A DNA stretch of 64,000 bases, taken from the NCBI GenBank assembly GCA_040754395.1, contig JBFMCL010000015.1, positions 1 to 64,000 of the forward strand. Reading direction: 5' to 3'. The DNA comes from Nitrospirota bacterium (GTDB lineage: Bacteria > Nitrospirota > Thermodesulfovibrionia > Thermodesulfovibrionales > SM23-35). Both the position numbers and the translations under genes were made by a program. The notes beneath the pieces are model-generated. The model had not been told where the DNA came from, did not search any database, and worked only from the letters and a program-made list of their open reading frames with translations. Below are positions 1 through 64,000 of this stretch, in pieces (the stretch's first letter is position 1; each line of letters begins with the position of its first letter).

Positions 1-17
1 TCCCTTTTGGCGTTTGA

Positions 18-72
18 ACTCATAATGCAGTCCCTTTCTATGCATGTTTTTTCGGTAACATGCATTATGAGT
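18..72. repeat. Nested, mutually exclusive inverted repeats
   Basis: A perfect 12-bp inverted repeat (18-29 with 61-72) encloses a second perfect 9-bp inverted repeat (40-48 with 57-65). The two share bases 61-65, so only one hairpin can form at a time. The phrase TTCGGTAACAT occurs at the inner arm and again near 98-108. No gene is visible in bases 1-235. The role is unknown: it could be the end of an upstream transcript or a leader structure. Confidence 0.5.
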
Positions 73-161
73 CAACGATGTCTCCCTAGTCTTTACTTCG
101 GTAACATTTTTTGTGATGCAATTCGCGGGTAGCAGTTCCTCAGTGCAGACAGGTCCGGGTG

Positions 162-170
162 TGATATAAT
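162..170 (+). promoter_or_regulatory. Extended -10 promoter for the receiver-PilZ gene
   Basis: The string TGATATAAT is a perfect extended -10 element. No good -35 hexamer lies 16-18 bases upstream. A start near 177 would give a leader of about 60 bases. The same nine bases occur upstream of two other genes in this window, at 39891 and at 48252 on the minus strand. Confidence 0.5.
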
Positions 171-235
171 GCTTCAAAAAGTACTGTTTTCAGGTTGGGG
201 TTGCAGGACCCCTGAAAGGATGTGTTCGAAGATCT

Positions 236-958
236 ATGGAAAAGATACGACTCCTGATAGTTGATGAAACAGCCAAAGCCCGGGAAATTATCCGGTACGC
301 CCTTGAAAACAGTTTTTCGAAAATCGAAATCGATGAAGCATGCAGCAACACGGAAGCAAGGGAGAAGCTGGAAAGCAGATATTACGACCTTATCCTGTGT
401 GACTGGGAAAGCAGGAGCATCAGCGGAAGTGAATTGCTCAAGTGGATGAGGGAACATCCGGAACTGAAGAAGACTTCGTTCATCATGGTGACCGTCAGCA
501 ACGACAGGGCCTCTCTCGTTGATGCACTTCAGGCCGGGGCGACTTCGTATCTCATAAAACCGTTCAGTGTTGTCGGACTGGTCCACCGGGTCATTTCAGT
601 GGTCTCACGGCTCGACCGGAGGGTAGCTGAGCGGTTTGTCTCGGACAGTCCCGTCTCGCTTGCTTTTCAGGATCGCCGCCTGGACGGTGCACTCATCGAT
701 ATAAGCATGAGCGGCTTCCTGGGAACATTCAAAAGAGAGGGTATTTTCCCCCAGATACTTGAAAGAATTGTTATGAGCCTGAGACCTGAGGGCAGTGCAG
801 AAATTGCAGGAATTCACGGGGTTGTTGTGAGAATTCAGTCGGCAGAGACGGACGCCGCATCGCAGTATATCAATATCGCGGTGAAATTCATGCATATCAG
901 TTCTGAAAACGAGAAGGCGCTGCTGCGTTTTTTCGATATGCTGAAACTGAAACTTTAG
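236..958 (+). CDS. Response regulator with receiver and PilZ domains
   Basis: The protein has 240 residues. Residues 1-125 form a CheY-like receiver: acidic pair D10/E11, phospho-acceptor D56 in ILCDW, a Thr in MVTV, and the conserved Lys in YLIKPF. Residues 128-240 resemble a PilZ domain, with an RRxxxR motif (RRVAERF) and a DxSxxG motif (DISMSG), the usual c-di-GMP contacts. It should be a cytoplasmic regulator that joins phosphorylation to c-di-GMP sensing, for example in motility, polysaccharide or secretion control. No DNA-binding domain or partner kinase gene is visible. The Shine-Dalgarno site is weak (GAAG, five bases before ATG). Function class is firm; the target is unknown. Confidence 0.85.
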   Translation: MEKIRLLIVDETAKAREIIRYALENSFSKIEIDEACSNTEAREKLESRYYDLILCDWESRSISGSELLKWMREHPELKKTSFIMVTVSNDRASLVDALQAGATSYLIKPFSVVGLVHRVISVVSRLDRRVAERFVSDSPVSLAFQDRRLDGALIDISMSGFLGTFKREGIFPQILERIVMSLRPEGSAEIAGIHGVVVRIQSAETDAASQYINIAVKFMHISSENEKALLRFFDMLKLKL

Positions 959-973
959 CGTTCCTGTGACCGG

Positions 974-1363
974 TCACCGGATATTTTTTTCTTTTGCCCT
1001 GCATTCCCTGATAACCTCTTCGGGTATCATTTTCAGTGCCAGAACGATCAGCGCCGGCACGATGATAAGGTCGTCGAGGTGACCGATAACGGGAATAAAG
1101 TCCGGAATCAGGTCAAAGGGAAACAGTGTGTATCCGACTGCAAGTGCCAGCAGGAATTTTGCCGCCCTCGGTGTCCGTGCATCTCTTCTGCTCTTCCACG
1201 CTTCATGAATAATCTGGGTCAGATATTGAGCAACCCCATCCCCCTGCCGGGATGATACGCTTTCCTTATTGCGGTATGGACAAACTCCTTCGCACGCCGT
1301 GCTGCTTCGAGGGGACTGTGGCCAAGTGCAAGGAGAGCAGTGGCGGCAGCCGAAAAGGCACAT
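974..1363 (-). CDS. DUF1232 (YkvA-like) small membrane protein
   Basis: The C-terminal ~75 residues match the DUF1232 family: a hydrophobic segment with the family phrase [18 protein letters not shown]. The family is small and membrane-associated; its function is not known. The only ATG/GTG/TTG start before the domain is at 1363, which makes the first ~48 residues a reading of thiD in another frame, an unusually long overlap of about 145 bases. The true start may be a rarer codon near 1225, just at the thiD stop, giving about 85 residues. It is the last gene of the thiamine operon, probably by co-transcription and not by function. Confidence 0.6.
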
Positions 1364-1980
1364 CCGGTGCCATGGTATTCGCCGTGAATTTTTTCGTCTT
1401 CGAGGTCATGAAACCCACCGTCATAATAAAGATCATTCGCCATGTCCCGGAGGTGACCACCGGTGATGACGACAGTTTCAGGCCCCATGTCCTTGAGAGC
1501 TCTTGCGGCTTCTTCAATGCTGTTCCTGTCTTCAATCGGAATGCCTGTGATGACCGCTGCCTCGTAAATATTCGGGGATATCAGACGCGCCAGAGGGAAA
1601 AGCTTTTCCCTGATCGCATCCAGGGTTCCGTCATCGACGAGACTTCTTCCGGATGAAGAGACGGCAACAGGGTCGATCACGAGATTGACGAGGGAATATT
1701 TTCTGACTGCATCTGCGATGAGATCAACTACCCACCTGCTGTAAATCATCCCTGTTTTTATCCCGTCAGGCCTGATATCGGCAAGGAGAACATGCAGCTG
1801 CTTTTCGAATATCTCCTTTTCCACAGGAAAGATTGCGTCGACAGAGGTGCTGTTCTGGGCTGTAATGGCTGCAACCACAGACAGGCCGTGAATTCCGAAT
1901 GCCCTGAATACTTTCAGATCTGCCTGCAGCCCCGCACCCCCGGTGGGATCAGAGCCTGCGATGGTCAGAACTGTTTTCAT
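1219..1980 (-). CDS. thiD: Hydroxymethylpyrimidine/phosphomethylpyrimidine kinase
   Basis: ThiD phosphorylates HMP and then HMP-phosphate to HMP-pyrophosphate, the pyrimidine half of thiamine. The 253-residue protein has the typical N-terminus [18 protein letters not shown], the phrase VVITGGHL, and the anion-hole GTGC motif ([10 protein letters not shown]) near residue 205, all signs of the ribokinase-like fold. Length is normal. The start lies inside the 3' end of thiC (32-base overlap), so the two are translationally coupled. It acts in the cytoplasm with ThiC, whose product is its substrate. Confidence 0.95.
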
Positions 1981-3262
1981 CCTTTTTCCTCAGCGCACGC
2001 TCAACTGTCCTGATCGCGCAGAACTCACCGCACATGCTGCACACATCCTGTTCCGAAGGGGGAACCTCGGAACGCAGCCTGCGGATTTTTTCGGGATCGA
2101 GGCTCAGTTCGATCTGCCCTTTCCAGTCGAGTTTTTTTCTGTACAGAGCCATGTTGCGGTCACGCTCCCGTGCCCCGGGAACGCCTTTGGCAATGTCTGC
2201 TGCATGCGCGGCAATTTTGGAAGCGATTAGGCCTTCCTTCACATCATTAAGATCCGGAAGCCTGACATGCTCTGCCGGTGTCACATAGCAGAGAAAATCA
2301 GCTCCTGCAGCCCCGGCAATTGCGCCTCCTATGGCTGCAGTGATATGGTCGTAACCAACGCCGATATCAGTGACCAGGGGCCCAAGAACATAAAAAGGGG
2401 CGCCTTTGCAAATCTCTTTCTGGATTTTAATGTTGAGTTCGATCTGGTTAAGCGGAACATGCCCCGGGCCTTCAATGATTACCTGCACTCCTGATTCAAG
2501 CGCCCGGTCCCTGAGTTCTCCGATAGTGAGCAGTTCCTCGATCTGGCTCCTGTCTGTTGCATCCTCAAGACATCCCGGCCGCAGACCATCTCCGAGACTG
2601 AGGGTAAGGTCGAATTTCCTTGAGACCTCGATGAGCCTGTCGAAATGCTCAAACAGGGGGTTTTCCCTGTCGTTATAAATCATCCATTCAAGCAGGAACG
2701 ACCCGCCCCGGCTTACAATATCAAGGACCCTGCCTTCATCTCTCAGCCTTTCTACTGCTCTTCTTGTCAGCCCGGAGTGAACAGTGACGAAATCCACGCC
2801 TTCTTCCGCATGCCTCTCGATGGCATGGAAAAGGTCATCGACCGTCATCTTCGCGATTGTGCCATAGGTTTCGGCTGCTGCGACAGCCGCTTCATAAATG
2901 GGAACGGTTCCGACCGCAATGGGTGATTTCTGCATAAGAAGCCTTCTCATGTCCCGAATGGGGCCTCCGGTAGAAAGATCCATGACAGCATCTGCACCAA
3001 ACTGAACGAGGAGATCGAGTTTCTTCAGCTCGTCATCAAAAGAAACCTTGTCTTTTGACGTGCCGATATTTGCGTTGACCTTGGTCCTGAGCCCTTTGCC
3101 GATACCGGTAGGTCTGATATCATGAAGTATGTTTCTCGGAATAACAGTCAGTCCTTCCGCAATGTCACCGGCGAGCCTTTCAGGGGCTATTCCTTCGGAG
3201 AGGGCTGCCTCTTTGATCTCGTCAGTAATGATGCCTTTTTTTGCTGTTTCGATTCTGGTCAT
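1949..3262 (-). CDS. thiC: Phosphomethylpyrimidine synthase (radical SAM)
   Basis: ThiC rearranges aminoimidazole ribotide into HMP-phosphate using a [4Fe-4S] cluster and S-adenosylmethionine. The 437-residue length fits the short form without the long N-terminal domain of proteobacterial enzymes. The C-terminal cluster motif reads CSMCGEFC, a CX2CX3C spacing, whereas the classical proteobacterial motif is CX2CX4C; I believe the shorter spacing belongs to the short ThiC class. The gene overlaps thiE by four bases (ATGA) and thiD by 32, so it sits inside a tightly coupled operon under the upstream TPP riboswitch. The Fe-S cluster suits an anaerobic or microaerobic host. Confidence 0.95.
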   Translation of the reverse strand: MTRIETAKKGIITDEIKEAALSEGIAPERLAGDIAEGLTVIPRNILHDIRPTGIGKGLRTKVNANIGTSKDKVSFDDELKKLDLLVQFGADAVMDLSTGGPIRDMRRLLMQKSPIAVGTVPIYEAAVAAAETYGTIAKMTVDDLFHAIERHAEEGVDFVTVHSGLTRRAVERLRDEGRVLDIVSRGGSFLLEWMIYNDRENPLFEHFDRLIEVSRKFDLTLSLGDGLRPGCLEDATDRSQIEELLTIGELRDRALESGVQVIIEGPGHVPLNQIELNIKIQKEICKGAPFYVLGPLVTDIGVGYDHITAAIGGAIAGAAGADFLCYVTPAEHVRLPDLNDVKEGLIASKIAAHAADIAKGVPGARERDRNMALYRKKLDWKGQIELSLDPEKIRRLRSEVPPSEQDVCSMCGEFCAIRTVERALRKKDENSSDHRRL

Positions 3263-3960
3263 TTCAGCACCTTCAGAAATTCTTTTGTTGTTTTCCTGAT
3301 ATCGGCTGATGTGAGGATTGCGGATATCAGGGCGATTCCGTCAGCCCCTGCATCTCTCACTTCTTCTGCCCTGTCAGGCGTAATCCCGCCGATCGCAAAA
3401 ACCGGCAGGGATGTGCGGGATTTGATCTCACTGATGATCTCGGTTCCAAGGGGCTTCCCGTATTTTTCCTTGGATGCGGTTTTAAACACCGGTCCGAAAG
3501 TGATGAAATCTGCCCCGTCTCTCTCTGCGCCTTCGGCTTCATCGATGCGGTGAGTGGAGACCCCTATCAGGAGCCGGTCGCCTGCTATCTTTCTGGCAGC
3601 CCGGACAGGCATGCTGTGCTGACCGAGATGCACGCCATCAGCATCGACTGAAAGCGCGATGTCAACCCGGTCGTTAATAAACAGCCGTGCCCTGTATTCC
3701 CGTGTAAGGTCTCGTATCCAGACCGCCATGTCCAAGAGTTCTCTCCCTGACAAGTCCCTTTCCCGCAACTGGATACACCGAACACCTGCCTCGAGCGCGG
3801 TTTCGAGTGCAAAGTACATTGAGCACTGTGCGCTGAACAGTTTTCTGTTGGTAATAAGATACAGCCTGAAATCGAGGGGAGTATTTTTTGTCCTGAGCAG
3901 TTGAGGTGCCCTCTCGGCAATCCGATGCGCGGCTTCTGCTTTACTGCTATATGTCTTCAC
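3259..3960 (-). CDS. thiE: Thiamine-phosphate synthase
   Basis: ThiE joins HMP-pyrophosphate to thiazole phosphate to make thiamine monophosphate. It is a TIM-barrel protein; the segment [20 protein letters not shown] and the GVSTH and FGPVF/TKEKYG-like phosphate-binding stretches are typical. At 233 residues it carries about 30 extra N-terminal residues before LYLITNR; a later start is possible but no better site is evident. It overlaps both thiG (upstream) and thiC (downstream) by four bases. Confidence 0.93.
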
Positions 3961-4727
3961 AGCATACCTTCAATGGGACTGCTCGCTGTAGCGTACAGCT
4001 TCCTGGGAATCCTGCCTGCTCTGTATGCAAGCCTCCCTGCAATGACCGCATGTTTCATCGCCTCTGCCATTGCGATCGGATCTTTTGCACCGGCTATTCC
4101 GGTGTTTATCAGTACCGCATCGCACCCGAGTTCCATGGCAACGGTTGCATCGGATGCGGTGCCGACACCTGCGTCAACGATTACCGGAGTATTCACGGTT
4201 TCCATGATTATCTTTATGTTGTATGGATTGCGGATGCCGAGACCTGAACCGATGGGAGCACCAAGGGGCATGACTGCTGCTGCGCCTGCATCCTCAAGCC
4301 TCTTTGCCATGATAGGGTCATCATTGGTATAGGGCAGAACGATGAAACCTTCGCGGACAAGAATCTCGGTGGCTTTCAGGAGCCCCCAGGTATCAGGGAA
4401 TAGGGTTTTTTCATCTCCGATAACCTCAAGTTTAATGAGGTCAGAAATGCCGGCCTCTCTCGCAAGCCTTGCGTACCTGACAGCGTCGTCTACTGTATAG
4501 CATCCGGCGGTATTCGGCAGTATCTTGTATTTTTTCGGATCGAGATAGTCAAGGAGATTTTCTGTTTTCCTGTCCGTAATATTTACCCTCCTGACCGCTA
4601 CCGTAACGACATCACTTCCCGAGGCCTCGACCGCTTTTTTTGTCTCCTCAAAGTCCCTGTACTTGCCTGTCCCTACCCAGAGCCGTGACCGGAATTCTAT
4701 GCCTTTGATTATCAGCTTGTCATCCAT
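3957..4727 (-). CDS. thiG: Thiazole synthase
   Basis: ThiG builds the thiazole ring from deoxyxylulose phosphate, an iminoglycine and sulfur carried by ThiS thiocarboxylate. The 256-residue TIM barrel has the family phrases LWVGTGKY near residue 16, PNTAGCYT near residue 70, and IKLEVIGD, which holds the Schiff-base lysine. It follows thiS after 81 bases and overlaps thiE. No thiH, thiO or thiF lies in the window, so the source of iminoglycine and the ThiS adenylating enzyme must be encoded elsewhere. Confidence 0.95.
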
Positions 4728-4808
4728 GTGTTTGCTTCCTTTCTTTTTTCACCATATTCAGGTACATATAACATCATATCGCCTGAATTACTGATCGCGC
4801 AGCCTGTT

Positions 4809-5009
4809 TCAGCCACCTCCCACAAAATTGACGATCTCAACCTTATCCCCTTCATTGAGGCTGAATGTAGAATAGTCTGCTTTCTTTATGATCGAATAGT
4901 TCACCTCAACCGCAACACGCCCCGGTTCGATACCGAGCTCATGGAGAAGCCGTGCTATCGTTCCTGCGTCTGCTGATTCAAATATCTCACCGTTGACCGT
5001 AAGCCGCAT
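4809..5009 (-). CDS. thiS: Sulfur carrier protein ThiS
   Basis: ThiS is a 66-residue ubiquitin-like protein whose C-terminal glycine is turned into a thiocarboxylate and gives sulfur to ThiG. The protein ends in VGGG, so the required Gly-Gly tail is present, and it begins with the usual MRLTVNGE. It is the first gene of the thi operon. Its ATG follows directly on the T-run of the riboswitch terminator, and the best Shine-Dalgarno-like bases (AGGGGA) lie in that hairpin, 13-18 bases before the ATG, so the hairpin could affect both transcription and translation. Confidence 0.93.
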   Translation of the reverse strand: MRLTVNGEIFESADAGTIARLLHELGIEPGRVAVEVNYSIIKKADYSTFSLNEGDKVEIVNFVGGG

Positions 5010-5010
5010 A

Positions 5011-5043
5011 AAAACAAAAAACCGTATCCCCTGAAGGATACGG
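5011..5043 (-). terminator. Riboswitch-linked intrinsic terminator before thiS
   Basis: On the minus strand an eight-base stem, CCGTATCC pairing with GGATACGG across a six-base loop, is followed by TTTTTTG and TTTTT. It lies between the TPP aptamer and the thiS start, where an expression platform is expected. Confidence 0.85.
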
Positions 5044-5047
5044 CATC

Positions 5048-5147
5048 CTTCCCATTCCCTACGCCGGCATTACCCGTCTCAGGTTCAAGGGGTCTTTCCT
5101 CATGCAAATCAGGAAACTCTCAGGCGTTTAAGCCTCCCCCAGGGTAC
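5048..5147 (-). promoter_or_regulatory. TPP riboswitch (THI element)
   Basis: Read on the minus strand, the segment has the conserved parts of the TPP aptamer: CTGAGAG of the J3-2 region, GACCCCTTGAACCTGA and the final GGTAATGCCGGCGTAGGGAA. The 5' and 3' ends pair to form P1 (ACCCTGGGGGAGGC side with the GTAGGGAA side). It precedes an intrinsic terminator and the thiSGECD genes. Binding of thiamine pyrophosphate should favour the terminator and shut the operon. Confidence 0.95.
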
Positions 5148-5154
5148 TGAATTA

Positions 5155-5183
5155 AGTATAATTCAAGCGTCAGGGAATGTCAA
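5155..5183 (-). promoter_or_regulatory. Sigma70-type promoter of the thiamine operon
   Basis: The minus strand reads TTGACA (5178-5183), a 17-base spacer, then TATACT (5155-5160), a near-perfect housekeeping promoter. Transcription should begin near 5148, right at the 5' edge of the TPP aptamer, which supports both assignments. Confidence 0.85.
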
Positions 5184-5228
5184 ACAACGATAATAATCGG
5201 TGAAAAAAACCATGAAAGTCCATAAGGG

Positions 5229-5972
5229 TTATCCGGCAGCAATAAGGTTGATTTTATGCGCGAGGCAGCCGGCGCCGAACCCGTTATCGATATTCATTAC
5301 CGCGATTCCCGGGACGCAGGAATTGAGCATTGCAAAGAGTGCGGTCAGTCCCCCGAGATTGGTCCCGTAGCCAACAGAAGTAGGCACCGCAACAATAGGC
5401 TTGTCAACAAGCCCTCCCACAACAGAAGGAAGCGCGCCTTCCATCCCTGCAACAACGATAATGACCTTTGCCGAATCAAGCGATTTCCTTGCATCAATAA
5501 GCCGGTGAATCCCTGCGACTCCCACGTCGAACACGGTTTCGGTCCTGTTTCCGAGAAAAGACGAGGTTACCGCAGCTTCTTCCGCAACAGGGATATCCGA
5601 TGTGCCTGCCGAGATGATGAGGATATGTCCCCTTTCTTCCCTGCTGCCATTGACTTCTATCACCCCTGATGAGGGATGAAACGATGCTTTTCTTATCTTC
5701 AGCATGCCGAAGATCTCTCGTGTGGCCTTCGTGATCAGCAATCTGCCGTTTTTTTTGTATATCGTCCGGGCAATCGCTGCCACGTCAGACGGTTTTTTCC
5801 CGGTTGCAAAGACCACTTCCGGTATCCCCTGCCTCAAATGCCTGTGATGGTCGATCTTCGCGATGGATATGTCTTCATACGGGAGATGCCTTAACCGGTC
5901 AAGCGCTTTCTCAGGGCTTATCTTCCCTGAACTGACCGAGTCGAGAAGTTTTCTGATTTTCCTGTTATCCAT
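5229..5972 (-). CDS. larB: Nickel-pincer cofactor biosynthesis protein LarB
   Basis: LarB carboxylates and hydrolyses nicotinate adenine dinucleotide to pyridinium-3,5-biscarboxylate mononucleotide, the first step to the nickel-pincer cofactor of lactate racemase and its relatives. The 247-residue protein has a C-terminal half like PurE, with the phrases ISAGTSDIPVAEEA, VVAGMEGALPSVVGGL, VPTSVGYG and NIDNGFGAG. No larC, larE or larA lies in the window, so the cofactor's user is unknown. The gene ends about 45 bases before the thiamine promoter, and follows gpsA on the same strand with a 36-base gap. Confidence 0.9.
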   Translation of the reverse strand: MDNRKIRKLLDSVSSGKISPEKALDRLRHLPYEDISIAKIDHHRHLRQGIPEVVFATGKKPSDVAAIARTIYKKNGRLLITKATREIFGMLKIRKASFHPSSGVIEVNGSREERGHILIISAGTSDIPVAEEAAVTSSFLGNRTETVFDVGVAGIHRLIDARKSLDSAKVIIVVAGMEGALPSVVGGLVDKPIVAVPTSVGYGTNLGGLTALFAMLNSCVPGIAVMNIDNGFGAGCLAHKINLIAAG

Positions 5973-6008
5973 CGCGGGACCTGAAGTTATGCCCGGTAAG
6001 CAGTGCGG

Positions 6009-7004
6009 TTACCCATAAAACTCGGATTTCAGCGAGCGTTCAAGCAGATCCTTTGCAGCGAAAAACGGATCCTTTTCTTCATGAAGGACTTTGTAGATCT
6101 GCTCGATGATCGGCATTTCGACCCAGTATTTCAAGGACAATGCATACGCAGACTCTGCGGTCGCAACCCCTTCCGCAACGCTGTGTGTCTGGCTCAGGAT
6201 TTCTCTGAGTTTCATGCCCTGACCGAGTTTCATCCCGACCGTGTAATTTCTCGAAAGAGGACTTGTACAGGTGAGCACAAGATCTCCGATCCCGCTGAGT
6301 CCCGAGAATGTCCTTTCCTTCGCTCCCATTGCCAGTCCCAGCCTCGTCATCTCGGCGAGCCCCCTCGTAATGAGGGATGCGCGGGCGTTGTTGCCAAACC
6401 CAAGACTGTCGGATATCCCCGCCGCAATCGCCATAACATTTTTCAGGGCGCCTCCTATTTCGACGCCGATGATATCATCATGGGTGTATACTCTGAAACT
6501 GTTTGTATTGAATATTTCCTGCAGAATGATGCCGGTATTGTTCTGATCTGTTGCCACCGTTACTGCGGTGGGTGATTTCTTTATCACCTCTTTTGCAAAA
6601 CTCGGACCCGAGAGGACCGCAACGGGATGATCAGACAGCTCTTTCAGTATGGAGGAGACTGTGAGGAGAGTGCCCCGTTCGATACCCTTTGACACGCTGA
6701 TGATGACCGACTCTTTGCCGATATTCTGCACAGCTTCCCTGAATACCGCACGTGTGTACTGGGCAGGAACCGCATTGATGATATAGCGGGATTTGTTCAG
6801 GGCGTCTTTCAGATTGCTCACAGCCCTGATTTCATCCGGCAGTCTGAAGTCCGGCAGGTAGAGACTGTTTACCCGTGTGGCATTGATTTCATCCGCAAGG
6901 CCTGTGTCGTGAGCCCAGAGCGTCACTTCATAGCCTTTATCTGCGAGAAGATACGCGAGTGTCGTTCCCCAGCTGCCGGCACCTATGACAGAGATATAGC
7001 TCAT
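6009..7004 (-). CDS. gpsA: Glycerol-3-phosphate dehydrogenase (NAD(P)+)
   Basis: GpsA reduces dihydroxyacetone phosphate to sn-glycerol 3-phosphate for phospholipid synthesis in the cytoplasm. The N-terminal Rossmann motif is VIGAGSWGTTLA, and the catalytic lysine is in GGALKNVMAIAAG. I use the ATG at 7004 (protein MSYISVIGAG, 331 residues) because the longer reading needs a TTG at 7040 with no ribosome site. Its direction and spacing suggest it is read with larB. Confidence 0.95.
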   Translation of the reverse strand: MSYISVIGAGSWGTTLAYLLADKGYEVTLWAHDTGLADEINATRVNSLYLPDFRLPDEIRAVSNLKDALNKSRYIINAVPAQYTRAVFREAVQNIGKESVIISVSKGIERGTLLTVSSILKELSDHPVAVLSGPSFAKEVIKKSPTAVTVATDQNNTGIILQEIFNTNSFRVYTHDDIIGVEIGGALKNVMAIAAGISDSLGFGNNARASLITRGLAEMTRLGLAMGAKERTFSGLSGIGDLVLTCTSPLSRNYTVGMKLGQGMKLREILSQTHSVAEGVATAESAYALSLKYWVEMPIIEQIYKVLHEEKDPFFAAKDLLERSLKSEFYG

Positions 7005-7107
7005 GACTTCACGTTGTGCTTTGTGCACGGAGCACCGCAAAGGGTGGCAGCCATATGCGGATTCCTGCTGAATGCCATATATTCTCCTGTATTCAGTTTT
7101 CTGTGAT

Positions 7108-8844
7108 TTACCCTTGTTTTGATTTTTCTATTTTTGCCCATATATCCCTCAGTGTGACCGTCCGGTTGAATACAGGTCTGCCACCGGATGAATCCGGGTC
7201 AGCACAGAAATATCCGAGCCTCTCGAACTGGTAGCGGTTTCCGGCAACAGCATCCGCCAGCGATGGTTCGGCACGGCATCCCTGCAGCGCTACCAGGGAT
7301 TCAGGATTCATTGCGGACTTGAAGTCCTGCCCTTCTTCCATATCATCCGGATCAGCCTTCACGAAAAGATGGTCATACAGGCGCACCTCTGCTTCCACGG
7401 CATGGGCTGCGGAAACCCAATGGAGAGTCGCCTTTACTTTCCTCCCGTCAGGTGCGTCTCCTCCGCGCGTGGACGGATCATAGATGCATCTCAGTTCACG
7501 TATCTCCCCTGTAACCTCGTCCTTTACCACGCTGACGCATTTGATGAAATATGCATACCGCAGTCTCACTTCGCGGCCGGGAGCGAGACGGAAAAACTGC
7601 TTTGGCGGATCTTCCCTGAAATCATCCTGTTCAATGTAGAGAATACGCGAAAACGGGACTTTGCGCGTACCCATCGCGGGATCCTCAGGATTGTTGATTG
7701 CATCGAGTTCCTCAACAAGCCCTTCCGGATAATTTTCGATGACCACTTTCAGAGGCCGGAGTACCGCCATTACACGCGGGACATGTTTATTCAGATCCTC
7801 GCGCAGGCAGTATTCAAGAAGCGCCACGTCAACAACGCTTTCCCGTTTGGCGACACCTATCCGTTCGCAGAAGTTCCTGATCGATGCGGGAGTGTATCCC
7901 CGCCTTCTCATTCCGGACAATGTGGGCATGCGGGGATCGTCCCATCCGTTTACATAACCGTGTCCCACAAGCTCGTTAAGCTTCCGCTTGCTTAATATGG
8001 TATAGCTGAGATTAAGCCGGGCAAACTCGATCTGCTTCGGGTGATAGACCTCAAGCTCAGTCAGAAACCAGTCGTACAGAGGCCGGTGGTCCTCAAATTC
8101 GAGTGTGCAGATCGAATGCGTGATCCCCTCGATCGAATCAGAAAAGCCGTGGGCGAAGTCGTACATGGGATATATGCACCATTGGTCGCCGGTCCTGTGG
8201 TGCCGGGCTTTAAGAATGCGGTAGAGTACAGGGTCCCTCATATTGATATTCCCGGACGTCATGTCGATTTTAGCCCTGAGGGTCCGTGTGCCGTCGTCGA
8301 ATTCACCGGCTCTCATGCGCGCGAACAGATCGAGGTTTTCTTCTATCGGCCGATAGCGATAGGGGCTTTCCCTGCCGGGTTCCGTAAGTGTTCCCCGGTA
8401 GTCCCTCATTTGCTCTGGGGTCAGGTCGCAGACATATGCCCTGCCTTTTTTTATCAGCTGAACGGCATACTCATACAGTTGCTCGAAATAGTCGGATGCG
8501 TAATATATCCTTTCACCCCAGTCAAACCCCAGCCATCTGACATCCTCTATGATCGATTCGACATATTCCGCCTCTTCCTTTGTCGGATTGGTGTCATCGA
8601 ATCTCAGGTTGCAGAGTCCCCCGAACTCTGCCGCGATCCCGAAGTTGAGGCAGATTGACTTTGCATGTCCGATATGCAGATACCCGTTCGGCTCGGGGGG
8701 AAAGCGGGTGTGTACCCTTCTGCCGTAGATGCCGGTTTCGAGGTCCTGTTTTACGATGTCCCTGATGAAATCAGAGGGTTGTGATATGTCCGGCGGGAGT
8801 GGATCTGTTTCTTTCTGATCCGTTGTTCCGTTGGCCTTTTTCAT
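7108..8844 (-). CDS. glnS: Glutaminyl-tRNA synthetase
   Basis: GlnS charges tRNA-Gln with glutamine directly. It is a class I synthetase: the HIGH motif is intact near residue 58 ([11 protein letters not shown]), the KMSKS loop reads ILSKRKL near residue 290, and the two anticodon-binding beta-barrel domains fill the C-terminal half. The 578-residue length is slightly above the 550 usual in gamma-proteobacteria because of a ~25-residue N-terminal extension. It overlaps the end of gltX by four bases (ATGA). glnS is uncommon outside some bacterial groups and arose from the eukaryotic lineage, so it is informative next to gatA and gatB. Confidence 0.96.
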
Positions 8845-10262
8845 GTCCTGATGCGTATCTCCTTTATTGCTTTCTCGAGTCTCCGCAGGGTTTTTTCCTT
8901 GCCGAGTATCTCAAGGACTTCAAATATTCCGGGACTTTCTGTCCTGCCGGTCACCGCAACCCTCACAGGCTGCGCAATATTCCCGAGTTTCGTATCCAGC
9001 TTTTCCCCGGTTGACACGAACGCCTTTTCTATTTCCTGCGCGGTAAAATAATCCAGGGCCGCGAGAGATTCCCTTATCTGAACCAGATTCGCAAGATATT
9101 TCTCGTTCAGGAATTTTGTCCGGGCTTTTTCATTATACTCAATGTCATCCGCAATATAATACCTCAATGAATCTGCGAGTTCTGTCAACGTCTTTGCGCG
9201 TTCCCTGAGAGTATTCACCGCCCTTGAAAGCCATTGTGCCTCCATGTCCTGTCCCTCTTCGATAATGTGTTCTCTTATGAGGAACGGCGTTACAAGCGTT
9301 GACAGTTTTTCAGGTGAGGAATTCATTATATACTGGCTGTTGAGCCACAGGAGCTTTTCGGGATTGAATACCGCCGAGGATTTCCCGACATTTTCGAACG
9401 AGAAATGGCTGATCAGTTCTTCCCTTGAGAACACCTCCTGATCGCCGTAAGACCAGCCGAGCCGCACAAGATAATTGACGAGCGCATCCGGCAGATACCC
9501 CGAATCCCTGTACGCGATGACCGATGTCGCCCCATGCCGTTTGCTCAAACGTGCCTTATCAGATCCAAGGATCATCGGGAGATGCGCAAATGAAGGAATC
9601 CCGTAGCCGAGTGCCCTGTAGATATGGATCTGTTTCGGGGTATTGTTCAGATGGTCGTCCCCCCTAATGACATGGGTGATTTTCATGTCAACGTCATCGA
9701 CGACCACCGTAAAATTGTAGGTAGGGGTACCATCAGACCGCATAATGATAAGATCGTCAAGATGGGTGTTTTCGAACACTGCCGTGCCCTTTATCATGTC
9801 TTCCACAACAGTCTCTCCCTCCTGCGGCATGCGGAAGCGGACCGCCGGGGTCCTCCCGGGCACCGGTTCCTGCAGGTGCCTGCACCGGCCGTCATATTTC
9901 GGCGACTGCCCCTGAGCCAGTGCATCCTGCCTTCTCTGTTCGAGTTCTTCCGGGGTGCAGTAACAGTGGTATGCGTTTCCCTCCTTCAGGAGCTTTTCAC
10001 AATACAGGCGGTAGACATCAAACCGTTCAGTCTGTCTGTACGGGCCCTCATCCCAGTCGAGCGCAAGCCACTTCATCCCCTCAAGAATCGAATCGATGTA
10101 TTCGTCGGTCGAGCGTGTCCTGTCCGTATCTTCGATTCTTATGATAAAAGTGCCTTTGTTATGCCGTGCAAAAAGCCAGTTGAAGAGGGCAGTCCTTGCC
10201 CCGCCCACATGAAGATGCCCTGTGGGACTTGGTGCAAAACGAACTCTCACGCTATTGAACAC
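8841..10262 (-). CDS. gltX: Glutamyl-tRNA synthetase
   Basis: GltX charges tRNA-Glu (and, in non-discriminating forms, tRNA-Gln) with glutamate. The 473-residue protein has the class I signature [18 protein letters not shown] and the KMSKS variant ARLSKRHG. It begins with GTG at 10262, supported by GGAGG seven bases upstream. A possible -10 (TATAAT, minus strand 10305-10310) precedes it, without a clear -35. It is followed by glnS with a four-base overlap, so the two related enzymes are made together. Confidence 0.96.
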
Positions 10263-10359
10263 AGTTAATCCTCCGCCGTGTAACTGAGTATTACTGCTGC
10301 ATAGATTATAATCGATACCCGTGCTGTTTTGCCGGCCCGGTGATATACGTGTGAAAGGA

Positions 10360-11769
10360 CTAATCCCTGATTCTCTTTACCTCAAAGGTCAGTACATTTG
10401 CGGTTTTTTCTGTTGCCCTGAACCGCTCGTCTCCCCGGTAACCGACAACCCAGATGATATCCTCCCCGGATACCACGAGGGGAACCCTGTCACGCTCGTC
10501 TCTCGGGATTTTCATATCGACAAAAAAGTCCTGCAGCTTCTTCCTCTTCCCGAACCCTGCGGGGTAGAAAAAATCGCCGTTTTTTCTCGGCCTCGCTGTC
10601 AGGGGGAGGGCCAGTCTGTCGAGATCAAAGATGCCGAAAGACGACCAGAGCCCCTGACGGGCAGACATTTCCTGCACATCTTTTTCCGTGGAGGCATCAA
10701 GAAGGATGCCAGCCTCTTTCAGTATGGTTTCTCCCGGGATTGTCAGGGGATAGGTATCCAGTCTGGCAGGGGGTTCGGATGTCAGCACAAGCATCGAGTA
10801 TTCCTTTATCGCCCTGATGCCTCCGGGCAGATAAAGCCTGTCACCGGGATTTCCATGCTTTATCATCTCAACCATGTCTTCGATATGGATGAAGCTTATG
10901 CCCCTCAGGCTCCTTGTTTCATCTACGGCCCTGCGCAGTACCCGCCTCATGATTGCCGTATCCATGATCTCGAATGGCGCAAGGAAAAGCTCAATTCGCG
11001 AGGCCGTCTTCCTGCTGATGAGTTTCATCAGTGTTTTGGTGACGATAATCTCAAAGTACCTCTCTTCATCCCTGAATATGGCAGCAGTTTTTGCAAGAGT
11101 GCTGATTATATCCTGATTGAATTCCCTGATGACGGGAAGGAGCGAGAGGCGTATTCTGTTCCGCAGGTAGTCGCTCCTGAGGTTCGAAGAGTCGATGACA
11201 TACTCTATGCCCTGCTGGTCCAGAAATTCTTCCACCTCTTTCCTTTCGACGTCAATCAGCGGCCGGATGATGCTTTTCCGGACCGGGGGAATTCCCGCAA
11301 GTCCTGTCGGACCAGCTCCCCTCAGCAGGCGCATCAGGAGTGTCTCTGCCTGGTCATCTGCCGTGTGTCCCAGAGAGATTCTGTCTGCCCTGAGTTCATA
11401 TGCGGTCTCATCGTATGTTGCATACCGCAGCTGCCGGGCGGCTTCCTGCATGTTGAGCCCCTGAGTTTTTGCGAATGATTTTACCTCGACGGATTTTGCA
11501 ACAAACTGCAGGTTGAGCGAATCGCAGAGTTTTTTGCAGAACTCTCTCTCTTGCACTGTCTCACCCGGCCTTAAGCCGTGGTCAATGTATACCGCATGCA
11601 ATGTGAGCTTGTACCGCTCCCTGAGGCCGTTCAGAATATGGAGCATGCATACAGAATCGGGACCGCCAGAAAGCCCTGCGAGGACGGTTTCTCCGCCTGA
11701 AAGCATGGAGAATTTCTTTATGGTCGCAGTGATCTTATTGGCGAGGGCCGGCATACGCACTGTTAACAC
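10360..11769 (-). CDS. tilS: tRNA(Ile)-lysidine synthase
   Basis: TilS attaches lysine to C34 of the CAU-anticodon tRNA-Ile, changing both codon reading and charging. The N-terminal PP-loop ATPase motif is LSGGPDSVC near residue 32; the HGLRPGE and LGHTADDQAETLLMRL stretches are family hallmarks, and a TilS C-terminal domain is seen in the last ~80 residues (KRKKLQDFF, RVPLV, GYRGDERF). Its 469 residues are normal. The start is uncertain among GTG 11769, GTG 11760 and ATG 11754; the first overlaps the stop of the HNH gene. Confidence 0.95.
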   Translation of the reverse strand: MLTVRMPALANKITATIKKFSMLSGGETVLAGLSGGPDSVCMLHILNGLRERYKLTLHAVYIDHGLRPGETVQEREFCKKLCDSLNLQFVAKSVEVKSFAKTQGLNMQEAARQLRYATYDETAYELRADRISLGHTADDQAETLLMRLLRGAGPTGLAGIPPVRKSIIRPLIDVERKEVEEFLDQQGIEYVIDSSNLRSDYLRNRIRLSLLPVIREFNQDIISTLAKTAAIFRDEERYFEIIVTKTLMKLISRKTASRIELFLAPFEIMDTAIMRRVLRRAVDETRSLRGISFIHIEDMVEMIKHGNPGDRLYLPGGIRAIKEYSMLVLTSEPPARLDTYPLTIPGETILKEAGILLDASTEKDVQEMSARQGLWSSFGIFDLDRLALPLTARPRKNGDFFYPAGFGKRKKLQDFFVDMKIPRDERDRVPLVVSGEDIIWVVGYRGDERFRATEKTANVLTFEVKRIRD

Positions 11770-12068
11770 CAGGTGTCGTTATGCAATTCTCTGAGGTATT
11801 CCTCCCACTCGATCGGGAGGAGATATTTTTTTTTGTTGTTGCATTCCTTGCAGGCGGGGACAACATTCCCTTTGGAGGATTTGCCTCCGCGGATTATCGG
11901 CACCACATGCTCCATGGTGAGTTCCCGGGGATGAAATTTTTTCCGGCAGAAATAGCATATCCCCCCGGCACATTTCCGTTTCCACCACTGCGTTTTCCTT
12001 AAACGCTGTGCCAGCAATTTTTCTTTCTTAATCTCTTCCTCGGTGACAGAGGAAATAAACGATCCCAT
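11763..12068 (-). CDS. HNH endonuclease domain protein
   Basis: A protein of about 101 residues with a complete HNH nuclease core: zinc-binding CYFC and CKEC pairs flanking LTMEHVVPIIRGG and GNVVPACKECNNKKK. Stand-alone HNH proteins of this size are common in bacteria; their targets are mostly unknown. I prefer the ATG at 12068, with AGGA about eight bases upstream, over the ATG at 12092, which lacks a ribosome site. It sits between ybaB and tilS, where recR is often found next to dnaX-ybaB in other bacteria, and overlaps tilS by seven bases. Confidence 0.85.
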   Translation of the reverse strand: MGSFISSVTEEEIKKEKLLAQRLRKTQWWKRKCAGGICYFCRKKFHPRELTMEHVVPIIRGGKSSKGNVVPACKECNNKKKYLLPIEWEEYLRELHNDTWC

Positions 12069-12114
12069 GGAATCAGTCCTGCAACCCTGCATGAAGCATT
12101 TCTGATGAGGTCAG

Positions 12115-12450
12115 CTAAAAGAGTTTCCCCAGGTTGCCGAGCCCGGGCATCTGCAGTCCTCCCGTAAGTTTGGACATCTCGCTGTTCACCATCTCCTGAG
12201 CACGCCGCAGCGCCTCATTGACGGCTGCCATGACGAGATCCTGAAGCATTTCGAGATCCTCCGGATTGACCACGTCCTTTTCAATCTTTATCGAGACAAT
12301 CTCGCCGGCCCCGCTTGCCACCACGCTTACCATGCCGCCGCCGGCAGTTGCCTCAACGGTTTTTTTCTTTGCCTCTTCCTGCATCTCTGCCATTTTAGCC
12401 TGAAGCTTTTGCGCCTCACGCATGATATCGCCGAGCATTTTCTTTGACAT
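12115..12450 (-). CDS. ybaB: YbaB/EbfC nucleoid-associated protein
   Basis: A 111-residue DNA-binding protein of the YbaB/EbfC family. It shows the charged N-terminal helix rich in Met, Gln, Lys and Glu, the central glycine-rich turn (ATAGGGMVSVVASG), and the conserved Asn-Glu-Ala-rich helix (VNEALRRAQE). Start ATG at 12450 has GGAGG five bases upstream. The dnaX-ybaB order is one of the more stable gene pairs in bacteria. Confidence 0.93.
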   Translation of the reverse strand: MSKKMLGDIMREAQKLQAKMAEMQEEAKKKTVEATAGGGMVSVVASGAGEIVSIKIEKDVVNPEDLEMLQDLVMAAVNEALRRAQEMVNSEMSKLTGGLQMPGLGNLGKLF

Positions 12451-12509
12451 GTCATCCTCCGTTCACCCCTGACAATCCCACACAAAAAAGCAGGATTCAC
12501 GGGGATACT

Positions 12510-14183
12510 CTATTTTGTTCCGTCTGTTATCGGTCCAACATCAACGATTCTGCCGTCGAAAAGATGGAGGACCTCTTTAATTACCGGATCAGCCATCGCC
12601 TCTTCCTTGAGATCCTTTTTCCTGATGGTTTTTTTGCCTTCTGTTTCAATACTCAGTGTGACCTGTGTCCCGATTTCTTCAGAGACAAGCTGTTCGATCC
12701 GTTTTTTATTTTTTTTCAGCGAATCGGAAAAAACTGCATATCCGCCGTTCAGCGTAAGCACCAGTTTGCTCCCCTGAAGGCTGCACCCTGCCATCGAAAG
12801 TTTTGAGGCAAGAGGCGGATCCATTTTTTTCACTACCCTTTCCCATATCTCATCGGTAAGGGATACGTGACATGGCGCATCAGTCGCTGTTGCGTTTGTG
12901 TCCCGGCCGGACAAGGGGATGTTCCCGGGTTGTTCAGCCTGCGCTGTCTCCCTGGTCACCGGCTCTTTTCCGGCAGGAGCTGGAGCTGCATCAGCCTTTT
13001 TTTTTGCCCCTGAGGGATCTCCGGGCGGCTTCCTTGTGCCTGACCCGGGTTGCAGATATTCATTCAGGTTTTCGAGTATCTCCTTGAGCGGTGTCATTTC
13101 CCTGAGAAAACTTGCCTTTAAAAGCAGCATTTCGAAGGCAAGACGTGACGACGAGGCGTTCCTGATGTCAACCTCTGCCCTCAGCAGTTCGGCAAGCAGC
13201 AGGGTCAGATGGTCTTCGGATGTCGTGGCAAGAATTTTCCGGATAGTGTCTATTTCCTCTGTGCCCAGATCCAGCACCTCATCCGGTTTCCTGACAATGC
13301 TGACCACCAGCATGTTCCTGAGGAACTGGATGAGTTCCCTTGTAAATGACCTGATATCGGTTCCTTTTTCTATGAGTTCGCCTGTAATGGTGATGATTTC
13401 CTCCCTTTTACCCTCAATGAGTGCCAGTGAGAGCTGAGCAAGAAGACTGAAGTCAGTAATGCCGAGCAGGTCCTTCACCTCTGTTTCGCTGATATCTGAA
13501 GAGAAGGAGATTATCTGGTCGAGTATTGTGAGTGAATCCCTGAGACTGCCGTCTGCGGCCCGGGCGACCATCTCGATAGCCGGACCGGTAATGGTTATTC
13601 CTTCGGATTCCGCGATTCTTTTCAGTCTTTCCTTAATCCGGGAGCTGTGTATCCTCCTGAAGGGAAGGTGCTGGCAGCGGGAAAGCACTGTCGACGGGAT
13701 CTTGCGCGGCGCAGTTGTTGCCAGAACGAACACAACGTGAGGGGGAGGTTCCTCGAGGGTCTTCAGCAATGCATTGAATGCTGCATCTGACAGCATATGC
13801 GTTTCGTCAATAATATATACCTTGTACCTTCCTCCGGAAGGGACATATTTGACCCTCTCCCTGAGATCCCGTATATCATTTACACTGTTGTTTGAAGCCC
13901 CGTCGATCTCGATGACATCAACAGAAGAGCCGTCTGTAATTGAGGTGCAGAACGAGCATGCGCCGCACGGAGCAGATGTCGGGCCATCCTTGCAGTTCAG
14001 CGCCTTTGCGAGTATCCGTGCAGTTGAAGTCTTTCCGACTCCCCGTGGTCCGGAGAACAGGTATGCATGGGCGATTCTCCCCTGATCAATGGAATTTTTC
14101 AGGACACGCGTGATAGGTTCCTGACCAATGAGATCATCGAATACCTGGGGTCTCCATTTTCTTGCAAGGACCAAATAGCTCAT
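12510..14183 (-). CDS. dnaX: DNA polymerase III subunit tau/gamma
   Basis: DnaX is the AAA+ motor of the clamp loader. From the ATG at 14183 (GGGGAG six bases upstream) the tau protein has 557 residues: Walker A GPRGVGKT at 45-52, zinc cysteines C64, C73, C76 and C79, Walker B-like IIDETHML, and the sensor 1 SRC motif. The numbering matches the E. coli protein closely. Domain III ends near residue 370. A run of nine A in the mRNA (codons 393-396) follows directly; a one-base backward slip or one extra A ends translation at once (397 residues), which would give a gamma form. The tau-only tail is Pro/Ala-rich and then a folded domain. Confidence 0.96.
   Translation of the reverse strand: MSYLVLARKWRPQVFDDLIGQEPITRVLKNSIDQGRIAHAYLFSGPRGVGKTSTARILAKALNCKDGPTSAPCGACSFCTSITDGSSVDVIEIDGASNNSVNDIRDLRERVKYVPSGGRYKVYIIDETHMLSDAAFNALLKTLEEPPPHVVFVLATTAPRKIPSTVLSRCQHLPFRRIHSSRIKERLKRIAESEGITITGPAIEMVARAADGSLRDSLTILDQIISFSSDISETEVKDLLGITDFSLLAQLSLALIEGKREEIITITGELIEKGTDIRSFTRELIQFLRNMLVVSIVRKPDEVLDLGTEEIDTIRKILATTSEDHLTLLLAELLRAEVDIRNASSSRLAFEMLLLKASFLREMTPLKEILENLNEYLQPGSGTRKPPGDPSGAKKKADAAPAPAGKEPVTRETAQAEQPGNIPLSGRDTNATATDAPCHVSLTDEIWERVVKKMDPPLASKLSMAGCSLQGSKLVLTLNGGYAVFSDSLKKNKKRIEQLVSEEIGTQVTLSIETEGKKTIRKKDLKEEAMADPVIKEVLHLFDGRIVDVGPITDGTK
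12997..13005 (-). promoter_or_regulatory. A9 slippery run in dnaX (candidate recoding site)
   Basis: The dnaX mRNA reads GC, nine A, then GGCTGA; codons are GCA AAA AAA AAG. A shift to the -1 frame, or transcripts with one extra A, meets the in-frame TGA two codons later. Loss of an A ends 13 codons later. The run includes the A-AAA-AAG heptamer used in E. coli and equals the A9 used for transcriptional slippage in Thermus dnaX. AGGGG lies just upstream. Confidence 0.6.
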
Positions 14184-14326
14184 ATCTTCTCCCCTGTCCC
14201 TCTTCAGCCTGGGAACGGCTGTCTCCGGCACCCAGGAAAAATGCTTACCGCTGCTTCCTCCCGGATCTGACGGGATTCACATCCACCTGCTGCGAAGGGC
14301 CGTCCCCAGGCTGCAGAAAGACAGGA

Positions 14327-14417
14327 TGGCGGAGAGAGTGGGAGTCGAACCCACGGTACGGGTTTAGCGTACACACGATTTCCAGTCGTGCTCCTTCGGC
14401 CTCTCGGACATCTCTCC
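14327..14417 (-). tRNA. tRNA-Ser (anticodon GGA)
   Basis: The 91-base minus-strand sequence folds as a serine tRNA: acceptor stem GGAGAGA pairing with TCTCTCC, discriminator G, encoded CCA, anticodon stem-loop CGACT-GGA-AATCG, a long variable arm and the T-loop GGTTCGACTCC. The anticodon GGA reads UCC and UCU. It lies between gatB and dnaX. Confidence 0.97.
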
Positions 14418-14538
14418 ATACACTTCAGTTATATGTCAATAGTACACAGTCAACAGTCAGAACGCGAATAAATAACAGGACACTGTCTGCAGTATCCCAA
14501 ATCCAGCGGTAAGGAACTCACACGTCTGATACCCAGTT

Positions 14539-14615
14539 CATTGCGAGTTCCGAAAGCATTCGGGACGTGGCAATCTCACATGAGAAGGCAAGATTACTCC
14601 GATACACTCGCAATG
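14539..14615. repeat. Dispersed hairpin repeat, copy A
   Basis: The element is bounded by a perfect inverted repeat, CATTGCGAG at 14539-14547 and CTCGCAATG at 14607-14615. Inside the left end is an 8-bp hairpin (GTTCCGAA / TTCGGGAC) and then CGTGGCAATCTCA. The same flanks with a different hairpin occur, inverted, at 37795-37850. The 258-base gap between gatB and tRNA-Ser that holds it has no gene. Confidence 0.6.
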
Positions 14616-14675
14616 CCCGTTCTTATCAGTGGATTTGAGCGTATCTAATACGTTAATGAAAAGGCTGCGATAAAA

Positions 14676-16157
14676 TCAAGGCTGCGACGAAAGCTTTTTC
14701 CTGAGCAGATCGTTGACCATCTGGGGATTTGCCTTGCCTTTCATCAGTTTCATCACCTGGCCGACAAAGAAGCCTATCAGTTTTTCTTCTCCTGACTTAA
14801 ACCTTTCTGCCTCTTTTGGATTTTTTGCAATCACATCGTCAACCGCCTTTTCTATCTCTCCCGTATCGCTTATCTGTACTAAACCCTTTTCTTTTACAAT
14901 TGCGTCTGCAGTTATTTCCAATGCTGGTAGTTCCAACTTAGCTATTCCTATATTTTCAGCTGTTGTTCTATACATCTCATCTAAAACAGTTTTAGCCATT
15001 GTCCAGCTAATTATTTTATTTTCTATTAAGTTGAGTATGCCAACAAGCTGTTTAGGCTTTAAAGGACACTCTTCAATTGATTTATTTTCTGCATTTAATA
15101 GTCTTAATAGGTCACCCGTTATCAAATTAGAAACAGCTTTTGGTTGACCTCCGAGTTTCACTGTCTCTTCAAACAAATCTGCAAGTGGTTTTTCTGATAT
15201 AAGGAAATCAGTATCGTATTCAGAAAGACCATAAAATGAGACAAAGCGCGCTCTTTTTACATCCGGGAGTTCGGGGAGGGCCGACCTTATCTCCTCGATC
15301 CATTGCTGATTTACCGTAATAGGGACAAGATCGGGTTCGGGAAAGTACCGGTAATCATGCGCTTCTTCCTTTCCGCGCATCGATTCCGTGATACCTCTCG
15401 CCGAGTCCCACAGCCTTGTTTCCTGCAAGATCCTGCCGCCGCTGTCCAGAACCTTTATCTGTCGTTTGATTTCATAGTCAAGCGCCTTTTCCACAAACCT
15501 GAACGAATTGATGTTCTTGATCTCTGCCTTCACTCCCAGCTCTTTCTGACCGGCCGGGCGGAGGGATATATTTGCGTCACACCGCAGCGAACCCTGCTCC
15601 ATATTTCCGTCGCAAACCCCAAGGTACCTGAGGATGGCCCTGAGTTTTTTCATGTATTCGACAGCTTCCAGAGGACTCCTGATATCAGGCTCGGACACGA
15701 TTTCCATCAGGGGAACCCCGGCCCTGTTCAGATCGACAAAGCTGTAATTGCCGGCGCCTTCATGAATGTTTTTTCCTGCATCCTCTTCCATATGAATCCG
15801 CGTGATGCCGATTCTCCTGGATTTCCCGTCTGCGATTATTTTGACATGCCCGTCCTCACAAATCGGCAACTCGTACTGGCTTATCTGATATCCTTTCGGA
15901 AGGTCGGGATAAAAGTAATTCTTCCTCGCGAACCTGCTGTACGGCGATATTCTGCAGTGTGTGGCAAGTCCGGTCCTGATCGCGAATTCAAGCGCCTTTC
16001 TGTTCAGCACGGGAAGCACGCCCGGCATCCCGATGCATACAGGGCAGGTCTGGGTATTCGGCCCGGCGCCGAATGCAGTAGGACATCCGCAGAAGATTTT
16101 GGTGGCGGTGAGCATCTGCGCATGCACTTCGAGGCCGATTATTGTTTCATATTTCAT
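14676..16157 (-). CDS. gatB: Aspartyl/glutamyl-tRNA amidotransferase subunit B
   Basis: GatB is the kinase and tRNA-binding subunit of GatCAB, which amidates Glu-tRNA(Gln) or Asp-tRNA(Asn). The 493-residue protein has the family phrases [11 protein letters not shown] at the start, the zinc-region C-G-C and C-P-V-C cysteines, [15 protein letters not shown], and a C-terminal YqeY-like tail that ends in [10 protein letters not shown]. It overlaps gatA by four bases. Codons for residues ~305-425 are strikingly AT-rich (about 32-37% GC by count of 14881-15240, against 57% in the next 60 bases), while the protein remains in frame. gatC is not in the window. Confidence 0.96.
14881..15240. other. Sharply AT-rich segment inside gatB
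   Basis: Counted in 60-base blocks, GC is 37, 32, 32, 32, 37 and 33% across 14881-15240, then 57% in 15241-15300 and 42% in 14821-14880. The reading frame stays open and the protein remains GatB-like. This points to a mosaic gene segment. Confidence 0.7.
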
Positions 16158-17617
16158 AGGGAAGGCTTTCTCCTGTGCCAGACGGTGCTCTGCTCATAGG
16201 CAAAGGCAAGCTTTATGATGGACTCCTCGTCAAAATGCTTCCCGATAAACTGGAGCCCTACCGGCAGATTGTCTGAGGTGAATCCGCACGGAATGGAGAT
16301 GGCGGGTACCCCCGCAAGATTCACCGATATCGTGAAAATGTCGGACAGGTACATCTGGAGGGGGTCAGAGGTCTTTTCGCCGATTCTGAATGCAGCGGTA
16401 GGGGTTGTCGGGGTCACGATTGCATCGACATCCCTGAAGACAGCCCCGAAATCATCTTTTATGCGCGTCCTCACCTGCTGCGCCTTCCTGTAATAGGCGT
16501 CATAATATCCTGATGACAGTGCGTATGTGCCGAGCATTATCCTTCTTTTTACCTCTGCGCCGAAACCCTCTGCCCTTGTATTCATGTACATCTCCATGAG
16601 GTCTTTCCCTTCAGACCGGAGACCGTATTTTACCCCGTCGTAGCGTGCAAGATTCGATGAAGCCTCTGACATCGCAAGGACGTAATACGTTGCCACGGCA
16701 TATCCGGTATGCGGCAATGATACCTTCACGGGAACAGCCCCGAGCGATTCGAGCTGCTTTACCGCTTCCCTGACAGCTTCTTCAACTTCCCTGTCCATCC
16801 CGTCAATAAAATATTCTTCAGGTATCCCGATCTTCATTCCCCTGATATCCTTTCCGAGGACTGCGGTAAAATCCGGGACCGGGACGGGAGCAGACGTTGA
16901 GTCACAGGGGTCATGACCGGAGATGATGTTCATTAACACCGCTGAATCCCTGACATTCTTTGTAATCGGGCCGATCTGGTCGAGTGAGGATGCAAAGGCA
17001 ACGAGACCATACCGTGAAACGCGTCCATAGGTCGGTTTCATGCCGACAACCCCGCATAGCGCTGCAGGCTGCCTGATCGATCCACCTGTATCCGATCCGA
17101 GTGCCGCGATGCATTCGTCAGCTGCGACTGCTGCCGCAGAACCGCCGCTCGACCCTCCCGGAATCCTCTCAGGGTCCCACGGGTTCTTTGTCACATGCAG
17201 ACCGGAATTTTCTGTTGATGAGCCCATCGCGAACTCATCCATGTTCGTCTTCCCGATCAGGATGTACCCTTCCCCGGCAAGCCGTGATGTTGCCGTGCTT
17301 TCGTAGGGAGGGACAAACGTATGCAGTATTTTCGATGCGCATGTTGTTGGTATGCCTTTTGTACACATGTTGTCTTTGATGGCAAGGGGAATGCCTGTCA
17401 GCTGTTTGCTGTTCAGTGCCCCGGACTGAATCGCGTCCTGGGCTTTTTGTGCCGTTTCCATCGCTTTTTCTCTTGTGAGGGTAACGAACGCACGGACCCG
17501 GTCTTCAACAGTATCGATTCTCCTGTAGACGGAAGCAACAATATCGGGAACCGATATTTCCTTCCTGTCGAGCAGATCCTTCAGTTCAGTGATAGTAAGT
17601 GTGCACGCCTCATGCAT
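16154..17617 (-). CDS. gatA: Aspartyl/glutamyl-tRNA amidotransferase subunit A
   Basis: GatA is the amidase subunit that frees ammonia from glutamine for GatB. From the ATG at 17617 it has 487 residues; this start is preferred over 17677 because GGAAG lies six bases upstream and the protein then begins where the family does. The amidase-signature Ser-cisSer-Lys residues are in place: Lys in LAIKDNMC, serines in [12 protein letters not shown] and [10 protein letters not shown]. It is the first gene of the gatA-gatB pair and is read divergently from the glycosyltransferase array. Confidence 0.96.
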
Positions 17618-17688
17618 ACCTGTCTTCCTTGAAAGGTTATTTTTGATCTTGCTATTATAGTGCATATGGTATGCCAATGTGTATTTAC

Positions 17689-17713
17689 GTTGCTGCAGAA
17701 TGTCTGCAGCAAC
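17689..17713. repeat. 10-bp perfect inverted repeat before the glycosyltransferase array
   Basis: GTTGCTGCAG and CTGCAGCAAC are separated by five bases. The site lies between the divergent gatA and the first glycosyltransferase gene, 18 bases before the ATG at 17732. No T-run follows, so it is not a terminator; an operator or an mRNA leader hairpin that touches the start region is possible. Confidence 0.6.
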
Positions 17714-17731
17714 TTATGAAGAAGTCATTCC

Positions 17732-20179
17732 ATGCATACTGAACAGCCTTCAGTCTCGATTATCGTAAGGATAAAACACAGTCCGAAACTCCTTCAAAGG
17801 GCCTTAAAAAGTATTGCGGCACAGACGTTCAGGAAGATAGAGGTCGTGCTTGTTGATGACGGGTCCTTTATGCTTGCTGAGGATGAGATGCAGGGGATCC
17901 TTGGGCATATTCCGCTCAGCCGTGTCAGATGTGAAAAGGACACCGGGAACACTCATTCGGGGAATACCGGTATCCGGCGTGCCAGAGGGAAATACATCGG
18001 TTTCCTTGATGATAAAGACGCGTTATACCCTGAACATGTTGAAGTGCTGAGAAACCTTCTGGCCGGCAGTGATTACAAGGTAGTCTATGCAAACTGCGAG
18101 GCGGTATCTCTCTCGTGCGTTCCCGGTACAGATGCGTTTGATGAGATATCCGAGGGGAGCCAGGGAATGTGGGGGCCTTCATCCGATGTGAGACTGTTTG
18201 AGGATGCGGTTCCATTGTCATCGATACTCTTTGACAATGATATTCTCAGGAGCAGCGGCGGGTTCGATGCAACGCTCGGAATGTTCGAAGACTGGGACCT
18301 GATTATCCGCATTTTTTCCCTGACGCCTTTCTATCATGTAGCGGCAGTCACTTCCAGATATACGCGGGAGATCAGGGATTGCGGGCTTCCCGCGACAGAT
18401 CCGGACCAGCTCAGGTCCGCGTATATCAGGGTGCTGGAGAAGCATACAGAGAAGATCACGCCGCACACAATATATTCTTATCTGACGTGCAAGGAAGAGT
18501 TCAGGCGTGAACAGGAGAGGCTCATCAGAAGCCTTGAGGACGAGCTGTTACGGCAGAAGAAATATCTCGGCCATGCAGGAAGTGCACCGGCGGATTCCGG
18601 ACCTCCCGGTGATCAGATGTCTGCTGTCGGACACCTCACCGATATCAGGAAGCAGCTGGATGAAAAAAACAGCTATATTGAAGAGATCCACCGGAGCCTC
18701 GGATGGAAGATGCTGATGTTTTACCGGCAGAAAATAAAGACTTTTGTGGCTCCTGAAGGGACAAAGCGGCAGAAATTCTACCGTCTTGCGCTTGCCAGCA
18801 TGCCCCTGCTCAGGGAAAAGGGGGCCCCCTTTGTCTTCAGAAAAGCGAAGAACGTGCTGCGCCGGCTGAGGGCTGAAAAAAATATAGAAAAGGAACAGTA
18901 CCATATCCCCGCGATTCATGATGAAATACCCGGCACGGCAGATGTCAGGGTATCTGTGGTGATTCCGACAAGAAATGCAGGCAGAGACTTCCGTTATACC
19001 CTCGAAAAAATATCGGGGCAGAAAGGCATCAGGGAGATTGAACTGATCATCGTCGACTCAGGCTCTGAGGACGGCACCCTTGCGCTGGCAGAGAGGTATG
19101 GCGCACGTGTCTTTTCGGTGAACCCGTTTGACTTCAATCACGGGGCTACCAGGAATTTCGGAGCTGAAAAAGCGTCGGGGGATTTTCTGGTATTCATGTC
19201 GCAGGATGCGATACCGATTGGTGACCTCTGCCTTTTCAATCTGATCAGCAAAATGCATCAGGACATGGGGATCGCCGCCGCGACCTTAAAACAGGTCCCG
19301 AGAAGCGACGCAGATCTGTTTTCATGCTGGCAGCTCTGGTTTTATAACGACAGGCTGCTCAGATATTCGGAAGACTTTGTTGCGGCCCTGAACACCGCAT
19401 ATCCTGAAGGCGTTTCCCCCGAAGAGAAAAGGAGACTCATGCAGATAGACAATGTCTTTTCCTGTTTCCGGAGAGAGGTGTTCAACAGGTTCAGATTCAG
19501 GGAGATTGCATATGCAGAGGATCTGGACCTCGGCAGGAGACTGATCGAAGGCGGGCATAAAATACTGTTCATGATTTCATCGGGCGTGATCCATTCCCAC
19601 AACAGGCCTGCTGAATATTTTTTCAGGAGAGGATATATTGACACAAGGACACTGCTTCAGCTTCTCCGCCATGAACCGATCAATTGGGAAAATGTCGGGA
19701 TTACCTCGGTCGAGCAGATGCTGGCATATCTCTATTCACTGTACAAGAGGGTGAACTACTCGATGGAGGAATTTGCATTTTCCTCCGGGGACGGATATCC
19801 GCTTGACCAGTTGATATCAGCAATCAAAAGCCAGATTCAGGATACCCGGAATCCCCTCGTTCTTCGCGGAGAACCGGGGATCGACAGGCTTTTCACAAGA
19901 TTCTTCTCGGGGAGTTTCCATCAGAACGGAAAAAGCATGCCGGCAGGGGATGATATCCTTATGCATCAGTATTTCATGTTTCTGGACAGTTTCTCTGAAT
20001 ATCTCACCGGAAGCAATATGCGAGTTGTTCCGGGAAACATGAAAAAGGAACTGATCGAGACATTGTATAAACTCTTTGCCTGGACATCCGGTGCAACTAT
20101 CGGGAATTTCATCGCCTTTTCGGAAAGCAGGGGGGAGTCCTACCGGAACTCCTATGTGGAAACGATACTGGGGAACTGA
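17732..20179 (+). CDS. Two-domain GT2 glycosyltransferase (module 1)
   Basis: An 815-residue cytoplasmic protein with a GT-A (GT2) domain at about 1-210, a charged linker of helices at about 245-380 with a GWKMLMFYR motif, and a second GT2 domain from about 403 (VSVVIPTRNAGRDF). The second domain belongs to the rhamnosyltransferase-like group with QDA in place of DxD (FMSQDAIP). The first domain has LDDKD where its paralogs at 22323 and 29192 have LDDDD, and SPKLL where they have DRPxLL, so its metal site may be altered. Domains like these add sugars to a lipid-linked chain. It heads a plus-strand array; the next gene begins two bases after its stop. Confidence 0.88.
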   Translation: MHTEQPSVSIIVRIKHSPKLLQRALKSIAAQTFRKIEVVLVDDGSFMLAEDEMQGILGHIPLSRVRCEKDTGNTHSGNTGIRRARGKYIGFLDDKDALYPEHVEVLRNLLAGSDYKVVYANCEAVSLSCVPGTDAFDEISEGSQGMWGPSSDVRLFEDAVPLSSILFDNDILRSSGGFDATLGMFEDWDLIIRIFSLTPFYHVAAVTSRYTREIRDCGLPATDPDQLRSAYIRVLEKHTEKITPHTIYSYLTCKEEFRREQERLIRSLEDELLRQKKYLGHAGSAPADSGPPGDQMSAVGHLTDIRKQLDEKNSYIEEIHRSLGWKMLMFYRQKIKTFVAPEGTKRQKFYRLALASMPLLREKGAPFVFRKAKNVLRRLRAEKNIEKEQYHIPAIHDEIPGTADVRVSVVIPTRNAGRDFRYTLEKISGQKGIREIELIIVDSGSEDGTLALAERYGARVFSVNPFDFNHGATRNFGAEKASGDFLVFMSQDAIPIGDLCLFNLISKMHQDMGIAAATLKQVPRSDADLFSCWQLWFYNDRLLRYSEDFVAALNTAYPEGVSPEEKRRLMQIDNVFSCFRREVFNRFRFREIAYAEDLDLGRRLIEGGHKILFMISSGVIHSHNRPAEYFFRRGYIDTRTLLQLLRHEPINWENVGITSVEQMLAYLYSLYKRVNYSMEEFAFSSGDGYPLDQLISAIKSQIQDTRNPLVLRGEPGIDRLFTRFFSGSFHQNGKSMPAGDDILMHQYFMFLDSFSEYLTGSNMRVVPGNMKKELIETLYKLFAWTSGATIGNFIAFSESRGESYRNSYVETILGN

Positions 20180-20181
20180 GC

Positions 20182-21420
20182 ATGAACATACTTTATGTAG
20201 TCAATGATTTCTTCCCGATGTATTACGGAGGCGTTGAAAGATATGTCCTGAATATCAGCAAACAGATGCAGAAATCAGGACATGCCGTAAAAGTCCTCAC
20301 CTACGGGATGGATGACAGAACCCGGGGATACGCCTCGAAAGGGAAGATACTGCATAAACAGTATACATATGAAAATATCCCGGTGATATCAGTCAGACAT
20401 CCGGATATCCCTCCTGATATCGGATTCAGAATCGGTGACGACATGATTGAACATGACCTCTTCGGGATCATTCAGCAGGAAAACGCGGACGTCATTCATG
20501 TTGCCCATCCCATGAAACTGAATCCGGTGGTCAATATCGCTTCAGAGCTGCATATCCCGTCAGTGCTGACGCTGACTGATTTCTGGCTCCTCTGCCCAAG
20601 GGGGAGGTTTTTCAAGCCGGACTATTCCGCCTGCAATTCCCCCATGAACGGCGTGAAATGCATCAGGGAATGCGGGATAGACTCCTCGGTCACCGAGCGG
20701 TACAAAAAGGCCGGGGAGATATTCCGGAAGGCTGCAAAAATAATCGCCCCTTCACGGTTCATTATCAGGGTTTTTGAAAACAACGGCTGGGACAAGGAGA
20801 TCGCCCTGGTCAGGCATGGTTTTGCGCATGGCTGTGCTCGGGAAGCTGCAAAGAAACGCACGCGTGAAAACGGGTCCGTTGTGTTCGGGTATACAGGGCT
20901 GATCACAAAATTCAAGGGGCTTGACCTTCTGGTCGAATCGTTCCGGAACATCAGGAACAGGAACATCTCTTTGTATATCTACGGGGATATTTATCAGGAA
21001 TGGGTGTGGGAACGGACTTTTTACGAGGATCTGGTGCAATCCGCTCAGGGGGACAGCCGGGTAAGGTTTATGGGGAGATATACCCATAACGACCTGCCGG
21101 AAATATTCAGTACGATAGATATCAACGTAATCCCGTCCACCACACTCGAAAGCTACGGGCTTGTCGTTACCGAAAGCATCTCGTACAATGTCCCGGTAAT
21201 CGTCTCTGATATTGTGGGAAGCGCATATGAATATGTGTCAGACGGCCTGAACGGATTCATTTTCCCTGTGAATTCTCCCGGGCAGCTCGGGCAGATCATG
21301 CAGCGCATTGCAGATAATCCGCGGCTGATCGATTCATTGCGGGATAATATTGTGCTTCCGCCCCGGATCGAAGAGGAGGCCTTCATGCTTGAAGGTATTT
21401 ACAAGGAATTGGTCCGTTGA
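20182..21420 (+). CDS. GT4 glycosyltransferase (module 1)
   Basis: A 412-residue GT-B fold retaining glycosyltransferase. The N-terminal part has the glycine-rich FPMYYGGVERYVLNISK loop of GT4 enzymes; the C-terminal part has VFGYTG..KGLDLL, then the EX7E motif (ESYGLVVTE) and NVPVIVSDIVG. The acceptor and donor cannot be told from sequence. It is closely related in layout to the proteins at 24630, 26730 and 31302. Its ribosome site (GGGGA) lies in the 3' end of the previous gene. Confidence 0.9.
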   Translation: MNILYVVNDFFPMYYGGVERYVLNISKQMQKSGHAVKVLTYGMDDRTRGYASKGKILHKQYTYENIPVISVRHPDIPPDIGFRIGDDMIEHDLFGIIQQENADVIHVAHPMKLNPVVNIASELHIPSVLTLTDFWLLCPRGRFFKPDYSACNSPMNGVKCIRECGIDSSVTERYKKAGEIFRKAAKIIAPSRFIIRVFENNGWDKEIALVRHGFAHGCAREAAKKRTRENGSVVFGYTGLITKFKGLDLLVESFRNIRNRNISLYIYGDIYQEWVWERTFYEDLVQSAQGDSRVRFMGRYTHNDLPEIFSTIDINVIPSTTLESYGLVVTESISYNVPVIVSDIVGSAYEYVSDGLNGFIFPVNSPGQLGQIMQRIADNPRLIDSLRDNIVLPPRIEEEAFMLEGIYKELVR

Positions 21421-21436
21421 TTCATTACGCAGGATT

Positions 21437-22291
21437 ATGCCACAGATATCAATTATAATCAGGACAAAGAATGAAGAGGATTCCGTCGGGATGACCCTGC
21501 AGGGCATTTTCCGTCAAAAGGGAGACCTTTCTCCCGAGGTGCTCGTCATAGACTCGGGTTCTACGGACAGGACGCTTGAAATCGCGGGCACCTATCCGGT
21601 AAAGATCATCACCATCCCACCTTCAGATTTCACTTACGGGCATGCGCTCAACCGGGGCATCAGGGAATCTTCAGGGAAGATTGCCTGTCTTCTTTCCGCG
21701 CATTCCGTTCCCGAGGGAACAGAATGGCTTGCTGAACTGGTGAAGCCGATAACAGGTGGAACTGCCCATGCCACGTATGGCAGGCAGATTCCTGTGAAGG
21801 GGGTAAATCCTTTTGAGGAAGTATCCCTCAGCAGGCATTTCCCTGAGACCGAACGTGCTGCGGGCAGGGTGCCGTTCTCGAATGCAAACTGTGCCTTTCT
21901 CCGGCAGATGTGGGAGAAGGTGCAGTTCGATGAGAAACTGACGAGCTGGGAGGATTACCTCTGGTATATTCTCCTGAAAGATTCCTATACGTTCAGGTAC
22001 TGTCCGAGGGCGGCTGTTTCCCATTCGCATCCTTTCTCTGTCAGGGATATTGTGCAAAGAAGGTATAATGACGGCATGGCATTCAGGATGATAAAGGATA
22101 CCTACGGGATAGATGTCGTGGAAGACCTGTATCCGGGCATGACCGCCAAACTCAGGATGTTTCTCTCAGACATGGCAAGTCATGCAGTTTTTTTCAGTAA
22201 GAAGGGGTACAAAAAATATATTCTATTGATACCCGTTGTGAGGATATGCGCATATTTTACTTATTGGAGGGGCTTCAGATCGGCAGGATGA
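21437..22291 (+). CDS. GT2 glycosyltransferase, single domain (module 1)
   Basis: A GT2 protein of 284 residues from the ATG at 21437 (GCAGGA just upstream; the longer reading from 21350 overlaps the previous gene by 71 bases). It opens with ISIIIRTKNEEDSVG and has LVIDSGSTDRT, then LSAHSVPEGTEWL where a DxD motif would be. This Ser-Ala-His-Ser variant is shared with the protein at 25871 and is known in rhamnosyltransferase-like GT2 groups. A late hydrophobic stretch (VFFSKKGYKKYILLIPVVRI) may touch the membrane. Confidence 0.88.
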   Translation: MPQISIIIRTKNEEDSVGMTLQGIFRQKGDLSPEVLVIDSGSTDRTLEIAGTYPVKIITIPPSDFTYGHALNRGIRESSGKIACLLSAHSVPEGTEWLAELVKPITGGTAHATYGRQIPVKGVNPFEEVSLSRHFPETERAAGRVPFSNANCAFLRQMWEKVQFDEKLTSWEDYLWYILLKDSYTFRYCPRAAVSHSHPFSVRDIVQRRYNDGMAFRMIKDTYGIDVVEDLYPGMTAKLRMFLSDMASHAVFFSKKGYKKYILLIPVVRICAYFTYWRGFRSAG

Positions 22292-22322
22292 AAAATCCGG
22301 ACAACTTCAGGATGCAGAGATA

Positions 22323-24629
22323 ATGCAGCAGGAAAACCTTCTGGTTTCCATCATAGTAAGGACAAAGGACCGGCCGGCACTGCTCAGGCGGGCACTGAAG
22401 AGCATCGCTGCGCAGACATACCGTCCGATAGAGGTTGTCCTTGTGAACGACGGCGGATGCGATCTCGATGTCGAAGAACTGGGGCGAATCCTCGGCAATG
22501 CTTCGCTGAACTATATCAGGCTCCGCGAGAACAGGGGAAGGGCGCGTGCAGGGAATACGGGCATCGAAAACGCCCGGGGAGACTATATAGGCTTCCTGGA
22601 CGACGACGACGAATTCTACCCGGAACATATTTCGACACTCATGTCTTTTCTGAAAGACAGCGAGTATCGTATTGCGTATACGGATTCACTCATGGTGTAC
22701 GCAAGATATCACGACTCTACCGGTGAGATGGAGGTGATGCGGAAGGAAGTAATGTTCTCTCACGATTTTGATTTTGACCTCCTTGTCTTTGAAAATTATA
22801 TCCCCCTGCTGTGCCTGCTGTTTGCGCGTGAGACTGTCCTGAGCGTGTCTGGTTTCGATGAATCGTTCGATCTCTATGAGGATTGGGACATGCTTATTCG
22901 GTTGGGGGAGATTCAGCCCTTTCATCATATCAGGAAGACAACAGCAGAATACAGCCAGTGGAGTCTGACGTCCCAGATATCACAGTGGAACATGGATTCG
23001 GATCTCCTGAAACAGGCCTGTCTCAGGGTCCTGAACAAGCATCTTCACAAATTCACTGCATTGAGGATTCATGATCATCTCTCAAGGAGCCTCGTCGTGA
23101 AAAAGCTCGAGCAGAGGATCAACCAGTTACGCGAAACAGAAAAAGAGGGGCAAAGGCTTGAGGAGTTGCTGCAGGCAAAGGAACAGCTTGTCAGCGAGAT
23201 AATGAATACCAGAGGCTGGAGGCTGTTGCAGCACTACAGGCATATCAGGGATGGGTTCCGTGCCCTGTATTCCGGGAAGACGCAGGGAAATCTCCTGCTG
23301 AAAGGGCTGAAAACCCTGAAAACGCAGGGACTGAAAGCACTGGTGTTCAAGATGAACAAGAAACTGCTCTTCTCCCAGTCGATAAAACAGCCGAATCCGG
23401 TCGATTTCTCTTCCCTGCCGGTCCGCAGTGTTTCCGGGTCCGATATCGTACACCCGCTTGAGTCAAGGATATCAGTCATCATTCCTACGAAAAATGCAGG
23501 CAGGGACTTTGAATATATTCTCCAGAAAATATCCCGGCAGGAGGGAATCAGGGAGATAGAACTTCTTATCATTGACTCAGGTTCCGGGGACGGGACTGTA
23601 GACATCGCGAAAAAATATACTGAACACGTCTTTCAGGTCAGCCCTGATGAGTTCCACCATGCGAAGACCCGCAATTTCGGCGCTGAGATGGCAACAGGCG
23701 AATTCCTCGTATTTACCGTGCAGGATGCCATTCCTGCAGGGGCACAGTGGCTGTATAAACTTGTCTCTCCTTTGTCCGCTGGAGAGGCATCTGCGGTTTC
23801 TGCGCGGCAGATTCCACGCTCGGACGCGGACCTCTTTGCAGGCTGGTCATACTGGGACCACGACCTCCGGTATCTTGGAAATGACCGTGAAAGAATCTCT
23901 CAGGTTACACCTGAAGCATTCCTGAAACTCTCTCTTCAGGAGAAAAGATCGCTCGCCTGTCTGGATAATGTATGTTTGGGGATTGCGAAAAAAACATTTG
24001 ATACATATCGGTTCCGTGCCGGGTATGCGGAAGATTTTGAACTCGGCATGCGGATGATCAGCGAAGGGCACCCTCTCATGTTTCAGTCATCGAATGCGGT
24101 CATCCATTCCCACAGCAGGCCGCCTGTCTATTATTTCAGGCGAAGCTGTGCAGATACGCTCATCATGGCGGACATTCTGCAGACAGAGCATGAGGAGATC
24201 GATGAAGAATCAGTTACGGGGGCGATCAGCTATTGCTATGCAATACTGAAAGCGGCTATCGACGAATTACACAGAGACCGGAATCTTCCGACCAATCCCG
24301 AGAAACTGGTTCATGTCCTGCTGAATCTCCTCTATGACAAGATGACCTGGTTCAATCCTTCATGGCAGAACATCTGTGGAGATCAGCTTCTTGATGAATA
24401 TTTCAGAAATATCAGGCCTGGATCAAGGAAAGAGATCGTGTCTGAACTGTATTCAGAAATGGCGGGCAAGCTGTACCGCTTCTCTCAATTCATGAGGGCG
24501 TATGCAGACATTCAGCCTTTCGGGGAAGACTTCACTGCCTGTCTTTACAAGATATTCAGTGTTACAGCCGGAAATTTTCTCGGCAGACATTCTCAGATAC
24601 AGAGCAAATCCCTCTGCGGGGGTATTTAA
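22323..24629 (+). CDS. Two-domain GT2 glycosyltransferase (module 2)
   Basis: A 768-residue protein with the same plan as the one at 17732: first GT2 domain at about 5-215 with an intact LDDDDE metal motif, a helical linker at about 258-320 with a GWRLLQHYR motif, and a second GT2 domain from about 381 (ISVIIPTKNAGRDF) with VQDAIPAG. The first domain is nearly the same as that of the protein at 29192 in its opening 100 residues; the second is close to the second domain at 17732. The gene abuts the next one with no spacer (TAA then ATG). Confidence 0.9.
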   Translation: MQQENLLVSIIVRTKDRPALLRRALKSIAAQTYRPIEVVLVNDGGCDLDVEELGRILGNASLNYIRLRENRGRARAGNTGIENARGDYIGFLDDDDEFYPEHISTLMSFLKDSEYRIAYTDSLMVYARYHDSTGEMEVMRKEVMFSHDFDFDLLVFENYIPLLCLLFARETVLSVSGFDESFDLYEDWDMLIRLGEIQPFHHIRKTTAEYSQWSLTSQISQWNMDSDLLKQACLRVLNKHLHKFTALRIHDHLSRSLVVKKLEQRINQLRETEKEGQRLEELLQAKEQLVSEIMNTRGWRLLQHYRHIRDGFRALYSGKTQGNLLLKGLKTLKTQGLKALVFKMNKKLLFSQSIKQPNPVDFSSLPVRSVSGSDIVHPLESRISVIIPTKNAGRDFEYILQKISRQEGIREIELLIIDSGSGDGTVDIAKKYTEHVFQVSPDEFHHAKTRNFGAEMATGEFLVFTVQDAIPAGAQWLYKLVSPLSAGEASAVSARQIPRSDADLFAGWSYWDHDLRYLGNDRERISQVTPEAFLKLSLQEKRSLACLDNVCLGIAKKTFDTYRFRAGYAEDFELGMRMISEGHPLMFQSSNAVIHSHSRPPVYYFRRSCADTLIMADILQTEHEEIDEESVTGAISYCYAILKAAIDELHRDRNLPTNPEKLVHVLLNLLYDKMTWFNPSWQNICGDQLLDEYFRNIRPGSRKEIVSELYSEMAGKLYRFSQFMRAYADIQPFGEDFTACLYKIFSVTAGNFLGRHSQIQSKSLCGGI

Positions 24630-25874
24630 ATGAGGATACTTCTTGGTGTGCACCAGTTCTTCCCAAAATATTACGCAGGTACGGAACGATATGTGCTGAA
24701 TCTCGCACGGCAGTTCCAGAGGTTTGGCCACCAGGTAAAGGTTCTGACTTATGCGTTCAACGAAGACGGGCACTTCCAGAAAGGCTATTCCCCGAAGATG
24801 TACAGGAAGGAATATTCATACCAGGGAGTACCTGTTGTCGCGTTAAAGCATGCGCATCAGCCGGATGACCACAGTTTTCTTTTCAATTTTTTCGATGACG
24901 AGATATACAGGGAAGTGAAGATGATGCTCGAACGCGATGATCCCTATGATATCTTCCATTGTGCCCATCCGTTCCGTATCGCTTCTTCTGTCCCCGCTGC
25001 CAGGGAGACAGGGTGCAAGGTTGTTGCCATGATTACGGATTATTTCCTGATGTGTCCGCACGGAATCATGCTCCGTCTCGACAACACCCTCTGCACCGGT
25101 CCGGAAGAAGGAAGGAATTGCAGAAAATACTGTTTCAGCAGGGTGACTGCACACACCTGGCAGAAAAGGATGGCCCAGGCCCGTGATGTGGTAAGTCTCT
25201 GTGATTGCATGCTTTCGCCTTCCCGTTTTCTCATCGGGCTTTTTGACTATTCCGGTGTCATCCCTGCCAGCCACTTTGCTCTGTCGCGGCACGGGTTTGA
25301 CTATGCACTGAAGCAAAACTGGGTGTTAAAGGAACCGGGAAAGACGATTACCTTCGGCTACATCGGTACGATACAGTATCATAAAGGGGTACATATCATG
25401 CTTGAAGGTTTCAGCAAGTGCAGTGCACCACAGATCAGGCTGCAGGTCTGGGGCGGTTGTTACGGAGATGAAGGCTACCAGAAACGAATCACGAAAATGG
25501 CGAAAAAGGACCCGCGCATCGAAATCAAGGGCCCTTACGACTATGAACGGATCGGAGAAACGCTCAGGGAAATCGACGCTGTTGTTGTTCCCTCCATATG
25601 GTATGAGAACGCGCCGCTTACCATTCTCTCAGGGCTTGCCTTCGGTATCCCGGTAATCACCTCTGACATCGGGGGAATGCGCGAGATGGTTGAGGATGGC
25701 AAGAACGGATTTATCTTTAGGGTTGGCAGCCCTGACAGCCTCGCAGAAAAAATGAAGCTGATTGCGGAAGAGCCCGGGGTCCTCTCCTCAATACGAAAAA
25801 CCGCCGGTTTCCCGATCCGGATTGAAGAAGAAGCGCTGAATGCTGAGATGGTGTTCAGGGGGCTGCTGCAGTGA
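24630..25874 (+). CDS. GT4 glycosyltransferase (module 2) with altered EX7E
   Basis: A 414-residue GT-B protein, paralog of the one at 20182: FPKYYAGTERYVLNLARQ near residue 10, ITFGYIGTIQYHKG near residue 235, and GIPVITSDIGG. The usual EX7E motif reads ENAPLTILS, so the second glutamate is replaced by serine, while the other GT4 proteins of the array keep it. That Glu contacts the donor sugar in GT4 enzymes, so activity or donor choice may differ. It overlaps the next gene by four bases. Confidence 0.88.
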   Translation: MRILLGVHQFFPKYYAGTERYVLNLARQFQRFGHQVKVLTYAFNEDGHFQKGYSPKMYRKEYSYQGVPVVALKHAHQPDDHSFLFNFFDDEIYREVKMMLERDDPYDIFHCAHPFRIASSVPAARETGCKVVAMITDYFLMCPHGIMLRLDNTLCTGPEEGRNCRKYCFSRVTAHTWQKRMAQARDVVSLCDCMLSPSRFLIGLFDYSGVIPASHFALSRHGFDYALKQNWVLKEPGKTITFGYIGTIQYHKGVHIMLEGFSKCSAPQIRLQVWGGCYGDEGYQKRITKMAKKDPRIEIKGPYDYERIGETLREIDAVVVPSIWYENAPLTILSGLAFGIPVITSDIGGMREMVEDGKNGFIFRVGSPDSLAEKMKLIAEEPGVLSSIRKTAGFPIRIEEEALNAEMVFRGLLQ

Positions 25875-26737
25875 CAGATATCCGTAATCCCTCACTGTCG
25901 GTCGTGATCCGTACAAAAAATGAAGAGAAACATATCGGCGAAGTTCTCGCACGTTTGGGCGAGCAGGTCTATGAAGGCCGTACAGAAGTAGTACTCGTGG
26001 ATTCTGGTTCCTCTGACGAAACCGTGACTGTTGCAGACCGTTTTGGCTGCCGAATCATACATATGAAACCCCGGGAGTTTTCTTTCGGCCGTGCATTGAA
26101 CAGGGGGATCATGCAGGCAGCGGGAGAAATTATTATCTTCCTCAGCGGCCATTCTGTTCCTGCAGGAAAAGACTACTTCAGTAAGATGGTAAAACCTTTT
26201 GCGGATCCTGAGATGGCAGCGACATTCGGCAGGGATATCCCCTGGCCCGATGCCTGTCCTTCGCAGGCGAGGGACATTCTCAACCACTTTCCAGACTCTG
26301 ACCTTGAGGGAAGCAAATTCTCGAATGCGAATGCAGCGGTGAGAAGGAAAATATGGGAGCAGGTACCCTTCGACGAACAGCTGACTGCGTGTGAAGATCT
26401 GCTCTGGGCACAAAAAGTGATGGGTCTCGGGTACAGGATTACATATGTTCCCGGGGCAAGTGTCTATCATTCACATACTGCATCACCTTACTATATCTTC
26501 AGGCGATATCTCAGGGAAAGGAGTTCGGTCAGGAAGATACTCGATCTTCCGGGCCTTGCGATCAAAGACATTCTGAAGAACAGCTTCTGGCATATCAAAT
26601 GCGATTTCCGGTTCGTAAGGGAAAGATCTTATGGGTTCCGCTGGTATTTCCACATACCGCTCTACAGGCTGTCCCAGGAGATCGGGCTCTATATAGGAAG
26701 CAGACGCGCAGAGCAGGGGAGGGGGTCGGTTGGATAG
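25871..26737 (+). CDS. GT2 glycosyltransferase, single domain (module 2)
   Basis: A 288-residue GT2 protein starting at a GTG that overlaps the stop of the gene before; AGGGGG lies about nine bases upstream. Key stretches are LSVVIRTKNEEKHIG, LVDSGSSDETV and FLSGHSVPAGKDY, the same DxD-less variant as at 21437, its nearest paralog in the window. The late acidic ACEDLLW is the usual GT2 catalytic-base region. It overlaps the next start by eight bases. Confidence 0.88.
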   Translation: MTDIRNPSLSVVIRTKNEEKHIGEVLARLGEQVYEGRTEVVLVDSGSSDETVTVADRFGCRIIHMKPREFSFGRALNRGIMQAAGEIIIFLSGHSVPAGKDYFSKMVKPFADPEMAATFGRDIPWPDACPSQARDILNHFPDSDLEGSKFSNANAAVRRKIWEQVPFDEQLTACEDLLWAQKVMGLGYRITYVPGASVYHSHTASPYYIFRRYLRERSSVRKILDLPGLAIKDILKNSFWHIKCDFRFVRERSYGFRWYFHIPLYRLSQEIGLYIGSRRAEQGRGSVG

Positions 26738-28154
26738 CACGCGCAAGAAAATCCTGATGGTCATTCATTGTTTCCTTCCCGAATGTGTGGGAGGTACGGA
26801 GTTTTACACCTATAATCTGTCCAGGGAACTGAAAGCGCGGGGATTTGACGTATGCATCCTTACTGCGTTTGACGACGGCAAAGCCGGGAGGTACGAGCTG
26901 CAAAAAACAGAATTTGAGGAATTAAAGGTCATTAGGGTGATGAATTCCCCTTACCTTGCAAAGACTTTTCTCGATTATTTCATAGATCCTAACATCGATA
27001 GTATTTTCAGGAGGATACTGAGTGAGGAAAAGCCCGATATTATCCATTTCCAGCATATTCCCTATCTCTCCGGCAATCTGCCCGAAATAGCTCATCAGAT
27101 GGGTGTCCCCGGCGTGTTTACCCTGCACGATTACTGGTACATGTGTTACAGAAGCCAGCTGATACGTCCGGGCCTCGGTACGTGTCCTGGTCCGTCGGGA
27201 GGACTGTTTTGCGCCTCTTGCCTCGATGCCGCGCCGAACGGCGCCGCCCCGGACTTCCGGTTACCGCTTCTGCAGAGGGTCCTTGAATGGCCAATGGTGA
27301 GGAAACTGAACCTGAAGGATAAAATCCCTCCTGACATGAAGGCAAAACTGAAAAAACTCCTGCTGCGGCAGACCCCTTCTGTTACGCACGAAACAATCCA
27401 GAATCCTTACATTGTGACTATCCTTGAAAACAAATACCGCCTCGATTTCTTTAAGAGGCAGCTTGTATTCCCGGATTTTGTGTTAAGCCCTTCTGTCCAC
27501 CTGAAAAGAAGGTATGAGAGCGAGGGGTTCAGGGAGATTGTGCATCTGCCACTCGGGTTCTACCGCGTGAAAAAGGTGGAGATTCTCCCTTTCGCCGGAA
27601 AGCTCAGAATTGCCTATCTCGGGAATCTCATGCCGTTCAAGGGGCCGGACGTGATACTCCGGGAACTTTCGGGACTCGAAGGGGAAAAACAGAAAATGCT
27701 CGAACTCAATTTCCACGGCAGAATGAACGATAAGGAGTATTTCAAAAGCATAGAGGAACTGGCAGACAGATTTCCGCAGGGTGTCGTAACCTTCCATGGG
27801 GGATACAGAAGTGATACGGATCTGCATGGAATTTTTTCACACAATCACCTTGTCATTTTTCCCTCTCTCTGGGAGGAAAACTACCCGCTGGTGGTGAGAG
27901 AGGCGTTGCTGCACGGGGTTCCTGTCATTGGTTCGAAGCTCGGAGGGGTGCCCGAGGCGATCGAAGAGGGCATCAACGGGTTTGTCTTTGATCCCTATAA
28001 GGAAGGAGATCTCCGAGAAAAAATCTCCGTTATCCTCGGAAATCCCGGCATGATTGAAACACTCACCAGAGGGGCGAGAGATACAAGGATCGAGAGCATG
28101 GAAGATCATGTGGAGAAGATGCTCGGGATTTATGTAAAGCTTATATCATCGTAA
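26730..28154 (+). CDS. GT4 glycosyltransferase, longer form
   Basis: A 474-residue GT-B protein. The N-terminal loop is FLPECVGGTEFYTYNLSRE; the C-terminal half has LRIAYLGNLMPFKGPD, the EX7E motif ENYPLVVRE, and GVPVIGSKLGG. About 60 extra residues sit between the two folds compared with its neighbours. The start is a TTG at 26730 backed by GGAGG eight bases upstream; the next in-frame Met is nine codons later. It ends the uninterrupted run of co-oriented, overlapping genes that began at 17732. Confidence 0.88.
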   Translation: MDSTRKKILMVIHCFLPECVGGTEFYTYNLSRELKARGFDVCILTAFDDGKAGRYELQKTEFEELKVIRVMNSPYLAKTFLDYFIDPNIDSIFRRILSEEKPDIIHFQHIPYLSGNLPEIAHQMGVPGVFTLHDYWYMCYRSQLIRPGLGTCPGPSGGLFCASCLDAAPNGAAPDFRLPLLQRVLEWPMVRKLNLKDKIPPDMKAKLKKLLLRQTPSVTHETIQNPYIVTILENKYRLDFFKRQLVFPDFVLSPSVHLKRRYESEGFREIVHLPLGFYRVKKVEILPFAGKLRIAYLGNLMPFKGPDVILRELSGLEGEKQKMLELNFHGRMNDKEYFKSIEELADRFPQGVVTFHGGYRSDTDLHGIFSHNHLVIFPSLWEENYPLVVREALLHGVPVIGSKLGGVPEAIEEGINGFVFDPYKEGDLREKISVILGNPGMIETLTRGARDTRIESMEDHVEKMLGIYVKLISS

Positions 28155-28195
28155 ATAGGGAGTCTTTCTCTTTTATTGCGTAGGGGAGTTTCTTG

Positions 28196-28960
28196 ATGGC
28201 GAATGAGGAATCAGTCGTGAAGAGAGTAATGAAGTATTTCAGGAAGACTGTGCCCGGGTCTACTTTAGAAGATATTGGCGAAGAAATAACAGACGAGCAA
28301 AGGGCCATATGGGAAAGAAGCCAGGAATTCGAATTCAACTTTTGGGTAAACCAGTGGACAACCACACATGCTCAGCGAGACGGACAACAGTTAAGTATTG
28401 AAGAAATTATATCCGCACGGCAGAAAGCGGGAATTTGGTTGCTGCAGAACTTTCATATCCCAATTTCAGATGACTTGACCAGCGAGATATTCGCCGGGAC
28501 TGTCCTTGAAGTTGGTTGTGGACCGATCGGATTCTTTGAACAGTTCCCCGCGGTCAAGGTGCTTGGAATAGATCCTTTAATGGGACAGTTCGCTGCGCAC
28601 CTTTACTATTCTGTACTCGGAGCCCGGAATAACTATCTGTATGATGAAACTCATATAAAGGAGCTGAGAGATAATGAATTTGATTGGATTGTATGTTCAA
28701 ATGTGCTAGATCATACCGAGAACTATAAGTTTATGTTACGAGAGATGATAAGAGTCGCAGATAAGAGAGGAGTGATTCTTCTTGTAACGGATTGCCGAAA
28801 CAAAGGTGAGCTTGGTCATGCACAAGCTTTTAGTGCTGGCCAGATACTTGATTATGTAGTAAGGCATGGATTTTTTGTTGAATTCTGCAAAATTGTTTAT
28901 CCATTGCATGCCGGGGAAGATGCTGTTAGTCTGTTTGCAAAAATTAGACAAAGAAATTAA
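28196..28960 (+). CDS. Class I SAM-dependent methyltransferase (AT-rich, likely acquired)
   Basis: A 254-residue protein with the SAM-binding motif VLEVGCGPIGFFE near residue 102, a following acidic loop VLGIDP, and motif WIVCSNVLDH, as in the Methyltransf_11/25 groups. Acceptor unknown; the setting suggests a sugar or a glycan end. Codons are AT-rich (about 37% GC in the block 28681-28740), unlike the genes on either side, and it is followed by 231 AT-rich bases without a gene. ATG at 28196 has GGGGAG seven bases upstream. Confidence 0.85.
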   Translation: MANEESVVKRVMKYFRKTVPGSTLEDIGEEITDEQRAIWERSQEFEFNFWVNQWTTTHAQRDGQQLSIEEIISARQKAGIWLLQNFHIPISDDLTSEIFAGTVLEVGCGPIGFFEQFPAVKVLGIDPLMGQFAAHLYYSVLGARNNYLYDETHIKELRDNEFDWIVCSNVLDHTENYKFMLREMIRVADKRGVILLVTDCRNKGELGHAQAFSAGQILDYVVRHGFFVEFCKIVYPLHAGEDAVSLFAKIRQRN

Positions 28961-29191
28961 TCGGGAACTTTTGACATAAAAAAATATATTATGTTAAGGA
29001 AAGTTCTTTATACATTGTTTCCTGACAAAATCTTAAGAATCCTTATGACGCATGAAATAGACAATTCTTGTCTTGTAAAGTAACGATTGCATATCGCTTC
29101 TCTCCTCACAAGGCATTACTTAAGAAAGCGATTAATTCAGGCATTTAATGAATAGACGGTGGAAGTACTAAAGAATTAAGATAAAGAAATT

Positions 29192-31336
29192 ATGCAAAAA
29201 GACAATCCCCTTGTTTCCATCATAGTCAGAACCAAAGACAGGCCGGTGCTTCTGAAACGCGCGATATCAAGCATCGCGCATCAGACATACAGGCCGGTTG
29301 AGGTAGTGCTGGTCAACGACGGCGGATGCGATCTCGATATAACTGAGCTGAAGTACCTCCTTGGCGATATCGCACTGAACTATGTGAGGCTGGAAGAAAA
29401 TACCGGCAGGTCTCATGCTGCCAATGTGGGCATAGAGAACGCACATGGTGCACATATCGGATTCCTCGATGATGACGACGAGCTTTATCCGGAGCATATC
29501 AGGGTGCTGATCGACACGCTTGCAGATGACGAACTGAAGATCGCCTATACCGACGCCGAGATGGTCTTCACCTCGCTTGAAGACGACAGGATAGTCGAAG
29601 TATTCAAGTATGTCTACTATTCGCACGACTTCTCGCCCTCTGCGCTGCTCCTGCAAAATTATATCCCATTAATGTGCCTTCTCTTCCCGAGGGAAGTGTT
29701 TAGTGAGATAAGGTTTGATGAGACGTTTGACATCTTTGAAGACTGGGTCTTCCTGGCAGATCTTTCGCGAAAATACTGGTTCAGGCATATCCCAAAGGCG
29801 ACTGCAAAATATATCCAGTGGAGCGACGATTCACAGATCAACAGAAGGGCACTGTCGGAGGATTTCAGCCGGGATGCGTATATCAGGGTTCTTGACCGGA
29901 ACTTTCAGCAGATTTCCTCTGAAGCAATCTATACCTACTGCGTGCATAATGCAACAGAGCGACAGAAATGCCTTGATGCGCTTATCCGGAAGGAAGCAGA
30001 CTATTTCAGGGCAAAGATGGAACTTACCGATGAACTCATGAAGCTGAAGTCCGAAAAAATAAAGCTTGAACTCCGGATACAGAATCTTGTGCGTGATATA
30101 AAGCAGGCAGAGGCAGAGAAAACACATGCCCTGAAGGAACTGGCCGGGGCCAGGGACCGTCTCGGGGAAATATCCGGGAGCCTTAGCTGGAAGATGATCG
30201 AGCGTTATAGACGCCTCAAGGAAAGGATTGCTCCCTTCGGCACCATGAGAAGAGGAGCCTACGACCTGCTGCTCAAGAGCGTGAAGGTGCTCAGGACTGA
30301 AGGCATCCCCGGCTTTTTGATGCGCGCGGGAAGAAAAAACCGCAAAATGCTGAACAAGGCCAGATTCCGCCTCGGAATCAAGAGAAGACGACCGCTTCAT
30401 GCTTCAGCAGACCCGGGTGCATATGAGATGTGTGATTTCGGGCAGAAGCCTGTGCAGATAATCATGCCGGTGTATAACGGCTATGACTGCCTTGTGGACT
30501 GCATCGACAGTGTGGTAAGAAATACGGATCTTAACCTGCACAGTCTGGTGCTTATTGATGACAGGAGCCCTGATGAACGGGTGCGGGAGTATCTCCGGCA
30601 GATTCGCCGCGAAAGGAACGGCAGAAATATCCATGTCATGCATAACCGGAAAAATCTGGGGTTTACGAGAACTGTGAACAGGGGGATGGAACTGACGTAT
30701 GAAGACGTGATTCTCCTGAATTCCGATACGATTGTGACAAAAAACTGGGTTGAGAAGCTGCAGCGGGCTGCGTATTCAACGCCTCGCATCGCTACCGCAA
30801 CGCCTCTTTCGAACTATGTGACGATCAACGGCATCCCTGAGCCTTTCAGATACAATGTAATCCCACAGGGAATGAATATTGATGACTTTGCCGCCTTTCT
30901 GGAATCGGTTTCTCTCCGCTATTATCCTGAAATCCCTGCCGGGGTGGGTTTCTGCATGTACATCAAGCGCTCGGTGCTCGATGTGATGGGATATTTCGAT
31001 GAGAAGAAGTTCGGAAGAGGCTATGCAGAGGAAACGGATTTCTGCATGAGGGCGATGAAAAAAGGCTATGCCCATGTTATTGACGATGCCACGTATATTT
31101 ATCACATCGGCGGCGTGTCCTTCGAATCAGTGAAAGACCCGGAGATTCTCAGACAGAAGAACATGATGATAGAAAAGAACCTGGAAACCCTCAGAGAACT
31201 CCATCCGGAATATTCAGGCCTTGTTGCACGCGCGCTGAATGAAAGTCTTCTGCCGATGCATGCATATATCAGATTAAGAATGAAATTAACGGAGGAGATG
31301 AGTGAAGCTGCTCTACGTGATAGATCAGAAGCCTGA
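29192..31336 (+). CDS. Two-domain GT2 glycosyltransferase (module 3, exchanged second domain)
   Basis: A 714-residue protein. The first GT2 domain (about 1-215) is a close paralog of that at 22323, with LVNDGGCDLDI and LDDDDELYPEH. A coiled-coil rich in Glu, Lys and Leu spans about 265-330, then the SWKMIERYR motif. The second domain, from about 418, is of another GT2 kind: QIIMPVYNGYDCLVDCI, NLGFTRTVNRG, ILLNSDTIV. So the array has kept the first domain and changed the second. No clear ribosome site precedes the ATG. Confidence 0.88.
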   Translation: MQKDNPLVSIIVRTKDRPVLLKRAISSIAHQTYRPVEVVLVNDGGCDLDITELKYLLGDIALNYVRLEENTGRSHAANVGIENAHGAHIGFLDDDDELYPEHIRVLIDTLADDELKIAYTDAEMVFTSLEDDRIVEVFKYVYYSHDFSPSALLLQNYIPLMCLLFPREVFSEIRFDETFDIFEDWVFLADLSRKYWFRHIPKATAKYIQWSDDSQINRRALSEDFSRDAYIRVLDRNFQQISSEAIYTYCVHNATERQKCLDALIRKEADYFRAKMELTDELMKLKSEKIKLELRIQNLVRDIKQAEAEKTHALKELAGARDRLGEISGSLSWKMIERYRRLKERIAPFGTMRRGAYDLLLKSVKVLRTEGIPGFLMRAGRKNRKMLNKARFRLGIKRRRPLHASADPGAYEMCDFGQKPVQIIMPVYNGYDCLVDCIDSVVRNTDLNLHSLVLIDDRSPDERVREYLRQIRRERNGRNIHVMHNRKNLGFTRTVNRGMELTYEDVILLNSDTIVTKNWVEKLQRAAYSTPRIATATPLSNYVTINGIPEPFRYNVIPQGMNIDDFAAFLESVSLRYYPEIPAGVGFCMYIKRSVLDVMGYFDEKKFGRGYAEETDFCMRAMKKGYAHVIDDATYIYHIGGVSFESVKDPEILRQKNMMIEKNLETLRELHPEYSGLVARALNESLLPMHAYIRLRMKLTEEMSEAALRDRSEA

Positions 31337-32522
31337 CGGATATCCGGGAGGGATTGAATATCACCAGCTCGATCTGATCGGATATTGCGCCGGCAGGGGT
31401 ATCCCGGTCTCTCTGCTGTTCCCTGAGCAGAAATCCTTATGCCTCAGGAGTTACAGGGATGGCGGGGTTGAGGAAACACGGTATAAGGGCGGAAAGCGCG
31501 ATGATCACAGGCTCAGGGACCGGGAAACAGAAGAAATATTCAGAAAAATATTACATGAGACAGATACGGATATCGTCCACTTCCAGAGCATCCGGACACT
31601 GCCGCTGTCTCTTATCGAGGCCGCAAAACACGCCGGGAAAAAAGTCCTTGTCAGCATCCACGAATATTATTTCTGGTGTATCAACTGCATCATGCTTGCA
31701 CCCGATTTCTGCTGGTTTGAAAAGGACACGAAAAAATGTGCCGAATGCCTTGCGAGAGAAGGTCCCACGGTTACGGAAGGCTATATTGAGGAAAGACGAC
31801 AGTATATTAACGCCCTTTTCGGGATGATCGACAGGGTTATCACTCCGTCTTTTTATGTCCGGGATGTCTTTCTCTGGCTGTACGGGGGGCTGACGGAAGA
31901 CAAATGTTCGGTCATACAGTTCGGCGTTGACAGGGGAATCCTGCAGGACGGCAGAGAAAAACCGGCAAGGCCGGCAAACGGCATCCTGAATCTCGCTTTT
32001 CTGGGGAATTTTCTGCACTACAAGGGAAATAAGGCTTTTCTCGCACTCGCAAATCATTACCAACATTCTGATTCGCTGCGGTTCAGCATCATCGGCAATA
32101 TTTTTGATTTCGGTTTGATCCCTTCCCATGCCAACCTTTCGGTTGCCGGGGGGTATACCAGAAACAATGTGGTCAGGAAAATACAGAAGGTCGATCCGGA
32201 CGTGATCCTTCTTTTTTCGAACTGGCCGGAGACGTTCTCATATACTCTCTCGGAAGCGATAGCGGCGGGAGTCCCTGTGATTGCCACGGACGGTGGAGCG
32301 CTCAGGGAAAGGGTATCACGGGAATCAGTCGGTTTTCTTGTGCCGGTCGAAAATCCTGTCCCGAGGACTGTCGAAATCATCGAGGATCTGAGGCTGAATC
32401 CCGGTGTGATCGACTTTTTTAAAGAAAAGGTGAACACCGCAAGGACGAGACTGAAGACAGTGGAGGACATGGCTGAAGAGATGTTCAGGATATACCAGTC
32501 ACTGCTTCAGCGGACACTGTAA
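31302..32522 (+). CDS. GT4 glycosyltransferase (module 3)
   Basis: A 406-residue GT-B protein starting at GTG 31302 with GGAGG seven bases upstream, overlapping the previous gene by 35 bases. It has the N-terminal DGYPGGIEYHQLDLIG loop, LAFLGNFLHYKGNKAF, the EX7E motif ETFSYTLSE, and GVPVIATDGG. A cysteine cluster (WCIN-C, CAEC) near residue 125 is shared in part with the GT4 paralogs (CRKYC at 24630, CASC at 26730), and may bind a metal or be structural. Confidence 0.88.
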   Translation: MKLLYVIDQKPDGYPGGIEYHQLDLIGYCAGRGIPVSLLFPEQKSLCLRSYRDGGVEETRYKGGKRDDHRLRDRETEEIFRKILHETDTDIVHFQSIRTLPLSLIEAAKHAGKKVLVSIHEYYFWCINCIMLAPDFCWFEKDTKKCAECLAREGPTVTEGYIEERRQYINALFGMIDRVITPSFYVRDVFLWLYGGLTEDKCSVIQFGVDRGILQDGREKPARPANGILNLAFLGNFLHYKGNKAFLALANHYQHSDSLRFSIIGNIFDFGLIPSHANLSVAGGYTRNNVVRKIQKVDPDVILLFSNWPETFSYTLSEAIAAGVPVIATDGGALRERVSRESVGFLVPVENPVPRTVEIIEDLRLNPGVIDFFKEKVNTARTRLKTVEDMAEEMFRIYQSLLQRTL

Positions 32523-32543
32523 AAAATCTGACGGAGATTCTGT

Positions 32544-33395
32544 ATGGACCACGATCCGAAAGGTGAGTTTTCTTTTCCGCCGGGGCATTACTATTCGCCT
32601 GTCCCCTCGCTGGAAGAAATACGGATGCGGGAAAAAGAGATATTTTCCCCGCTGCCGGCCGAGATTCCCGGCATTGACCTGAATGTCGAAGATCAGCTCC
32701 GGCTGCTTGCCGGGTTCAGGACCTATTGCAGGGAGTTCCCGTTCGGGTTTCAGAAGAAGGAAGACCTGCGGTTTTATCTCGAAAATCCGAGCTATGGCTA
32801 TTCCGATGCGGTAATCCTGTATTGCATGATCCGTCACTTGAAGCCAAAGAGGATAATCGAAATCGGCTCAGGTTTTTCGTCATGCATCATGCTGGATACC
32901 AATGAGATCTTCATGGGGAATGAGGTCTCCTTTACCTTCATTGAGCCATATCCCCAGTTGCTGATGTCGCTCGTGAGGGAAAGGGACAGGATGAGGTTTC
33001 AGGTAATTCCAAGAAGACTCCAGGAGATCGATACAGAGATATTTGCGGAGTTGTCCGCTTCAGATATCCTTTTCATAGACTCCACGCATGTCTGCAAAAT
33101 AGACAGCGATGTCAACCATATCTTTTTCAGGGTTTTGCCGCATCTCAAATCCGGGGTATACGTTCATTTCCATGACATCTTTTACCCTTTTGAATATCCC
33201 AAAGACTGGGTCTATCAGGGGCTGGCATGGAACGAGGCCTATGTATTGCGGTCATTCCTCCAGTACAATCAGATTTTCAGGATAAAGTTTTTCAACACAT
33301 ATATGGCGATTTTTTATAATAAGGAATTTGTTGATGCCATGCCGATTCCGCTGAATCATATCGGAGGGAGTATCTGGCTTGAGAAGGTGAGATGA
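32544..33395 (+). CDS. SAM-dependent methyltransferase-like protein (Methyltransf_24 type)
   Basis: A 283-residue protein with SAM-binding motif IIEIGSGFSSCI near residue 110, ILFIDSTHV near residue 178 and VHFHDIFYPFE near residue 210. This Asp-His arrangement is common in the small-molecule and sugar O-methyltransferases found in polysaccharide clusters. Acceptor unknown. It follows the GT4 gene by 21 bases and is read with it. Confidence 0.8.
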   Translation: MDHDPKGEFSFPPGHYYSPVPSLEEIRMREKEIFSPLPAEIPGIDLNVEDQLRLLAGFRTYCREFPFGFQKKEDLRFYLENPSYGYSDAVILYCMIRHLKPKRIIEIGSGFSSCIMLDTNEIFMGNEVSFTFIEPYPQLLMSLVRERDRMRFQVIPRRLQEIDTEIFAELSASDILFIDSTHVCKIDSDVNHIFFRVLPHLKSGVYVHFHDIFYPFEYPKDWVYQGLAWNEAYVLRSFLQYNQIFRIKFFNTYMAIFYNKEFVDAMPIPLNHIGGSIWLEKVR

Positions 33396-33418
33396 AATGA
33401 AAAATTGGATGCCCGGGT

Positions 33419-34510
33419 ATGATGGGTAAGGCAGGGTCCGCGCTTTACCATGCGCTGCGCAGGTTCGCAGGCCGTCAGGATCAGAAGAAAAACAGCCATG
33501 AAAAGGATAATGCTCCGCGTCCGCATTCTTCCCTGGAGGGAAATGCATCCCGTGAGCCGCAGAAGACAGGATGCGCATTTCATGACGCGGCAAAAAGGTG
33601 GCTGACCGGCAGGCGCGGAAATTTCAGCAATCCGTTTTTTATCCTCCTCAGCTACCTTGTCTCAATGGAAGAACGCTTGCGGGATATTGCCCCTGTCTCA
33701 TGTGACGAGTATGAAAACTATTTCAAAAAACGGTGCACAGTCAGGGAGTTCCCTTTCGAGATTCCCTTTGGCCCGGTCGAACAAACCGGAGACATCATGC
33801 AGTTCATCAGCAGATTCGATCACGCATATCTTTCCAGAATGGTGCAGTCGGTTTTCATAGGGCTTATTGCCTTCCTGGTTCGCAGCAGGGGACGAATCGA
33901 CCTCCTCGACTTCGGTGCGGGCCAGACCTGCGGCATGTACGGCGAGAGCGGGAGATTTCTGTTTACGGAGGGGAAGGTAAATACCGATGCCGTCTCTTTC
34001 TGGGCTATCGACGACCTTCATGAGCCAAAGGGGTCTGTCTTCAGGAAATCACGGTACAGGCAGTGCAACATCCTCTCGTTCGATCCGAGGGAAAAATTTG
34101 ATCTTATCACAGGACATCACGTCCTCGAGCACTGTCATGACTGGAGTGCCGTTGTCGGGCATGTGGCAGGACTTCTGAAGAAAGACGGATATCTGTACCT
34201 TTCATTCCCGCGTTTCGGCGGGTTCTATGATACCGTCTACCGGCTGATGTCGCCACTTGACCACTGCGCCGATTTCGATCTGCACGCATTGGAAGCTGTT
34301 GCCGGACGCGCCGGACTCGAACCCTGCCTTTCCGATGTCTATGTGGACCCCAACGGCAAGTTCGACTGGATCTGCAGCTTCTATCCGGAACTGGTGGACA
34401 AGCAGATCGCCGACTGTTTCTATGACCTGTGCGTGGGTATTGATGCGAAGCTGCTTCTCGGATATCATCATTACGGACATTATGTGGTTTTCAGGAAGGT
34501 TTCCGGTTGA
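33419..34510 (+). CDS. Class I SAM-dependent methyltransferase
   Basis: A 363-residue protein, with a variable basic N-terminus of ~60 residues, the SAM-binding motif LLDFGAGQTCGMY near residue 162, DLITGHHVLEHCHDW near residue 225, and YLYLSFPRFGG, as in Methyltransf_23-like proteins. It closes the array of modules. The ATG pair at 33419/33422 makes the exact start uncertain, and no good ribosome site is seen. Confidence 0.78.
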   Translation: MMGKAGSALYHALRRFAGRQDQKKNSHEKDNAPRPHSSLEGNASREPQKTGCAFHDAAKRWLTGRRGNFSNPFFILLSYLVSMEERLRDIAPVSCDEYENYFKKRCTVREFPFEIPFGPVEQTGDIMQFISRFDHAYLSRMVQSVFIGLIAFLVRSRGRIDLLDFGAGQTCGMYGESGRFLFTEGKVNTDAVSFWAIDDLHEPKGSVFRKSRYRQCNILSFDPREKFDLITGHHVLEHCHDWSAVVGHVAGLLKKDGYLYLSFPRFGGFYDTVYRLMSPLDHCADFDLHALEAVAGRAGLEPCLSDVYVDPNGKFDWICSFYPELVDKQIADCFYDLCVGIDAKLLLGYHHYGHYVVFRKVSG

Positions 34511-34566
34511 GCACGAAAGCCTGCAGGAGGATGTTATTGCAGGAGAAAATGTGTTAAGCTATGACG

Positions 34567-34595
34567 TTGACAATACCTCATAAATGCTTTAATGT
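34567..34595 (+). promoter_or_regulatory. Candidate promoter for gspD
   Basis: TTGACA at 34567 is followed after 17 bases by TAATGT, which matches only part of the -10 consensus. The predicted leader is about 30 bases and contains the strong AAGGAGG at 34619-34625. Confidence 0.4.
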
Positions 34596-34630
34596 TACTT
34601 AGATTACTGCAGGTCCGGAAGGAGGCGTGT

Positions 34631-36760
34631 TTGAGACTCAGGGCATACATGGTGTTCCTGTGTATTTGCATGGTGTTCGCAATGGGTATGGTGATTCCTG
34701 CTTTCGCACAGGATGTGGGGCAGGGAGCAGGAGAAGCCATCAGCGATGAACAGCGAAGAATAATCCAGGACAAACAAAGACAGATAGAGTCTACAATCCA
34801 GGAAAAACTGAAGAAACGGCCGCTTGGCAAGGAAACCCGGCAGGGGGCACCGGGTTCAAAACCGGTTACCAGCATTCCTACAGAAACGGAAATGCAGGAA
34901 GTTCCTGTTGCAGAACCGCAAGAACTTGAGCAGCAGGAAGAACAGCCTTCGCCTTCAGTCCGGGTTGAGACCAACGAGGAACCTGCTCCACCGGTAAAGG
35001 AACAGAAGCAGCCAGGGAGGCCGACCGTCAGTTTTTTCTTCGACGATGCGGATGTATTTGAGGTCGCACAGACCATTTTTGCCGACGTGCTCAGGGTGAA
35101 TTACCTTATCGATCCCCAGGTCAAGGGCAGGGTGAATTTCCGTACTGTTACCCCGATACCGAAAGAGGAGGTCCTCCCTGTCATGGAAATAATCTTCAGG
35201 CTCAACGGGATCGGGTTTGTGGAAGAAGGCGGGCTCTACCGGATAATTCCGTTGACCGAGGTATCGAGGGAGCTGATCTATTCCCAGATAGGCAAAGTTC
35301 CTGAAAAAGTCGCGATCGAGATGTTCACCTTCAAGAACCTCGACCTCAAGGAATCCATGCCTGATATCGAGAACGCACTGGGGTTGCACCTCAAAGGCGG
35401 AACTGTCAGGATCGTCCCTATTTACCGGCTGAATTCCCTAATTGTCGTTGCATCAGCCAAGGAGCATCTTGAATACATACGGAAGTGGGTCGAGGTATTC
35501 GACAGCATGTTTGCGGTGGCAAGGCCCAAGATATTCGTGTACCCCCTCCAGAACAGCAAGGCAACGCATATCGCCTCGCTCCTGCAATCTATTTTTACCG
35601 GCAGCGCGCCTGCGCAGACCTCAACGACATCATCAGCAAAGACAGAACAGCCAAAATCGCCTGGCCAGCCGGCAGCACCTGCCCCGGCGCCTGCAGCACC
35701 CAGAACCGGCGCTGCAGCCACTGTGACGGGAGGGGGGGCATTTGTCGGAGCAGAGACACGGGTTTTCGCCGATGAAATTACGAATTCGCTTATCATCCTT
35801 GCAACACCGGCTGATTATTCGTTCATAGAGGAGACAGTCAGGAAACTGGATATCCTGCCGAGGCAGGTCATGATCGAGGCGCTTGTGGCAGAGATCAAAC
35901 TTACCGATGACATGAGTTTCGGGCTTGCATGGTCGCTGAAGACCGATGTCAACATCAGCGATCTGAAGCCTTTTAATAAAGATATCAACCTTAGCGGGCA
36001 AATGGGGCAGAGGCCGTCTGTACTGTCCGGTGACGGCGCTGCAACCCTGTCCGGCTCAGGCTTTACATTCCTTGCAACCGATCCGTCAGGCATTGTACGT
36101 GCGCGCCTCGAAGCCCTTGCAAATGACTCGAAGGCAAAGGTGCTGGCGTCACCGCATATCCTTGTGCTTGACAACCGCGAAGCACGTATTCAGATAGGCG
36201 ACCAGGTCCCGATCGCAACGTCGGAGTATCAGGTTTCAGGCTCTGACACTTTTCAGAGGACGATCCAGTACAAGGACACCGGCGTGATTCTCAGGGTGAA
36301 ACCGCAAATCAATGAGGGTGGCCTGGTAACGCTCGACATATCCCAGGAGGTGTCGAACTTTTCCCTGCAGACTATTCTGGGATCCGATCAGGTCGTGATC
36401 AGCAAACGTGAAGCTGACACAAACCTTATTGCCCAGGACGGCCAGACGATCGTGATCGGTGGGCTGATACAGGAAGACAGCTCAAAATCAAAAGAAGGCA
36501 TTCCTTTCTTGAGCAAGATCCCGATTCTCGGCTATCTTTTCGGGAATACCACGGACAAATATACCCGGAGAGAACTCGTCATCCTTCTTACCCCGCATGT
36601 CATCAGGAATCAGAAAGAGGCGCATGAAATCACCAAGGGGTATGTCAAGCGGCTCAAGGGGGCTTCCGGGGAAATTCAGAAAGAGGACCTGATTAAGGAG
36701 CAGCTTACCAGAGACGGATTGCTCCTCGAAAGAGGAAAGAAAGAACAGGGCGCCAATTAA
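34631..36760 (+). CDS. gspD: Type II secretion system secretin GspD
   Basis: GspD forms the outer-membrane channel through which folded proteins leave the periplasm. I take the TTG at 34631, with GGAGG five bases upstream; the protein (709 residues) then starts with a signal peptide ending PAFA. A Pro/Glu-rich spacer follows to about 135, then N-domains (FDDADVFEVAQTIF, IDPQVKGRVNFRT, RLNSLIVVA), an Ala/Pro loop near 350, and the secretin core (LASPHILVLDNREARIQIGDQVPIATS; GGLIQEDS; KIPILGYLFGNT). The other type II genes seen here are 26 kb away, at the right edge. Confidence 0.92.
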   Translation: MRLRAYMVFLCICMVFAMGMVIPAFAQDVGQGAGEAISDEQRRIIQDKQRQIESTIQEKLKKRPLGKETRQGAPGSKPVTSIPTETEMQEVPVAEPQELEQQEEQPSPSVRVETNEEPAPPVKEQKQPGRPTVSFFFDDADVFEVAQTIFADVLRVNYLIDPQVKGRVNFRTVTPIPKEEVLPVMEIIFRLNGIGFVEEGGLYRIIPLTEVSRELIYSQIGKVPEKVAIEMFTFKNLDLKESMPDIENALGLHLKGGTVRIVPIYRLNSLIVVASAKEHLEYIRKWVEVFDSMFAVARPKIFVYPLQNSKATHIASLLQSIFTGSAPAQTSTTSSAKTEQPKSPGQPAAPAPAPAAPRTGAAATVTGGGAFVGAETRVFADEITNSLIILATPADYSFIEETVRKLDILPRQVMIEALVAEIKLTDDMSFGLAWSLKTDVNISDLKPFNKDINLSGQMGQRPSVLSGDGAATLSGSGFTFLATDPSGIVRARLEALANDSKAKVLASPHILVLDNREARIQIGDQVPIATSEYQVSGSDTFQRTIQYKDTGVILRVKPQINEGGLVTLDISQEVSNFSLQTILGSDQVVISKREADTNLIAQDGQTIVIGGLIQEDSSKSKEGIPFLSKIPILGYLFGNTTDKYTRRELVILLTPHVIRNQKEAHEITKGYVKRLKGASGEIQKEDLIKEQLTRDGLLLERGKKEQGAN

Positions 36761-36820
36761 CACGCGCAGGTATCCTTTCAGCGTTGTCTCTTCGTATCGG
36801 ATGATTATCCTGTCCTGAAC

Positions 36821-37705
36821 ATGCTGCTTGAGCAAGACCTTATTCCTTATGATGTAGCTGCACCACCCGGACAGCGGTCGATTGTCCTCGCGCCGCATCC
36901 TGACGATGAATCTATCGGCTGCGGGGGCACTATCAGGCTTCTCGTGAATGCGAAAAAATCCGTCAAAGTAGTGTTCCTTACGAGCGGAGACAAGGCAGAC
37001 CCGTCACACAAGCTGTCACGCATTGTCCACCACGGGATGCCAGGTGCAAGGAACACCGGAGGGCTGACGGAAAGTGATCACCTCCCGCGGTCGCCCTTTC
37101 ACGGAGAAGGGACGGAAGGGTCTGCGCCGATATCGCATCTGACCGGGTATGCCCTGCTGAGAGAACAGGAAGCAGAAAAGGCGCTGCACGTCCTCGGCGT
37201 GTCTGATTATGAATTCCTGCGATTCCCCGACCGCGAACTTCACCGGCATTATCATGATGCAGAAGACAGGCTGTCCCGGATTTCTGCGGAATACAGGCCG
37301 GATGCTGTGTACAGTCCCTCCGTGATCGAGCTGAACCCCGACCACCGGACAACCGCCTCGCTTGCGATTGCAATGCACGGCAGGATGGCATCGGAAAAAG
37401 TGCCCGCGCATTCCCTCCCGGTGAGACTTCTGTTCTATGAGGTGACATCTCCGCTCAGGCCGAACCTGCTGGTTGACATTTCATCCGCATACCGTGCGAA
37501 GAAAAAAGCGATCAGGAAATATGCATCGCAAATGAAACTCATGAATTATCTCGATTACATCACCGCACTGAACATGTTCAGGACCCTTACCGTTCAGGGA
37601 GTGCGGTATGCTGAGGCGTTCTGGGTCTCGGACCTGCCGCTGACCGGTGAAGCAATCGCCGGCTGGCTTACGTATCAGAAGAAGACAGAATACCGTGCTC
37701 CCTGA
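36821..37705 (+). CDS. PIG-L (LmbE-like) N-acetyl sugar deacetylase
   Basis: A 294-residue protein with the metal-binding motif LAPHPDDESIGCGG near residue 30 and the second histidine site NPDHRTT near residue 183, typical of PIG-L zinc deacetylases that act on N-acetylglucosamine-containing molecules. There is no signal peptide, so it works in the cytoplasm, perhaps on a precursor of the polysaccharide made by the nearby genes. The ATG at 36821 lacks a clear ribosome site; coupling to gspD, 60 bases before, is possible. Confidence 0.88.
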   Translation: MLLEQDLIPYDVAAPPGQRSIVLAPHPDDESIGCGGTIRLLVNAKKSVKVVFLTSGDKADPSHKLSRIVHHGMPGARNTGGLTESDHLPRSPFHGEGTEGSAPISHLTGYALLREQEAEKALHVLGVSDYEFLRFPDRELHRHYHDAEDRLSRISAEYRPDAVYSPSVIELNPDHRTTASLAIAMHGRMASEKVPAHSLPVRLLFYEVTSPLRPNLLVDISSAYRAKKKAIRKYASQMKLMNYLDYITALNMFRTLTVQGVRYAEAFWVSDLPLTGEAIAGWLTYQKKTEYRAP

Positions 37706-37794
37706 CGGGACACGGGCATTTCATGCTCCACGCAGCGGGACATAGCCGAAGCAAACACGGAGCCAGATTCCTCACTTTGTTCGGAACAAGCTTC

Positions 37795-37850
37795 GCGCAA
37801 TCTCGTCTTATCATCTGAGATTGCCACGCACCTTTCAGGTGCTCGCAATG
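37795..37850. repeat. Dispersed hairpin repeat, copy B
   Basis: Read on the minus strand from 37850 it begins CATTGCGAG, has a hairpin GCACCT-gaa-AGGTGC, then CGTGGCAATCTCA and AGATT further on. These flanks are the same as in copy A at 14539; the hairpin arms differ but still pair, as expected for a structure under selection. Confidence 0.6.
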
Positions 37851-38076
37851 ACTTTGTTATCAACCGTTTGAGTTACTTATAGCTGGATCTGTGAGATGTG
37901 CGCATCTTCACCGCTTCAGGATGAGCGTGAAGAAATGTAGCAAAAAATCCACAACATGAGCCGCAAAAACTACAACACAGACGCCATGCACGCGGTAAGT
38001 TCACGGAAATCAAGCGATCTCTGTCTGGCGCATTTTTTGCTTATCATCTTTAATACATTTGTTTTTTCGAAAAAAC

Positions 38077-38106
38077 TTGACAGTTCTCAAATGATGAGTT
38101 TATACT
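38077..38106 (+). promoter_or_regulatory. Upstream promoter P1 of the secreted-protein gene
   Basis: TTGACA (38077-38082), an 18-base spacer and TATACT (38101-38106). It would give a leader of about 275 bases. Confidence 0.6.
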
Positions 38107-38149
38107 TCATAACTACAGTATGAGTAAGGAAAAGTTAATAAAAAAATGC

Positions 38150-38178
38150 TTGACAAAGGCAACTCCTTTATTTACAAT
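38150..38178 (+). promoter_or_regulatory. Main promoter P2 of the secreted-protein gene
   Basis: TTGACA (38150-38155), a 17-base spacer and TACAAT (38173-38178). The same hexamers with the same spacing lie before the secreted-protein gene at 46417. The leader from this promoter is about 205 bases. Confidence 0.75.
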
Positions 38179-38273
38179 TTACGCAAAAGAAAAAAGTTCT
38201 TTGAGCACAGGGAGTTAATTCATAGTTATTAGCTATCATTGATAGCACTTAAAATTGTCGAGATACTACGAAA

Positions 38274-38351
38274 GTGAAGGAGGTGATAGGTAACGGCAAC
38301 ATAGCAAAAGATTGTATGTTTTTCGTTTTGCTGGTCTTAGCCCTTGGCTAA
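38274..38351 (+). CDS. Candidate 25-residue leader peptide
   Basis: An open frame from GTG 38274 to TAA 38351 encodes a basic, Gly/Asn-rich start and a hydrophobic end (CMFFVLLVLALG). Its first codons coincide with AAGGAGGTGAT, the full complement of the 16S 3' end, so that string may instead be a ribosome site or ribosome stand-by site with no useful start codon at the right distance. A related string with the codons for R-E-V-I occurs in the leader of the gene at 46417. No strong ribosome site precedes the GTG, so its translation is unproven. Confidence 0.3.
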   Translation: MKEVIGNGNIAKDCMFFVLLVLALG

Positions 38352-38388
38352 AAAAAATTAATCGCGGTTATAAAAAGGAGGTTTAAAA

Positions 38389-39696
38389 GTGAGAAAACTG
38401 ATTTTAGCATTAATGCTCAGTGTTCTGCTCTTAGGGTTCGGTTCAGCAATGGCTGCAACGTCATCCATTGACAATGTTCCCGGGGGCGGCGGATTCAACT
38501 ACTTCCATGCATCAGCAGCAGGTGACACAACACTGTTCAACCTTCAGAACGTTGACACCACTGCAATTCGCGTACACCTCACCCTGTATGACACAAACAG
38601 CAACAAAATCATCGACTTCAGCATCCCGCTTTCAAACTGGGACAACTGGGGCTGCTCAATCACCGGTGACGGCACCAACATCACCATCACCCCGCAGACA
38701 CCGTGCTATTATGTAGGCGCAAACAACGGCTGCTTCCCGCCGGTTACCGTTGCATTACCGGCAGGCGCTGACGGACTTCAGGCCGGTTACATGAGCTTCG
38801 TGGTTTCCGCTGGTGACTCAGCATTTTATGGTGGTAACCTGAACGGAGATCCGAGGGATGAGCTTATTCTCCCGTTTGCCGCAACAAGATTATATGATGT
38901 AATCGCAGGCAGGGTTGCACTTCTCAACCCGACCGCGGGCAGCGCAATCGCCATGAATTCAACAATGCTTCAGGGCTATGTGAACATCTTCAACGCTCCG
39001 GGTCTTGTTGAAGCAGCCGCGGGTGTCGCAGGCGGCTGGGATTCAATCGCTGATGTCGGCGTTCCGTTCTTCTGGAACTGCGATGCAGACATTGCAGACA
39101 CATTCCCGTCTCATGACGATCCGCTGATCGGTGTCAACATCGATTCATGGGAAATCATGCTCACCAACTGGGCAACATGGTCACTTATCGCTGATGACAC
39201 CAACGCAGGTGGCGTCGGTGACACACTCTATCAGGCAGTCGGTTCCCCGACCTGGTATGTCGGAAGGTACAATGAAACCCCGGGCACTTCCACAACCGTG
39301 CTCATCACCGTATTCCCTGCCAACAGCGGCGGATTACCGGTTGCGTTCAGCCCGGCATGCGGATTCAGCTCAAGGACCATTACCTCATTCTGCTATGATG
39401 ACAACGAGCTTCCGCTTTCAGACGCAGTAACACCGCCTGAGGTGGGAAGAATCGCATTCGGCCCGGCAGTCAACGCGATCATCGTCCCCGGGACATCGGG
39501 TGAGTGCAGACTCCTCGTAGACGCTCCGCTTCTCGGTTTCACCTACACAGAGGCTGGAAACTATGCTGACCTGTATCCTCTCTACAAAGTGGATCAGCTG
39601 ATCAACGCAGCAGACAGCTTCTTCCTCGTGACCGGTCATGCACTTGATCCAACGACCACAGAGGTTATCGAGATCGGCGTACAGGAAACCTACTAA
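38389..39696 (+). CDS. Abundant secreted protein of unknown function
   Basis: I do not recognise the family. The 435-residue protein has a clear Sec signal peptide (MRKLILALMLSVLLLGFGSA, cut after AMA), then a mature chain rich in Gly, Asp, Asn and Thr with few charged basic residues and scattered Cys, as in beta-rich extracellular or outer-membrane-associated proteins. Phrases such as TTLFNLQNVDTTAIRVHLTLYD suggest a beta-sandwich. Tandem consensus promoters, a perfect ribosome site before GTG 38389, and a strong terminator mark it as a highly expressed single gene. The neighbouring secretin makes it a possible type II substrate or surface-layer component. Confidence 0.8.
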   Translation: MRKLILALMLSVLLLGFGSAMAATSSIDNVPGGGGFNYFHASAAGDTTLFNLQNVDTTAIRVHLTLYDTNSNKIIDFSIPLSNWDNWGCSITGDGTNITITPQTPCYYVGANNGCFPPVTVALPAGADGLQAGYMSFVVSAGDSAFYGGNLNGDPRDELILPFAATRLYDVIAGRVALLNPTAGSAIAMNSTMLQGYVNIFNAPGLVEAAAGVAGGWDSIADVGVPFFWNCDADIADTFPSHDDPLIGVNIDSWEIMLTNWATWSLIADDTNAGGVGDTLYQAVGSPTWYVGRYNETPGTSTTVLITVFPANSGGLPVAFSPACGFSSRTITSFCYDDNELPLSDAVTPPEVGRIAFGPAVNAIIVPGTSGECRLLVDAPLLGFTYTEAGNYADLYPLYKVDQLINAADSFFLVTGHALDPTTTEVIEIGVQETY

Positions 39697-39716
39697 ACCG
39701 TAATCTCATACTGAAT

Positions 39717-39747
39717 AAAAAGCCCCCGGCAACGGGGGCTTTTTTTA
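39717..39747 (+). terminator. Strong intrinsic terminator of the secreted-protein gene
   Basis: Stem AGCCCCCG pairing with CGGGGGCT across a four-base loop, preceded by AAAAA and followed by seven T, so it could work in both directions. Confidence 0.92.
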
Positions 39748-40060
39748 TGGCCTGAACCGTGCTGAAAGAAAAAAAGAAATTTTCGTCACCGGGGCAAACT
39801 TCTTCTTTCAGCCATTTTCGGGGTACCGGTTGTTTCACCACAGACACGGATGCAGACTCGGTATCTCCTTGAAAACGCGCACTGCGTTCCTGATATAATA
39901 ATTACAGCAGGATCCGTACCTGTGAATATTGTGTATGCCCCGGCCTGACGATGAGGCCGATACTGAAAAATTTTTCTGTCGCATTGCCGGAATACTTATA
40001 CTGAAACGATGCGGAGTATCGTCAAGCAATATGAATCACGCAAAAGAGGAGGAAAAAGAC
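39748..40060. other. Gene-free stretch before the small lipoprotein gene
   Basis: About 310 bases with no credible gene. The only feature I support is an extended -10 promoter near 39891; a weaker TATACT lies near 40000 without a good -35. Confidence 0.5.
39869..39899 (+). promoter_or_regulatory. Extended -10 promoter for the small lipoprotein gene
   Basis: TGATATAAT at 39891-39899, with TTGAAA 19 bases upstream of the -10. It is the third TGATATAAT site in the window. The leader to 40061 would be about 155 bases. Confidence 0.4.
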
Positions 40061-40489
40061 TTGAGGAAAATACTATTGATGGTGGTGTCGGTTGTATTCC
40101 TTTTTTCATGTGCAACGACAGCAAAAAATCCGCAGGGTATCTCGAACCTCAGGGAAAGGGTTGAGGCATTCTACAAGGCAAGGGTGGCAGGTGATTTCAG
40201 GGAAGCATTCAGGTACGAGCATATGCATATCACGAACTTCCCGGAAAAAAACTATATCGCCAATGCTGCAAGATCTCCCATGGAATACCTCGAGGCAGAG
40301 ATACTCTCGATCGATCTGAAGGAGAGCCAAGACGAGGCAATGGTGAAGATGAGAATAAAATTCAGGCTTATGCCGATGCAGGGCTTCGAGAAGTTCAACC
40401 AGATACAGGACCGCACGATAGAGGAGAAGTGGGTATTTAAAGAGGGAAACTGGTACCACGTGATAAAAGGTGTGGCGAAAGAGTGGTAA
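40061..40489 (+). CDS. Small lipoprotein of unknown function
   Basis: A 142-residue protein starting at TTG 40061, chosen because GGAGG lies seven bases before it and the signal peptide then follows at once (ATG at 40031 would add ten residues). The lipobox is FLFSC, so the mature protein is anchored by a lipidated cysteine. The rest (ERVEAFYKARVAGDF..., RTIEEKWVFKEGNWYHV) resembles the small alpha+beta folds related to nuclear-transport-factor-2-like and SnoaL-like proteins, but I cannot name a family. It faces the minus-strand FG-GAP lipoprotein gene. Confidence 0.8.
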   Translation: MRKILLMVVSVVFLFSCATTAKNPQGISNLRERVEAFYKARVAGDFREAFRYEHMHITNFPEKNYIANAARSPMEYLEAEILSIDLKESQDEAMVKMRIKFRLMPMQGFEKFNQIQDRTIEEKWVFKEGNWYHVIKGVAKEW

Positions 40490-40774
40490 ATGCCATCATG
40501 TATTGTATTGATACGTGAGATTGCATGCTGCGTGCGCGGGCGGAATATTCCATGCGCCTGAACGTGGAACACGACAAGACTGTTTCGGGTATCACCCCGC
40601 ATTGACAGCAAAAAGAGAATGAACGGGAGGACCTGCTTCTTTACCGCATTCCTTGCCAAAAAAACGCCGGAGTCTTTTCATGAGCATATCTATTGTTTCG
40701 GCAATTATACATATGAAACTTCTTGAATGCGGTCATCCCCCGGCTTGACCGGACAATGACGACTTATTACGTAT

Positions 40775-42295
40775 TTACTTGCCGGGCGAATTATGAATCG
40801 GCGAGAAAATTGTGAGGGATTCCTCATGTACGTTCGATATGATGATGGACGGGTGTTCCTCCGGCGAGAACCGGCAGGTGTCCAGATATATGCCCTGACC
40901 TTCTGACTGCAGGGTTTCCTTGAGGAAGAAACCCTCCCTGCTGTTCAACCATATCTGAATCATGCTTCTCTTCTCGACCGGAAGTTCTGCGGCAAACGCA
41001 ACAACGATGTCCGGGAGGCCGTCTCCGTTTAAATCATCTGATACGATACGAACGGGGACTTTCCGCCGGGTTTCAAGGTGACCTTTCTGGATCAGCATTC
41101 CTTCCCTGTTCTCGAAGAGATAGATATTGCCGTCGCGCTCACTCGATACGGCGACATCAGGGAGCTTGCGGTCAGGATACCGTAATACCGCAATCGAAGA
41201 GAGTGCATAGCCGAGCTCATAGGGCAATTCCGGCTCAACCGGGACTGATACAAAATCAAATTCTCCCTTCCCGTTGTTTATGCCGAAGAAAATGGAATCG
41301 AAGACATATGAAGGTGAGAGGATGTCAGGGTGCCCATCTCCGTTCATATCCGTGATGACTGCGTCCTTGAATCCATTGTCGAGGGCCTTAATGCGTCTTG
41401 CATACCGCCATTTCTGTGAACCGGGAATATATTTCCCTGAACCAGGTGAAGTATCTTCCATCTGCTTCAGCTGATCAGGAGAAATCGTGGTAACTTCCTC
41501 TGTCGGAGGCGGAACGCTTCTGAGGTCTTCCCTGTTGGGCCTTGCAGGCTTCTCTGCGCCTGGCTTCTTGACCGCTTCTGCAGGGGATTTTTCTTTCTCG
41601 AGGACTTTCCTGTCTGTTGCGCCGACAGGCGGTGTAGTATCAGGTGATGCCGTGACGTCCAGTCTGTGGCGGGGATCTTCAATTCCGGGCATAAGATTGA
41701 TGCGGTGGGCGGCAAATTGCAGATCCCCCCTGTTCATGACAATGCTGATGAACGGTTTCTGGAGAGAAGTGATTACGAGATCAGGAAGTGCATCGCCGTT
41801 GAGGTCCTGGCTTTCGATATGCCATGAATACAGCAGCGCCTGGATATCGAGGTCATGCCGCGAAAAAGTTCCCCTGCCGTCATTCAGAAATACCGGGCCA
41901 ACCTTCAGCTCAGTCAGGGGGATAAGGTCAAGGTCACCATCTCCGTCAATATCGGCGGCAGTGAGAGAGGTATTATGCGGGAATGTGGCATAGGTTGCAG
42001 GGGCTGTAAACCCGCCGCTCCTGTTGTTCAGGAGCACTGCAAGCGCCTGCTTTTTGAGCGCCACCGCGATGTCATTGAACCCGTCGCTGTTCAGGTCGGC
42101 ACAGACAGGATCAGTCGGCCTTGCTCCTATATGATAGTTTTTCATGGTATACTGCGAACCCGCTGCAGGCAAGGGTTGAGCACCGGGTGCAGGCTCAGGG
42201 GAAGTCCCTGTGGTGCGGAGTGCGCAGGATGCAGCAGGGAGCAGCATGAAGACAAGCAGCAACAGCAGCAGAATATTTTTCATGATTTTTTTCAT
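40775..42295 (-). CDS. FG-GAP/VCBS repeat lipoprotein
   Basis: A 506-residue lipoprotein: signal peptide with lipobox LPAASC near residue 25, then a series of Ca-binding FG-GAP/VCBS-type repeats, each with a D-x-[DN]-x-D-G-x-x-D core (DLNSDGFNDIAV, DIDGDGDLDLIP, DLNGDALPDLVI, DMNGDGHPDILS, DLNGDGLPDIVV). Such repeats make a beta-propeller on the cell surface or in the periplasm. A Pro/Lys/Glu-rich insert at about 215-290 divides the propeller. A near-consensus promoter ends nine bases before the ATG, so the mRNA may be leaderless. Confidence 0.88.
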   Translation of the reverse strand: MKKIMKNILLLLLLVFMLLPAASCALRTTGTSPEPAPGAQPLPAAGSQYTMKNYHIGARPTDPVCADLNSDGFNDIAVALKKQALAVLLNNRSGGFTAPATYATFPHNTSLTAADIDGDGDLDLIPLTELKVGPVFLNDGRGTFSRHDLDIQALLYSWHIESQDLNGDALPDLVITSLQKPFISIVMNRGDLQFAAHRINLMPGIEDPRHRLDVTASPDTTPPVGATDRKVLEKEKSPAEAVKKPGAEKPARPNREDLRSVPPPTEEVTTISPDQLKQMEDTSPGSGKYIPGSQKWRYARRIKALDNGFKDAVITDMNGDGHPDILSPSYVFDSIFFGINNGKGEFDFVSVPVEPELPYELGYALSSIAVLRYPDRKLPDVAVSSERDGNIYLFENREGMLIQKGHLETRRKVPVRIVSDDLNGDGLPDIVVAFAAELPVEKRSMIQIWLNSREGFFLKETLQSEGQGIYLDTCRFSPEEHPSIIISNVHEESLTIFSPIHNSPGK

Positions 42296-42303
42296 AACGT
42301 TTT

Positions 42304-42332
42304 AGTATAATTTCAAAAGAGACATTTGTCAA
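42304..42332 (-). promoter_or_regulatory. Promoter for a leaderless mRNA (FG-GAP lipoprotein)
   Basis: On the minus strand TTGACA (42327-42332), 17 bases, TATACT (42304-42309). The ATG lies at 42295, so transcription would begin zero to three bases before it. No Shine-Dalgarno site is present. Confidence 0.75.
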
Positions 42333-42418
42333 TTAACTTCTGCATAACGTCAACGCGCACGAATTGCCGTTTCCCGCGGGGGAAGACCCATGGAACCTCC
42401 GTAAAAAAACACTGTCAC

Positions 42419-42443
42419 CCCGGGGTTGCCCCGGGTATTTTAT
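42419..42443 (+). terminator. GC hairpin with T-rich tail before the SurA-like gene
   Basis: CCCGGGG pairs with CCCCGGG across three bases, followed by TATTTTATT. It could be a terminator for read-through or a leader attenuator, since it sits 20 bases before GAAGGAGG of the gene at 42465. Confidence 0.4.
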
Positions 42444-42464
42444 TGTGAATGAAGGAGGACATTA

Positions 42465-43355
42465 ATGTTCAGATTCAAGTTTTCGTTGTCTGCTGCATCT
42501 GTGCTGTCCGTTCTGCTGATGGTATGCTGTTTTTCGATTGCGGGTGCGGAAGAATCCCGCATTGCGGCAAAGGTGGGAGATGAAATAATCACAGAAGATC
42601 AGTTGAGGGAATATATGGCTGCTACGAATATGGGCAGCTCGAAACCGGCGACCGAAAAAGAAGCCCTTGAAGACCTGATCACCAGAAGCATCATGTATCA
42701 GGAAGCGAAGAAAAAGGGGATAGACAGGAAGAAGGACGTACAGGAACAGCTCGCGAAAGTCGGGAGGAATATTATTATCCAGGCACTCATGAAGGAGGAG
42801 GCGGTCTTTACCCAGCCGGTCACCGAAGAGACTGCGCGGGAACTGTATGAAAAGAACTGGATGGATTCACGGTATCCGAGATGGGTGAAGCTGACCATAT
42901 TCAAGATAACCTACAAGGACAACAAATTGGCGAAGACGGCAGAGGAATATGCAGGGAGCATCCGCACCCAAATAAAGAGCGAGGAGTTTGACAGGGACCC
43001 TGAAGAGGCCATAAAGAAGCTCAGGGAGAAAGCCCCTCCCCCTGACGGTATCGCCATCACCGCTACACAGTACAAGAAGATATTCCTGCTGAAATTCAGG
43101 CAGGTCCCCGTGGTAATCGAACAGGAACCGCTGAAGATGAAGGTGGGCGAGACGAGTGATCCTCTCCCCGTCCCCCAGCATCCTGAGGTCGTGCTGATCA
43201 ATCTTACCCATGAATATCCGCAAGAGGAACTGCCGTTCGAGAAAGTGAAAAGCGATCTCGTGTTCTCAGGGGCATGGCTGCTTCAGAAGGAACGCATGAA
43301 GCAATACCTGGAGACGCACCGGAATGAGTATAACATCGAGTACCTGCTGAAATAG
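42465..43355 (+). CDS. SurA/PpiC-like periplasmic chaperone
   Basis: A 296-residue exported protein: signal peptide cut after AGA, then a SurA N-terminal-like region (RIAAKVGDEIITEDQLREYM, EALEDLITRSIMYQEAKKKG), and a C-terminal part in the place of the PpiC parvulin domain but with only weak resemblance (RWVKLTIFKITYKD..., KVGETSDPLPVPQHPEVVLINLTHEYP). It may be a folding factor for outer-membrane or secreted proteins such as those encoded next to it. Isomerase activity is doubtful. GGAGG precedes the ATG. Confidence 0.8.
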   Translation: MFRFKFSLSAASVLSVLLMVCCFSIAGAEESRIAAKVGDEIITEDQLREYMAATNMGSSKPATEKEALEDLITRSIMYQEAKKKGIDRKKDVQEQLAKVGRNIIIQALMKEEAVFTQPVTEETARELYEKNWMDSRYPRWVKLTIFKITYKDNKLAKTAEEYAGSIRTQIKSEEFDRDPEEAIKKLREKAPPPDGIAITATQYKKIFLLKFRQVPVVIEQEPLKMKVGETSDPLPVPQHPEVVLINLTHEYPQEELPFEKVKSDLVFSGAWLLQKERMKQYLETHRNEYNIEYLLK

Positions 43356-43380
43356 CTATTTCTGTCGATCAGTAGAGAGG

Positions 43381-43422
43381 AAGAAGGGAAAAGTGAAGGA
43401 CTTTTCCCTTCTTCTTTTTTTG
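43381..43422. terminator. Strong bidirectional terminator between convergent genes
   Basis: Stem AAGAAGGGAAAAGT pairing with ACTTTTCCCTTCTT over a five-base loop, then TCTTTTTTT on the plus strand. It serves the SurA-like gene and, less well, the protease gene that ends at 43433 on the other strand. Confidence 0.9.
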
Positions 43423-43432
43423 AATACAGACA

Positions 43433-46048
43433 CTAAGGGGTAACGGTAAAAGGCTTTTCGTTGCTCCTGCAGCCGATCGGCCCTTCAACCCAGACCGGTC
43501 CGCTCGTTGCCCCTGCAGGCACCTTTGCCACCAGCTGCCACGGACTGGTGTACGTTACGGTTGCCTGGACACCGTTAAAGAATACCAGATATGGTGAGGC
43601 AAAAGATCTCCCGTAAATCGTAATGGTCTGATTTACCTTGCCTGATGTCGGATTCAGAAGTGTAATAAGAGGAGGGTTCGGACAGGTCTGTGGAGCCTGC
43701 ACGGTGATGTAATTGGTTCTTGTTAAGGTATTCGACCCGTTCGCATTGGTAGCGGTAAGGGAGACGGTATAGGTGCCGGGATTGTTGTAGGTATGGGACG
43801 GGTTCCGGAGCGTTGAGGAGCCACCGTCACCGAAGGCCCATGCCCATGAGGTCGGACTGCCGGTCGAGGTGTCGGTGAAGTTTACTGTAAGCGGCGCGGT
43901 TCCGGTAGTAGGACTTCCCGTGAAATTGGCCACAGGAGCAGCCGGAGATGAAACCGTAATGTACCCGATCTTGGTCTCTGTGTCAGACCCGTTCGCATTG
44001 GTAGCGGTAAGGGAGACGGTATAGGTGCCGGGATTGTTGTAGGTATGGGACGGGTTCTGGAGCGTTGAGGAGCCACCGTCACCGAAGGCCCATGCCCATG
44101 AGGTCGGACTGCCGGTCGAGGTGTCGGTGAAGTTCACTGTAAGCGGCGCGGTTCCGGAGGTCGGGCTAGCGGTGAAATTGGCCACAGGAGCGGGCAGAGT
44201 ACCGATGACGGTGAAGGGCTTTTCATTACTGATACACCCTGCCGGCCCTTCAACCCAGACCGGTCCGCTCGTTGCCCCTGCAGGCACCTTTGCCACCAGC
44301 TGCCACGGACTGGTGTACGTTACGGTTGCCTGGACACCGTTAAAGAATACCAGATATGGTGAGGCAAAAGATCTCCCGTAAATCATGATGCTCTGGTCCA
44401 CATTGCCTGAGGACGGATTTAAAAAGCTTATGTATGGTGGTTGCGCACATGCAAGCACCGTAATGTACCCGGTCTTGGTCTCCGGGTCAGACCCATACGC
44501 ATTGGTGGCGGTAAGGGAGACGGTATAGGTGCCGGGATTGTTGTAGGTATGGGACGGGTTCCGGAGCGTCGAGGAGCCTCCGTCACCGAAGGTCCATGCC
44601 CATGAGGTCGGACTGCCGGTCGAGGTGTCGGTGAAGTTCACTGTAAGCGGCGCGGTTCCGGAGGTCGGGCTGCCGGTGAAATTGGCCACCGGCGGAGTCT
44701 CTGTACCGGCCGCAGCAAGCAGGTCTATCCTCGGTTTGATGATCGCATTCCGCCAGTCTGTGATTGGCACACCCGAACTCGTCATCCTGTTGACGATCTG
44801 GTCAGGGGTCTCGGAAGGATAGGCGCCTGCACCTTTCAGTACCGCAATCGCTCCCGCGATATGGGGTGCTGCCTGAGAAGTTCCGCACATGGATATCCCT
44901 GCTGCAGAGATGCTGCATCCGGGCGCCAGCATGGTGAGAAACGATGCGCTGTTAGAGAAACACGTCACCTTATCAGCGGCAGTCGTAAAATCGGTGCAGT
45001 TTGACCAGAATTGCGGTCCCACGTTTGCGTCATATACTGCTCCGACAGATACTGCTGCAGGTACACAGCCGGGAGATGCGATTTGGTTTGTGTATGCATT
45101 ATTTCCCGAGGCGATGGAGGATAAAATCCCTGCAGACCTCGCGCTCGCGACCGGGGCCGCAAACACATCGCTACCGCAGGGGGTGGTCGATCCCCCGCCG
45201 CCCAAACTCATGTTAATCGCCACGATATTGTAGGTCGCCTTATTTGCGATGCACCAGTTAATCGCGTTGATAATGTGATTCGACCATGCGCTGTTCCCGC
45301 TGAACACATCAAGTGCGATAATGCGGGTGTCAGGCGCCACGCCAAGGCTTATCCCTGCCACATTTGTACCATGATAGGGAAATACATCACGCTGCCCGTC
45401 ATTCGGGGCAAAATCCTGCGCATACACGACCTTGCAGGTCGACGGTACCCCCGGGCTGGTGCAGCTTCCAAAGGCTGTGCGGGTATAGTCAACCCCGGTG
45501 TCAAGAATTGCCACTGCGGTTCCTGTACCGACACGACCGGATGCGGCTACCTGCGGCTGGTTAATTAAGGGCAGGCTTTGTGACAAAAAATGTCGGTAGG
45601 GCTGATTTTCATATGCCCGTATCACATCAGGGTTACTGAGAAGCTGATTCAGACTCTGCAGAGACCTGAACTTCAGGAACATCATCGGCAGATGGCTGTA
45701 ATCCATGAGGACTTCCACGTCCCCGGGCGGCAGGGAACTCAGAACTCCCTGTTTTATTTGATCAAAATTCGATGCCTTAAAGGCGAGTATCTCGGGGATG
45801 TCCTCTGAAACGCCATATGCCTCCTTCAAGAACGCTGACTGCTTCAGGACCGGCGCTTCATTGAAAAGCACAATAAGGTCCTGGCTGCTCCCGAATGCAA
45901 GACTGTCAACTGCCGACTGGGGCACCTTTTCAGGGTTCTCCAGGGGATGAGCCGTCACATTCGATGAGAGAAACATGCAGGCGATCATCATGACAAGGAC
46001 GACCAAATACCGTATGCCGCACTGTTTCGCAAATTCTCCTGATCTCAT
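43433..46048 (-). CDS. Secreted subtilisin-like protease with PKD and IPT repeats
   Basis: An 871-residue exported serine protease. The start ATG at 46048 has AAAGGAGG six bases upstream; the longer reading from 46147 does not. Signal peptide to about residue 33, an inhibitor-like propeptide, then an S8 domain with Asp (VAILDTGVDYT), His (HGTNVAGI) and Ser (GTSQAAPHIAG). The C-terminal part is PKD-IPT-PKD-PKD-IPT. Each PKD has WAW(A/T)FGDGGSST; each IPT has IYGRSFASPYLVFFNG. Such domains bind polymers and hold the enzyme outside the cell. It is a likely type II secretion substrate and may act on surface or extracellular protein. Confidence 0.93.
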   Translation of the reverse strand: MRSGEFAKQCGIRYLVVLVMMIACMFLSSNVTAHPLENPEKVPQSAVDSLAFGSSQDLIVLFNEAPVLKQSAFLKEAYGVSEDIPEILAFKASNFDQIKQGVLSSLPPGDVEVLMDYSHLPMMFLKFRSLQSLNQLLSNPDVIRAYENQPYRHFLSQSLPLINQPQVAASGRVGTGTAVAILDTGVDYTRTAFGSCTSPGVPSTCKVVYAQDFAPNDGQRDVFPYHGTNVAGISLGVAPDTRIIALDVFSGNSAWSNHIINAINWCIANKATYNIVAINMSLGGGGSTTPCGSDVFAAPVASARSAGILSSIASGNNAYTNQIASPGCVPAAVSVGAVYDANVGPQFWSNCTDFTTAADKVTCFSNSASFLTMLAPGCSISAAGISMCGTSQAAPHIAGAIAVLKGAGAYPSETPDQIVNRMTSSGVPITDWRNAIIKPRIDLLAAAGTETPPVANFTGSPTSGTAPLTVNFTDTSTGSPTSWAWTFGDGGSSTLRNPSHTYNNPGTYTVSLTATNAYGSDPETKTGYITVLACAQPPYISFLNPSSGNVDQSIMIYGRSFASPYLVFFNGVQATVTYTSPWQLVAKVPAGATSGPVWVEGPAGCISNEKPFTVIGTLPAPVANFTASPTSGTAPLTVNFTDTSTGSPTSWAWAFGDGGSSTLQNPSHTYNNPGTYTVSLTATNANGSDTETKIGYITVSSPAAPVANFTGSPTTGTAPLTVNFTDTSTGSPTSWAWAFGDGGSSTLRNPSHTYNNPGTYTVSLTATNANGSNTLTRTNYITVQAPQTCPNPPLITLLNPTSGKVNQTITIYGRSFASPYLVFFNGVQATVTYTSPWQLVAKVPAGATSGPVWVEGPIGCRSNEKPFTVTP
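43479..43619. repeat. Exact 141-base repeat, copy 2 (last IPT domain)
   Basis: Identical by eye over 141 bases to 44244-44384, with divergent sequence on both sides. It encodes the middle of the second IPT domain of the protease. Confidence 0.85.
43740..43940. repeat. PKD DNA repeat, copy 3
   Basis: About 200 bases nearly the same as 43991-44191 and 44494-44694; I count only scattered single-base changes. Encodes the third PKD domain. Confidence 0.8.
43991..44191. repeat. PKD DNA repeat, copy 2
   Basis: See the copy at 43740; this copy follows it directly in the gene and encodes the second PKD domain. Confidence 0.8.
44244..44384. repeat. Exact 141-base repeat, copy 1 (first IPT domain)
   Basis: Identical to 43479-43619; encodes the middle of the first IPT domain. 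Confidence 0.85.
44494..44694. repeat. PKD DNA repeat, copy 1
   Basis: The first PKD domain, next to the protease domain; slightly more diverged from the other two copies than they are from each other. Confidence 0.8.
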
Positions 46049-46416
46049 CGTGTACCTCCTTTGAGTGAATGATAAATATCCGTGACCGGAATTTCTCTTA
46101 TTAGTATAGCAATAAGCATTCCACTTCTTCTGAATATTTTTGCACACAGTGTGACAGAAAAAGCACCTCCGGCATCACCCGCTGTAATGACATTGTGCAG
46201 TTTTTTTGTTGACAGTGGATGCGTTTGTTAATACAATTTTTATAGAAGTACGGCATTGCAATAAATTCCGGTTATCATGGCAGAGATCTTATGCAGAGGT
46301 TTTCTCATCTTAAATGTGCAGGGAGGTGATAAGAACATCGTAATCTTCTGAAGTTCAGACAGGGCGGGGGTCTTTTCCACACACTATACCAACCAACAAT
46401 AACAAGGAGGGGAATA
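46049..46416. other. Divergent control region between protease and secreted-protein genes
   Basis: About 370 bases with no gene. Toward the protease it holds a TATACT (minus strand, 46103-46108) without a good -35 and the AAAGGAGG ribosome site. Toward the secreted protein it holds a consensus promoter (46209), a nine-codon open frame at 46314 that includes GGAGGTGATA, and the final AAGGAGG ribosome site. Confidence 0.6.
46209..46237 (+). promoter_or_regulatory. Promoter of the 276-residue secreted protein
   Basis: TTGACA (46209-46214), 17 bases, TACAAT (46232-46237), the same hexamers and spacing as P2 at 38150. The leader is about 173 bases. Confidence 0.75.
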
Positions 46417-47247
46417 ATGGTCAAGAAAATCTTTTTGCTGATTTCTGTTGTGTGCGTAATGTCCTGTATCATGGCGCTGCCGTCTCAGGTTTTGGCAAAT
46501 GGTAATGGTTTCTGTAACGGGGATTTCGAATACGGGGATCTTGATTGCTGGTCCGGGCAAGGTGATATCGGGGTTGCTGACTTCAATGTCATCACCGGTG
46601 CATATTCCGCGTATATGACGACTGCACCCGGTGAAATGAATAATGGCTTCAGTGCACAGGCCCTCCTGTCAGGAAATCCTGCCTACAACTTTCTCTGCAG
46701 CTGGATGGAGAGCGGTCACGCATATCCGGTGAACGTTCCCCAGGCAGTGAACGTGAGCTTCAAGGTCCGCTACAAGACGGATGAAAGTCCATGGAATACC
46801 GGGTGCACTGATCCGTTTGAGGTGAAGCTGGCGACCCCGGACGGCACAATCGAACTGGTCGATATCCAGACAGACGGCATTTCGCCCGGCCCGGGAGCGA
46901 CAGTGAAAAATCTCGCGACAGGCGGGTTTATCAGACCGCCAGTGCTGCCGCCGTTTACCTGTGAAGAAGAGCCGGTGGGAGCATTGCAGAATGGTCTTTT
47001 TGCCTGCGAGACACCTGTGTTCGAGGTGAAGAAACGGCTTGCCTACTCGAGCTGTGAACCCGTATTCCTTACCCTTACCATTTGCGACCGCTGTGATGAC
47101 ATTGTCGACAGTGCCGCGTTTATCGATGATGTCCAGATTACCTTCGAGGACAAGCCCGGAATTCTCTTTACCTCACCCAGTTTGACCGGGGGGCAGCCGA
47201 TTCCCTGCGAGATGTACGATTCCACCTGGATCAAGAAGGGCCGGTAA
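46417..47247 (+). CDS. Secreted protein, possible jelly-roll domain
   Basis: A 276-residue protein with a Sec signal peptide (cut after VLA near residue 27) and a mature chain that opens with NGDFEYGDLDCWSGQG, a pattern common at the start of carbohydrate-binding-like jelly-roll domains, and ends the fold with AAFIDDVQITF. Eleven or so cysteines are spread through the mature part (CTDPF, CEEEP, CETP, CEP, CDRCDD), which suggests disulfides. Specific function unknown. It is a single gene with a strong promoter, AAGGAGG before the ATG, and its own terminator. Confidence 0.8.
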   Translation: MVKKIFLLISVVCVMSCIMALPSQVLANGNGFCNGDFEYGDLDCWSGQGDIGVADFNVITGAYSAYMTTAPGEMNNGFSAQALLSGNPAYNFLCSWMESGHAYPVNVPQAVNVSFKVRYKTDESPWNTGCTDPFEVKLATPDGTIELVDIQTDGISPGPGATVKNLATGGFIRPPVLPPFTCEEEPVGALQNGLFACETPVFEVKKRLAYSSCEPVFLTLTICDRCDDIVDSAAFIDDVQITFEDKPGILFTSPSLTGGQPIPCEMYDSTWIKKGR

Positions 47248-47271
47248 CGACCGTTCAATCGCTGAAAATTG

Positions 47272-47300
47272 AAGAGGCCGCTTCATGCGGCCTCTTTTTT
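47272..47300 (+). terminator. Intrinsic terminator of the 276-residue secreted-protein gene
   Basis: GAGGCCGC pairs with GCGGCCTC across five bases and is followed by six T. Its tail touches the stop codon of the convergent GT2 gene. Confidence 0.92.
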
Positions 47301-48231
47301 ATTCCCCTGATCTTATTTCTTCCGCAATAACAAAGGAAGGACGGTGCTTTACCTCTTCGAATATCCTCGCGATATATTCTCCGATGATACCGAGGCCGAT
47401 CATAAGGATGCTGCCTATGAAAAGCATAATGAGGATTACTGTGGTGAACCCTTCAACAGCCCTTCCGCTCAGCTTCACATAGACCGTTTGGGCCCCGAGC
47501 AGGAAACTGAAGATGAACGTGAATATGCCGAGCAGGGTCACGATATGCAGGGGGAGTGAGGAAAACGAGGTGAGCGCGGTGACTGCGAGGTCAAAACGCT
47601 TGAGGAAAGAAAAGCGGGGTTTGCCGGTCTCTCTCTCATCAGGGCTGAAAGAAATCCGGGCGGTTCTGAATCCCAGATACGGAATAAGAGTCCGGAAAAA
47701 CCTTCCCTTTTCGTGCAGTGACAGGTAGGCGTTGATCACCTTTCTGTCAAGCAGTTTGAAATCGGTGTCTTGTCTGAGGTCGAACCCCGAGACCATCCTC
47801 AGTGTGCGATAAAACAGCATGCTGCCGAATCTGTTCAGCGCCGACTCCCGCTGGCGCCTGATCTTGACACCCTCAACAACCTCATACCCGCCATTTTCCC
47901 ACTGGGAAAGCATCTGCGGCAGAAGGTCAGGCGGATGCTGGAGGTCTGCATCCATGACGATGGCAGCGTCTCCCCTGGCACAGCTCAGGCCTGCCTGAAT
48001 AGCCGCCTCCTTTCCGAAATTGCGGGTGAAACGTATCGCTCTGATAAGAGAGCGGGTAGATGAATACTGTTTCAGAAGTTCCCATGTGTTGTCCCGTGAA
48101 CCATCGTCAATAAGGATGAGTTCATGAGAGTACCCTGTTGCAGAGAGGATTCTGGAGGTATTTTCCATCACATCCCGGATGGATGCCGCCTCATTGAAGA
48201 CTGGAATTATGACCGATATTTTGATTACCAT
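47299..48231 (-). CDS. Polyprenyl-phosphate glycosyltransferase, DPM1/GtrB-like
   Basis: A 310-residue GT2 enzyme with ISVIIPVFNEAASI, LIDDGSRDNTW and the DxD motif VMDADLQHPP near residue 95, then a QxxRW-like region and two membrane segments at about 228-250 and 262-285. Such enzymes move a sugar from a nucleotide to undecaprenyl phosphate, so that flipped sugars can be used by GT-C enzymes outside the membrane. The large polytopic proteins encoded at 48298 and 52325 are candidate users. Confidence 0.9.
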   Translation of the reverse strand: MVIKISVIIPVFNEAASIRDVMENTSRILSATGYSHELILIDDGSRDNTWELLKQYSSTRSLIRAIRFTRNFGKEAAIQAGLSCARGDAAIVMDADLQHPPDLLPQMLSQWENGGYEVVEGVKIRRQRESALNRFGSMLFYRTLRMVSGFDLRQDTDFKLLDRKVINAYLSLHEKGRFFRTLIPYLGFRTARISFSPDERETGKPRFSFLKRFDLAVTALTSFSSLPLHIVTLLGIFTFIFSFLLGAQTVYVKLSGRAVEGFTTVILIMLFIGSILMIGLGIIGEYIARIFEEVKHRPSFVIAEEIRSGE

Positions 48232-48251
48232 AGCATTGACTGTGTGTACCC

Positions 48252-48260
48252 ATTATATCA
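48252..48260 (-). promoter_or_regulatory. Extended -10 promoter for the DPM1-like gene
   Basis: TGATATAAT on the minus strand, the same nine bases as at 162 and 39891. The start ATG is 21 bases downstream. Confidence 0.5.
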
Positions 48261-48297
48261 CAGCAAAACAGCACTGGACACATGAGAAGCAATTGAG

Positions 48298-50049
48298 ATG
48301 AGAGGTGAAACAGGGAGAACCGGAAAACTGCTCCGCGGGGGCGCGGGTATTCTTCTCGCATCTTCGGTAATCGGGATGTTGTATGTCCCCCTGCTGTCCG
48401 GATATTTCTCTTCAGACGATATGTCATGGATCTGGTTTGCCGCAACGAAGTCGGTCGGCGAAATTTTGTTCAGCCCTGAAGATTACCGGGCAATAGGCTC
48501 AAGTAATTTCACTCCCATGCTCGGGCTGTCGTTCAAGCTCGACTGGATTCTTTCCGGAATCGATCCCCGCGGATACCTGCTCCATAATCTCTTCGCGGTG
48601 GTCGCTGCAGGGACTGCCCTCTTTATGGTGTTGCGGCTGTATGCCGGGCAGCTGACCGCGTTTGCCGGAGCAGTACTGTATCTGCTCAATCCTGTCGTGC
48701 TGTCGGTATACAGCTGGTCTTCGACGAGGCATTATAGTGAGGGCATGTTCTTCGCCCTCCTCGCAGTATATGTTGCCATCAGGGCGGAAAGGGTCGGCAA
48801 AGTCTCTGCTGCCGGCGGGATTCTGTACCTGCTGGCAGCATTATGCAAGGAAATATACATCCTGCTGCCCGCAGTGATATTCATCGTCTGCAGGGGCGGG
48901 TTCATGCAGAGGGTGAAAGCGACACTTCCGATGTGGACCGGCCTTGGCGTATACGCGGTATGGAGGGTGGTGATGCTCGGCGGAACCGGAGGCTATCCGT
49001 TTGGGGGCGTTACCGGTATCAGGGATGTGGCCGAAGGCATGGGGAATTCCGTGCATGTCCTTTCCGTGTTTCTCTTCGGGAATTTCTCTCTCCTGTTTTT
49101 TCCGTTGATCGGGATTATTCTGATAACTGCCGGCCGGAAACAGCTCCTGCAATCTGCCGGTATCGCCGCGGTTCTTTTTCTCCCGATCGTGCCGGTGCTC
49201 AGCCTTATCGATCTGAACCACTCATGGGCAAGATACTTTTTCCATCTCTCCGTGTTTCTCACGGTCTCCGGTCTGCTCTGGGGCAATACCATGCTTCGGC
49301 AGCGCGGATGGAAAGGCATCATGGTCGTCATTCTGCTCATCATTACGGTCCCGGTTTTTTTGCTAAGAGGTTTTCATTTGAAAAACCTCCTGAGCGAAGG
49401 GAGCAGCATTTCGAGAGCTGCGGCGGAAGAGTTTATCTTTTCGGAAAAACCGTATGTCGTATCGCGTCAGCCGGTATGGTTTTATGACGGGCTGAGAGAT
49501 ATCTATCAGTACCTGTTTCACAGGACAATACTTACGAAGGTTATCCCCGAAGAGAATCTGCAGAGCTATCTGTCTGAGGAGAGAAAAGAAGAAATTGCGC
49601 TGTCCGGTTATTCTCTGCCTGTGACAAAGGCGCAGGATGTCAGGCCTGATGCCATAGGCGGCAGAATGAGTGTGGAGGGATATCGATTCACCTGGGACTT
49701 TGATGGATATGGGGACGGAACGTATCTCATTATCATGGGAAAGGAAAGCGGTCTTTATACGTTTGGGACACCCGTAAAACGCAGAGGGACATATCTGTTT
49801 GGCAGGTATTATCCCGGAGACAGACCACAGGTCTTCTATCTGAGGGCCGTGTACAGGTCACCGGACGGGTGGGAAGCACTCTCCCCCGAATTCAGCATTG
49901 AGATACCGGGAGACCGCAGTATCAGACTGCAACGGAACGAACAGATGGGCAGTCTGCCGGATACCATGACAGGACGGCATCCTCTGGCATGCCTCCTTTT
50001 TCTGCAGTATCATTCTGTGCAGGAAGCGGGTCAATATGGCGGCGTCTGA
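48298..50049 (+). CDS. Polytopic membrane protein, GT-C glycosyltransferase-like
   Basis: A 583-residue protein with about ten hydrophobic segments up to residue 365 and a hydrophilic C-terminal domain of about 200 residues. After the first membrane segment comes LLSGYFSSDDMSWIWFA; an acidic pair at this place is a mark of GT-C enzymes that take a sugar from a polyprenyl carrier outside the membrane. STRHYSEGMFFALLAVYVA is also typical. Family not certain. It overlaps the acyltransferase gene by 14 bases, so both probably modify the same glycan. Confidence 0.75.
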   Translation: MRGETGRTGKLLRGGAGILLASSVIGMLYVPLLSGYFSSDDMSWIWFAATKSVGEILFSPEDYRAIGSSNFTPMLGLSFKLDWILSGIDPRGYLLHNLFAVVAAGTALFMVLRLYAGQLTAFAGAVLYLLNPVVLSVYSWSSTRHYSEGMFFALLAVYVAIRAERVGKVSAAGGILYLLAALCKEIYILLPAVIFIVCRGGFMQRVKATLPMWTGLGVYAVWRVVMLGGTGGYPFGGVTGIRDVAEGMGNSVHVLSVFLFGNFSLLFFPLIGIILITAGRKQLLQSAGIAAVLFLPIVPVLSLIDLNHSWARYFFHLSVFLTVSGLLWGNTMLRQRGWKGIMVVILLIITVPVFLLRGFHLKNLLSEGSSISRAAAEEFIFSEKPYVVSRQPVWFYDGLRDIYQYLFHRTILTKVIPEENLQSYLSEERKEEIALSGYSLPVTKAQDVRPDAIGGRMSVEGYRFTWDFDGYGDGTYLIIMGKESGLYTFGTPVKRRGTYLFGRYYPGDRPQVFYLRAVYRSPDGWEALSPEFSIEIPGDRSIRLQRNEQMGSLPDTMTGRHPLACLLFLQYHSVQEAGQYGGV

Positions 50050-51163
50050 GCAGCAGAGCAGAAAACTCTACTCTCTGGACTATGCGAGAGGTGTTGCGGT
50101 GTTACTGGTTTCGACCGGCCATTTCTTCGATCTGCATCCATCTGCGTATGAGTCTGTGAATATCATAAGAAGATCCATCTCATTTTCCGGACTCCCCCTG
50201 TTTTTCGTCCTGAGCGGTTTCCTGCTGACACGACAGATGGTGTTTTACCGGGAAAAGTATGCCGGGACAGGCCGCGCGGGTCTCTGGAAGATGTTCTTTA
50301 TGAATCGGCTGCTGAGGATATACCCGGCATATCTTGTTTCCCTGCTCGTCCTGGGAATGCTCAACGCACATTCCCCCTTCGATATCCTTACCCATGCCTT
50401 CAACATCCACAATTTTTTTGTGGACCATATCATGTCCATCAATCCCGTGTACTGGACTCTTGCGGTCGAATTTCAATGGTATCTTGCATTCCCTTTTCTC
50501 TTCATCATGTTTTCGGCGAAAAGGAGTCTGTTCAGGGATATGATGCTGCTGCTGTTTCTGTTCTCTCTCGGGTTTCTGTGGAGGCAATATATGATCAGTC
50601 AGTTCCTGCACGGACTTATTTCGTATGATGAGCTTTTTCTGTTCGGACACGGCCAGCTTATCGCTCATGCCTTTGCCTTTTGTCTCGGGATCGCACTCTT
50701 CTATTTCTTCATGCATACGGAAAATCGTGCGCACCGTTCTGACGGGATCGCATTGTCCGCAGGTATCGTGCTTTGTCTGATCGGCGGATCCATCACCCTG
50801 TGGGGACTCGAAAGTCCTTCAACTATGTACGGTGTGCACCTGAACCTCGGTTCTTTCTTTTTTCTGCCCCTCGGCTCTTGTCTCATGCTGTACTATATGG
50901 TGATGAATGAACCCCGGTTCACCGGAGGGAAAAAATATTTCACTTCTTTTGTGAAATGGATAGGGATAATAAGTTACAGCTTATACTTATGGCATTATCC
51001 GGTCATACTGAAGCTCCATGGCACGTCGCAGAATGTGGTACTCGACTTTATGGTCGCGTTTTCTGCCGCAATCGGGTTGTCAGCGGTTTCGTATTTGGTG
51101 ATCGAAAAGTATTTTATACAGTTCAAGCGGGTTTTTATGCGCAGGCTTTTGGCGAAAGATTGA
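50036..51163 (+). CDS. Membrane acyltransferase (acyltransferase family 3)
   Basis: A 375-residue integral membrane protein of the OafA/YrhL type: LDYARGVAVLLVSTGHFF near the N-terminus holds the conserved Arg and His, followed by ISFSGLPLFFVLSGFLLTR, FFMNRLLRIYPAY and about ten membrane segments. These proteins O-acylate surface sugars. It is a normal-length member without a fused SGNH domain. Confidence 0.9.
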   Translation: MAASEQQSRKLYSLDYARGVAVLLVSTGHFFDLHPSAYESVNIIRRSISFSGLPLFFVLSGFLLTRQMVFYREKYAGTGRAGLWKMFFMNRLLRIYPAYLVSLLVLGMLNAHSPFDILTHAFNIHNFFVDHIMSINPVYWTLAVEFQWYLAFPFLFIMFSAKRSLFRDMMLLLFLFSLGFLWRQYMISQFLHGLISYDELFLFGHGQLIAHAFAFCLGIALFYFFMHTENRAHRSDGIALSAGIVLCLIGGSITLWGLESPSTMYGVHLNLGSFFFLPLGSCLMLYYMVMNEPRFTGGKKYFTSFVKWIGIISYSLYLWHYPVILKLHGTSQNVVLDFMVAFSAAIGLSAVSYLVIEKYFIQFKRVFMRRLLAKD

Positions 51164-51184
51164 GATTGCTGGTATCGTGACGAT

Positions 51185-52258
51185 ATGGGAAAAGATATTG
51201 GGGAACTGAATAGGGGCACGGGGATTCTTCTCCTGTGTCCTTCCTGTCATGCGCACCTTTCCAGGGACGAAAGTGTTCTTGAGTGCGGCGGATGCAGGCG
51301 AAAATACCATATTTCTGAGGGTATCCCGAATTTTCTGAAGGACTCTGAACAGGAGGCGGTCATTTTCTATGAGAACTGGCACAGAGATCCGCATAAGGTA
51401 TACAACCTGAGCGGGATAGGCAGGGTGATAAAGGAATCTCCATGTATCAAAAAATATTCCCGGTTTTTCAAGTATCTGCTTTATACCCAGTTCAAACGCG
51501 AGAGATTCTTCGGGACAGTAGCAAATATGCTCAGGAGGAGGTATCGTGAACCCCGTATACTTGATCTGGGATGCGGCGGCGGTAACCCCGAGTTGCTGAA
51601 CGCAGGCGTTCTTTACGGAGTAGATTATTCTCCGACCAGCTTGAAATACAGTCTTGCAAGGCAGTCGTATGCGATGCTGATAAACTGCAATGCAGCGCAA
51701 CTTCCATTCGAGGCAGAAACATTTGATTGTCTGGTGAGCAGCGATTTCATCGGGCATGTCCCCCCGCAGGAGAAGGAGAAATTGTTCTCCGAGATGAGCC
51801 GGGTACTGAAAAAGGGGGGACTATGCGCCCATGTGATTGAGACCGACAGCGACAATTTCGTAAAGGAGTTTGCAAAGAAATATCCTGATTTGTATCACAG
51901 GTATTTCATCGAAGGCATAGGGGGACATTATGGTCTCGAGATGCCAGCCGTCGTCCTGCAGAGATTTCGTGCGGCGGGGCTCCAGCCGCTGAAGGTCAGA
52001 AAATACTATAGCTATATATGGGATATCGAATCATTTATCGCACTCTTTGACAATGAATACCGGAAAAACTCCTTTCTTTTGCGGGGTGTTCTCTCCTGCT
52101 ACAAACTCCTCTGCAAAAACATCACTACGAAGGTAATCGCGACCATGTTCCTGGGGTTCTTCTCTTATCTGACGGATCTCGTAAGCCCTCTGAATAAAGC
52201 GGAGGGAATAATGGTCATATGCACGAAAATAACCAAAGATACTCTGTCCTCAGGATAA
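51185..52258 (+). CDS. Methyltransferase with Trm112-like zinc ribbon
   Basis: A 357-residue protein. An N-terminal zinc ribbon (CPSC at about 15 and CGGC at about 34, then EGIPNFL) is followed by a class I methyltransferase domain: ILDLGCGGGNPELL near residue 122, CNAAQLPFEAETFDCLVSSDFIGH, and LKKGGLCAHVIE. Substrate unknown; fused ribbon-methyltransferase proteins are frequent in polysaccharide clusters. It starts 21 bases after the acyltransferase gene. Confidence 0.85.
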   Translation: MGKDIGELNRGTGILLLCPSCHAHLSRDESVLECGGCRRKYHISEGIPNFLKDSEQEAVIFYENWHRDPHKVYNLSGIGRVIKESPCIKKYSRFFKYLLYTQFKRERFFGTVANMLRRRYREPRILDLGCGGGNPELLNAGVLYGVDYSPTSLKYSLARQSYAMLINCNAAQLPFEAETFDCLVSSDFIGHVPPQEKEKLFSEMSRVLKKGGLCAHVIETDSDNFVKEFAKKYPDLYHRYFIEGIGGHYGLEMPAVVLQRFRAAGLQPLKVRKYYSYIWDIESFIALFDNEYRKNSFLLRGVLSCYKLLCKNITTKVIATMFLGFFSYLTDLVSPLNKAEGIMVICTKITKDTLSSG

Positions 52259-52324
52259 TCAGAAAAAATCATGAATACTATGGGATAGGGCGGAACTTTC
52301 CGGGGGGATACTCTCCTGATCGGG

Positions 52325-54190
52325 TCAGGGCCGACCATGCTGCTGCAGCTGAAGTTCTGTGTGGTGAAGGTGCTGGCCCATCCTGAAGACCGTTTCCTCC
52401 TTGAAGCGATAGAAATCACTGACGTTTTCCCGGTAGATGTCCATCATCTCCCTCGCATATTCCGTACGGAGGTTGATATACAGATTAAAAAGCTGGAGGA
52501 GAACCCGGGGATTCGCAATTCCCCTGAACCTGCCGGTCCCGAGATCCAGCCTGAGCGAATCAGGGTTCATGGCGTCAAAGACGGTTCTGTGTACAATAAC
52601 GACCGCAGCCTTGTCAAAATAGGCAAGCTTCCAGTCAGGAGACTTCAGCAACCATGAGATGATCTCGATCTCCTCCAGCCCGATGAGGGCAGTCCTGAAG
52701 GGATATGCGGAGGAGAATCTTTTCAGGTTCTCAGGGGTCAGATCACTCCTGATGCGGAGCCAGACCGGCAATACCGTATTGACATATGGCCCGTAGCGGG
52801 GATCGATAAATACCTTGTAGTCTGGGTGCATGGTCCATATCATATACCCTCCGGTAAGGTAATCATTGAATACAGGCCCCGGGAGTTTATTATTTTTGAT
52901 GAACATAACCTCTTTTGCGGGGATAAATTCTTCCATACGGGAACCAAACCATGACCTGCTGCTGTATGCCGCATAGTAGCTGAAAAAGATTCCCGACAGA
53001 CACATCACCAGGAGAAGTACGGTCGCCTGAGATCTCTTCCCGCAATCATCAGGACAGGATTTCTTCAGCAGGAATACCATCGAAAAGACCCACAGCAGAG
53101 GAAAGAAGATGCTCGCACGGGCTCTGCCCATGCCGATAAAAAAAAATGTGAGATTGGTAATCAGGAGCGAAAACTCAAAATGCCTCTGCTTCCTGCACTC
53201 CTGTATGAACGCGAGCAGAAAAAAGGCAAGCATCGTCAGCATGGACCATGCGCTTATCATAGGTCTGAAGGCATGGATCTTCGGAAAGAGCACCTGCCAG
53301 AGATCAGAATACGCCTGCAGGTGCGCTGCAAGGCCTATGTATTCATCTGATGTCAGGTAATGAAACAGGGCAGCATGATACGAGATGCCGTGGGGATTTG
53401 CGAGTGTTGCAAGGTAAGAGAGGATCACTGTGATCCCGAAGCACTGCAGCAAACTTTTCGGCAGGGCTTCTTTTTTTGTGAGGAAATAGCTGAACAATTC
53501 CCCGCACAGCGTCAGGGTGATGAAGAACAGGCCAAAGATGAACCCGCCGTGGGTATTCACCCATATCAGAAAAAGCACAGGGTACACCGGGAAGAGATTC
53601 TTCCTCCCTGACCTGGAATAGAAATAGACAAATACGGCGAACGAGAAAAACAGTATGGTGAACAGTTCAGGCTTGATGATGGTGACTGTTGGTGCCATGA
53701 CCGCAGCAACGAGCATCAGACCGGCAACATGACGAATATCGGGGGCGCTGCCGATTGCCTTTGCATAGGAGAGAACAAGTCCTGAGACAAGAAAGAGGAT
53801 CAGCCACATCATGATATACAGTCCTGTTACCGAACCAGCCTGATAAACAATATACAGGAGAGAACTGCCGATCCAGGTGACATACTTCCAGCCGGTATCC
53901 ACAGGTGTCCAGGAAAACTGCGTGTGGTCGATATGCCAGGTGCGGTCTTGCATATATTGTTCCCCGTATTTCAGATGAAACCAGAGGTCGTAGTCGTAAT
54001 CGATTGAAGCATAGTAGAATAATACGGACAGCAGCAGCAGTAAGGCCGCCATCCGGGTTATGCCTTTGGTATGAAAAACAGAGAAGAATTTGTGTGGCAG
54101 TGTTTGTCGAGGTTCCGCAGGACTTTTGCCTTCAACAGGAGATGAGGTGTCTGCAGAAAGCGAACGGACCCGCTTGCTTTTTTTCGACAT
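52325..54190 (-). CDS. Large polytopic membrane protein, GT-C-like
   Basis: A 621-residue protein with a basic N-terminus, about ten membrane segments, and the sequence YASIDYDYDLWFHLKYGEQ after the first of them, an acidic motif placed as in GT-C enzymes. WTPVDTGWKYVTWIGSSLL, TIIKPELFTILFF and WVNTHGGFIFGL are typical of a widespread family with unproven function, probably sugar transfer from a lipid carrier. A good promoter ends five bases before its ATG, so the mRNA may be leaderless. It lies alone on the minus strand among plus-strand genes. Confidence 0.78.
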   Translation of the reverse strand: MSKKSKRVRSLSADTSSPVEGKSPAEPRQTLPHKFFSVFHTKGITRMAALLLLLSVLFYYASIDYDYDLWFHLKYGEQYMQDRTWHIDHTQFSWTPVDTGWKYVTWIGSSLLYIVYQAGSVTGLYIMMWLILFLVSGLVLSYAKAIGSAPDIRHVAGLMLVAAVMAPTVTIIKPELFTILFFSFAVFVYFYSRSGRKNLFPVYPVLFLIWVNTHGGFIFGLFFITLTLCGELFSYFLTKKEALPKSLLQCFGITVILSYLATLANPHGISYHAALFHYLTSDEYIGLAAHLQAYSDLWQVLFPKIHAFRPMISAWSMLTMLAFFLLAFIQECRKQRHFEFSLLITNLTFFFIGMGRARASIFFPLLWVFSMVFLLKKSCPDDCGKRSQATVLLLVMCLSGIFFSYYAAYSSRSWFGSRMEEFIPAKEVMFIKNNKLPGPVFNDYLTGGYMIWTMHPDYKVFIDPRYGPYVNTVLPVWLRIRSDLTPENLKRFSSAYPFRTALIGLEEIEIISWLLKSPDWKLAYFDKAAVVIVHRTVFDAMNPDSLRLDLGTGRFRGIANPRVLLQLFNLYINLRTEYAREMMDIYRENVSDFYRFKEETVFRMGQHLHHTELQLQQHGRP

Positions 54191-54195
54191 GAACT

Positions 54196-54224
54196 AGTAT
54201 AAAGAAAAGGCCCGCAATTGTCAT
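54196..54224 (-). promoter_or_regulatory. Promoter for a leaderless mRNA (GT-C-like gene)
   Basis: On the minus strand ATGACA (54219-54224), 17 bases, TATACT (54196-54201). The ATG begins at 54190, about where transcription should start; no Shine-Dalgarno site is seen. Confidence 0.65.
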
Positions 54225-54254
54225 GTAATTTAAAGCAGTTGCAGAACGTATAAG

Positions 54255-55220
54255 ATGCTCAACAGGAAATTTGTCATAAAAAAATATGGTGAGGAGGATA
54301 TCCCCGGTATCCTCGAACTCTTTTCCCTGTCTTTCGGGAAGGAGGCATCGGAGGAGTGGTTTGTATGGAAGTACGCGAGGGCTCCATGGTCTTCAAGGGG
54401 GTATGTGGTGCGGCATAATGGCATGGTAGCCGCGTTTTACGGGGGACTGCGGTTCAGATTCATGTTTCGCAACAGGGAACTGTGGGCATACCAGTTCTGC
54501 GATGTGATGACGCACCGGAAATACAGGACGAAACTCTTCGGAAGAAATCCGCTTGTAATCGAAATTGCAAAAGTCTTCGATAAGGAGAATGCCATGGACT
54601 TTGCCTTCGGGTTCCCCTCCGAAAGGCATGCCCGCCTGCAGACAATGATGATGGGCGCGACTTCCTACCGGCGTCTGACGGTGTTCAGAAAAGAATTGTC
54701 CGTCGTCAGCCGTTTCTCCCGGGTGCGGTGCAGGGTCAGGATTGGATGGGATACCATCAATGATGCCGAAACAGACGCATTGTGGGAAAGGTCTGCACGC
54801 GCCACGGAACTCTCGATAGTAAAGGACAGCGCGTTCCTGCGATGGAGATACAGGGAAAATCCGGCCGGGGAATATCAGGCGGTTGTCTTTAAAGGGCTGT
54901 TGTCCCGGAGCATAAAGGCGTTGGCGGTGATAAAAATTACCGGGGAAGAACTGCAGATCGCGGACTTCCTGCTGCCGGAGCAGGGCATGCACGGGATTTT
55001 CCTGAAAGCGGTGGAAAGAATCGCCGCAGACCGGCAGGTGAAAGCCATTGTCACATGGGCGAACAGCAGTGAACCGGTAGCCCGCTCCCTTATTGCATCA
55101 GGATACCGCGCACAGGAGGGGATTCCCTTCGGCGTAAGGATTATTGATGAAGCGAAGATGCGGGAACAGGATTTCTATGAAAAGTACTCTTACCGGATGG
55201 GGGACTATGATGCTTCCTGA
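54255..55220 (+). CDS. GNAT-family N-acyltransferase
   Basis: A 321-residue protein with a GNAT fold at the N-terminus: FVIKKYGEEDIPGILELF, RGYVVRHNGMVAAFYGGL, and VMTHRKYRTKLFGRNPLV as the acetyl-CoA-binding stretch, as in the Acetyltransf_9 group. A second GNAT-like half follows (ALAVIKITGEELQIADFLLPE). Related proteins in polysaccharide clusters acylate amino sugars. There is no clear ribosome site before the ATG. Confidence 0.8.
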   Translation: MLNRKFVIKKYGEEDIPGILELFSLSFGKEASEEWFVWKYARAPWSSRGYVVRHNGMVAAFYGGLRFRFMFRNRELWAYQFCDVMTHRKYRTKLFGRNPLVIEIAKVFDKENAMDFAFGFPSERHARLQTMMMGATSYRRLTVFRKELSVVSRFSRVRCRVRIGWDTINDAETDALWERSARATELSIVKDSAFLRWRYRENPAGEYQAVVFKGLLSRSIKALAVIKITGEELQIADFLLPEQGMHGIFLKAVERIAADRQVKAIVTWANSSEPVARSLIASGYRAQEGIPFGVRIIDEAKMREQDFYEKYSYRMGDYDAS

Positions 55221-55225
55221 CAGTC

Positions 55226-56368
55226 TTACTCTTCCAGGAACCCGAATTGCACGCATTTTGCACAGATCAATCCCTCATATTCGGATTTCATGAGAAGCCC
55301 GGTTCTGTGTCTCGAATCTTTCATATGCGCTGACACCAGCTTCCGGGCCAGCCGGTAACGCGGGCTGTTCCATGCCTGGCGGAAGGTCAGCGATTTCCCC
55401 TTCGGATCAGGACGGCATATCGCAAAATCCCACGTTTTTTCGAAGACGCCGCAGCACGGAGAGACAGAACCGTCCCAGTTGACCACGGTGGAGTTCCAGA
55501 GCCACCTGCATGTCTCCTGGCGCGTTCTTGACTCCGGAGTTATTTCGTATGCATACCTGTTATATTCCGGATTTCCGGGAAGCCATTCTTTCATCTCCGT
55601 TACCCGTTCATGCAAGGGAAGCAGTAATTCCTTTCCCATTGAAGTCCTCATCGGGGACGGGAAAAACTGCATGCCCAGTTGTGCGGCCATGTCACGGGCC
55701 TTGCCGATCTCCGCTTCATTATAGCGGTTGACCAGAAATTGCCAGATAAGCAAAGGTGAGTCCTGATCGTTTTCCCTGTATGCGTTCAGCTTTTCGATGT
55801 TGCGCAATACTTCCTGAAGGTTCCCATCCCTCCGGTACCGTTCATAGCTTTCCTGGGTCGCCCCGTCCAGAGATACGATGATTATGTCTGTCCCGGATTC
55901 AACCAGTTCCCGCGCAGTCTCATCAGGAAGATAATTCAGGTTGGTGCTGAGGCCGGTAACGGTATTGTAGTGTTTCGCATATCTGATCATGGACGGAAGG
56001 TCGGGGTTCAGAAGGGGTTCTCCCCAGTTGCAGAGGTTTACGGCAAACAGGTATGGACCGGCTTCATCCAGAAGCTTCCGGAATGTCCCGATGCCCATCC
56101 TTCCTTTAGGACGGGACTTCGTATCCTGCCAGGTGGGGCAGAGGGGACATTTGAGATTGCAGACATTGGTCGGGTCAATGACCATATAATACGGATAACT
56201 TCTCAGGATACTCCTGTGCATCTTCATCTCGAATTCATTAAGCAGAAAGTTGTTTACCTTCCTGTGCAGATACGCGTTGTTGCCTAGTACTTTCTCCAGC
56301 AAGGGATGAATCACCGGAGGGAATTTCGCGAAGATATTTTTTTCAAATAGTGATGTCAGCACCGTCAT
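55226..56368 (-). CDS. Radical SAM/SPASM protein
   Basis: A 380-residue protein from the ATG at 56368 (AAGGA about nine bases upstream); the longer reading to 56728 overlaps the divergent gene and its promoter and is unlikely. The radical SAM cluster motif is CNLKCPLC near residue 77, after MVIDPTN; a C-terminal SPASM-type region has CRWLWNS, SPCCGVF and CAKC for auxiliary Fe-S clusters. Members act on peptides, lipids or sugars; the substrate here is unknown. It converges on the GNAT gene with five bases between. Confidence 0.85.
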   Translation of the reverse strand: MTVLTSLFEKNIFAKFPPVIHPLLEKVLGNNAYLHRKVNNFLLNEFEMKMHRSILRSYPYYMVIDPTNVCNLKCPLCPTWQDTKSRPKGRMGIGTFRKLLDEAGPYLFAVNLCNWGEPLLNPDLPSMIRYAKHYNTVTGLSTNLNYLPDETARELVESGTDIIIVSLDGATQESYERYRRDGNLQEVLRNIEKLNAYRENDQDSPLLIWQFLVNRYNEAEIGKARDMAAQLGMQFFPSPMRTSMGKELLLPLHERVTEMKEWLPGNPEYNRYAYEITPESRTRQETCRWLWNSTVVNWDGSVSPCCGVFEKTWDFAICRPDPKGKSLTFRQAWNSPRYRLARKLVSAHMKDSRHRTGLLMKSEYEGLICAKCVQFGFLEE

Positions 56369-56483
56369 TCCAGGGATTCCTTTTTTGCTCCCAAGAGATT
56401 TGCCCGTCAGCAATTCGCTCTGCATGCCTTTCATGCACAGGCTGAGCGCGGGGCATTTTTTAAGGTAGCTGTTACGGACATAT

Positions 56484-56512
56484 TTGTCAACGACAGCGGG
56501 TTTGATTATGAT
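56484..56512 (+). promoter_or_regulatory. Promoter of the B12-binding radical SAM gene
   Basis: TTGTCA (56484-56489), 17 bases, TATGAT (56507-56512), each one base from consensus. The leader would be about 23 bases. Confidence 0.6.
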
Positions 56513-56541
56513 GAAATCCGTTAGGTAGAATAAAAGCAAAT

Positions 56542-57954
56542 ATGAAGATACTCCTGATAAACCCCCCGCCCTTCGATCACGGGGAAAACAGCCGTTTTCT
56601 TGAGAAGACGCCGATACAGACATATACCATGCCCCTCGGCCTGGGATATATCGCCTCATACCTTGAAAGAGGGGGCTGCGATGTGGAGCTTGTCGATGCA
56701 TATGCGAAGAACTATTCCCATGAAACACTCGGAAAGATCATCAGCGACCGGAAACCCCGCATCATTGGCATAACCTGCCTCAGCGACCAGCGCGCAAGCT
56801 GGTTCAGGCTGGTCGGTCTCATCAGGGATATAGACAGTTCCGTGAAGATCGTCCTTGGAGGTCCGCACCCGACGCTGATGCTCAGGCAGGTGCTGGGCAC
56901 TCTGCGTCCTGATGCTGTGGTTATCGGGGAGGGCGAAGAAACCATGCTGGAACTCGTGAGGGCATGGGGAGAGAACAGGGATATCCGCAGCGTGAAGGGA
57001 ATCGCGTACATGAAGGGTGACGAGATCATTGTCACGGAACCCCGTGAGCGGATACCCGACCTCGACAGCCTCCCTTTCCCGGCATATCACATGGTGGACC
57101 TCGACGATTACCGTGGGTGGGATTTCATGAGCGGAATATACCACATGTTCGGGCTCGAGAAACCTCCGAAATATGCAACGATATCGACCTCGAGGGGATG
57201 TGTCGGTAACTGCGGGTACTGTTCTGCCCCGCTCATCTGGAAACGGAGGTGGACAAAACGAAGCGCGGTCAATGTGGTTGACGAGATGGAGATGCTCAGC
57301 AGAACGTATGGCGTTGAATTCATAATCCTGACTGATGACATCTTTTCGGTGAACCAGGAGAGGGTTATCGAGATCTGCAAAGAGATCCTGAAGAGGAACC
57401 TGAAGATCCTGTGGGGGTTCGAGACCGCTGTGCATTATGTCTCTCCGGAGATGTTGTCGCATGCGAAACAGGCCGGATGCTGCTGCATACTGTACGGGGT
57501 TGAGTCTGCTTCAGGCAGGGTGCTGGAGAACGTCAACAAACGCATCAGGGAAGAAGACGTGATCAATGCATTCAGGATGACGAAACAGGAGGGAATTGTC
57601 TCGGGGGCGTTTCTCATGGTCGGCAATCCGGGAGAGAGCGAAGGAAGTATTAATAAAACTATCCGTCTCCTGCGCAGGATACAGCCTGACATTATCCTTC
57701 CTCAGATCGCGATGATTACGCCGGGCACAAAGATTTTTGAAATCGCCCGGGGAAAAGGGTTTATCGATGAGAGCTACTGGATGACTGACCTTCCGTTTCC
57801 CTATTACACGTGCGAGAGGAGACTGAATACGCTCTTGCGGTGGTACAGAAAGCTGTTTTACTACAAATGCGGCAAATTCAAAGTCTTCCAGCGGACCATA
57901 CGGGATTTTCTTGAGCTGAATGCCGGGATACAACACAGCGGGCAGAGACAGTAA
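56542..57954 (+). CDS. B12-binding radical SAM protein
   Basis: A 470-residue protein with an N-terminal cobalamin-binding domain at about 1-145 (ILLINPPPF, PLGLGYIASYLE, VLGGPHPTLM) and a radical SAM domain with TSRGCVGNCGYCSAP near residue 220 and LTDDIFSVN near 260. Enzymes with this plan methylate or rearrange unactivated carbons, as in hopanoid, lipid and antibiotic chemistry. Here it may modify a lipid or sugar of the envelope. It is divergent from the other radical SAM gene. Confidence 0.9.
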   Translation: MKILLINPPPFDHGENSRFLEKTPIQTYTMPLGLGYIASYLERGGCDVELVDAYAKNYSHETLGKIISDRKPRIIGITCLSDQRASWFRLVGLIRDIDSSVKIVLGGPHPTLMLRQVLGTLRPDAVVIGEGEETMLELVRAWGENRDIRSVKGIAYMKGDEIIVTEPRERIPDLDSLPFPAYHMVDLDDYRGWDFMSGIYHMFGLEKPPKYATISTSRGCVGNCGYCSAPLIWKRRWTKRSAVNVVDEMEMLSRTYGVEFIILTDDIFSVNQERVIEICKEILKRNLKILWGFETAVHYVSPEMLSHAKQAGCCCILYGVESASGRVLENVNKRIREEDVINAFRMTKQEGIVSGAFLMVGNPGESEGSINKTIRLLRRIQPDIILPQIAMITPGTKIFEIARGKGFIDESYWMTDLPFPYYTCERRLNTLLRWYRKLFYYKCGKFKVFQRTIRDFLELNAGIQHSGQRQ

Positions 57955-57979
57955 AAAGGGAAGGAAGCATTATCTCCTG

Positions 57980-59131
57980 TCAGTGATCCTGCGGCCCTCT
58001 GCCGGTAATCTTCACTGTTTTCAGTGGCCTGCCGACAGAACGGTCTTCAAAGACAGGCAGGATACGGATATAACCGGTGTGCCCCGGAAGCCGTTCCAGG
58101 ATGCCGCTGCTGAGAGAAAGGGATTCCCCCCGGACGTACATCCCTCCCCTGTCATTGAAATAAGGGGAGTAGGATATCTCCGCAAGGTATCTTGCCGCAT
58201 TTTTCAGGGGCTGCCATCTGACTGCAAGCTTCGGACCTGAGGGCATTGCCTCTTCATATCTGTTCTTCTCCATGAATCGTGACGCGAGGGGACGAACGAG
58301 TCTTTCCAGCAGGAGCAATAATCTCAGGAAAAGATATCCTGCAGCGCCGAAATTCTTGCGGTAATAATAGCATGCGCTTTGCAGGTACACCGCGCCAATA
58401 TCGACGGCGCTGTTCCTGAAACTCTCCTCATAGAAGTGCTGAATGGCTGCTCCGGGGAGATAAGAGACTCCCCATCCCGCCTGCCTGATGCGCCGGAGAA
58501 GATCATGTTCTTCAAAAAAAAGAAAAAATTTTTCATCGAAACCTCCGGCCGATTCAAAGGCTTCTCTCCGCACCAGCATCAGCCCCCCTGTCACGCCTTC
58601 GACCTCGACTGGAGCCCGGGCATCCCACACATGGTATGCGCTTTGCCAGTAACGCCTTGCCAGACGGCTGGCGGGAAAAAACAGGCAGAAAGGGGTGAAA
58701 TGGATCAAGATCGTCCGCAGATCGTGTATCTTCAGGTCCGGGAACATGAAATTTCTTTCGTCATCCCAGAATATCTTGCACCCTGCAACGCCAGCTCTCC
58801 GGTTTTCATCCATAAACTGCGTCATGGTCCTGATGGCATCAGGAAAGACGATCGTGTCAGGATTCAGGATCAGAAAATATCTTCCCCGTGAGACTTTAAA
58901 TGCCTGATTGTGCGCCGTACCGAAGCCCGGGTTGTGCCTGTTTTCTATGAGCCTGACATCCGGAAATGCGGATTTGACCACGGAGGCGGTGCCGTCGGCT
59001 GAGGCGTTGTCGACGACGATAATTTCCGCAGCAAGGTCCCTTGTCGTTTCGAGAACGGACTGAAGGCAGTTGGCGATGACTTTTTTTGAGTTGTAGGAAA
59101 CGATGGATATGGTAACGTCAACCTGCGGCAT
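57980..59131 (-). CDS. GT2 glycosyltransferase, rhamnosyltransferase-like
   Basis: A 383-residue GT2 protein with VTISIVSYNSKKVIANCL, IVVDNASADGTA, NPGFGTAHNQAF and the DxD-place motif ILNPDTIVF, then GGLMLVRREAFESAGGFDEKFFLFFEEHDLLRRI, all typical of WbbL-type rhamnosyltransferases. About 100 residues after the catalytic part are of unclear function. It is the last gene of the exporter operon wzm-wzt-GT2 and probably builds or primes the exported chain. Confidence 0.9.
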   Translation of the reverse strand: MPQVDVTISIVSYNSKKVIANCLQSVLETTRDLAAEIIVVDNASADGTASVVKSAFPDVRLIENRHNPGFGTAHNQAFKVSRGRYFLILNPDTIVFPDAIRTMTQFMDENRRAGVAGCKIFWDDERNFMFPDLKIHDLRTILIHFTPFCLFFPASRLARRYWQSAYHVWDARAPVEVEGVTGGLMLVRREAFESAGGFDEKFFLFFEEHDLLRRIRQAGWGVSYLPGAAIQHFYEESFRNSAVDIGAVYLQSACYYYRKNFGAAGYLFLRLLLLLERLVRPLASRFMEKNRYEEAMPSGPKLAVRWQPLKNAARYLAEISYSPYFNDRGGMYVRGESLSLSSGILERLPGHTGYIRILPVFEDRSVGRPLKTVKITGRGPQDH

Positions 59132-59137
59132 GGCAGC

Positions 59138-60280
59138 CTATTCCACAGAAAATGTGCTTCTGAAAAAACAGAGCGAATTCAGAATCTCATAATCCGTGGT
59201 CAGTGTGCAGTCTGTCGATTCCACTGCGATCGGTCTGTACGCCTTCTGGTCGAATATCCCGACGTAAATGAAGTAATTGTCGTTCACGATATTCAGATCA
59301 GTCACTGCTATCGACACATTTTTTGTCCCTTCAAACAGGACCGGGTCCTTCCCCTGCATGTGTGTTGTCATGAATGAAACCTGAAACATGTCTCTCCTCA
59401 GGATTGCCCATCCGATATGTCCGGAAAACGGTTCTGTGGTCTTTACCCTGAACCGTATCATGCAGTCTCTTTTCCCGGTCTGATGCACAGACAGGTCTGA
59501 GATGAACAGAAACGAACCGGCCTGCGCCTGCCGGAGATGTTCCCTGTAGGCTTCAGCCTTTGTCTGTTCATGTCCGGCATACGCATTGATGACCTGTGTC
59601 GATTCGCCGAACATTTTTACCTGTCCGTGGTCAAGCCACATGGTCTTCGAGCAGAATGTTTTGATCTGATACAGATCATGCGAGCAGAATATGATGATTT
59701 TTTCCCTCTTCTTGAAATCATCCATTTTCTCAAGGCATTTTTTCTGAAAATACTGGTCACCCACAGACAGCGCCTCATCGATGATCAGGATGTCCGGGTC
59801 GACAGCAGTCGCGACGGAAAACGCCAGCCTGACATGCATGCCTGAAGAGTAGGTCTTGATCGGATAATCGATAAAATCGCCGAGCTCGGCGAATTCTACT
59901 ATCTGCGTTACCCGCTTTTTCATGAGATTGCTGTCGATTCCGAGCAGAGAGCCGTAGAAGAAAATGTTCTCCATGCCCGTGAATTCAGGGTGGAATCCTG
60001 ACCCGAGCTCAAGCAGCGAGGTGACAAGCCCCTTCACTGCAACGATGCCTTGAGTGGGGGACAATGTTTTGGTCAGGATCTTCAGGAGGGTGCTTTTCCC
60101 GGCACCGTTATCTCCGATAACCCCGAGGGTTTCTCCCTGCTTCAGCGAAAAAGTTATGCCGCTGAGTGCAACAAGTTCTTTGTGAAGCGGTTTATGGAGA
60201 AGGATTTCCCTGAGCCTGTCGAACGGTTTTTCGTAGAGCCTGTAAATCTTTGTTATCTGGTCGGCGCTGACGGAAATCAT
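59138..60280 (-). CDS. wzt: Polysaccharide ABC exporter, ATPase
   Basis: A 380-residue ATPase of the Wzt type. Walker A is GDNGAGKST near residue 57, the signature is YSSGMHVRLAFS near residue 145, and Walker B is ILIIDEALSVGD. After residue 240 comes a Wzt C-terminal-like beta domain (SGHIGWAILRRD, NDNYFIYVGIFD), which in studied systems reads the end of the sugar chain before export. So the exported polymer probably carries a terminal cap, such as a methyl group, and the many methyltransferase genes nearby fit this. It follows wzm by 18 bases. Confidence 0.92.
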   Translation of the reverse strand: MISVSADQITKIYRLYEKPFDRLREILLHKPLHKELVALSGITFSLKQGETLGVIGDNGAGKSTLLKILTKTLSPTQGIVAVKGLVTSLLELGSGFHPEFTGMENIFFYGSLLGIDSNLMKKRVTQIVEFAELGDFIDYPIKTYSSGMHVRLAFSVATAVDPDILIIDEALSVGDQYFQKKCLEKMDDFKKREKIIIFCSHDLYQIKTFCSKTMWLDHGQVKMFGESTQVINAYAGHEQTKAEAYREHLRQAQAGSFLFISDLSVHQTGKRDCMIRFRVKTTEPFSGHIGWAILRRDMFQVSFMTTHMQGKDPVLFEGTKNVSIAVTDLNIVNDNYFIYVGIFDQKAYRPIAVESTDCTLTTDYEILNSLCFFRSTFSVE

Positions 60281-60298
60281 TTCCTCATCCGGGATATT

Positions 60299-61066
60299 CT
60301 ACAATACATCTGCAAACCCGTCCTTCAGCTTCTTGAATGTGTAATATCCGGTAATCAGCGAAATGGCGGAGATAAGGGAGATCATTCCCAGGTGAAACAG
60401 GGAAGGGATTTCTTTCAAAAGGATGATTTGATGATAGGAAGAAGCAAAATAGGTGAACGGGTTGAAATAGAAGATGATCCTGAACCTTTCCGGCACCGAT
60501 TCAATGCTGTAAATAATGGGGGACAGGAAAAACATTCCCTGCAGGACATACCCGAGAAGCTGCCCGATGTCCCTGACATACGGAATAAGAGCCGCAAGGA
60601 ACATGCCGAGACCGAGGGAAAAAATGAACTGAAAAAAAAGGACTGGTATGACGAGAACGATTACAGGGCTTAATGAAGCGGTAACGGCATAAACGGCGAT
60701 AAAGAACAGGAACCCGATGATATTGAGCAGATAGCTTGATATTGTTGCGGTGAGAGGGAGAAATATCTTCGGGAAAAAGATTTTTTTAACGGTCTCTGCA
60801 TTTTCAACAACCGCATGGGCTGACCTGATCACCCCGTCCGAGAATGCAAGCCAGAAGAAAAAGGAAGAGAGCAGGAAATAAAGATACGGCACCTGCGTGT
60901 TCGCAAACGGACGTGCTCTCATGATGGCGGCAAAGACGAACCAGAAGAGTGATATCTGAATGACGGGAATGAGGATTGTCCAGAGCAATCCAAGACCGGA
61001 ACCTGCAAATTTGGATTGTATGTCTTTTTTGATGAAATAAAAAAGAAGATGCAGTTTATCCCGCAT
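60299..61066 (-). CDS. wzm: Polysaccharide ABC exporter, permease
   Basis: A 255-residue ABC-2-type permease with six membrane segments; SKFAGSGLGLLWTILIPVIQISLFW near the N-terminus and SPIIYSIESVPERFR near residue 190 are typical of Wzm/RfbA/TagG. With Wzt it moves lipid-linked polysaccharide across the inner membrane. It starts 52 bases after the end of the gspC-like gene on the same strand, so read-through from the secretion genes is possible. Confidence 0.92.
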   Translation of the reverse strand: MRDKLHLLFYFIKKDIQSKFAGSGLGLLWTILIPVIQISLFWFVFAAIMRARPFANTQVPYLYFLLSSFFFWLAFSDGVIRSAHAVVENAETVKKIFFPKIFLPLTATISSYLLNIIGFLFFIAVYAVTASLSPVIVLVIPVLFFQFIFSLGLGMFLAALIPYVRDIGQLLGYVLQGMFFLSPIIYSIESVPERFRIIFYFNPFTYFASSYHQIILLKEIPSLFHLGMISLISAISLITGYYTFKKLKDGFADVL

Positions 61067-61118
61067 GGAGACCTGTGCTCCTGTTACAATTCATGATGCG
61101 TTGTCCGGGACCCGCCGA

Positions 61119-61814
61119 TCATTGCCCCTGTGCAGGAAGGGACGGTGTTGCCGGTTGGGCCTTAATGGGAGACGACGTGACATTGCGTTGCGCCGCCGCA
61201 GCCCCGGAGCGTCTCAGATCACCACGGTTCTGCGCAGGAGTCAAGGGAGTGCGTGGCTGGGGCTTCCCGGACTCTGCGGGAGCGGCAGTGCTCTGAACTG
61301 CCGCTGTTTTACGGGATGGGTTGTGCACGGCAATAACCATCTTCTCCTTGCCCCTTACCATTACTACCTTGTCCTCCCCTATTTCGCTGACGGTGAAACC
61401 ACTCAGAGAATCCCCTTTTTTCAGCGCTGTCTGCCTTTTCCCCCTGCCTGTCGTGGAACGCGGTGCTTTCATATCTTCCATATATGCAACCCGCACGTCA
61501 TTCGTTACCAAAGTGCCGTAGAGGACAAATTCAGGTTTCGGCAGTGGCTGTTCCTCTTTTTTCTCCGCGGGAATCTTTCTTTCCGGATGAAAAAGGTTGT
61601 CCTCAGATATGTTTGCATATTCAGCGATCGAGAATATGCGGGGCTGGGTATTTCGGGCTTCTTCCTCTTCAGCGCCATTTTTCGAAACCGGCACCGAATA
61701 TCTGACTTCCACAGGAAATGAAGGGAATATGCTGTACATGAAAAACAGGGCTGCGGCGGACAGCAACAGCAAATTCAACAGGTTAAGGTTTCTTGTGGTA
61801 TTTCTTACCTGCAT
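61119..61814 (-). CDS. Type II secretion protein, GspC-like
   Basis: A 231-residue protein with a short cytoplasmic start, one membrane segment at about 12-30 (LLLLSAAALFFMYSIF), a charged linker, and a periplasmic part at about 85-165 that looks like the GspC homology region or the related PilP fold (FVLYGTLVTNDVRVAYMED, LKKGDSLSGFTVSEIGEDKVVMVRG). This part joins the inner-membrane platform to the secretin. A Pro/Ala-rich tail follows; no PDZ domain is present. It is third in the order gspL-gspM-gspC. Confidence 0.78.
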   Translation of the reverse strand: MQVRNTTRNLNLLNLLLLSAAALFFMYSIFPSFPVEVRYSVPVSKNGAEEEEARNTQPRIFSIAEYANISEDNLFHPERKIPAEKKEEQPLPKPEFVLYGTLVTNDVRVAYMEDMKAPRSTTGRGKRQTALKKGDSLSGFTVSEIGEDKVVMVRGKEKMVIAVHNPSRKTAAVQSTAAPAESGKPQPRTPLTPAQNRGDLRRSGAAAAQRNVTSSPIKAQPATPSLPAQGQ

Positions 61815-61899
61815 GCATTTCCCCTGAAATTTTCAGATTGTACAACAAAGTCGGGTTTTCTGTTCATGCCCTTTTCTGGCCTGGAGGAGCGAAAAGCGC

Positions 61900-62451
61900 C
61901 TATCTGCTGCTCGTAAGCGCAGAAATGTCCATCTTTACCACCTGCTCTCTCGGGTCACGGTAATTCCTGATCCTGATATCCATTTCTTTCACGGTAAGAT
62001 AGGGGGTCCTGGTCTCCAGTGAATAGAGGATATCCCTCAGCGCCCTCGGGTCAGGAAGAATGGTATCAATGCTGACGGTAATTATCTTGAAAGACTCTCT
62101 CTCCTCAGGCTTTCCCACCCGTTCGCTCGAAATCGTGCCGCCGCTTTGTGTGACGATGTTCTTTGCCGTTTCCTGAAGCGCAGCCGCAGCCAGGGAAAGG
62201 GTCTGTCCTTCAACCAGTTTTGAATTGTCCGATTCCCTTTCCTCTTTCATTGATGCCAGTTTTTCCTCCAGCCGGGGCTTTTCCGCGATAAGGGTGATAT
62301 ATTTCTGGAGCGTCCTCGTTTTCACAAACTGGTTTTCCTTTACAGAGGCAACCTGGGACTGAATTCCCAAATATACATACTGGTACAGGAAAAGACCAGC
62401 GAGGATTGCCATTAACGGCAGCGTAAACAATAGGGTTCTATTCTTCTTCAT
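61900..62451 (-). CDS. Type II secretion protein, GspM/PilO-like
   Basis: A 183-residue bitopic protein: membrane segment at about 8-27 (LLFTLPLMAILAGLFLYQYV), a coiled-coil to about 85, and a small ferredoxin-like periplasmic domain (IITVSIDTILPDPRALRDILYSLE; LTVKEMDIRIR), the plan of GspM and PilO. It should pair with the GspL-like protein, whose gene it overlaps by 14 bases. Confidence 0.8.
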   Translation of the reverse strand: MKKNRTLLFTLPLMAILAGLFLYQYVYLGIQSQVASVKENQFVKTRTLQKYITLIAEKPRLEEKLASMKEERESDNSKLVEGQTLSLAAAALQETAKNIVTQSGGTISSERVGKPEERESFKIITVSIDTILPDPRALRDILYSLETRTPYLTVKEMDIRIRNYRDPREQVVKMDISALTSSR

Positions 62452-63985
62452 CAGTTTCTTCCTGTGTCTGCAGTTCTTCCTTCTTTATGCCCTCCAGTTC
62501 CATTTTTATGTTGAACCTGTCGGAATTCATCCGTGTATCCCTGAATGTCGGAGATGCAAACTCGGCCTTTTGAAAATATGGCGAAGCTTCAAGCTTTGAT
62601 AGGATGCCTGTCGCGGATGCCGCGTATCCCTCGATCTCAACGGTTGTTTCGGTGATCCGCAGCCGGGAAAGCCAGGCGGTCTTCGGCAGTATGGCAGTCA
62701 ATTCCCTGAGGATGTTCAATGCCAAAGGTCTTCTTTCCTTGAAATCGGCAATGGTAAAAATTTCCTTTTCCAGGGTTGCCAGCTCTTTTTTCAGGGATTC
62801 GACCTTTTTCACTTCTTCCTTCCGCAGCGCAATCTGCCGGTCGATCTCTTCAAGGCGCTTCTCCTCAACCCTGAGGGGTGCGATAAGGTAGAGAATCCAC
62901 ATGACCAGGATCGCAAGAACCAGAATGAACGTGAGCGCCAGGGGCGCCTTTGCTTTTTTGTGATATCCCTTGCTCAGAAGGTCAAGCCCCTCTCTATGCG
63001 GCCAGAGCGATTCGAGCACTCCGCCGACCGCAGCGTACGGCACATCCGCGTGATCCCCCGGAATGCGGATCCGGATATCCGTCTCATTGAGCATTGTTAC
63101 CGGCTGGCCTGCCTTTGCCTTAATCATCTCCTTCAGCGAGGGGCTCTTGTCACGGAAGAGCAGGATCACCTGCGGAGTCCCCCCCTGATTTTTCGCATAA
63201 TCAGTCAGCGACGATATTTCCGAGGCAATGCTGTCACTCCTTGAGTTTTCATCCTCGGTGCTGAAGGAACCCGAAAGAGGATTCATTACCGTGCCGTTCA
63301 GAAACAGGGCCCCTTCATATCCGTCCGGTTTTATTTCAAGGAACACTGAGTCAGCCTTCCGGTCCATGTGCCTGAATAAGGTTGCGATCCCTGACAGGTT
63401 TACTGTCAGACGGCTGGCGGTGATTCCTTTGTCTTTGAGCGCCTCAAGGTACGGCCTGATCAGGTTGTCTTTTGCAGCCACCGCAAGAATGGTCAGCTTC
63501 TCTTCATTTTCACTGAGAATCCTGAAGTCATACAGGGTATCGTCTGCGCTGAAAGGGGTGATCCTGTCCAGCTCATAGGAAATGACGTTCGAAAGATTTT
63601 CCTTTACGGCTGCCGGAAACTCTACTGTCTTCACAATTGCCCATGCCTTGGGGATACTCAGCAGGACATCTGCCTTTGCAGCCCCGAGGTCATTCATCGC
63701 AAGGGCCACTGACGAAGCGACAACCTCGGGCTGGGGGTACCGGTTGTCTTCAAAGGCATATTCCCTCACGCCCCTGATCCTGATTCTCGACAGGAAACGT
63801 GTTCCGTATACCACCGCGAGCGTTCCCTTATCGAGGGAGACGGAAAGTGTTCTTGACGGGTAAATCCTGTCATCGGCAAGGCTGAAGGAGAGGACCCTCC
63901 ACAAGGGCTCCCAGAGCTTATTAAGGGCAGAAGATGAGCCTGTTGCAATGGTTGTCAGTTTGTCGATAACGGTCGTTCCGTTCAT
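62438..63985 (-). CDS. Type II secretion protein, GspL-like (PilM-PilN fusion plan)
   Basis: A 515-residue inner-membrane protein. Residues ~45-330 form an actin-like cytoplasmic domain (LSVSLDKGTLAVVYG, LLSIPKAWAIVKTVEFP, VISYELDRITPF, YAAVGGVLESL), which binds the GspE ATPase in studied systems. A membrane segment at about 350-372 (LALTFILVLAILVMWILYLI) is followed by a coiled-coil and a small periplasmic domain (WLSRLRITETTVEIEGYAASATGILSKLE), as in PilN. The gene is complete; upstream secretion genes probably continue beyond the window. Confidence 0.85.
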   Translation of the reverse strand: MNGTTVIDKLTTIATGSSSALNKLWEPLWRVLSFSLADDRIYPSRTLSVSLDKGTLAVVYGTRFLSRIRIRGVREYAFEDNRYPQPEVVASSVALAMNDLGAAKADVLLSIPKAWAIVKTVEFPAAVKENLSNVISYELDRITPFSADDTLYDFRILSENEEKLTILAVAAKDNLIRPYLEALKDKGITASRLTVNLSGIATLFRHMDRKADSVFLEIKPDGYEGALFLNGTVMNPLSGSFSTEDENSRSDSIASEISSLTDYAKNQGGTPQVILLFRDKSPSLKEMIKAKAGQPVTMLNETDIRIRIPGDHADVPYAAVGGVLESLWPHREGLDLLSKGYHKKAKAPLALTFILVLAILVMWILYLIAPLRVEEKRLEEIDRQIALRKEEVKKVESLKKELATLEKEIFTIADFKERRPLALNILRELTAILPKTAWLSRLRITETTVEIEGYAASATGILSKLEASPYFQKAEFASPTFRDTRMNSDRFNIKMELEGIKKEELQTQEETDEEE

Positions 63986-64000
63986 GGGTTGAAGAGCACA

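Follow-up and report, generated by a model that had tools for sequence, protein, structure and literature searches.

The twelve plus-strand genes at 17732-34510 of the window (the whole 64,000-nucleotide stretch of DNA analyzed here, part of contig C15 of a 3.0-Mb genome) are best read as the glycosyltransferase (GT) part of an ABC-transporter-dependent heteropolysaccharide pathway, and as a mosaic of old GT2-GT4 couples that have been kept and swapped, not as a freshly triplicated module. We put the probability of this reading as a whole at about two in three. In the order of reactions that we infer, chain synthesis would begin on undecaprenyl phosphate with a WbaP-type enzyme; the A, B, and S enzymes would add sugars as GT2-GT4 couples, methyltransferases M1-M3 would decorate the product, and the completed lipid-linked chain would leave through Wzm/Wzt. 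The helical linkers of the A proteins, with their GWK..YR motif, may dock these enzymes at the membrane face. At the surface the polymer may act like an O antigen, perhaps anchoring a surface protein secreted by the type II secretion system (T2SS). The computed evidence consists of gene content, clades, couples, fusions, a variable site, and linkage to gspD and to Wzm/Wzt, and the named relatives of the genome are Nitrospirae/Thermodesulfovibrionales genomes.

Gene content and the recurring unit

The array runs in the order A1-B1-S1-A2-B2-S2-B3-M1-A3-B4-M2-M3, with gaps or overlaps of 0-37 nt except for 231 nt ahead of A3; the first-pass annotation had placed these closely spaced genes correctly, and all are on one strand. 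The left border of the site is gatA (16154..17677, minus strand; Pfam Amidase 5.8e-163), a divergent core gene, and the right border of the array is gspD (34592..36760, plus strand; Pfam Secretin 2.2e-52), which encodes the T2SS secretin. Between them lie nine GT genes with 12 GT domains and three methyltransferase genes, and the original description of a multi-enzyme polysaccharide locus is supported. For gene calling, an amino-acid-composition scorer replaced a simple ORF caller that had missed GT4 genes.

Pfam assigns two GT2 domains each to A1 (17732..20179, 815 aa), A2 (22323..24629, 768 aa), and A3 (29192..31336, 714 aa), and a GT4 gene directly follows each of these three large genes, as first noted. 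The N-terminal domain of the A proteins is a GT2 with a DDxD motif. In A1 this domain (residues 1-270) is followed by a helical linker with SLGWKMLMFYR (322-332) and a C-terminal GT2 of the QDA type (401-815), while A2 has a short linker with NTRGWRLLQHYR (295) and also ends in a QDA-type GT2. A3 has an A-family N-terminal GT2, a coiled-coil-like linker of about 75 residues with SLSWKMIERYR (330), and a C-terminal GT2 of another subfamily, with an NSD motif. The GT4 partner of A1 is B1 (20182..21420; Glycos_transf_1 2.6e-24), in which the E-x7-E motif is intact; that of A2 is B2 (24630..25874), in whose aligned clade members the second Glu of this motif is replaced by Ser or Thr; and that of A3 is the remote GT4 B4 (31302..32522). 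The remaining GT4 is B3 (26730..28154). S1 (21437..22291; Pfam GT2 1.5e-17) is a single-domain GT2 with SAH in place of DXD, and S2 (25871..26737) is a GT2 with SGH at that place. The listed ORF start of S1 at 21350 is too far upstream; the likely start is 21437, and the overlap of B1 and S1 that was at first reported is an artefact of the upstream TTG start. All three M proteins are SAM methyltransferases in Pfam: M1 (28193..28960; Methyltransf_11 7.2e-08) is of class I, M2 (32544..33395) is of the Methyltransf_24 type and had no match in a PDB search, and M3 (33419..34510) is of the Methyltransf_23 type.

Paralogy far above chance is found among the A N-domains (A1N/A2N 39% identical, E 3e-62; A2N/A3N 55%, E 2e-93), between the C-terminal domains of A1 and A2 (A1C/A2C 47%, E 5e-78), between B1 and B2 (34% over the full length, E 1e-78), and between S1 and S2 (39%, E 4e-53). 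The initial impression of clear but diverged paralogs is correct for these proteins and does not extend to A3C, which is from a different GT2 subfamily and is not matched to A1C or A2C by BLAST, or to B4, which is only 23-24% identical to B2 and B3. Likewise, a common plan and domain order is present in the A N-domains and in the GT2-GT4 couples and breaks down at A3C and B4. The A3-B4 couple carries other subfamilies behind a shared N-terminal GT2, and the third module is a chimera.

In at least five relatives (L118, L129, L139, L142, L145), a single fused protein of about 730-785 aa takes the place of S2 and B3, which correspond to its N-terminal and C-terminal halves, and in the S and B trees the window S2 and B3 group with the halves of the fused proteins. 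The recurring unit is therefore a GT2 gene followed by a GT4 gene, present four times (A1-B1, A2-B2, S2-B3, and A3-B4), with S1 as an additional lone GT2. The first-pass scheme of three GT2-GT2/GT4/tailoring modules has to be replaced by this arrangement; B3, a fourth GT4, does not fit three modules because S2 and B3 together are the split form of a fused GT2-GT4 protein, and A3C is of a different subfamily from its supposed counterparts.

Age of the couples and the gatA-gspD site

In a quick tree of 73 N-domains, A1, A2, and A3 form three separate clades, and each clade includes orthologs from other genera and families. The A1 clade includes G007, G017, G013, and G171 with moderate support (88, 85), the A2 clade has 15 rows (98), including G009, G023, G031, and the A2 ortholog of G007, and the A3 clade has five rows (100). 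The C-domain and GT4 trees also place A1C and A2C, and B1 and B2, in separate clades with orthologs of each in other families, and in the GT4 tree the B1 clade tracks the A1 orthologs. Identity between the window paralogs is 37% for A-C and 34% for B, while orthologs across genera and families are 44-50% identical for A-C, apart from one weaker pair at 31% (G064), and 49-63% identical for B; overall, modules 1 and 2 are 34-38% identical to each other within the window, and each is mostly 40-63% identical to its own orthologs. Since the window paralogs are more distant than cross-family orthologs, there has been no recent tandem growth. The A-C and B distance matrices are correlated (Mantel r = 0.74, p = 2e-4); the clade split accounts for most of this, and within clades the test is weak (p = 0.06, 0.32). 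The clades of the two couples are related to each other in the C-domain tree as well as in the GT4 tree. From these distances and trees, A1-B1 and A2-B2 most likely descend from one ancestral pair, with the A-B couple having been duplicated long ago.

The site between gatA and gspD is variable, being empty in one relative and rearranged in others. The gatA gene flanks an A-type gene or gspD in G007, G009, G011, G018, G017, G008, G013, G014, G019, and G001. The order at this site in G007 is A2-B2-[methyltransferase]-[GT2]-A1-B1-S1-A3-B4-M2-M3-gspD. A2-B2 and A3-B4 are retained in G009 and G023, and the A3-B4 pair adjoins or lies near gspD in these two genomes and in G007. In G017, A1-B1-S1 adjoin gatA; in G001, gatA and gspD are immediate neighbours; and in G014 and G019, gspD comes after gatA, with an A-type GT beyond gspD. 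In family f13, a different family of the order, about 15 loci have a WbaP-type initiating transferase followed directly by an A-type GT.

Two other accounts of the origin of the array have to be weighed against a mosaic of old couples. The first-pass annotation proposed that the array grew in this lineage by tandem duplication of a GT2-GT2/GT4/tailoring module, with one repeat segment added per copy, and we now regard this as very improbable. The pairs A1/A2, B1/B2, and S1/S2 do occur in the same order, and the A-C domains and GT4 proteins co-diverge, but the closer relatives of each copy are in other genera and families and not in the window, A3C and B4 stand apart from the other modules, S2 pairs with B3, the module order differs in G007, and gatA lies beside gspD in G001. 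Placement of modules with unrelated outside families, which had been named as evidence against duplication, was found for A3C and B4 and was not found for A1, A2, B1, or B2. Recent duplication is contradicted by the sequence distances, and an ancient duplication of the A-B couple appears to stand. Separate arrival of the couples by horizontal transfer into a gatA-gspD hot spot, without a shared module history in the lineage, is doubtful as well, but carries an appreciable chance. It would agree with the empty or rearranged sites in G001, G014, and G019 and with the patchy distribution of A orthologs over several families (the A N-domain is present in 47 of 176 genomes at E <= 1e-50). However, all three A genes, B1, B2, B4, S1, M2, and M3 occupy this site in G007 too, so a large part of the set predates the split of these two genera.

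Export, chain ends, and type II secretion

The exporter genes in the window are wzt (59138..60280, minus strand; ABC_tran 2.2e-21), encoding the ATPase of a polysaccharide ABC exporter, with a C-terminal extension of 142 aa, and wzm (60299..61066, minus strand; ABC2_membrane 1.7e-15), encoding an ABC-2 permease. The best named PDB sequence matches of Wzt are O-antigen and teichoic-acid exporters. A GT2 gene by Pfam, GT2_57 (57980..59131, minus strand), is directly downstream of wzt, and the T2SS genes gspC, gspM, and gspL (61119..63985, minus strand) form a run that continues past the window end into gspK-J-I-H-F-E, a WbaP-type initiating sugar-phosphate transferase (C15:69455-70969), and another GT2. 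The WbaP-type protein (Bac_transf and CoA_binding_3) is thus on the same contig as the array and adjoins gspE. The first-pass annotation had assigned a Wzm/Wzt exporter to the array; the exporter is indeed linked in the genome, but it lies at 59138-61066, outside the array interval and in a T2SS operon, and is separated from the array by 25 kb with unrelated genes and by its opposite strand.

As in the window genome, Wzm/Wzt extends the gspC-M-L run in several others, with varying completeness of the block. An A-type GT lies within 25 kb of gspD in 18 of the 41 genomes that have both, and gspD lies within 25 kb of wzm in 17 of 45, where about 2% would be expected for each pair; these counts are lower bounds because of contig breaks, and they use positions copied by hand from search tables, with a few wzm positions from annotated loci. 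The linkage of T2SS and Wzm/Wzt is kept across the order and resembles the Aeromonas S-layer/O-antigen loci. In an ABC-2 O-antigen cluster of Aeromonas salmonicida, wzm and wzt are separated by T2SS genes and by the gene for the S-layer, which LPS tethers (PMC4483657). The present locus shares with this wbsalmo/A-layer locus the interleaving of T2SS genes with wzm/wzt, and differs from it in its Nitrospirota host, in having far more GT domains, and in offering only a candidate for the S-layer gene, at 38389-39696. It adds a second and distant example of a link between T2SS genes and an O-antigen type exporter.

The protein encoded at 38389-39696 is acidic and secreted, with 3 Lys in 435 residues and a net charge of -30, and is 88% identical in G007; its relatives lie near gspD or PIG-L in G170 and G118. 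It is a candidate surface (S-layer-like) protein, and its seven Cys are atypical for S-layer proteins. In Geobacter, the xap polysaccharide exporter genes are near pilus genes, which is a possible parallel.

It is rather unlikely that the glycan takes another route, by Wzx-type flipping or by glycosylation of a T2SS-secreted surface protein, and that this Wzm/Wzt serves a different polymer. In the window genome and in G007 the array adjoins gspD and not wzm, and twelve GT domains suit a complex oligosaccharide and are many for an ABC-exported chain; in 2015, three different sugars per repeat were called a first for ABC-exported O antigens (PMC4483657). The lack of an identified chain terminator also counts against the ABC-export reading. 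The genome has a Wzx, four Wzy_C proteins, and, on contig C12, a second GT cluster that includes a Wzm/Wzt pair, so the product of the array could leave by another exporter. However, all of these are off this contig: the sole Wzx match (PF01943) and the four Wzy_C matches (PF04932) of the genome are on other contigs, and the array's contig has no match to either profile. In addition, an A-type GT directly follows wzm-wzt in G014, G004, and G175, which argues for ABC-dependent export.

If the chain is exported by this Wzm/Wzt, the Wzt C-terminus may recognize a particular terminal step, and the first-pass annotation gave this role to the methyltransferases as chain-end tailors. The 142-aa extension has no Pfam or PDB match, but has a profile match to relatives hitting Wzt_C just below the cut-off (hhalign probability 56, E 1e-4). 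The window type of C-terminus is found in G007, G001, G013, G170, and G118 (42-77% identical); in the remainder, eight genomes once G111, a ninth with a truncated sequence, is set aside, the C-termini are 18-25% identical to that of the window and the ATPase parts 56-60% alike. Of the 22 genomes searched, the window genome and G007 alone have M3, the distribution of M2 is scattered, and G001, G170, and G118 have neither at the cut-offs used despite sharing the window type of Wzt. In contrast, GT2_57 orthologs (about 50% identity or more) directly follow wzt in five of five genomes with the window-type C-terminus and in none of the eight with the other type. The methyltransferases therefore do not follow the Wzt C-terminal type and GT2_57 does, which makes GT2_57 a better candidate than M1-M3 for the step that this domain recognizes. 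As proof of a capping step this association was downgraded, because the ATPase parts split into the same two groups and plain operon inheritance explains the association equally. In Aquifex aeolicus, a Wzt domain reads a methylated-sugar cap (PMC9445017), so the methyltransferases may still be a chain-end factor. A terminating role of the N-terminal GT2 in the A proteins is also possible.

Linkers of the A proteins and comparison with known systems

The helical linkers of the A proteins share the GWK..YR motif but vary in length. The spacer between the N-domain and the motif is 50-82 residues long in the window proteins, against about 280-320 in the A2 orthologs of G009 and G023 and in the A1 ortholog of G013. 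A permutation test found heptad periodicity in these three orthologs (p = 0.0005) and in the window A3 (p = 0.0035) and A1, but not in the window A2. A simple coil detector was dropped after it scored 81% of control proteins longer than 500 aa, and only the permutation test was retained. Tandem repeats of 42 bp (14 residues) are present in G013 (7.6 copies, 98% matches) and G009 (3.7 copies, 92%). The structural model of A1 (mean pLDDT 62.8, pTM 0.44) has a confident N-terminal GT-A fold, helices at 244-382, and a second GT domain of low confidence; because the model is good for the N-terminal domain only, the C-terminal GT fold rests on Pfam.

In known ABC-dependent systems, coiled coils act as rulers of chain length and carry the terminator at their far end (PMC11231755). 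The Klebsiella pneumoniae O7 and O12 and Escherichia coli O9a systems (ORF6-O7, WbbB, WbdD; PMC11231755) resemble the present locus in Wzm/Wzt export, in multi-domain GT proteins whose N-terminal catalytic domain is set apart from membrane-proximal GT modules by a coiled coil, which is putative in the window proteins, and in the presence of methyltransferases in some loci. Unlike these rulers, the A proteins have a GT2 as the N-terminal domain and not a known terminator (methyltransferase-kinase or Kdo transferase), three such proteins stand together in the window locus, with WbaP-type initiation, and the window coils are short, with orthologs reaching about 300 residues. An improbable but more far-reaching proposal is that the A proteins are a new class that combines polymerase and ruler, in which the membrane-proximal C-terminal GT2 would begin chain growth together with its GT4 partner, and the N-terminal GT2 at the far end of the coil would stop or switch it. 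Coil length would then evolve by gain or loss of 14-residue (two-heptad) repeats, and several rulers in one locus would yield a block-structured glycan with segments of set length. The natural length variants of this GT2-coil-GT2 arrangement offer a testbed outside Proteobacteria for the relation between coil length and chain length.

A literature search returned nothing specific on Nitrospirota surface glycans, which seem little studied. The locus shows a possible way in which complex ABC-exported glycans evolve, with GT2-GT4 couples kept or swapped at a fixed site beside secretion genes.

The E. coli K4 chondroitin polymerase KfoC, for which we know of no GT4 partner or long coiled-coil linker, resembles the A proteins in having two GT2 domains per chain. 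KfoC (2z86/2z87) is the top PDB match to the A1 model, with about 14% identity over the match, and is among the top sequence matches to A2N.

Motif departures and linker repeats in the glycosyltransferases

In the GT4 enzyme B2 (24630-25874), the second Glu of the E-x7-E motif is replaced by Ser, and this position is Ser or Thr in five aligned B2 orthologs. The single-domain GT2 proteins S1 (21437-22291) and S2 (25871-26737) have SAH/SGH at the site of the usual GT2 DXD, and this is kept in orthologs. Among orthologs of the two-domain GT2 proteins, one A1 ortholog (L076:1854-2172) and one A2 ortholog (L072:3476-3630) have 42-bp in-frame tandem repeats in the coiled-coil linker. A 3880-aa protein from a relative, G013 (L147:1606-13248), has approximately eight GT2-like stretches, one of which corresponds to the N-terminal GT2 domain of the A family.

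The exporter cassette

Wzt C-termini across the order form groups, and the GT2 gene directly downstream of wzt in the wzm-wzt-GT2 cassette (57980-61066) is confined to genomes with the window's group.

Proteins near the type II secretion genes

The acidic, secreted protein at 38389-39696, for which Pfam gave no match, is a candidate T2SS substrate or surface protein. Its G007 counterpart is 88% identical, versus 75% for gatA, and homologs in G170 and G118 are close to gspD or PIG-L. A subtilase-like protein with repeated PKD-like segments (43433-46147) is also close to T2SS genes, and a G007 homolog adjoins the same block.
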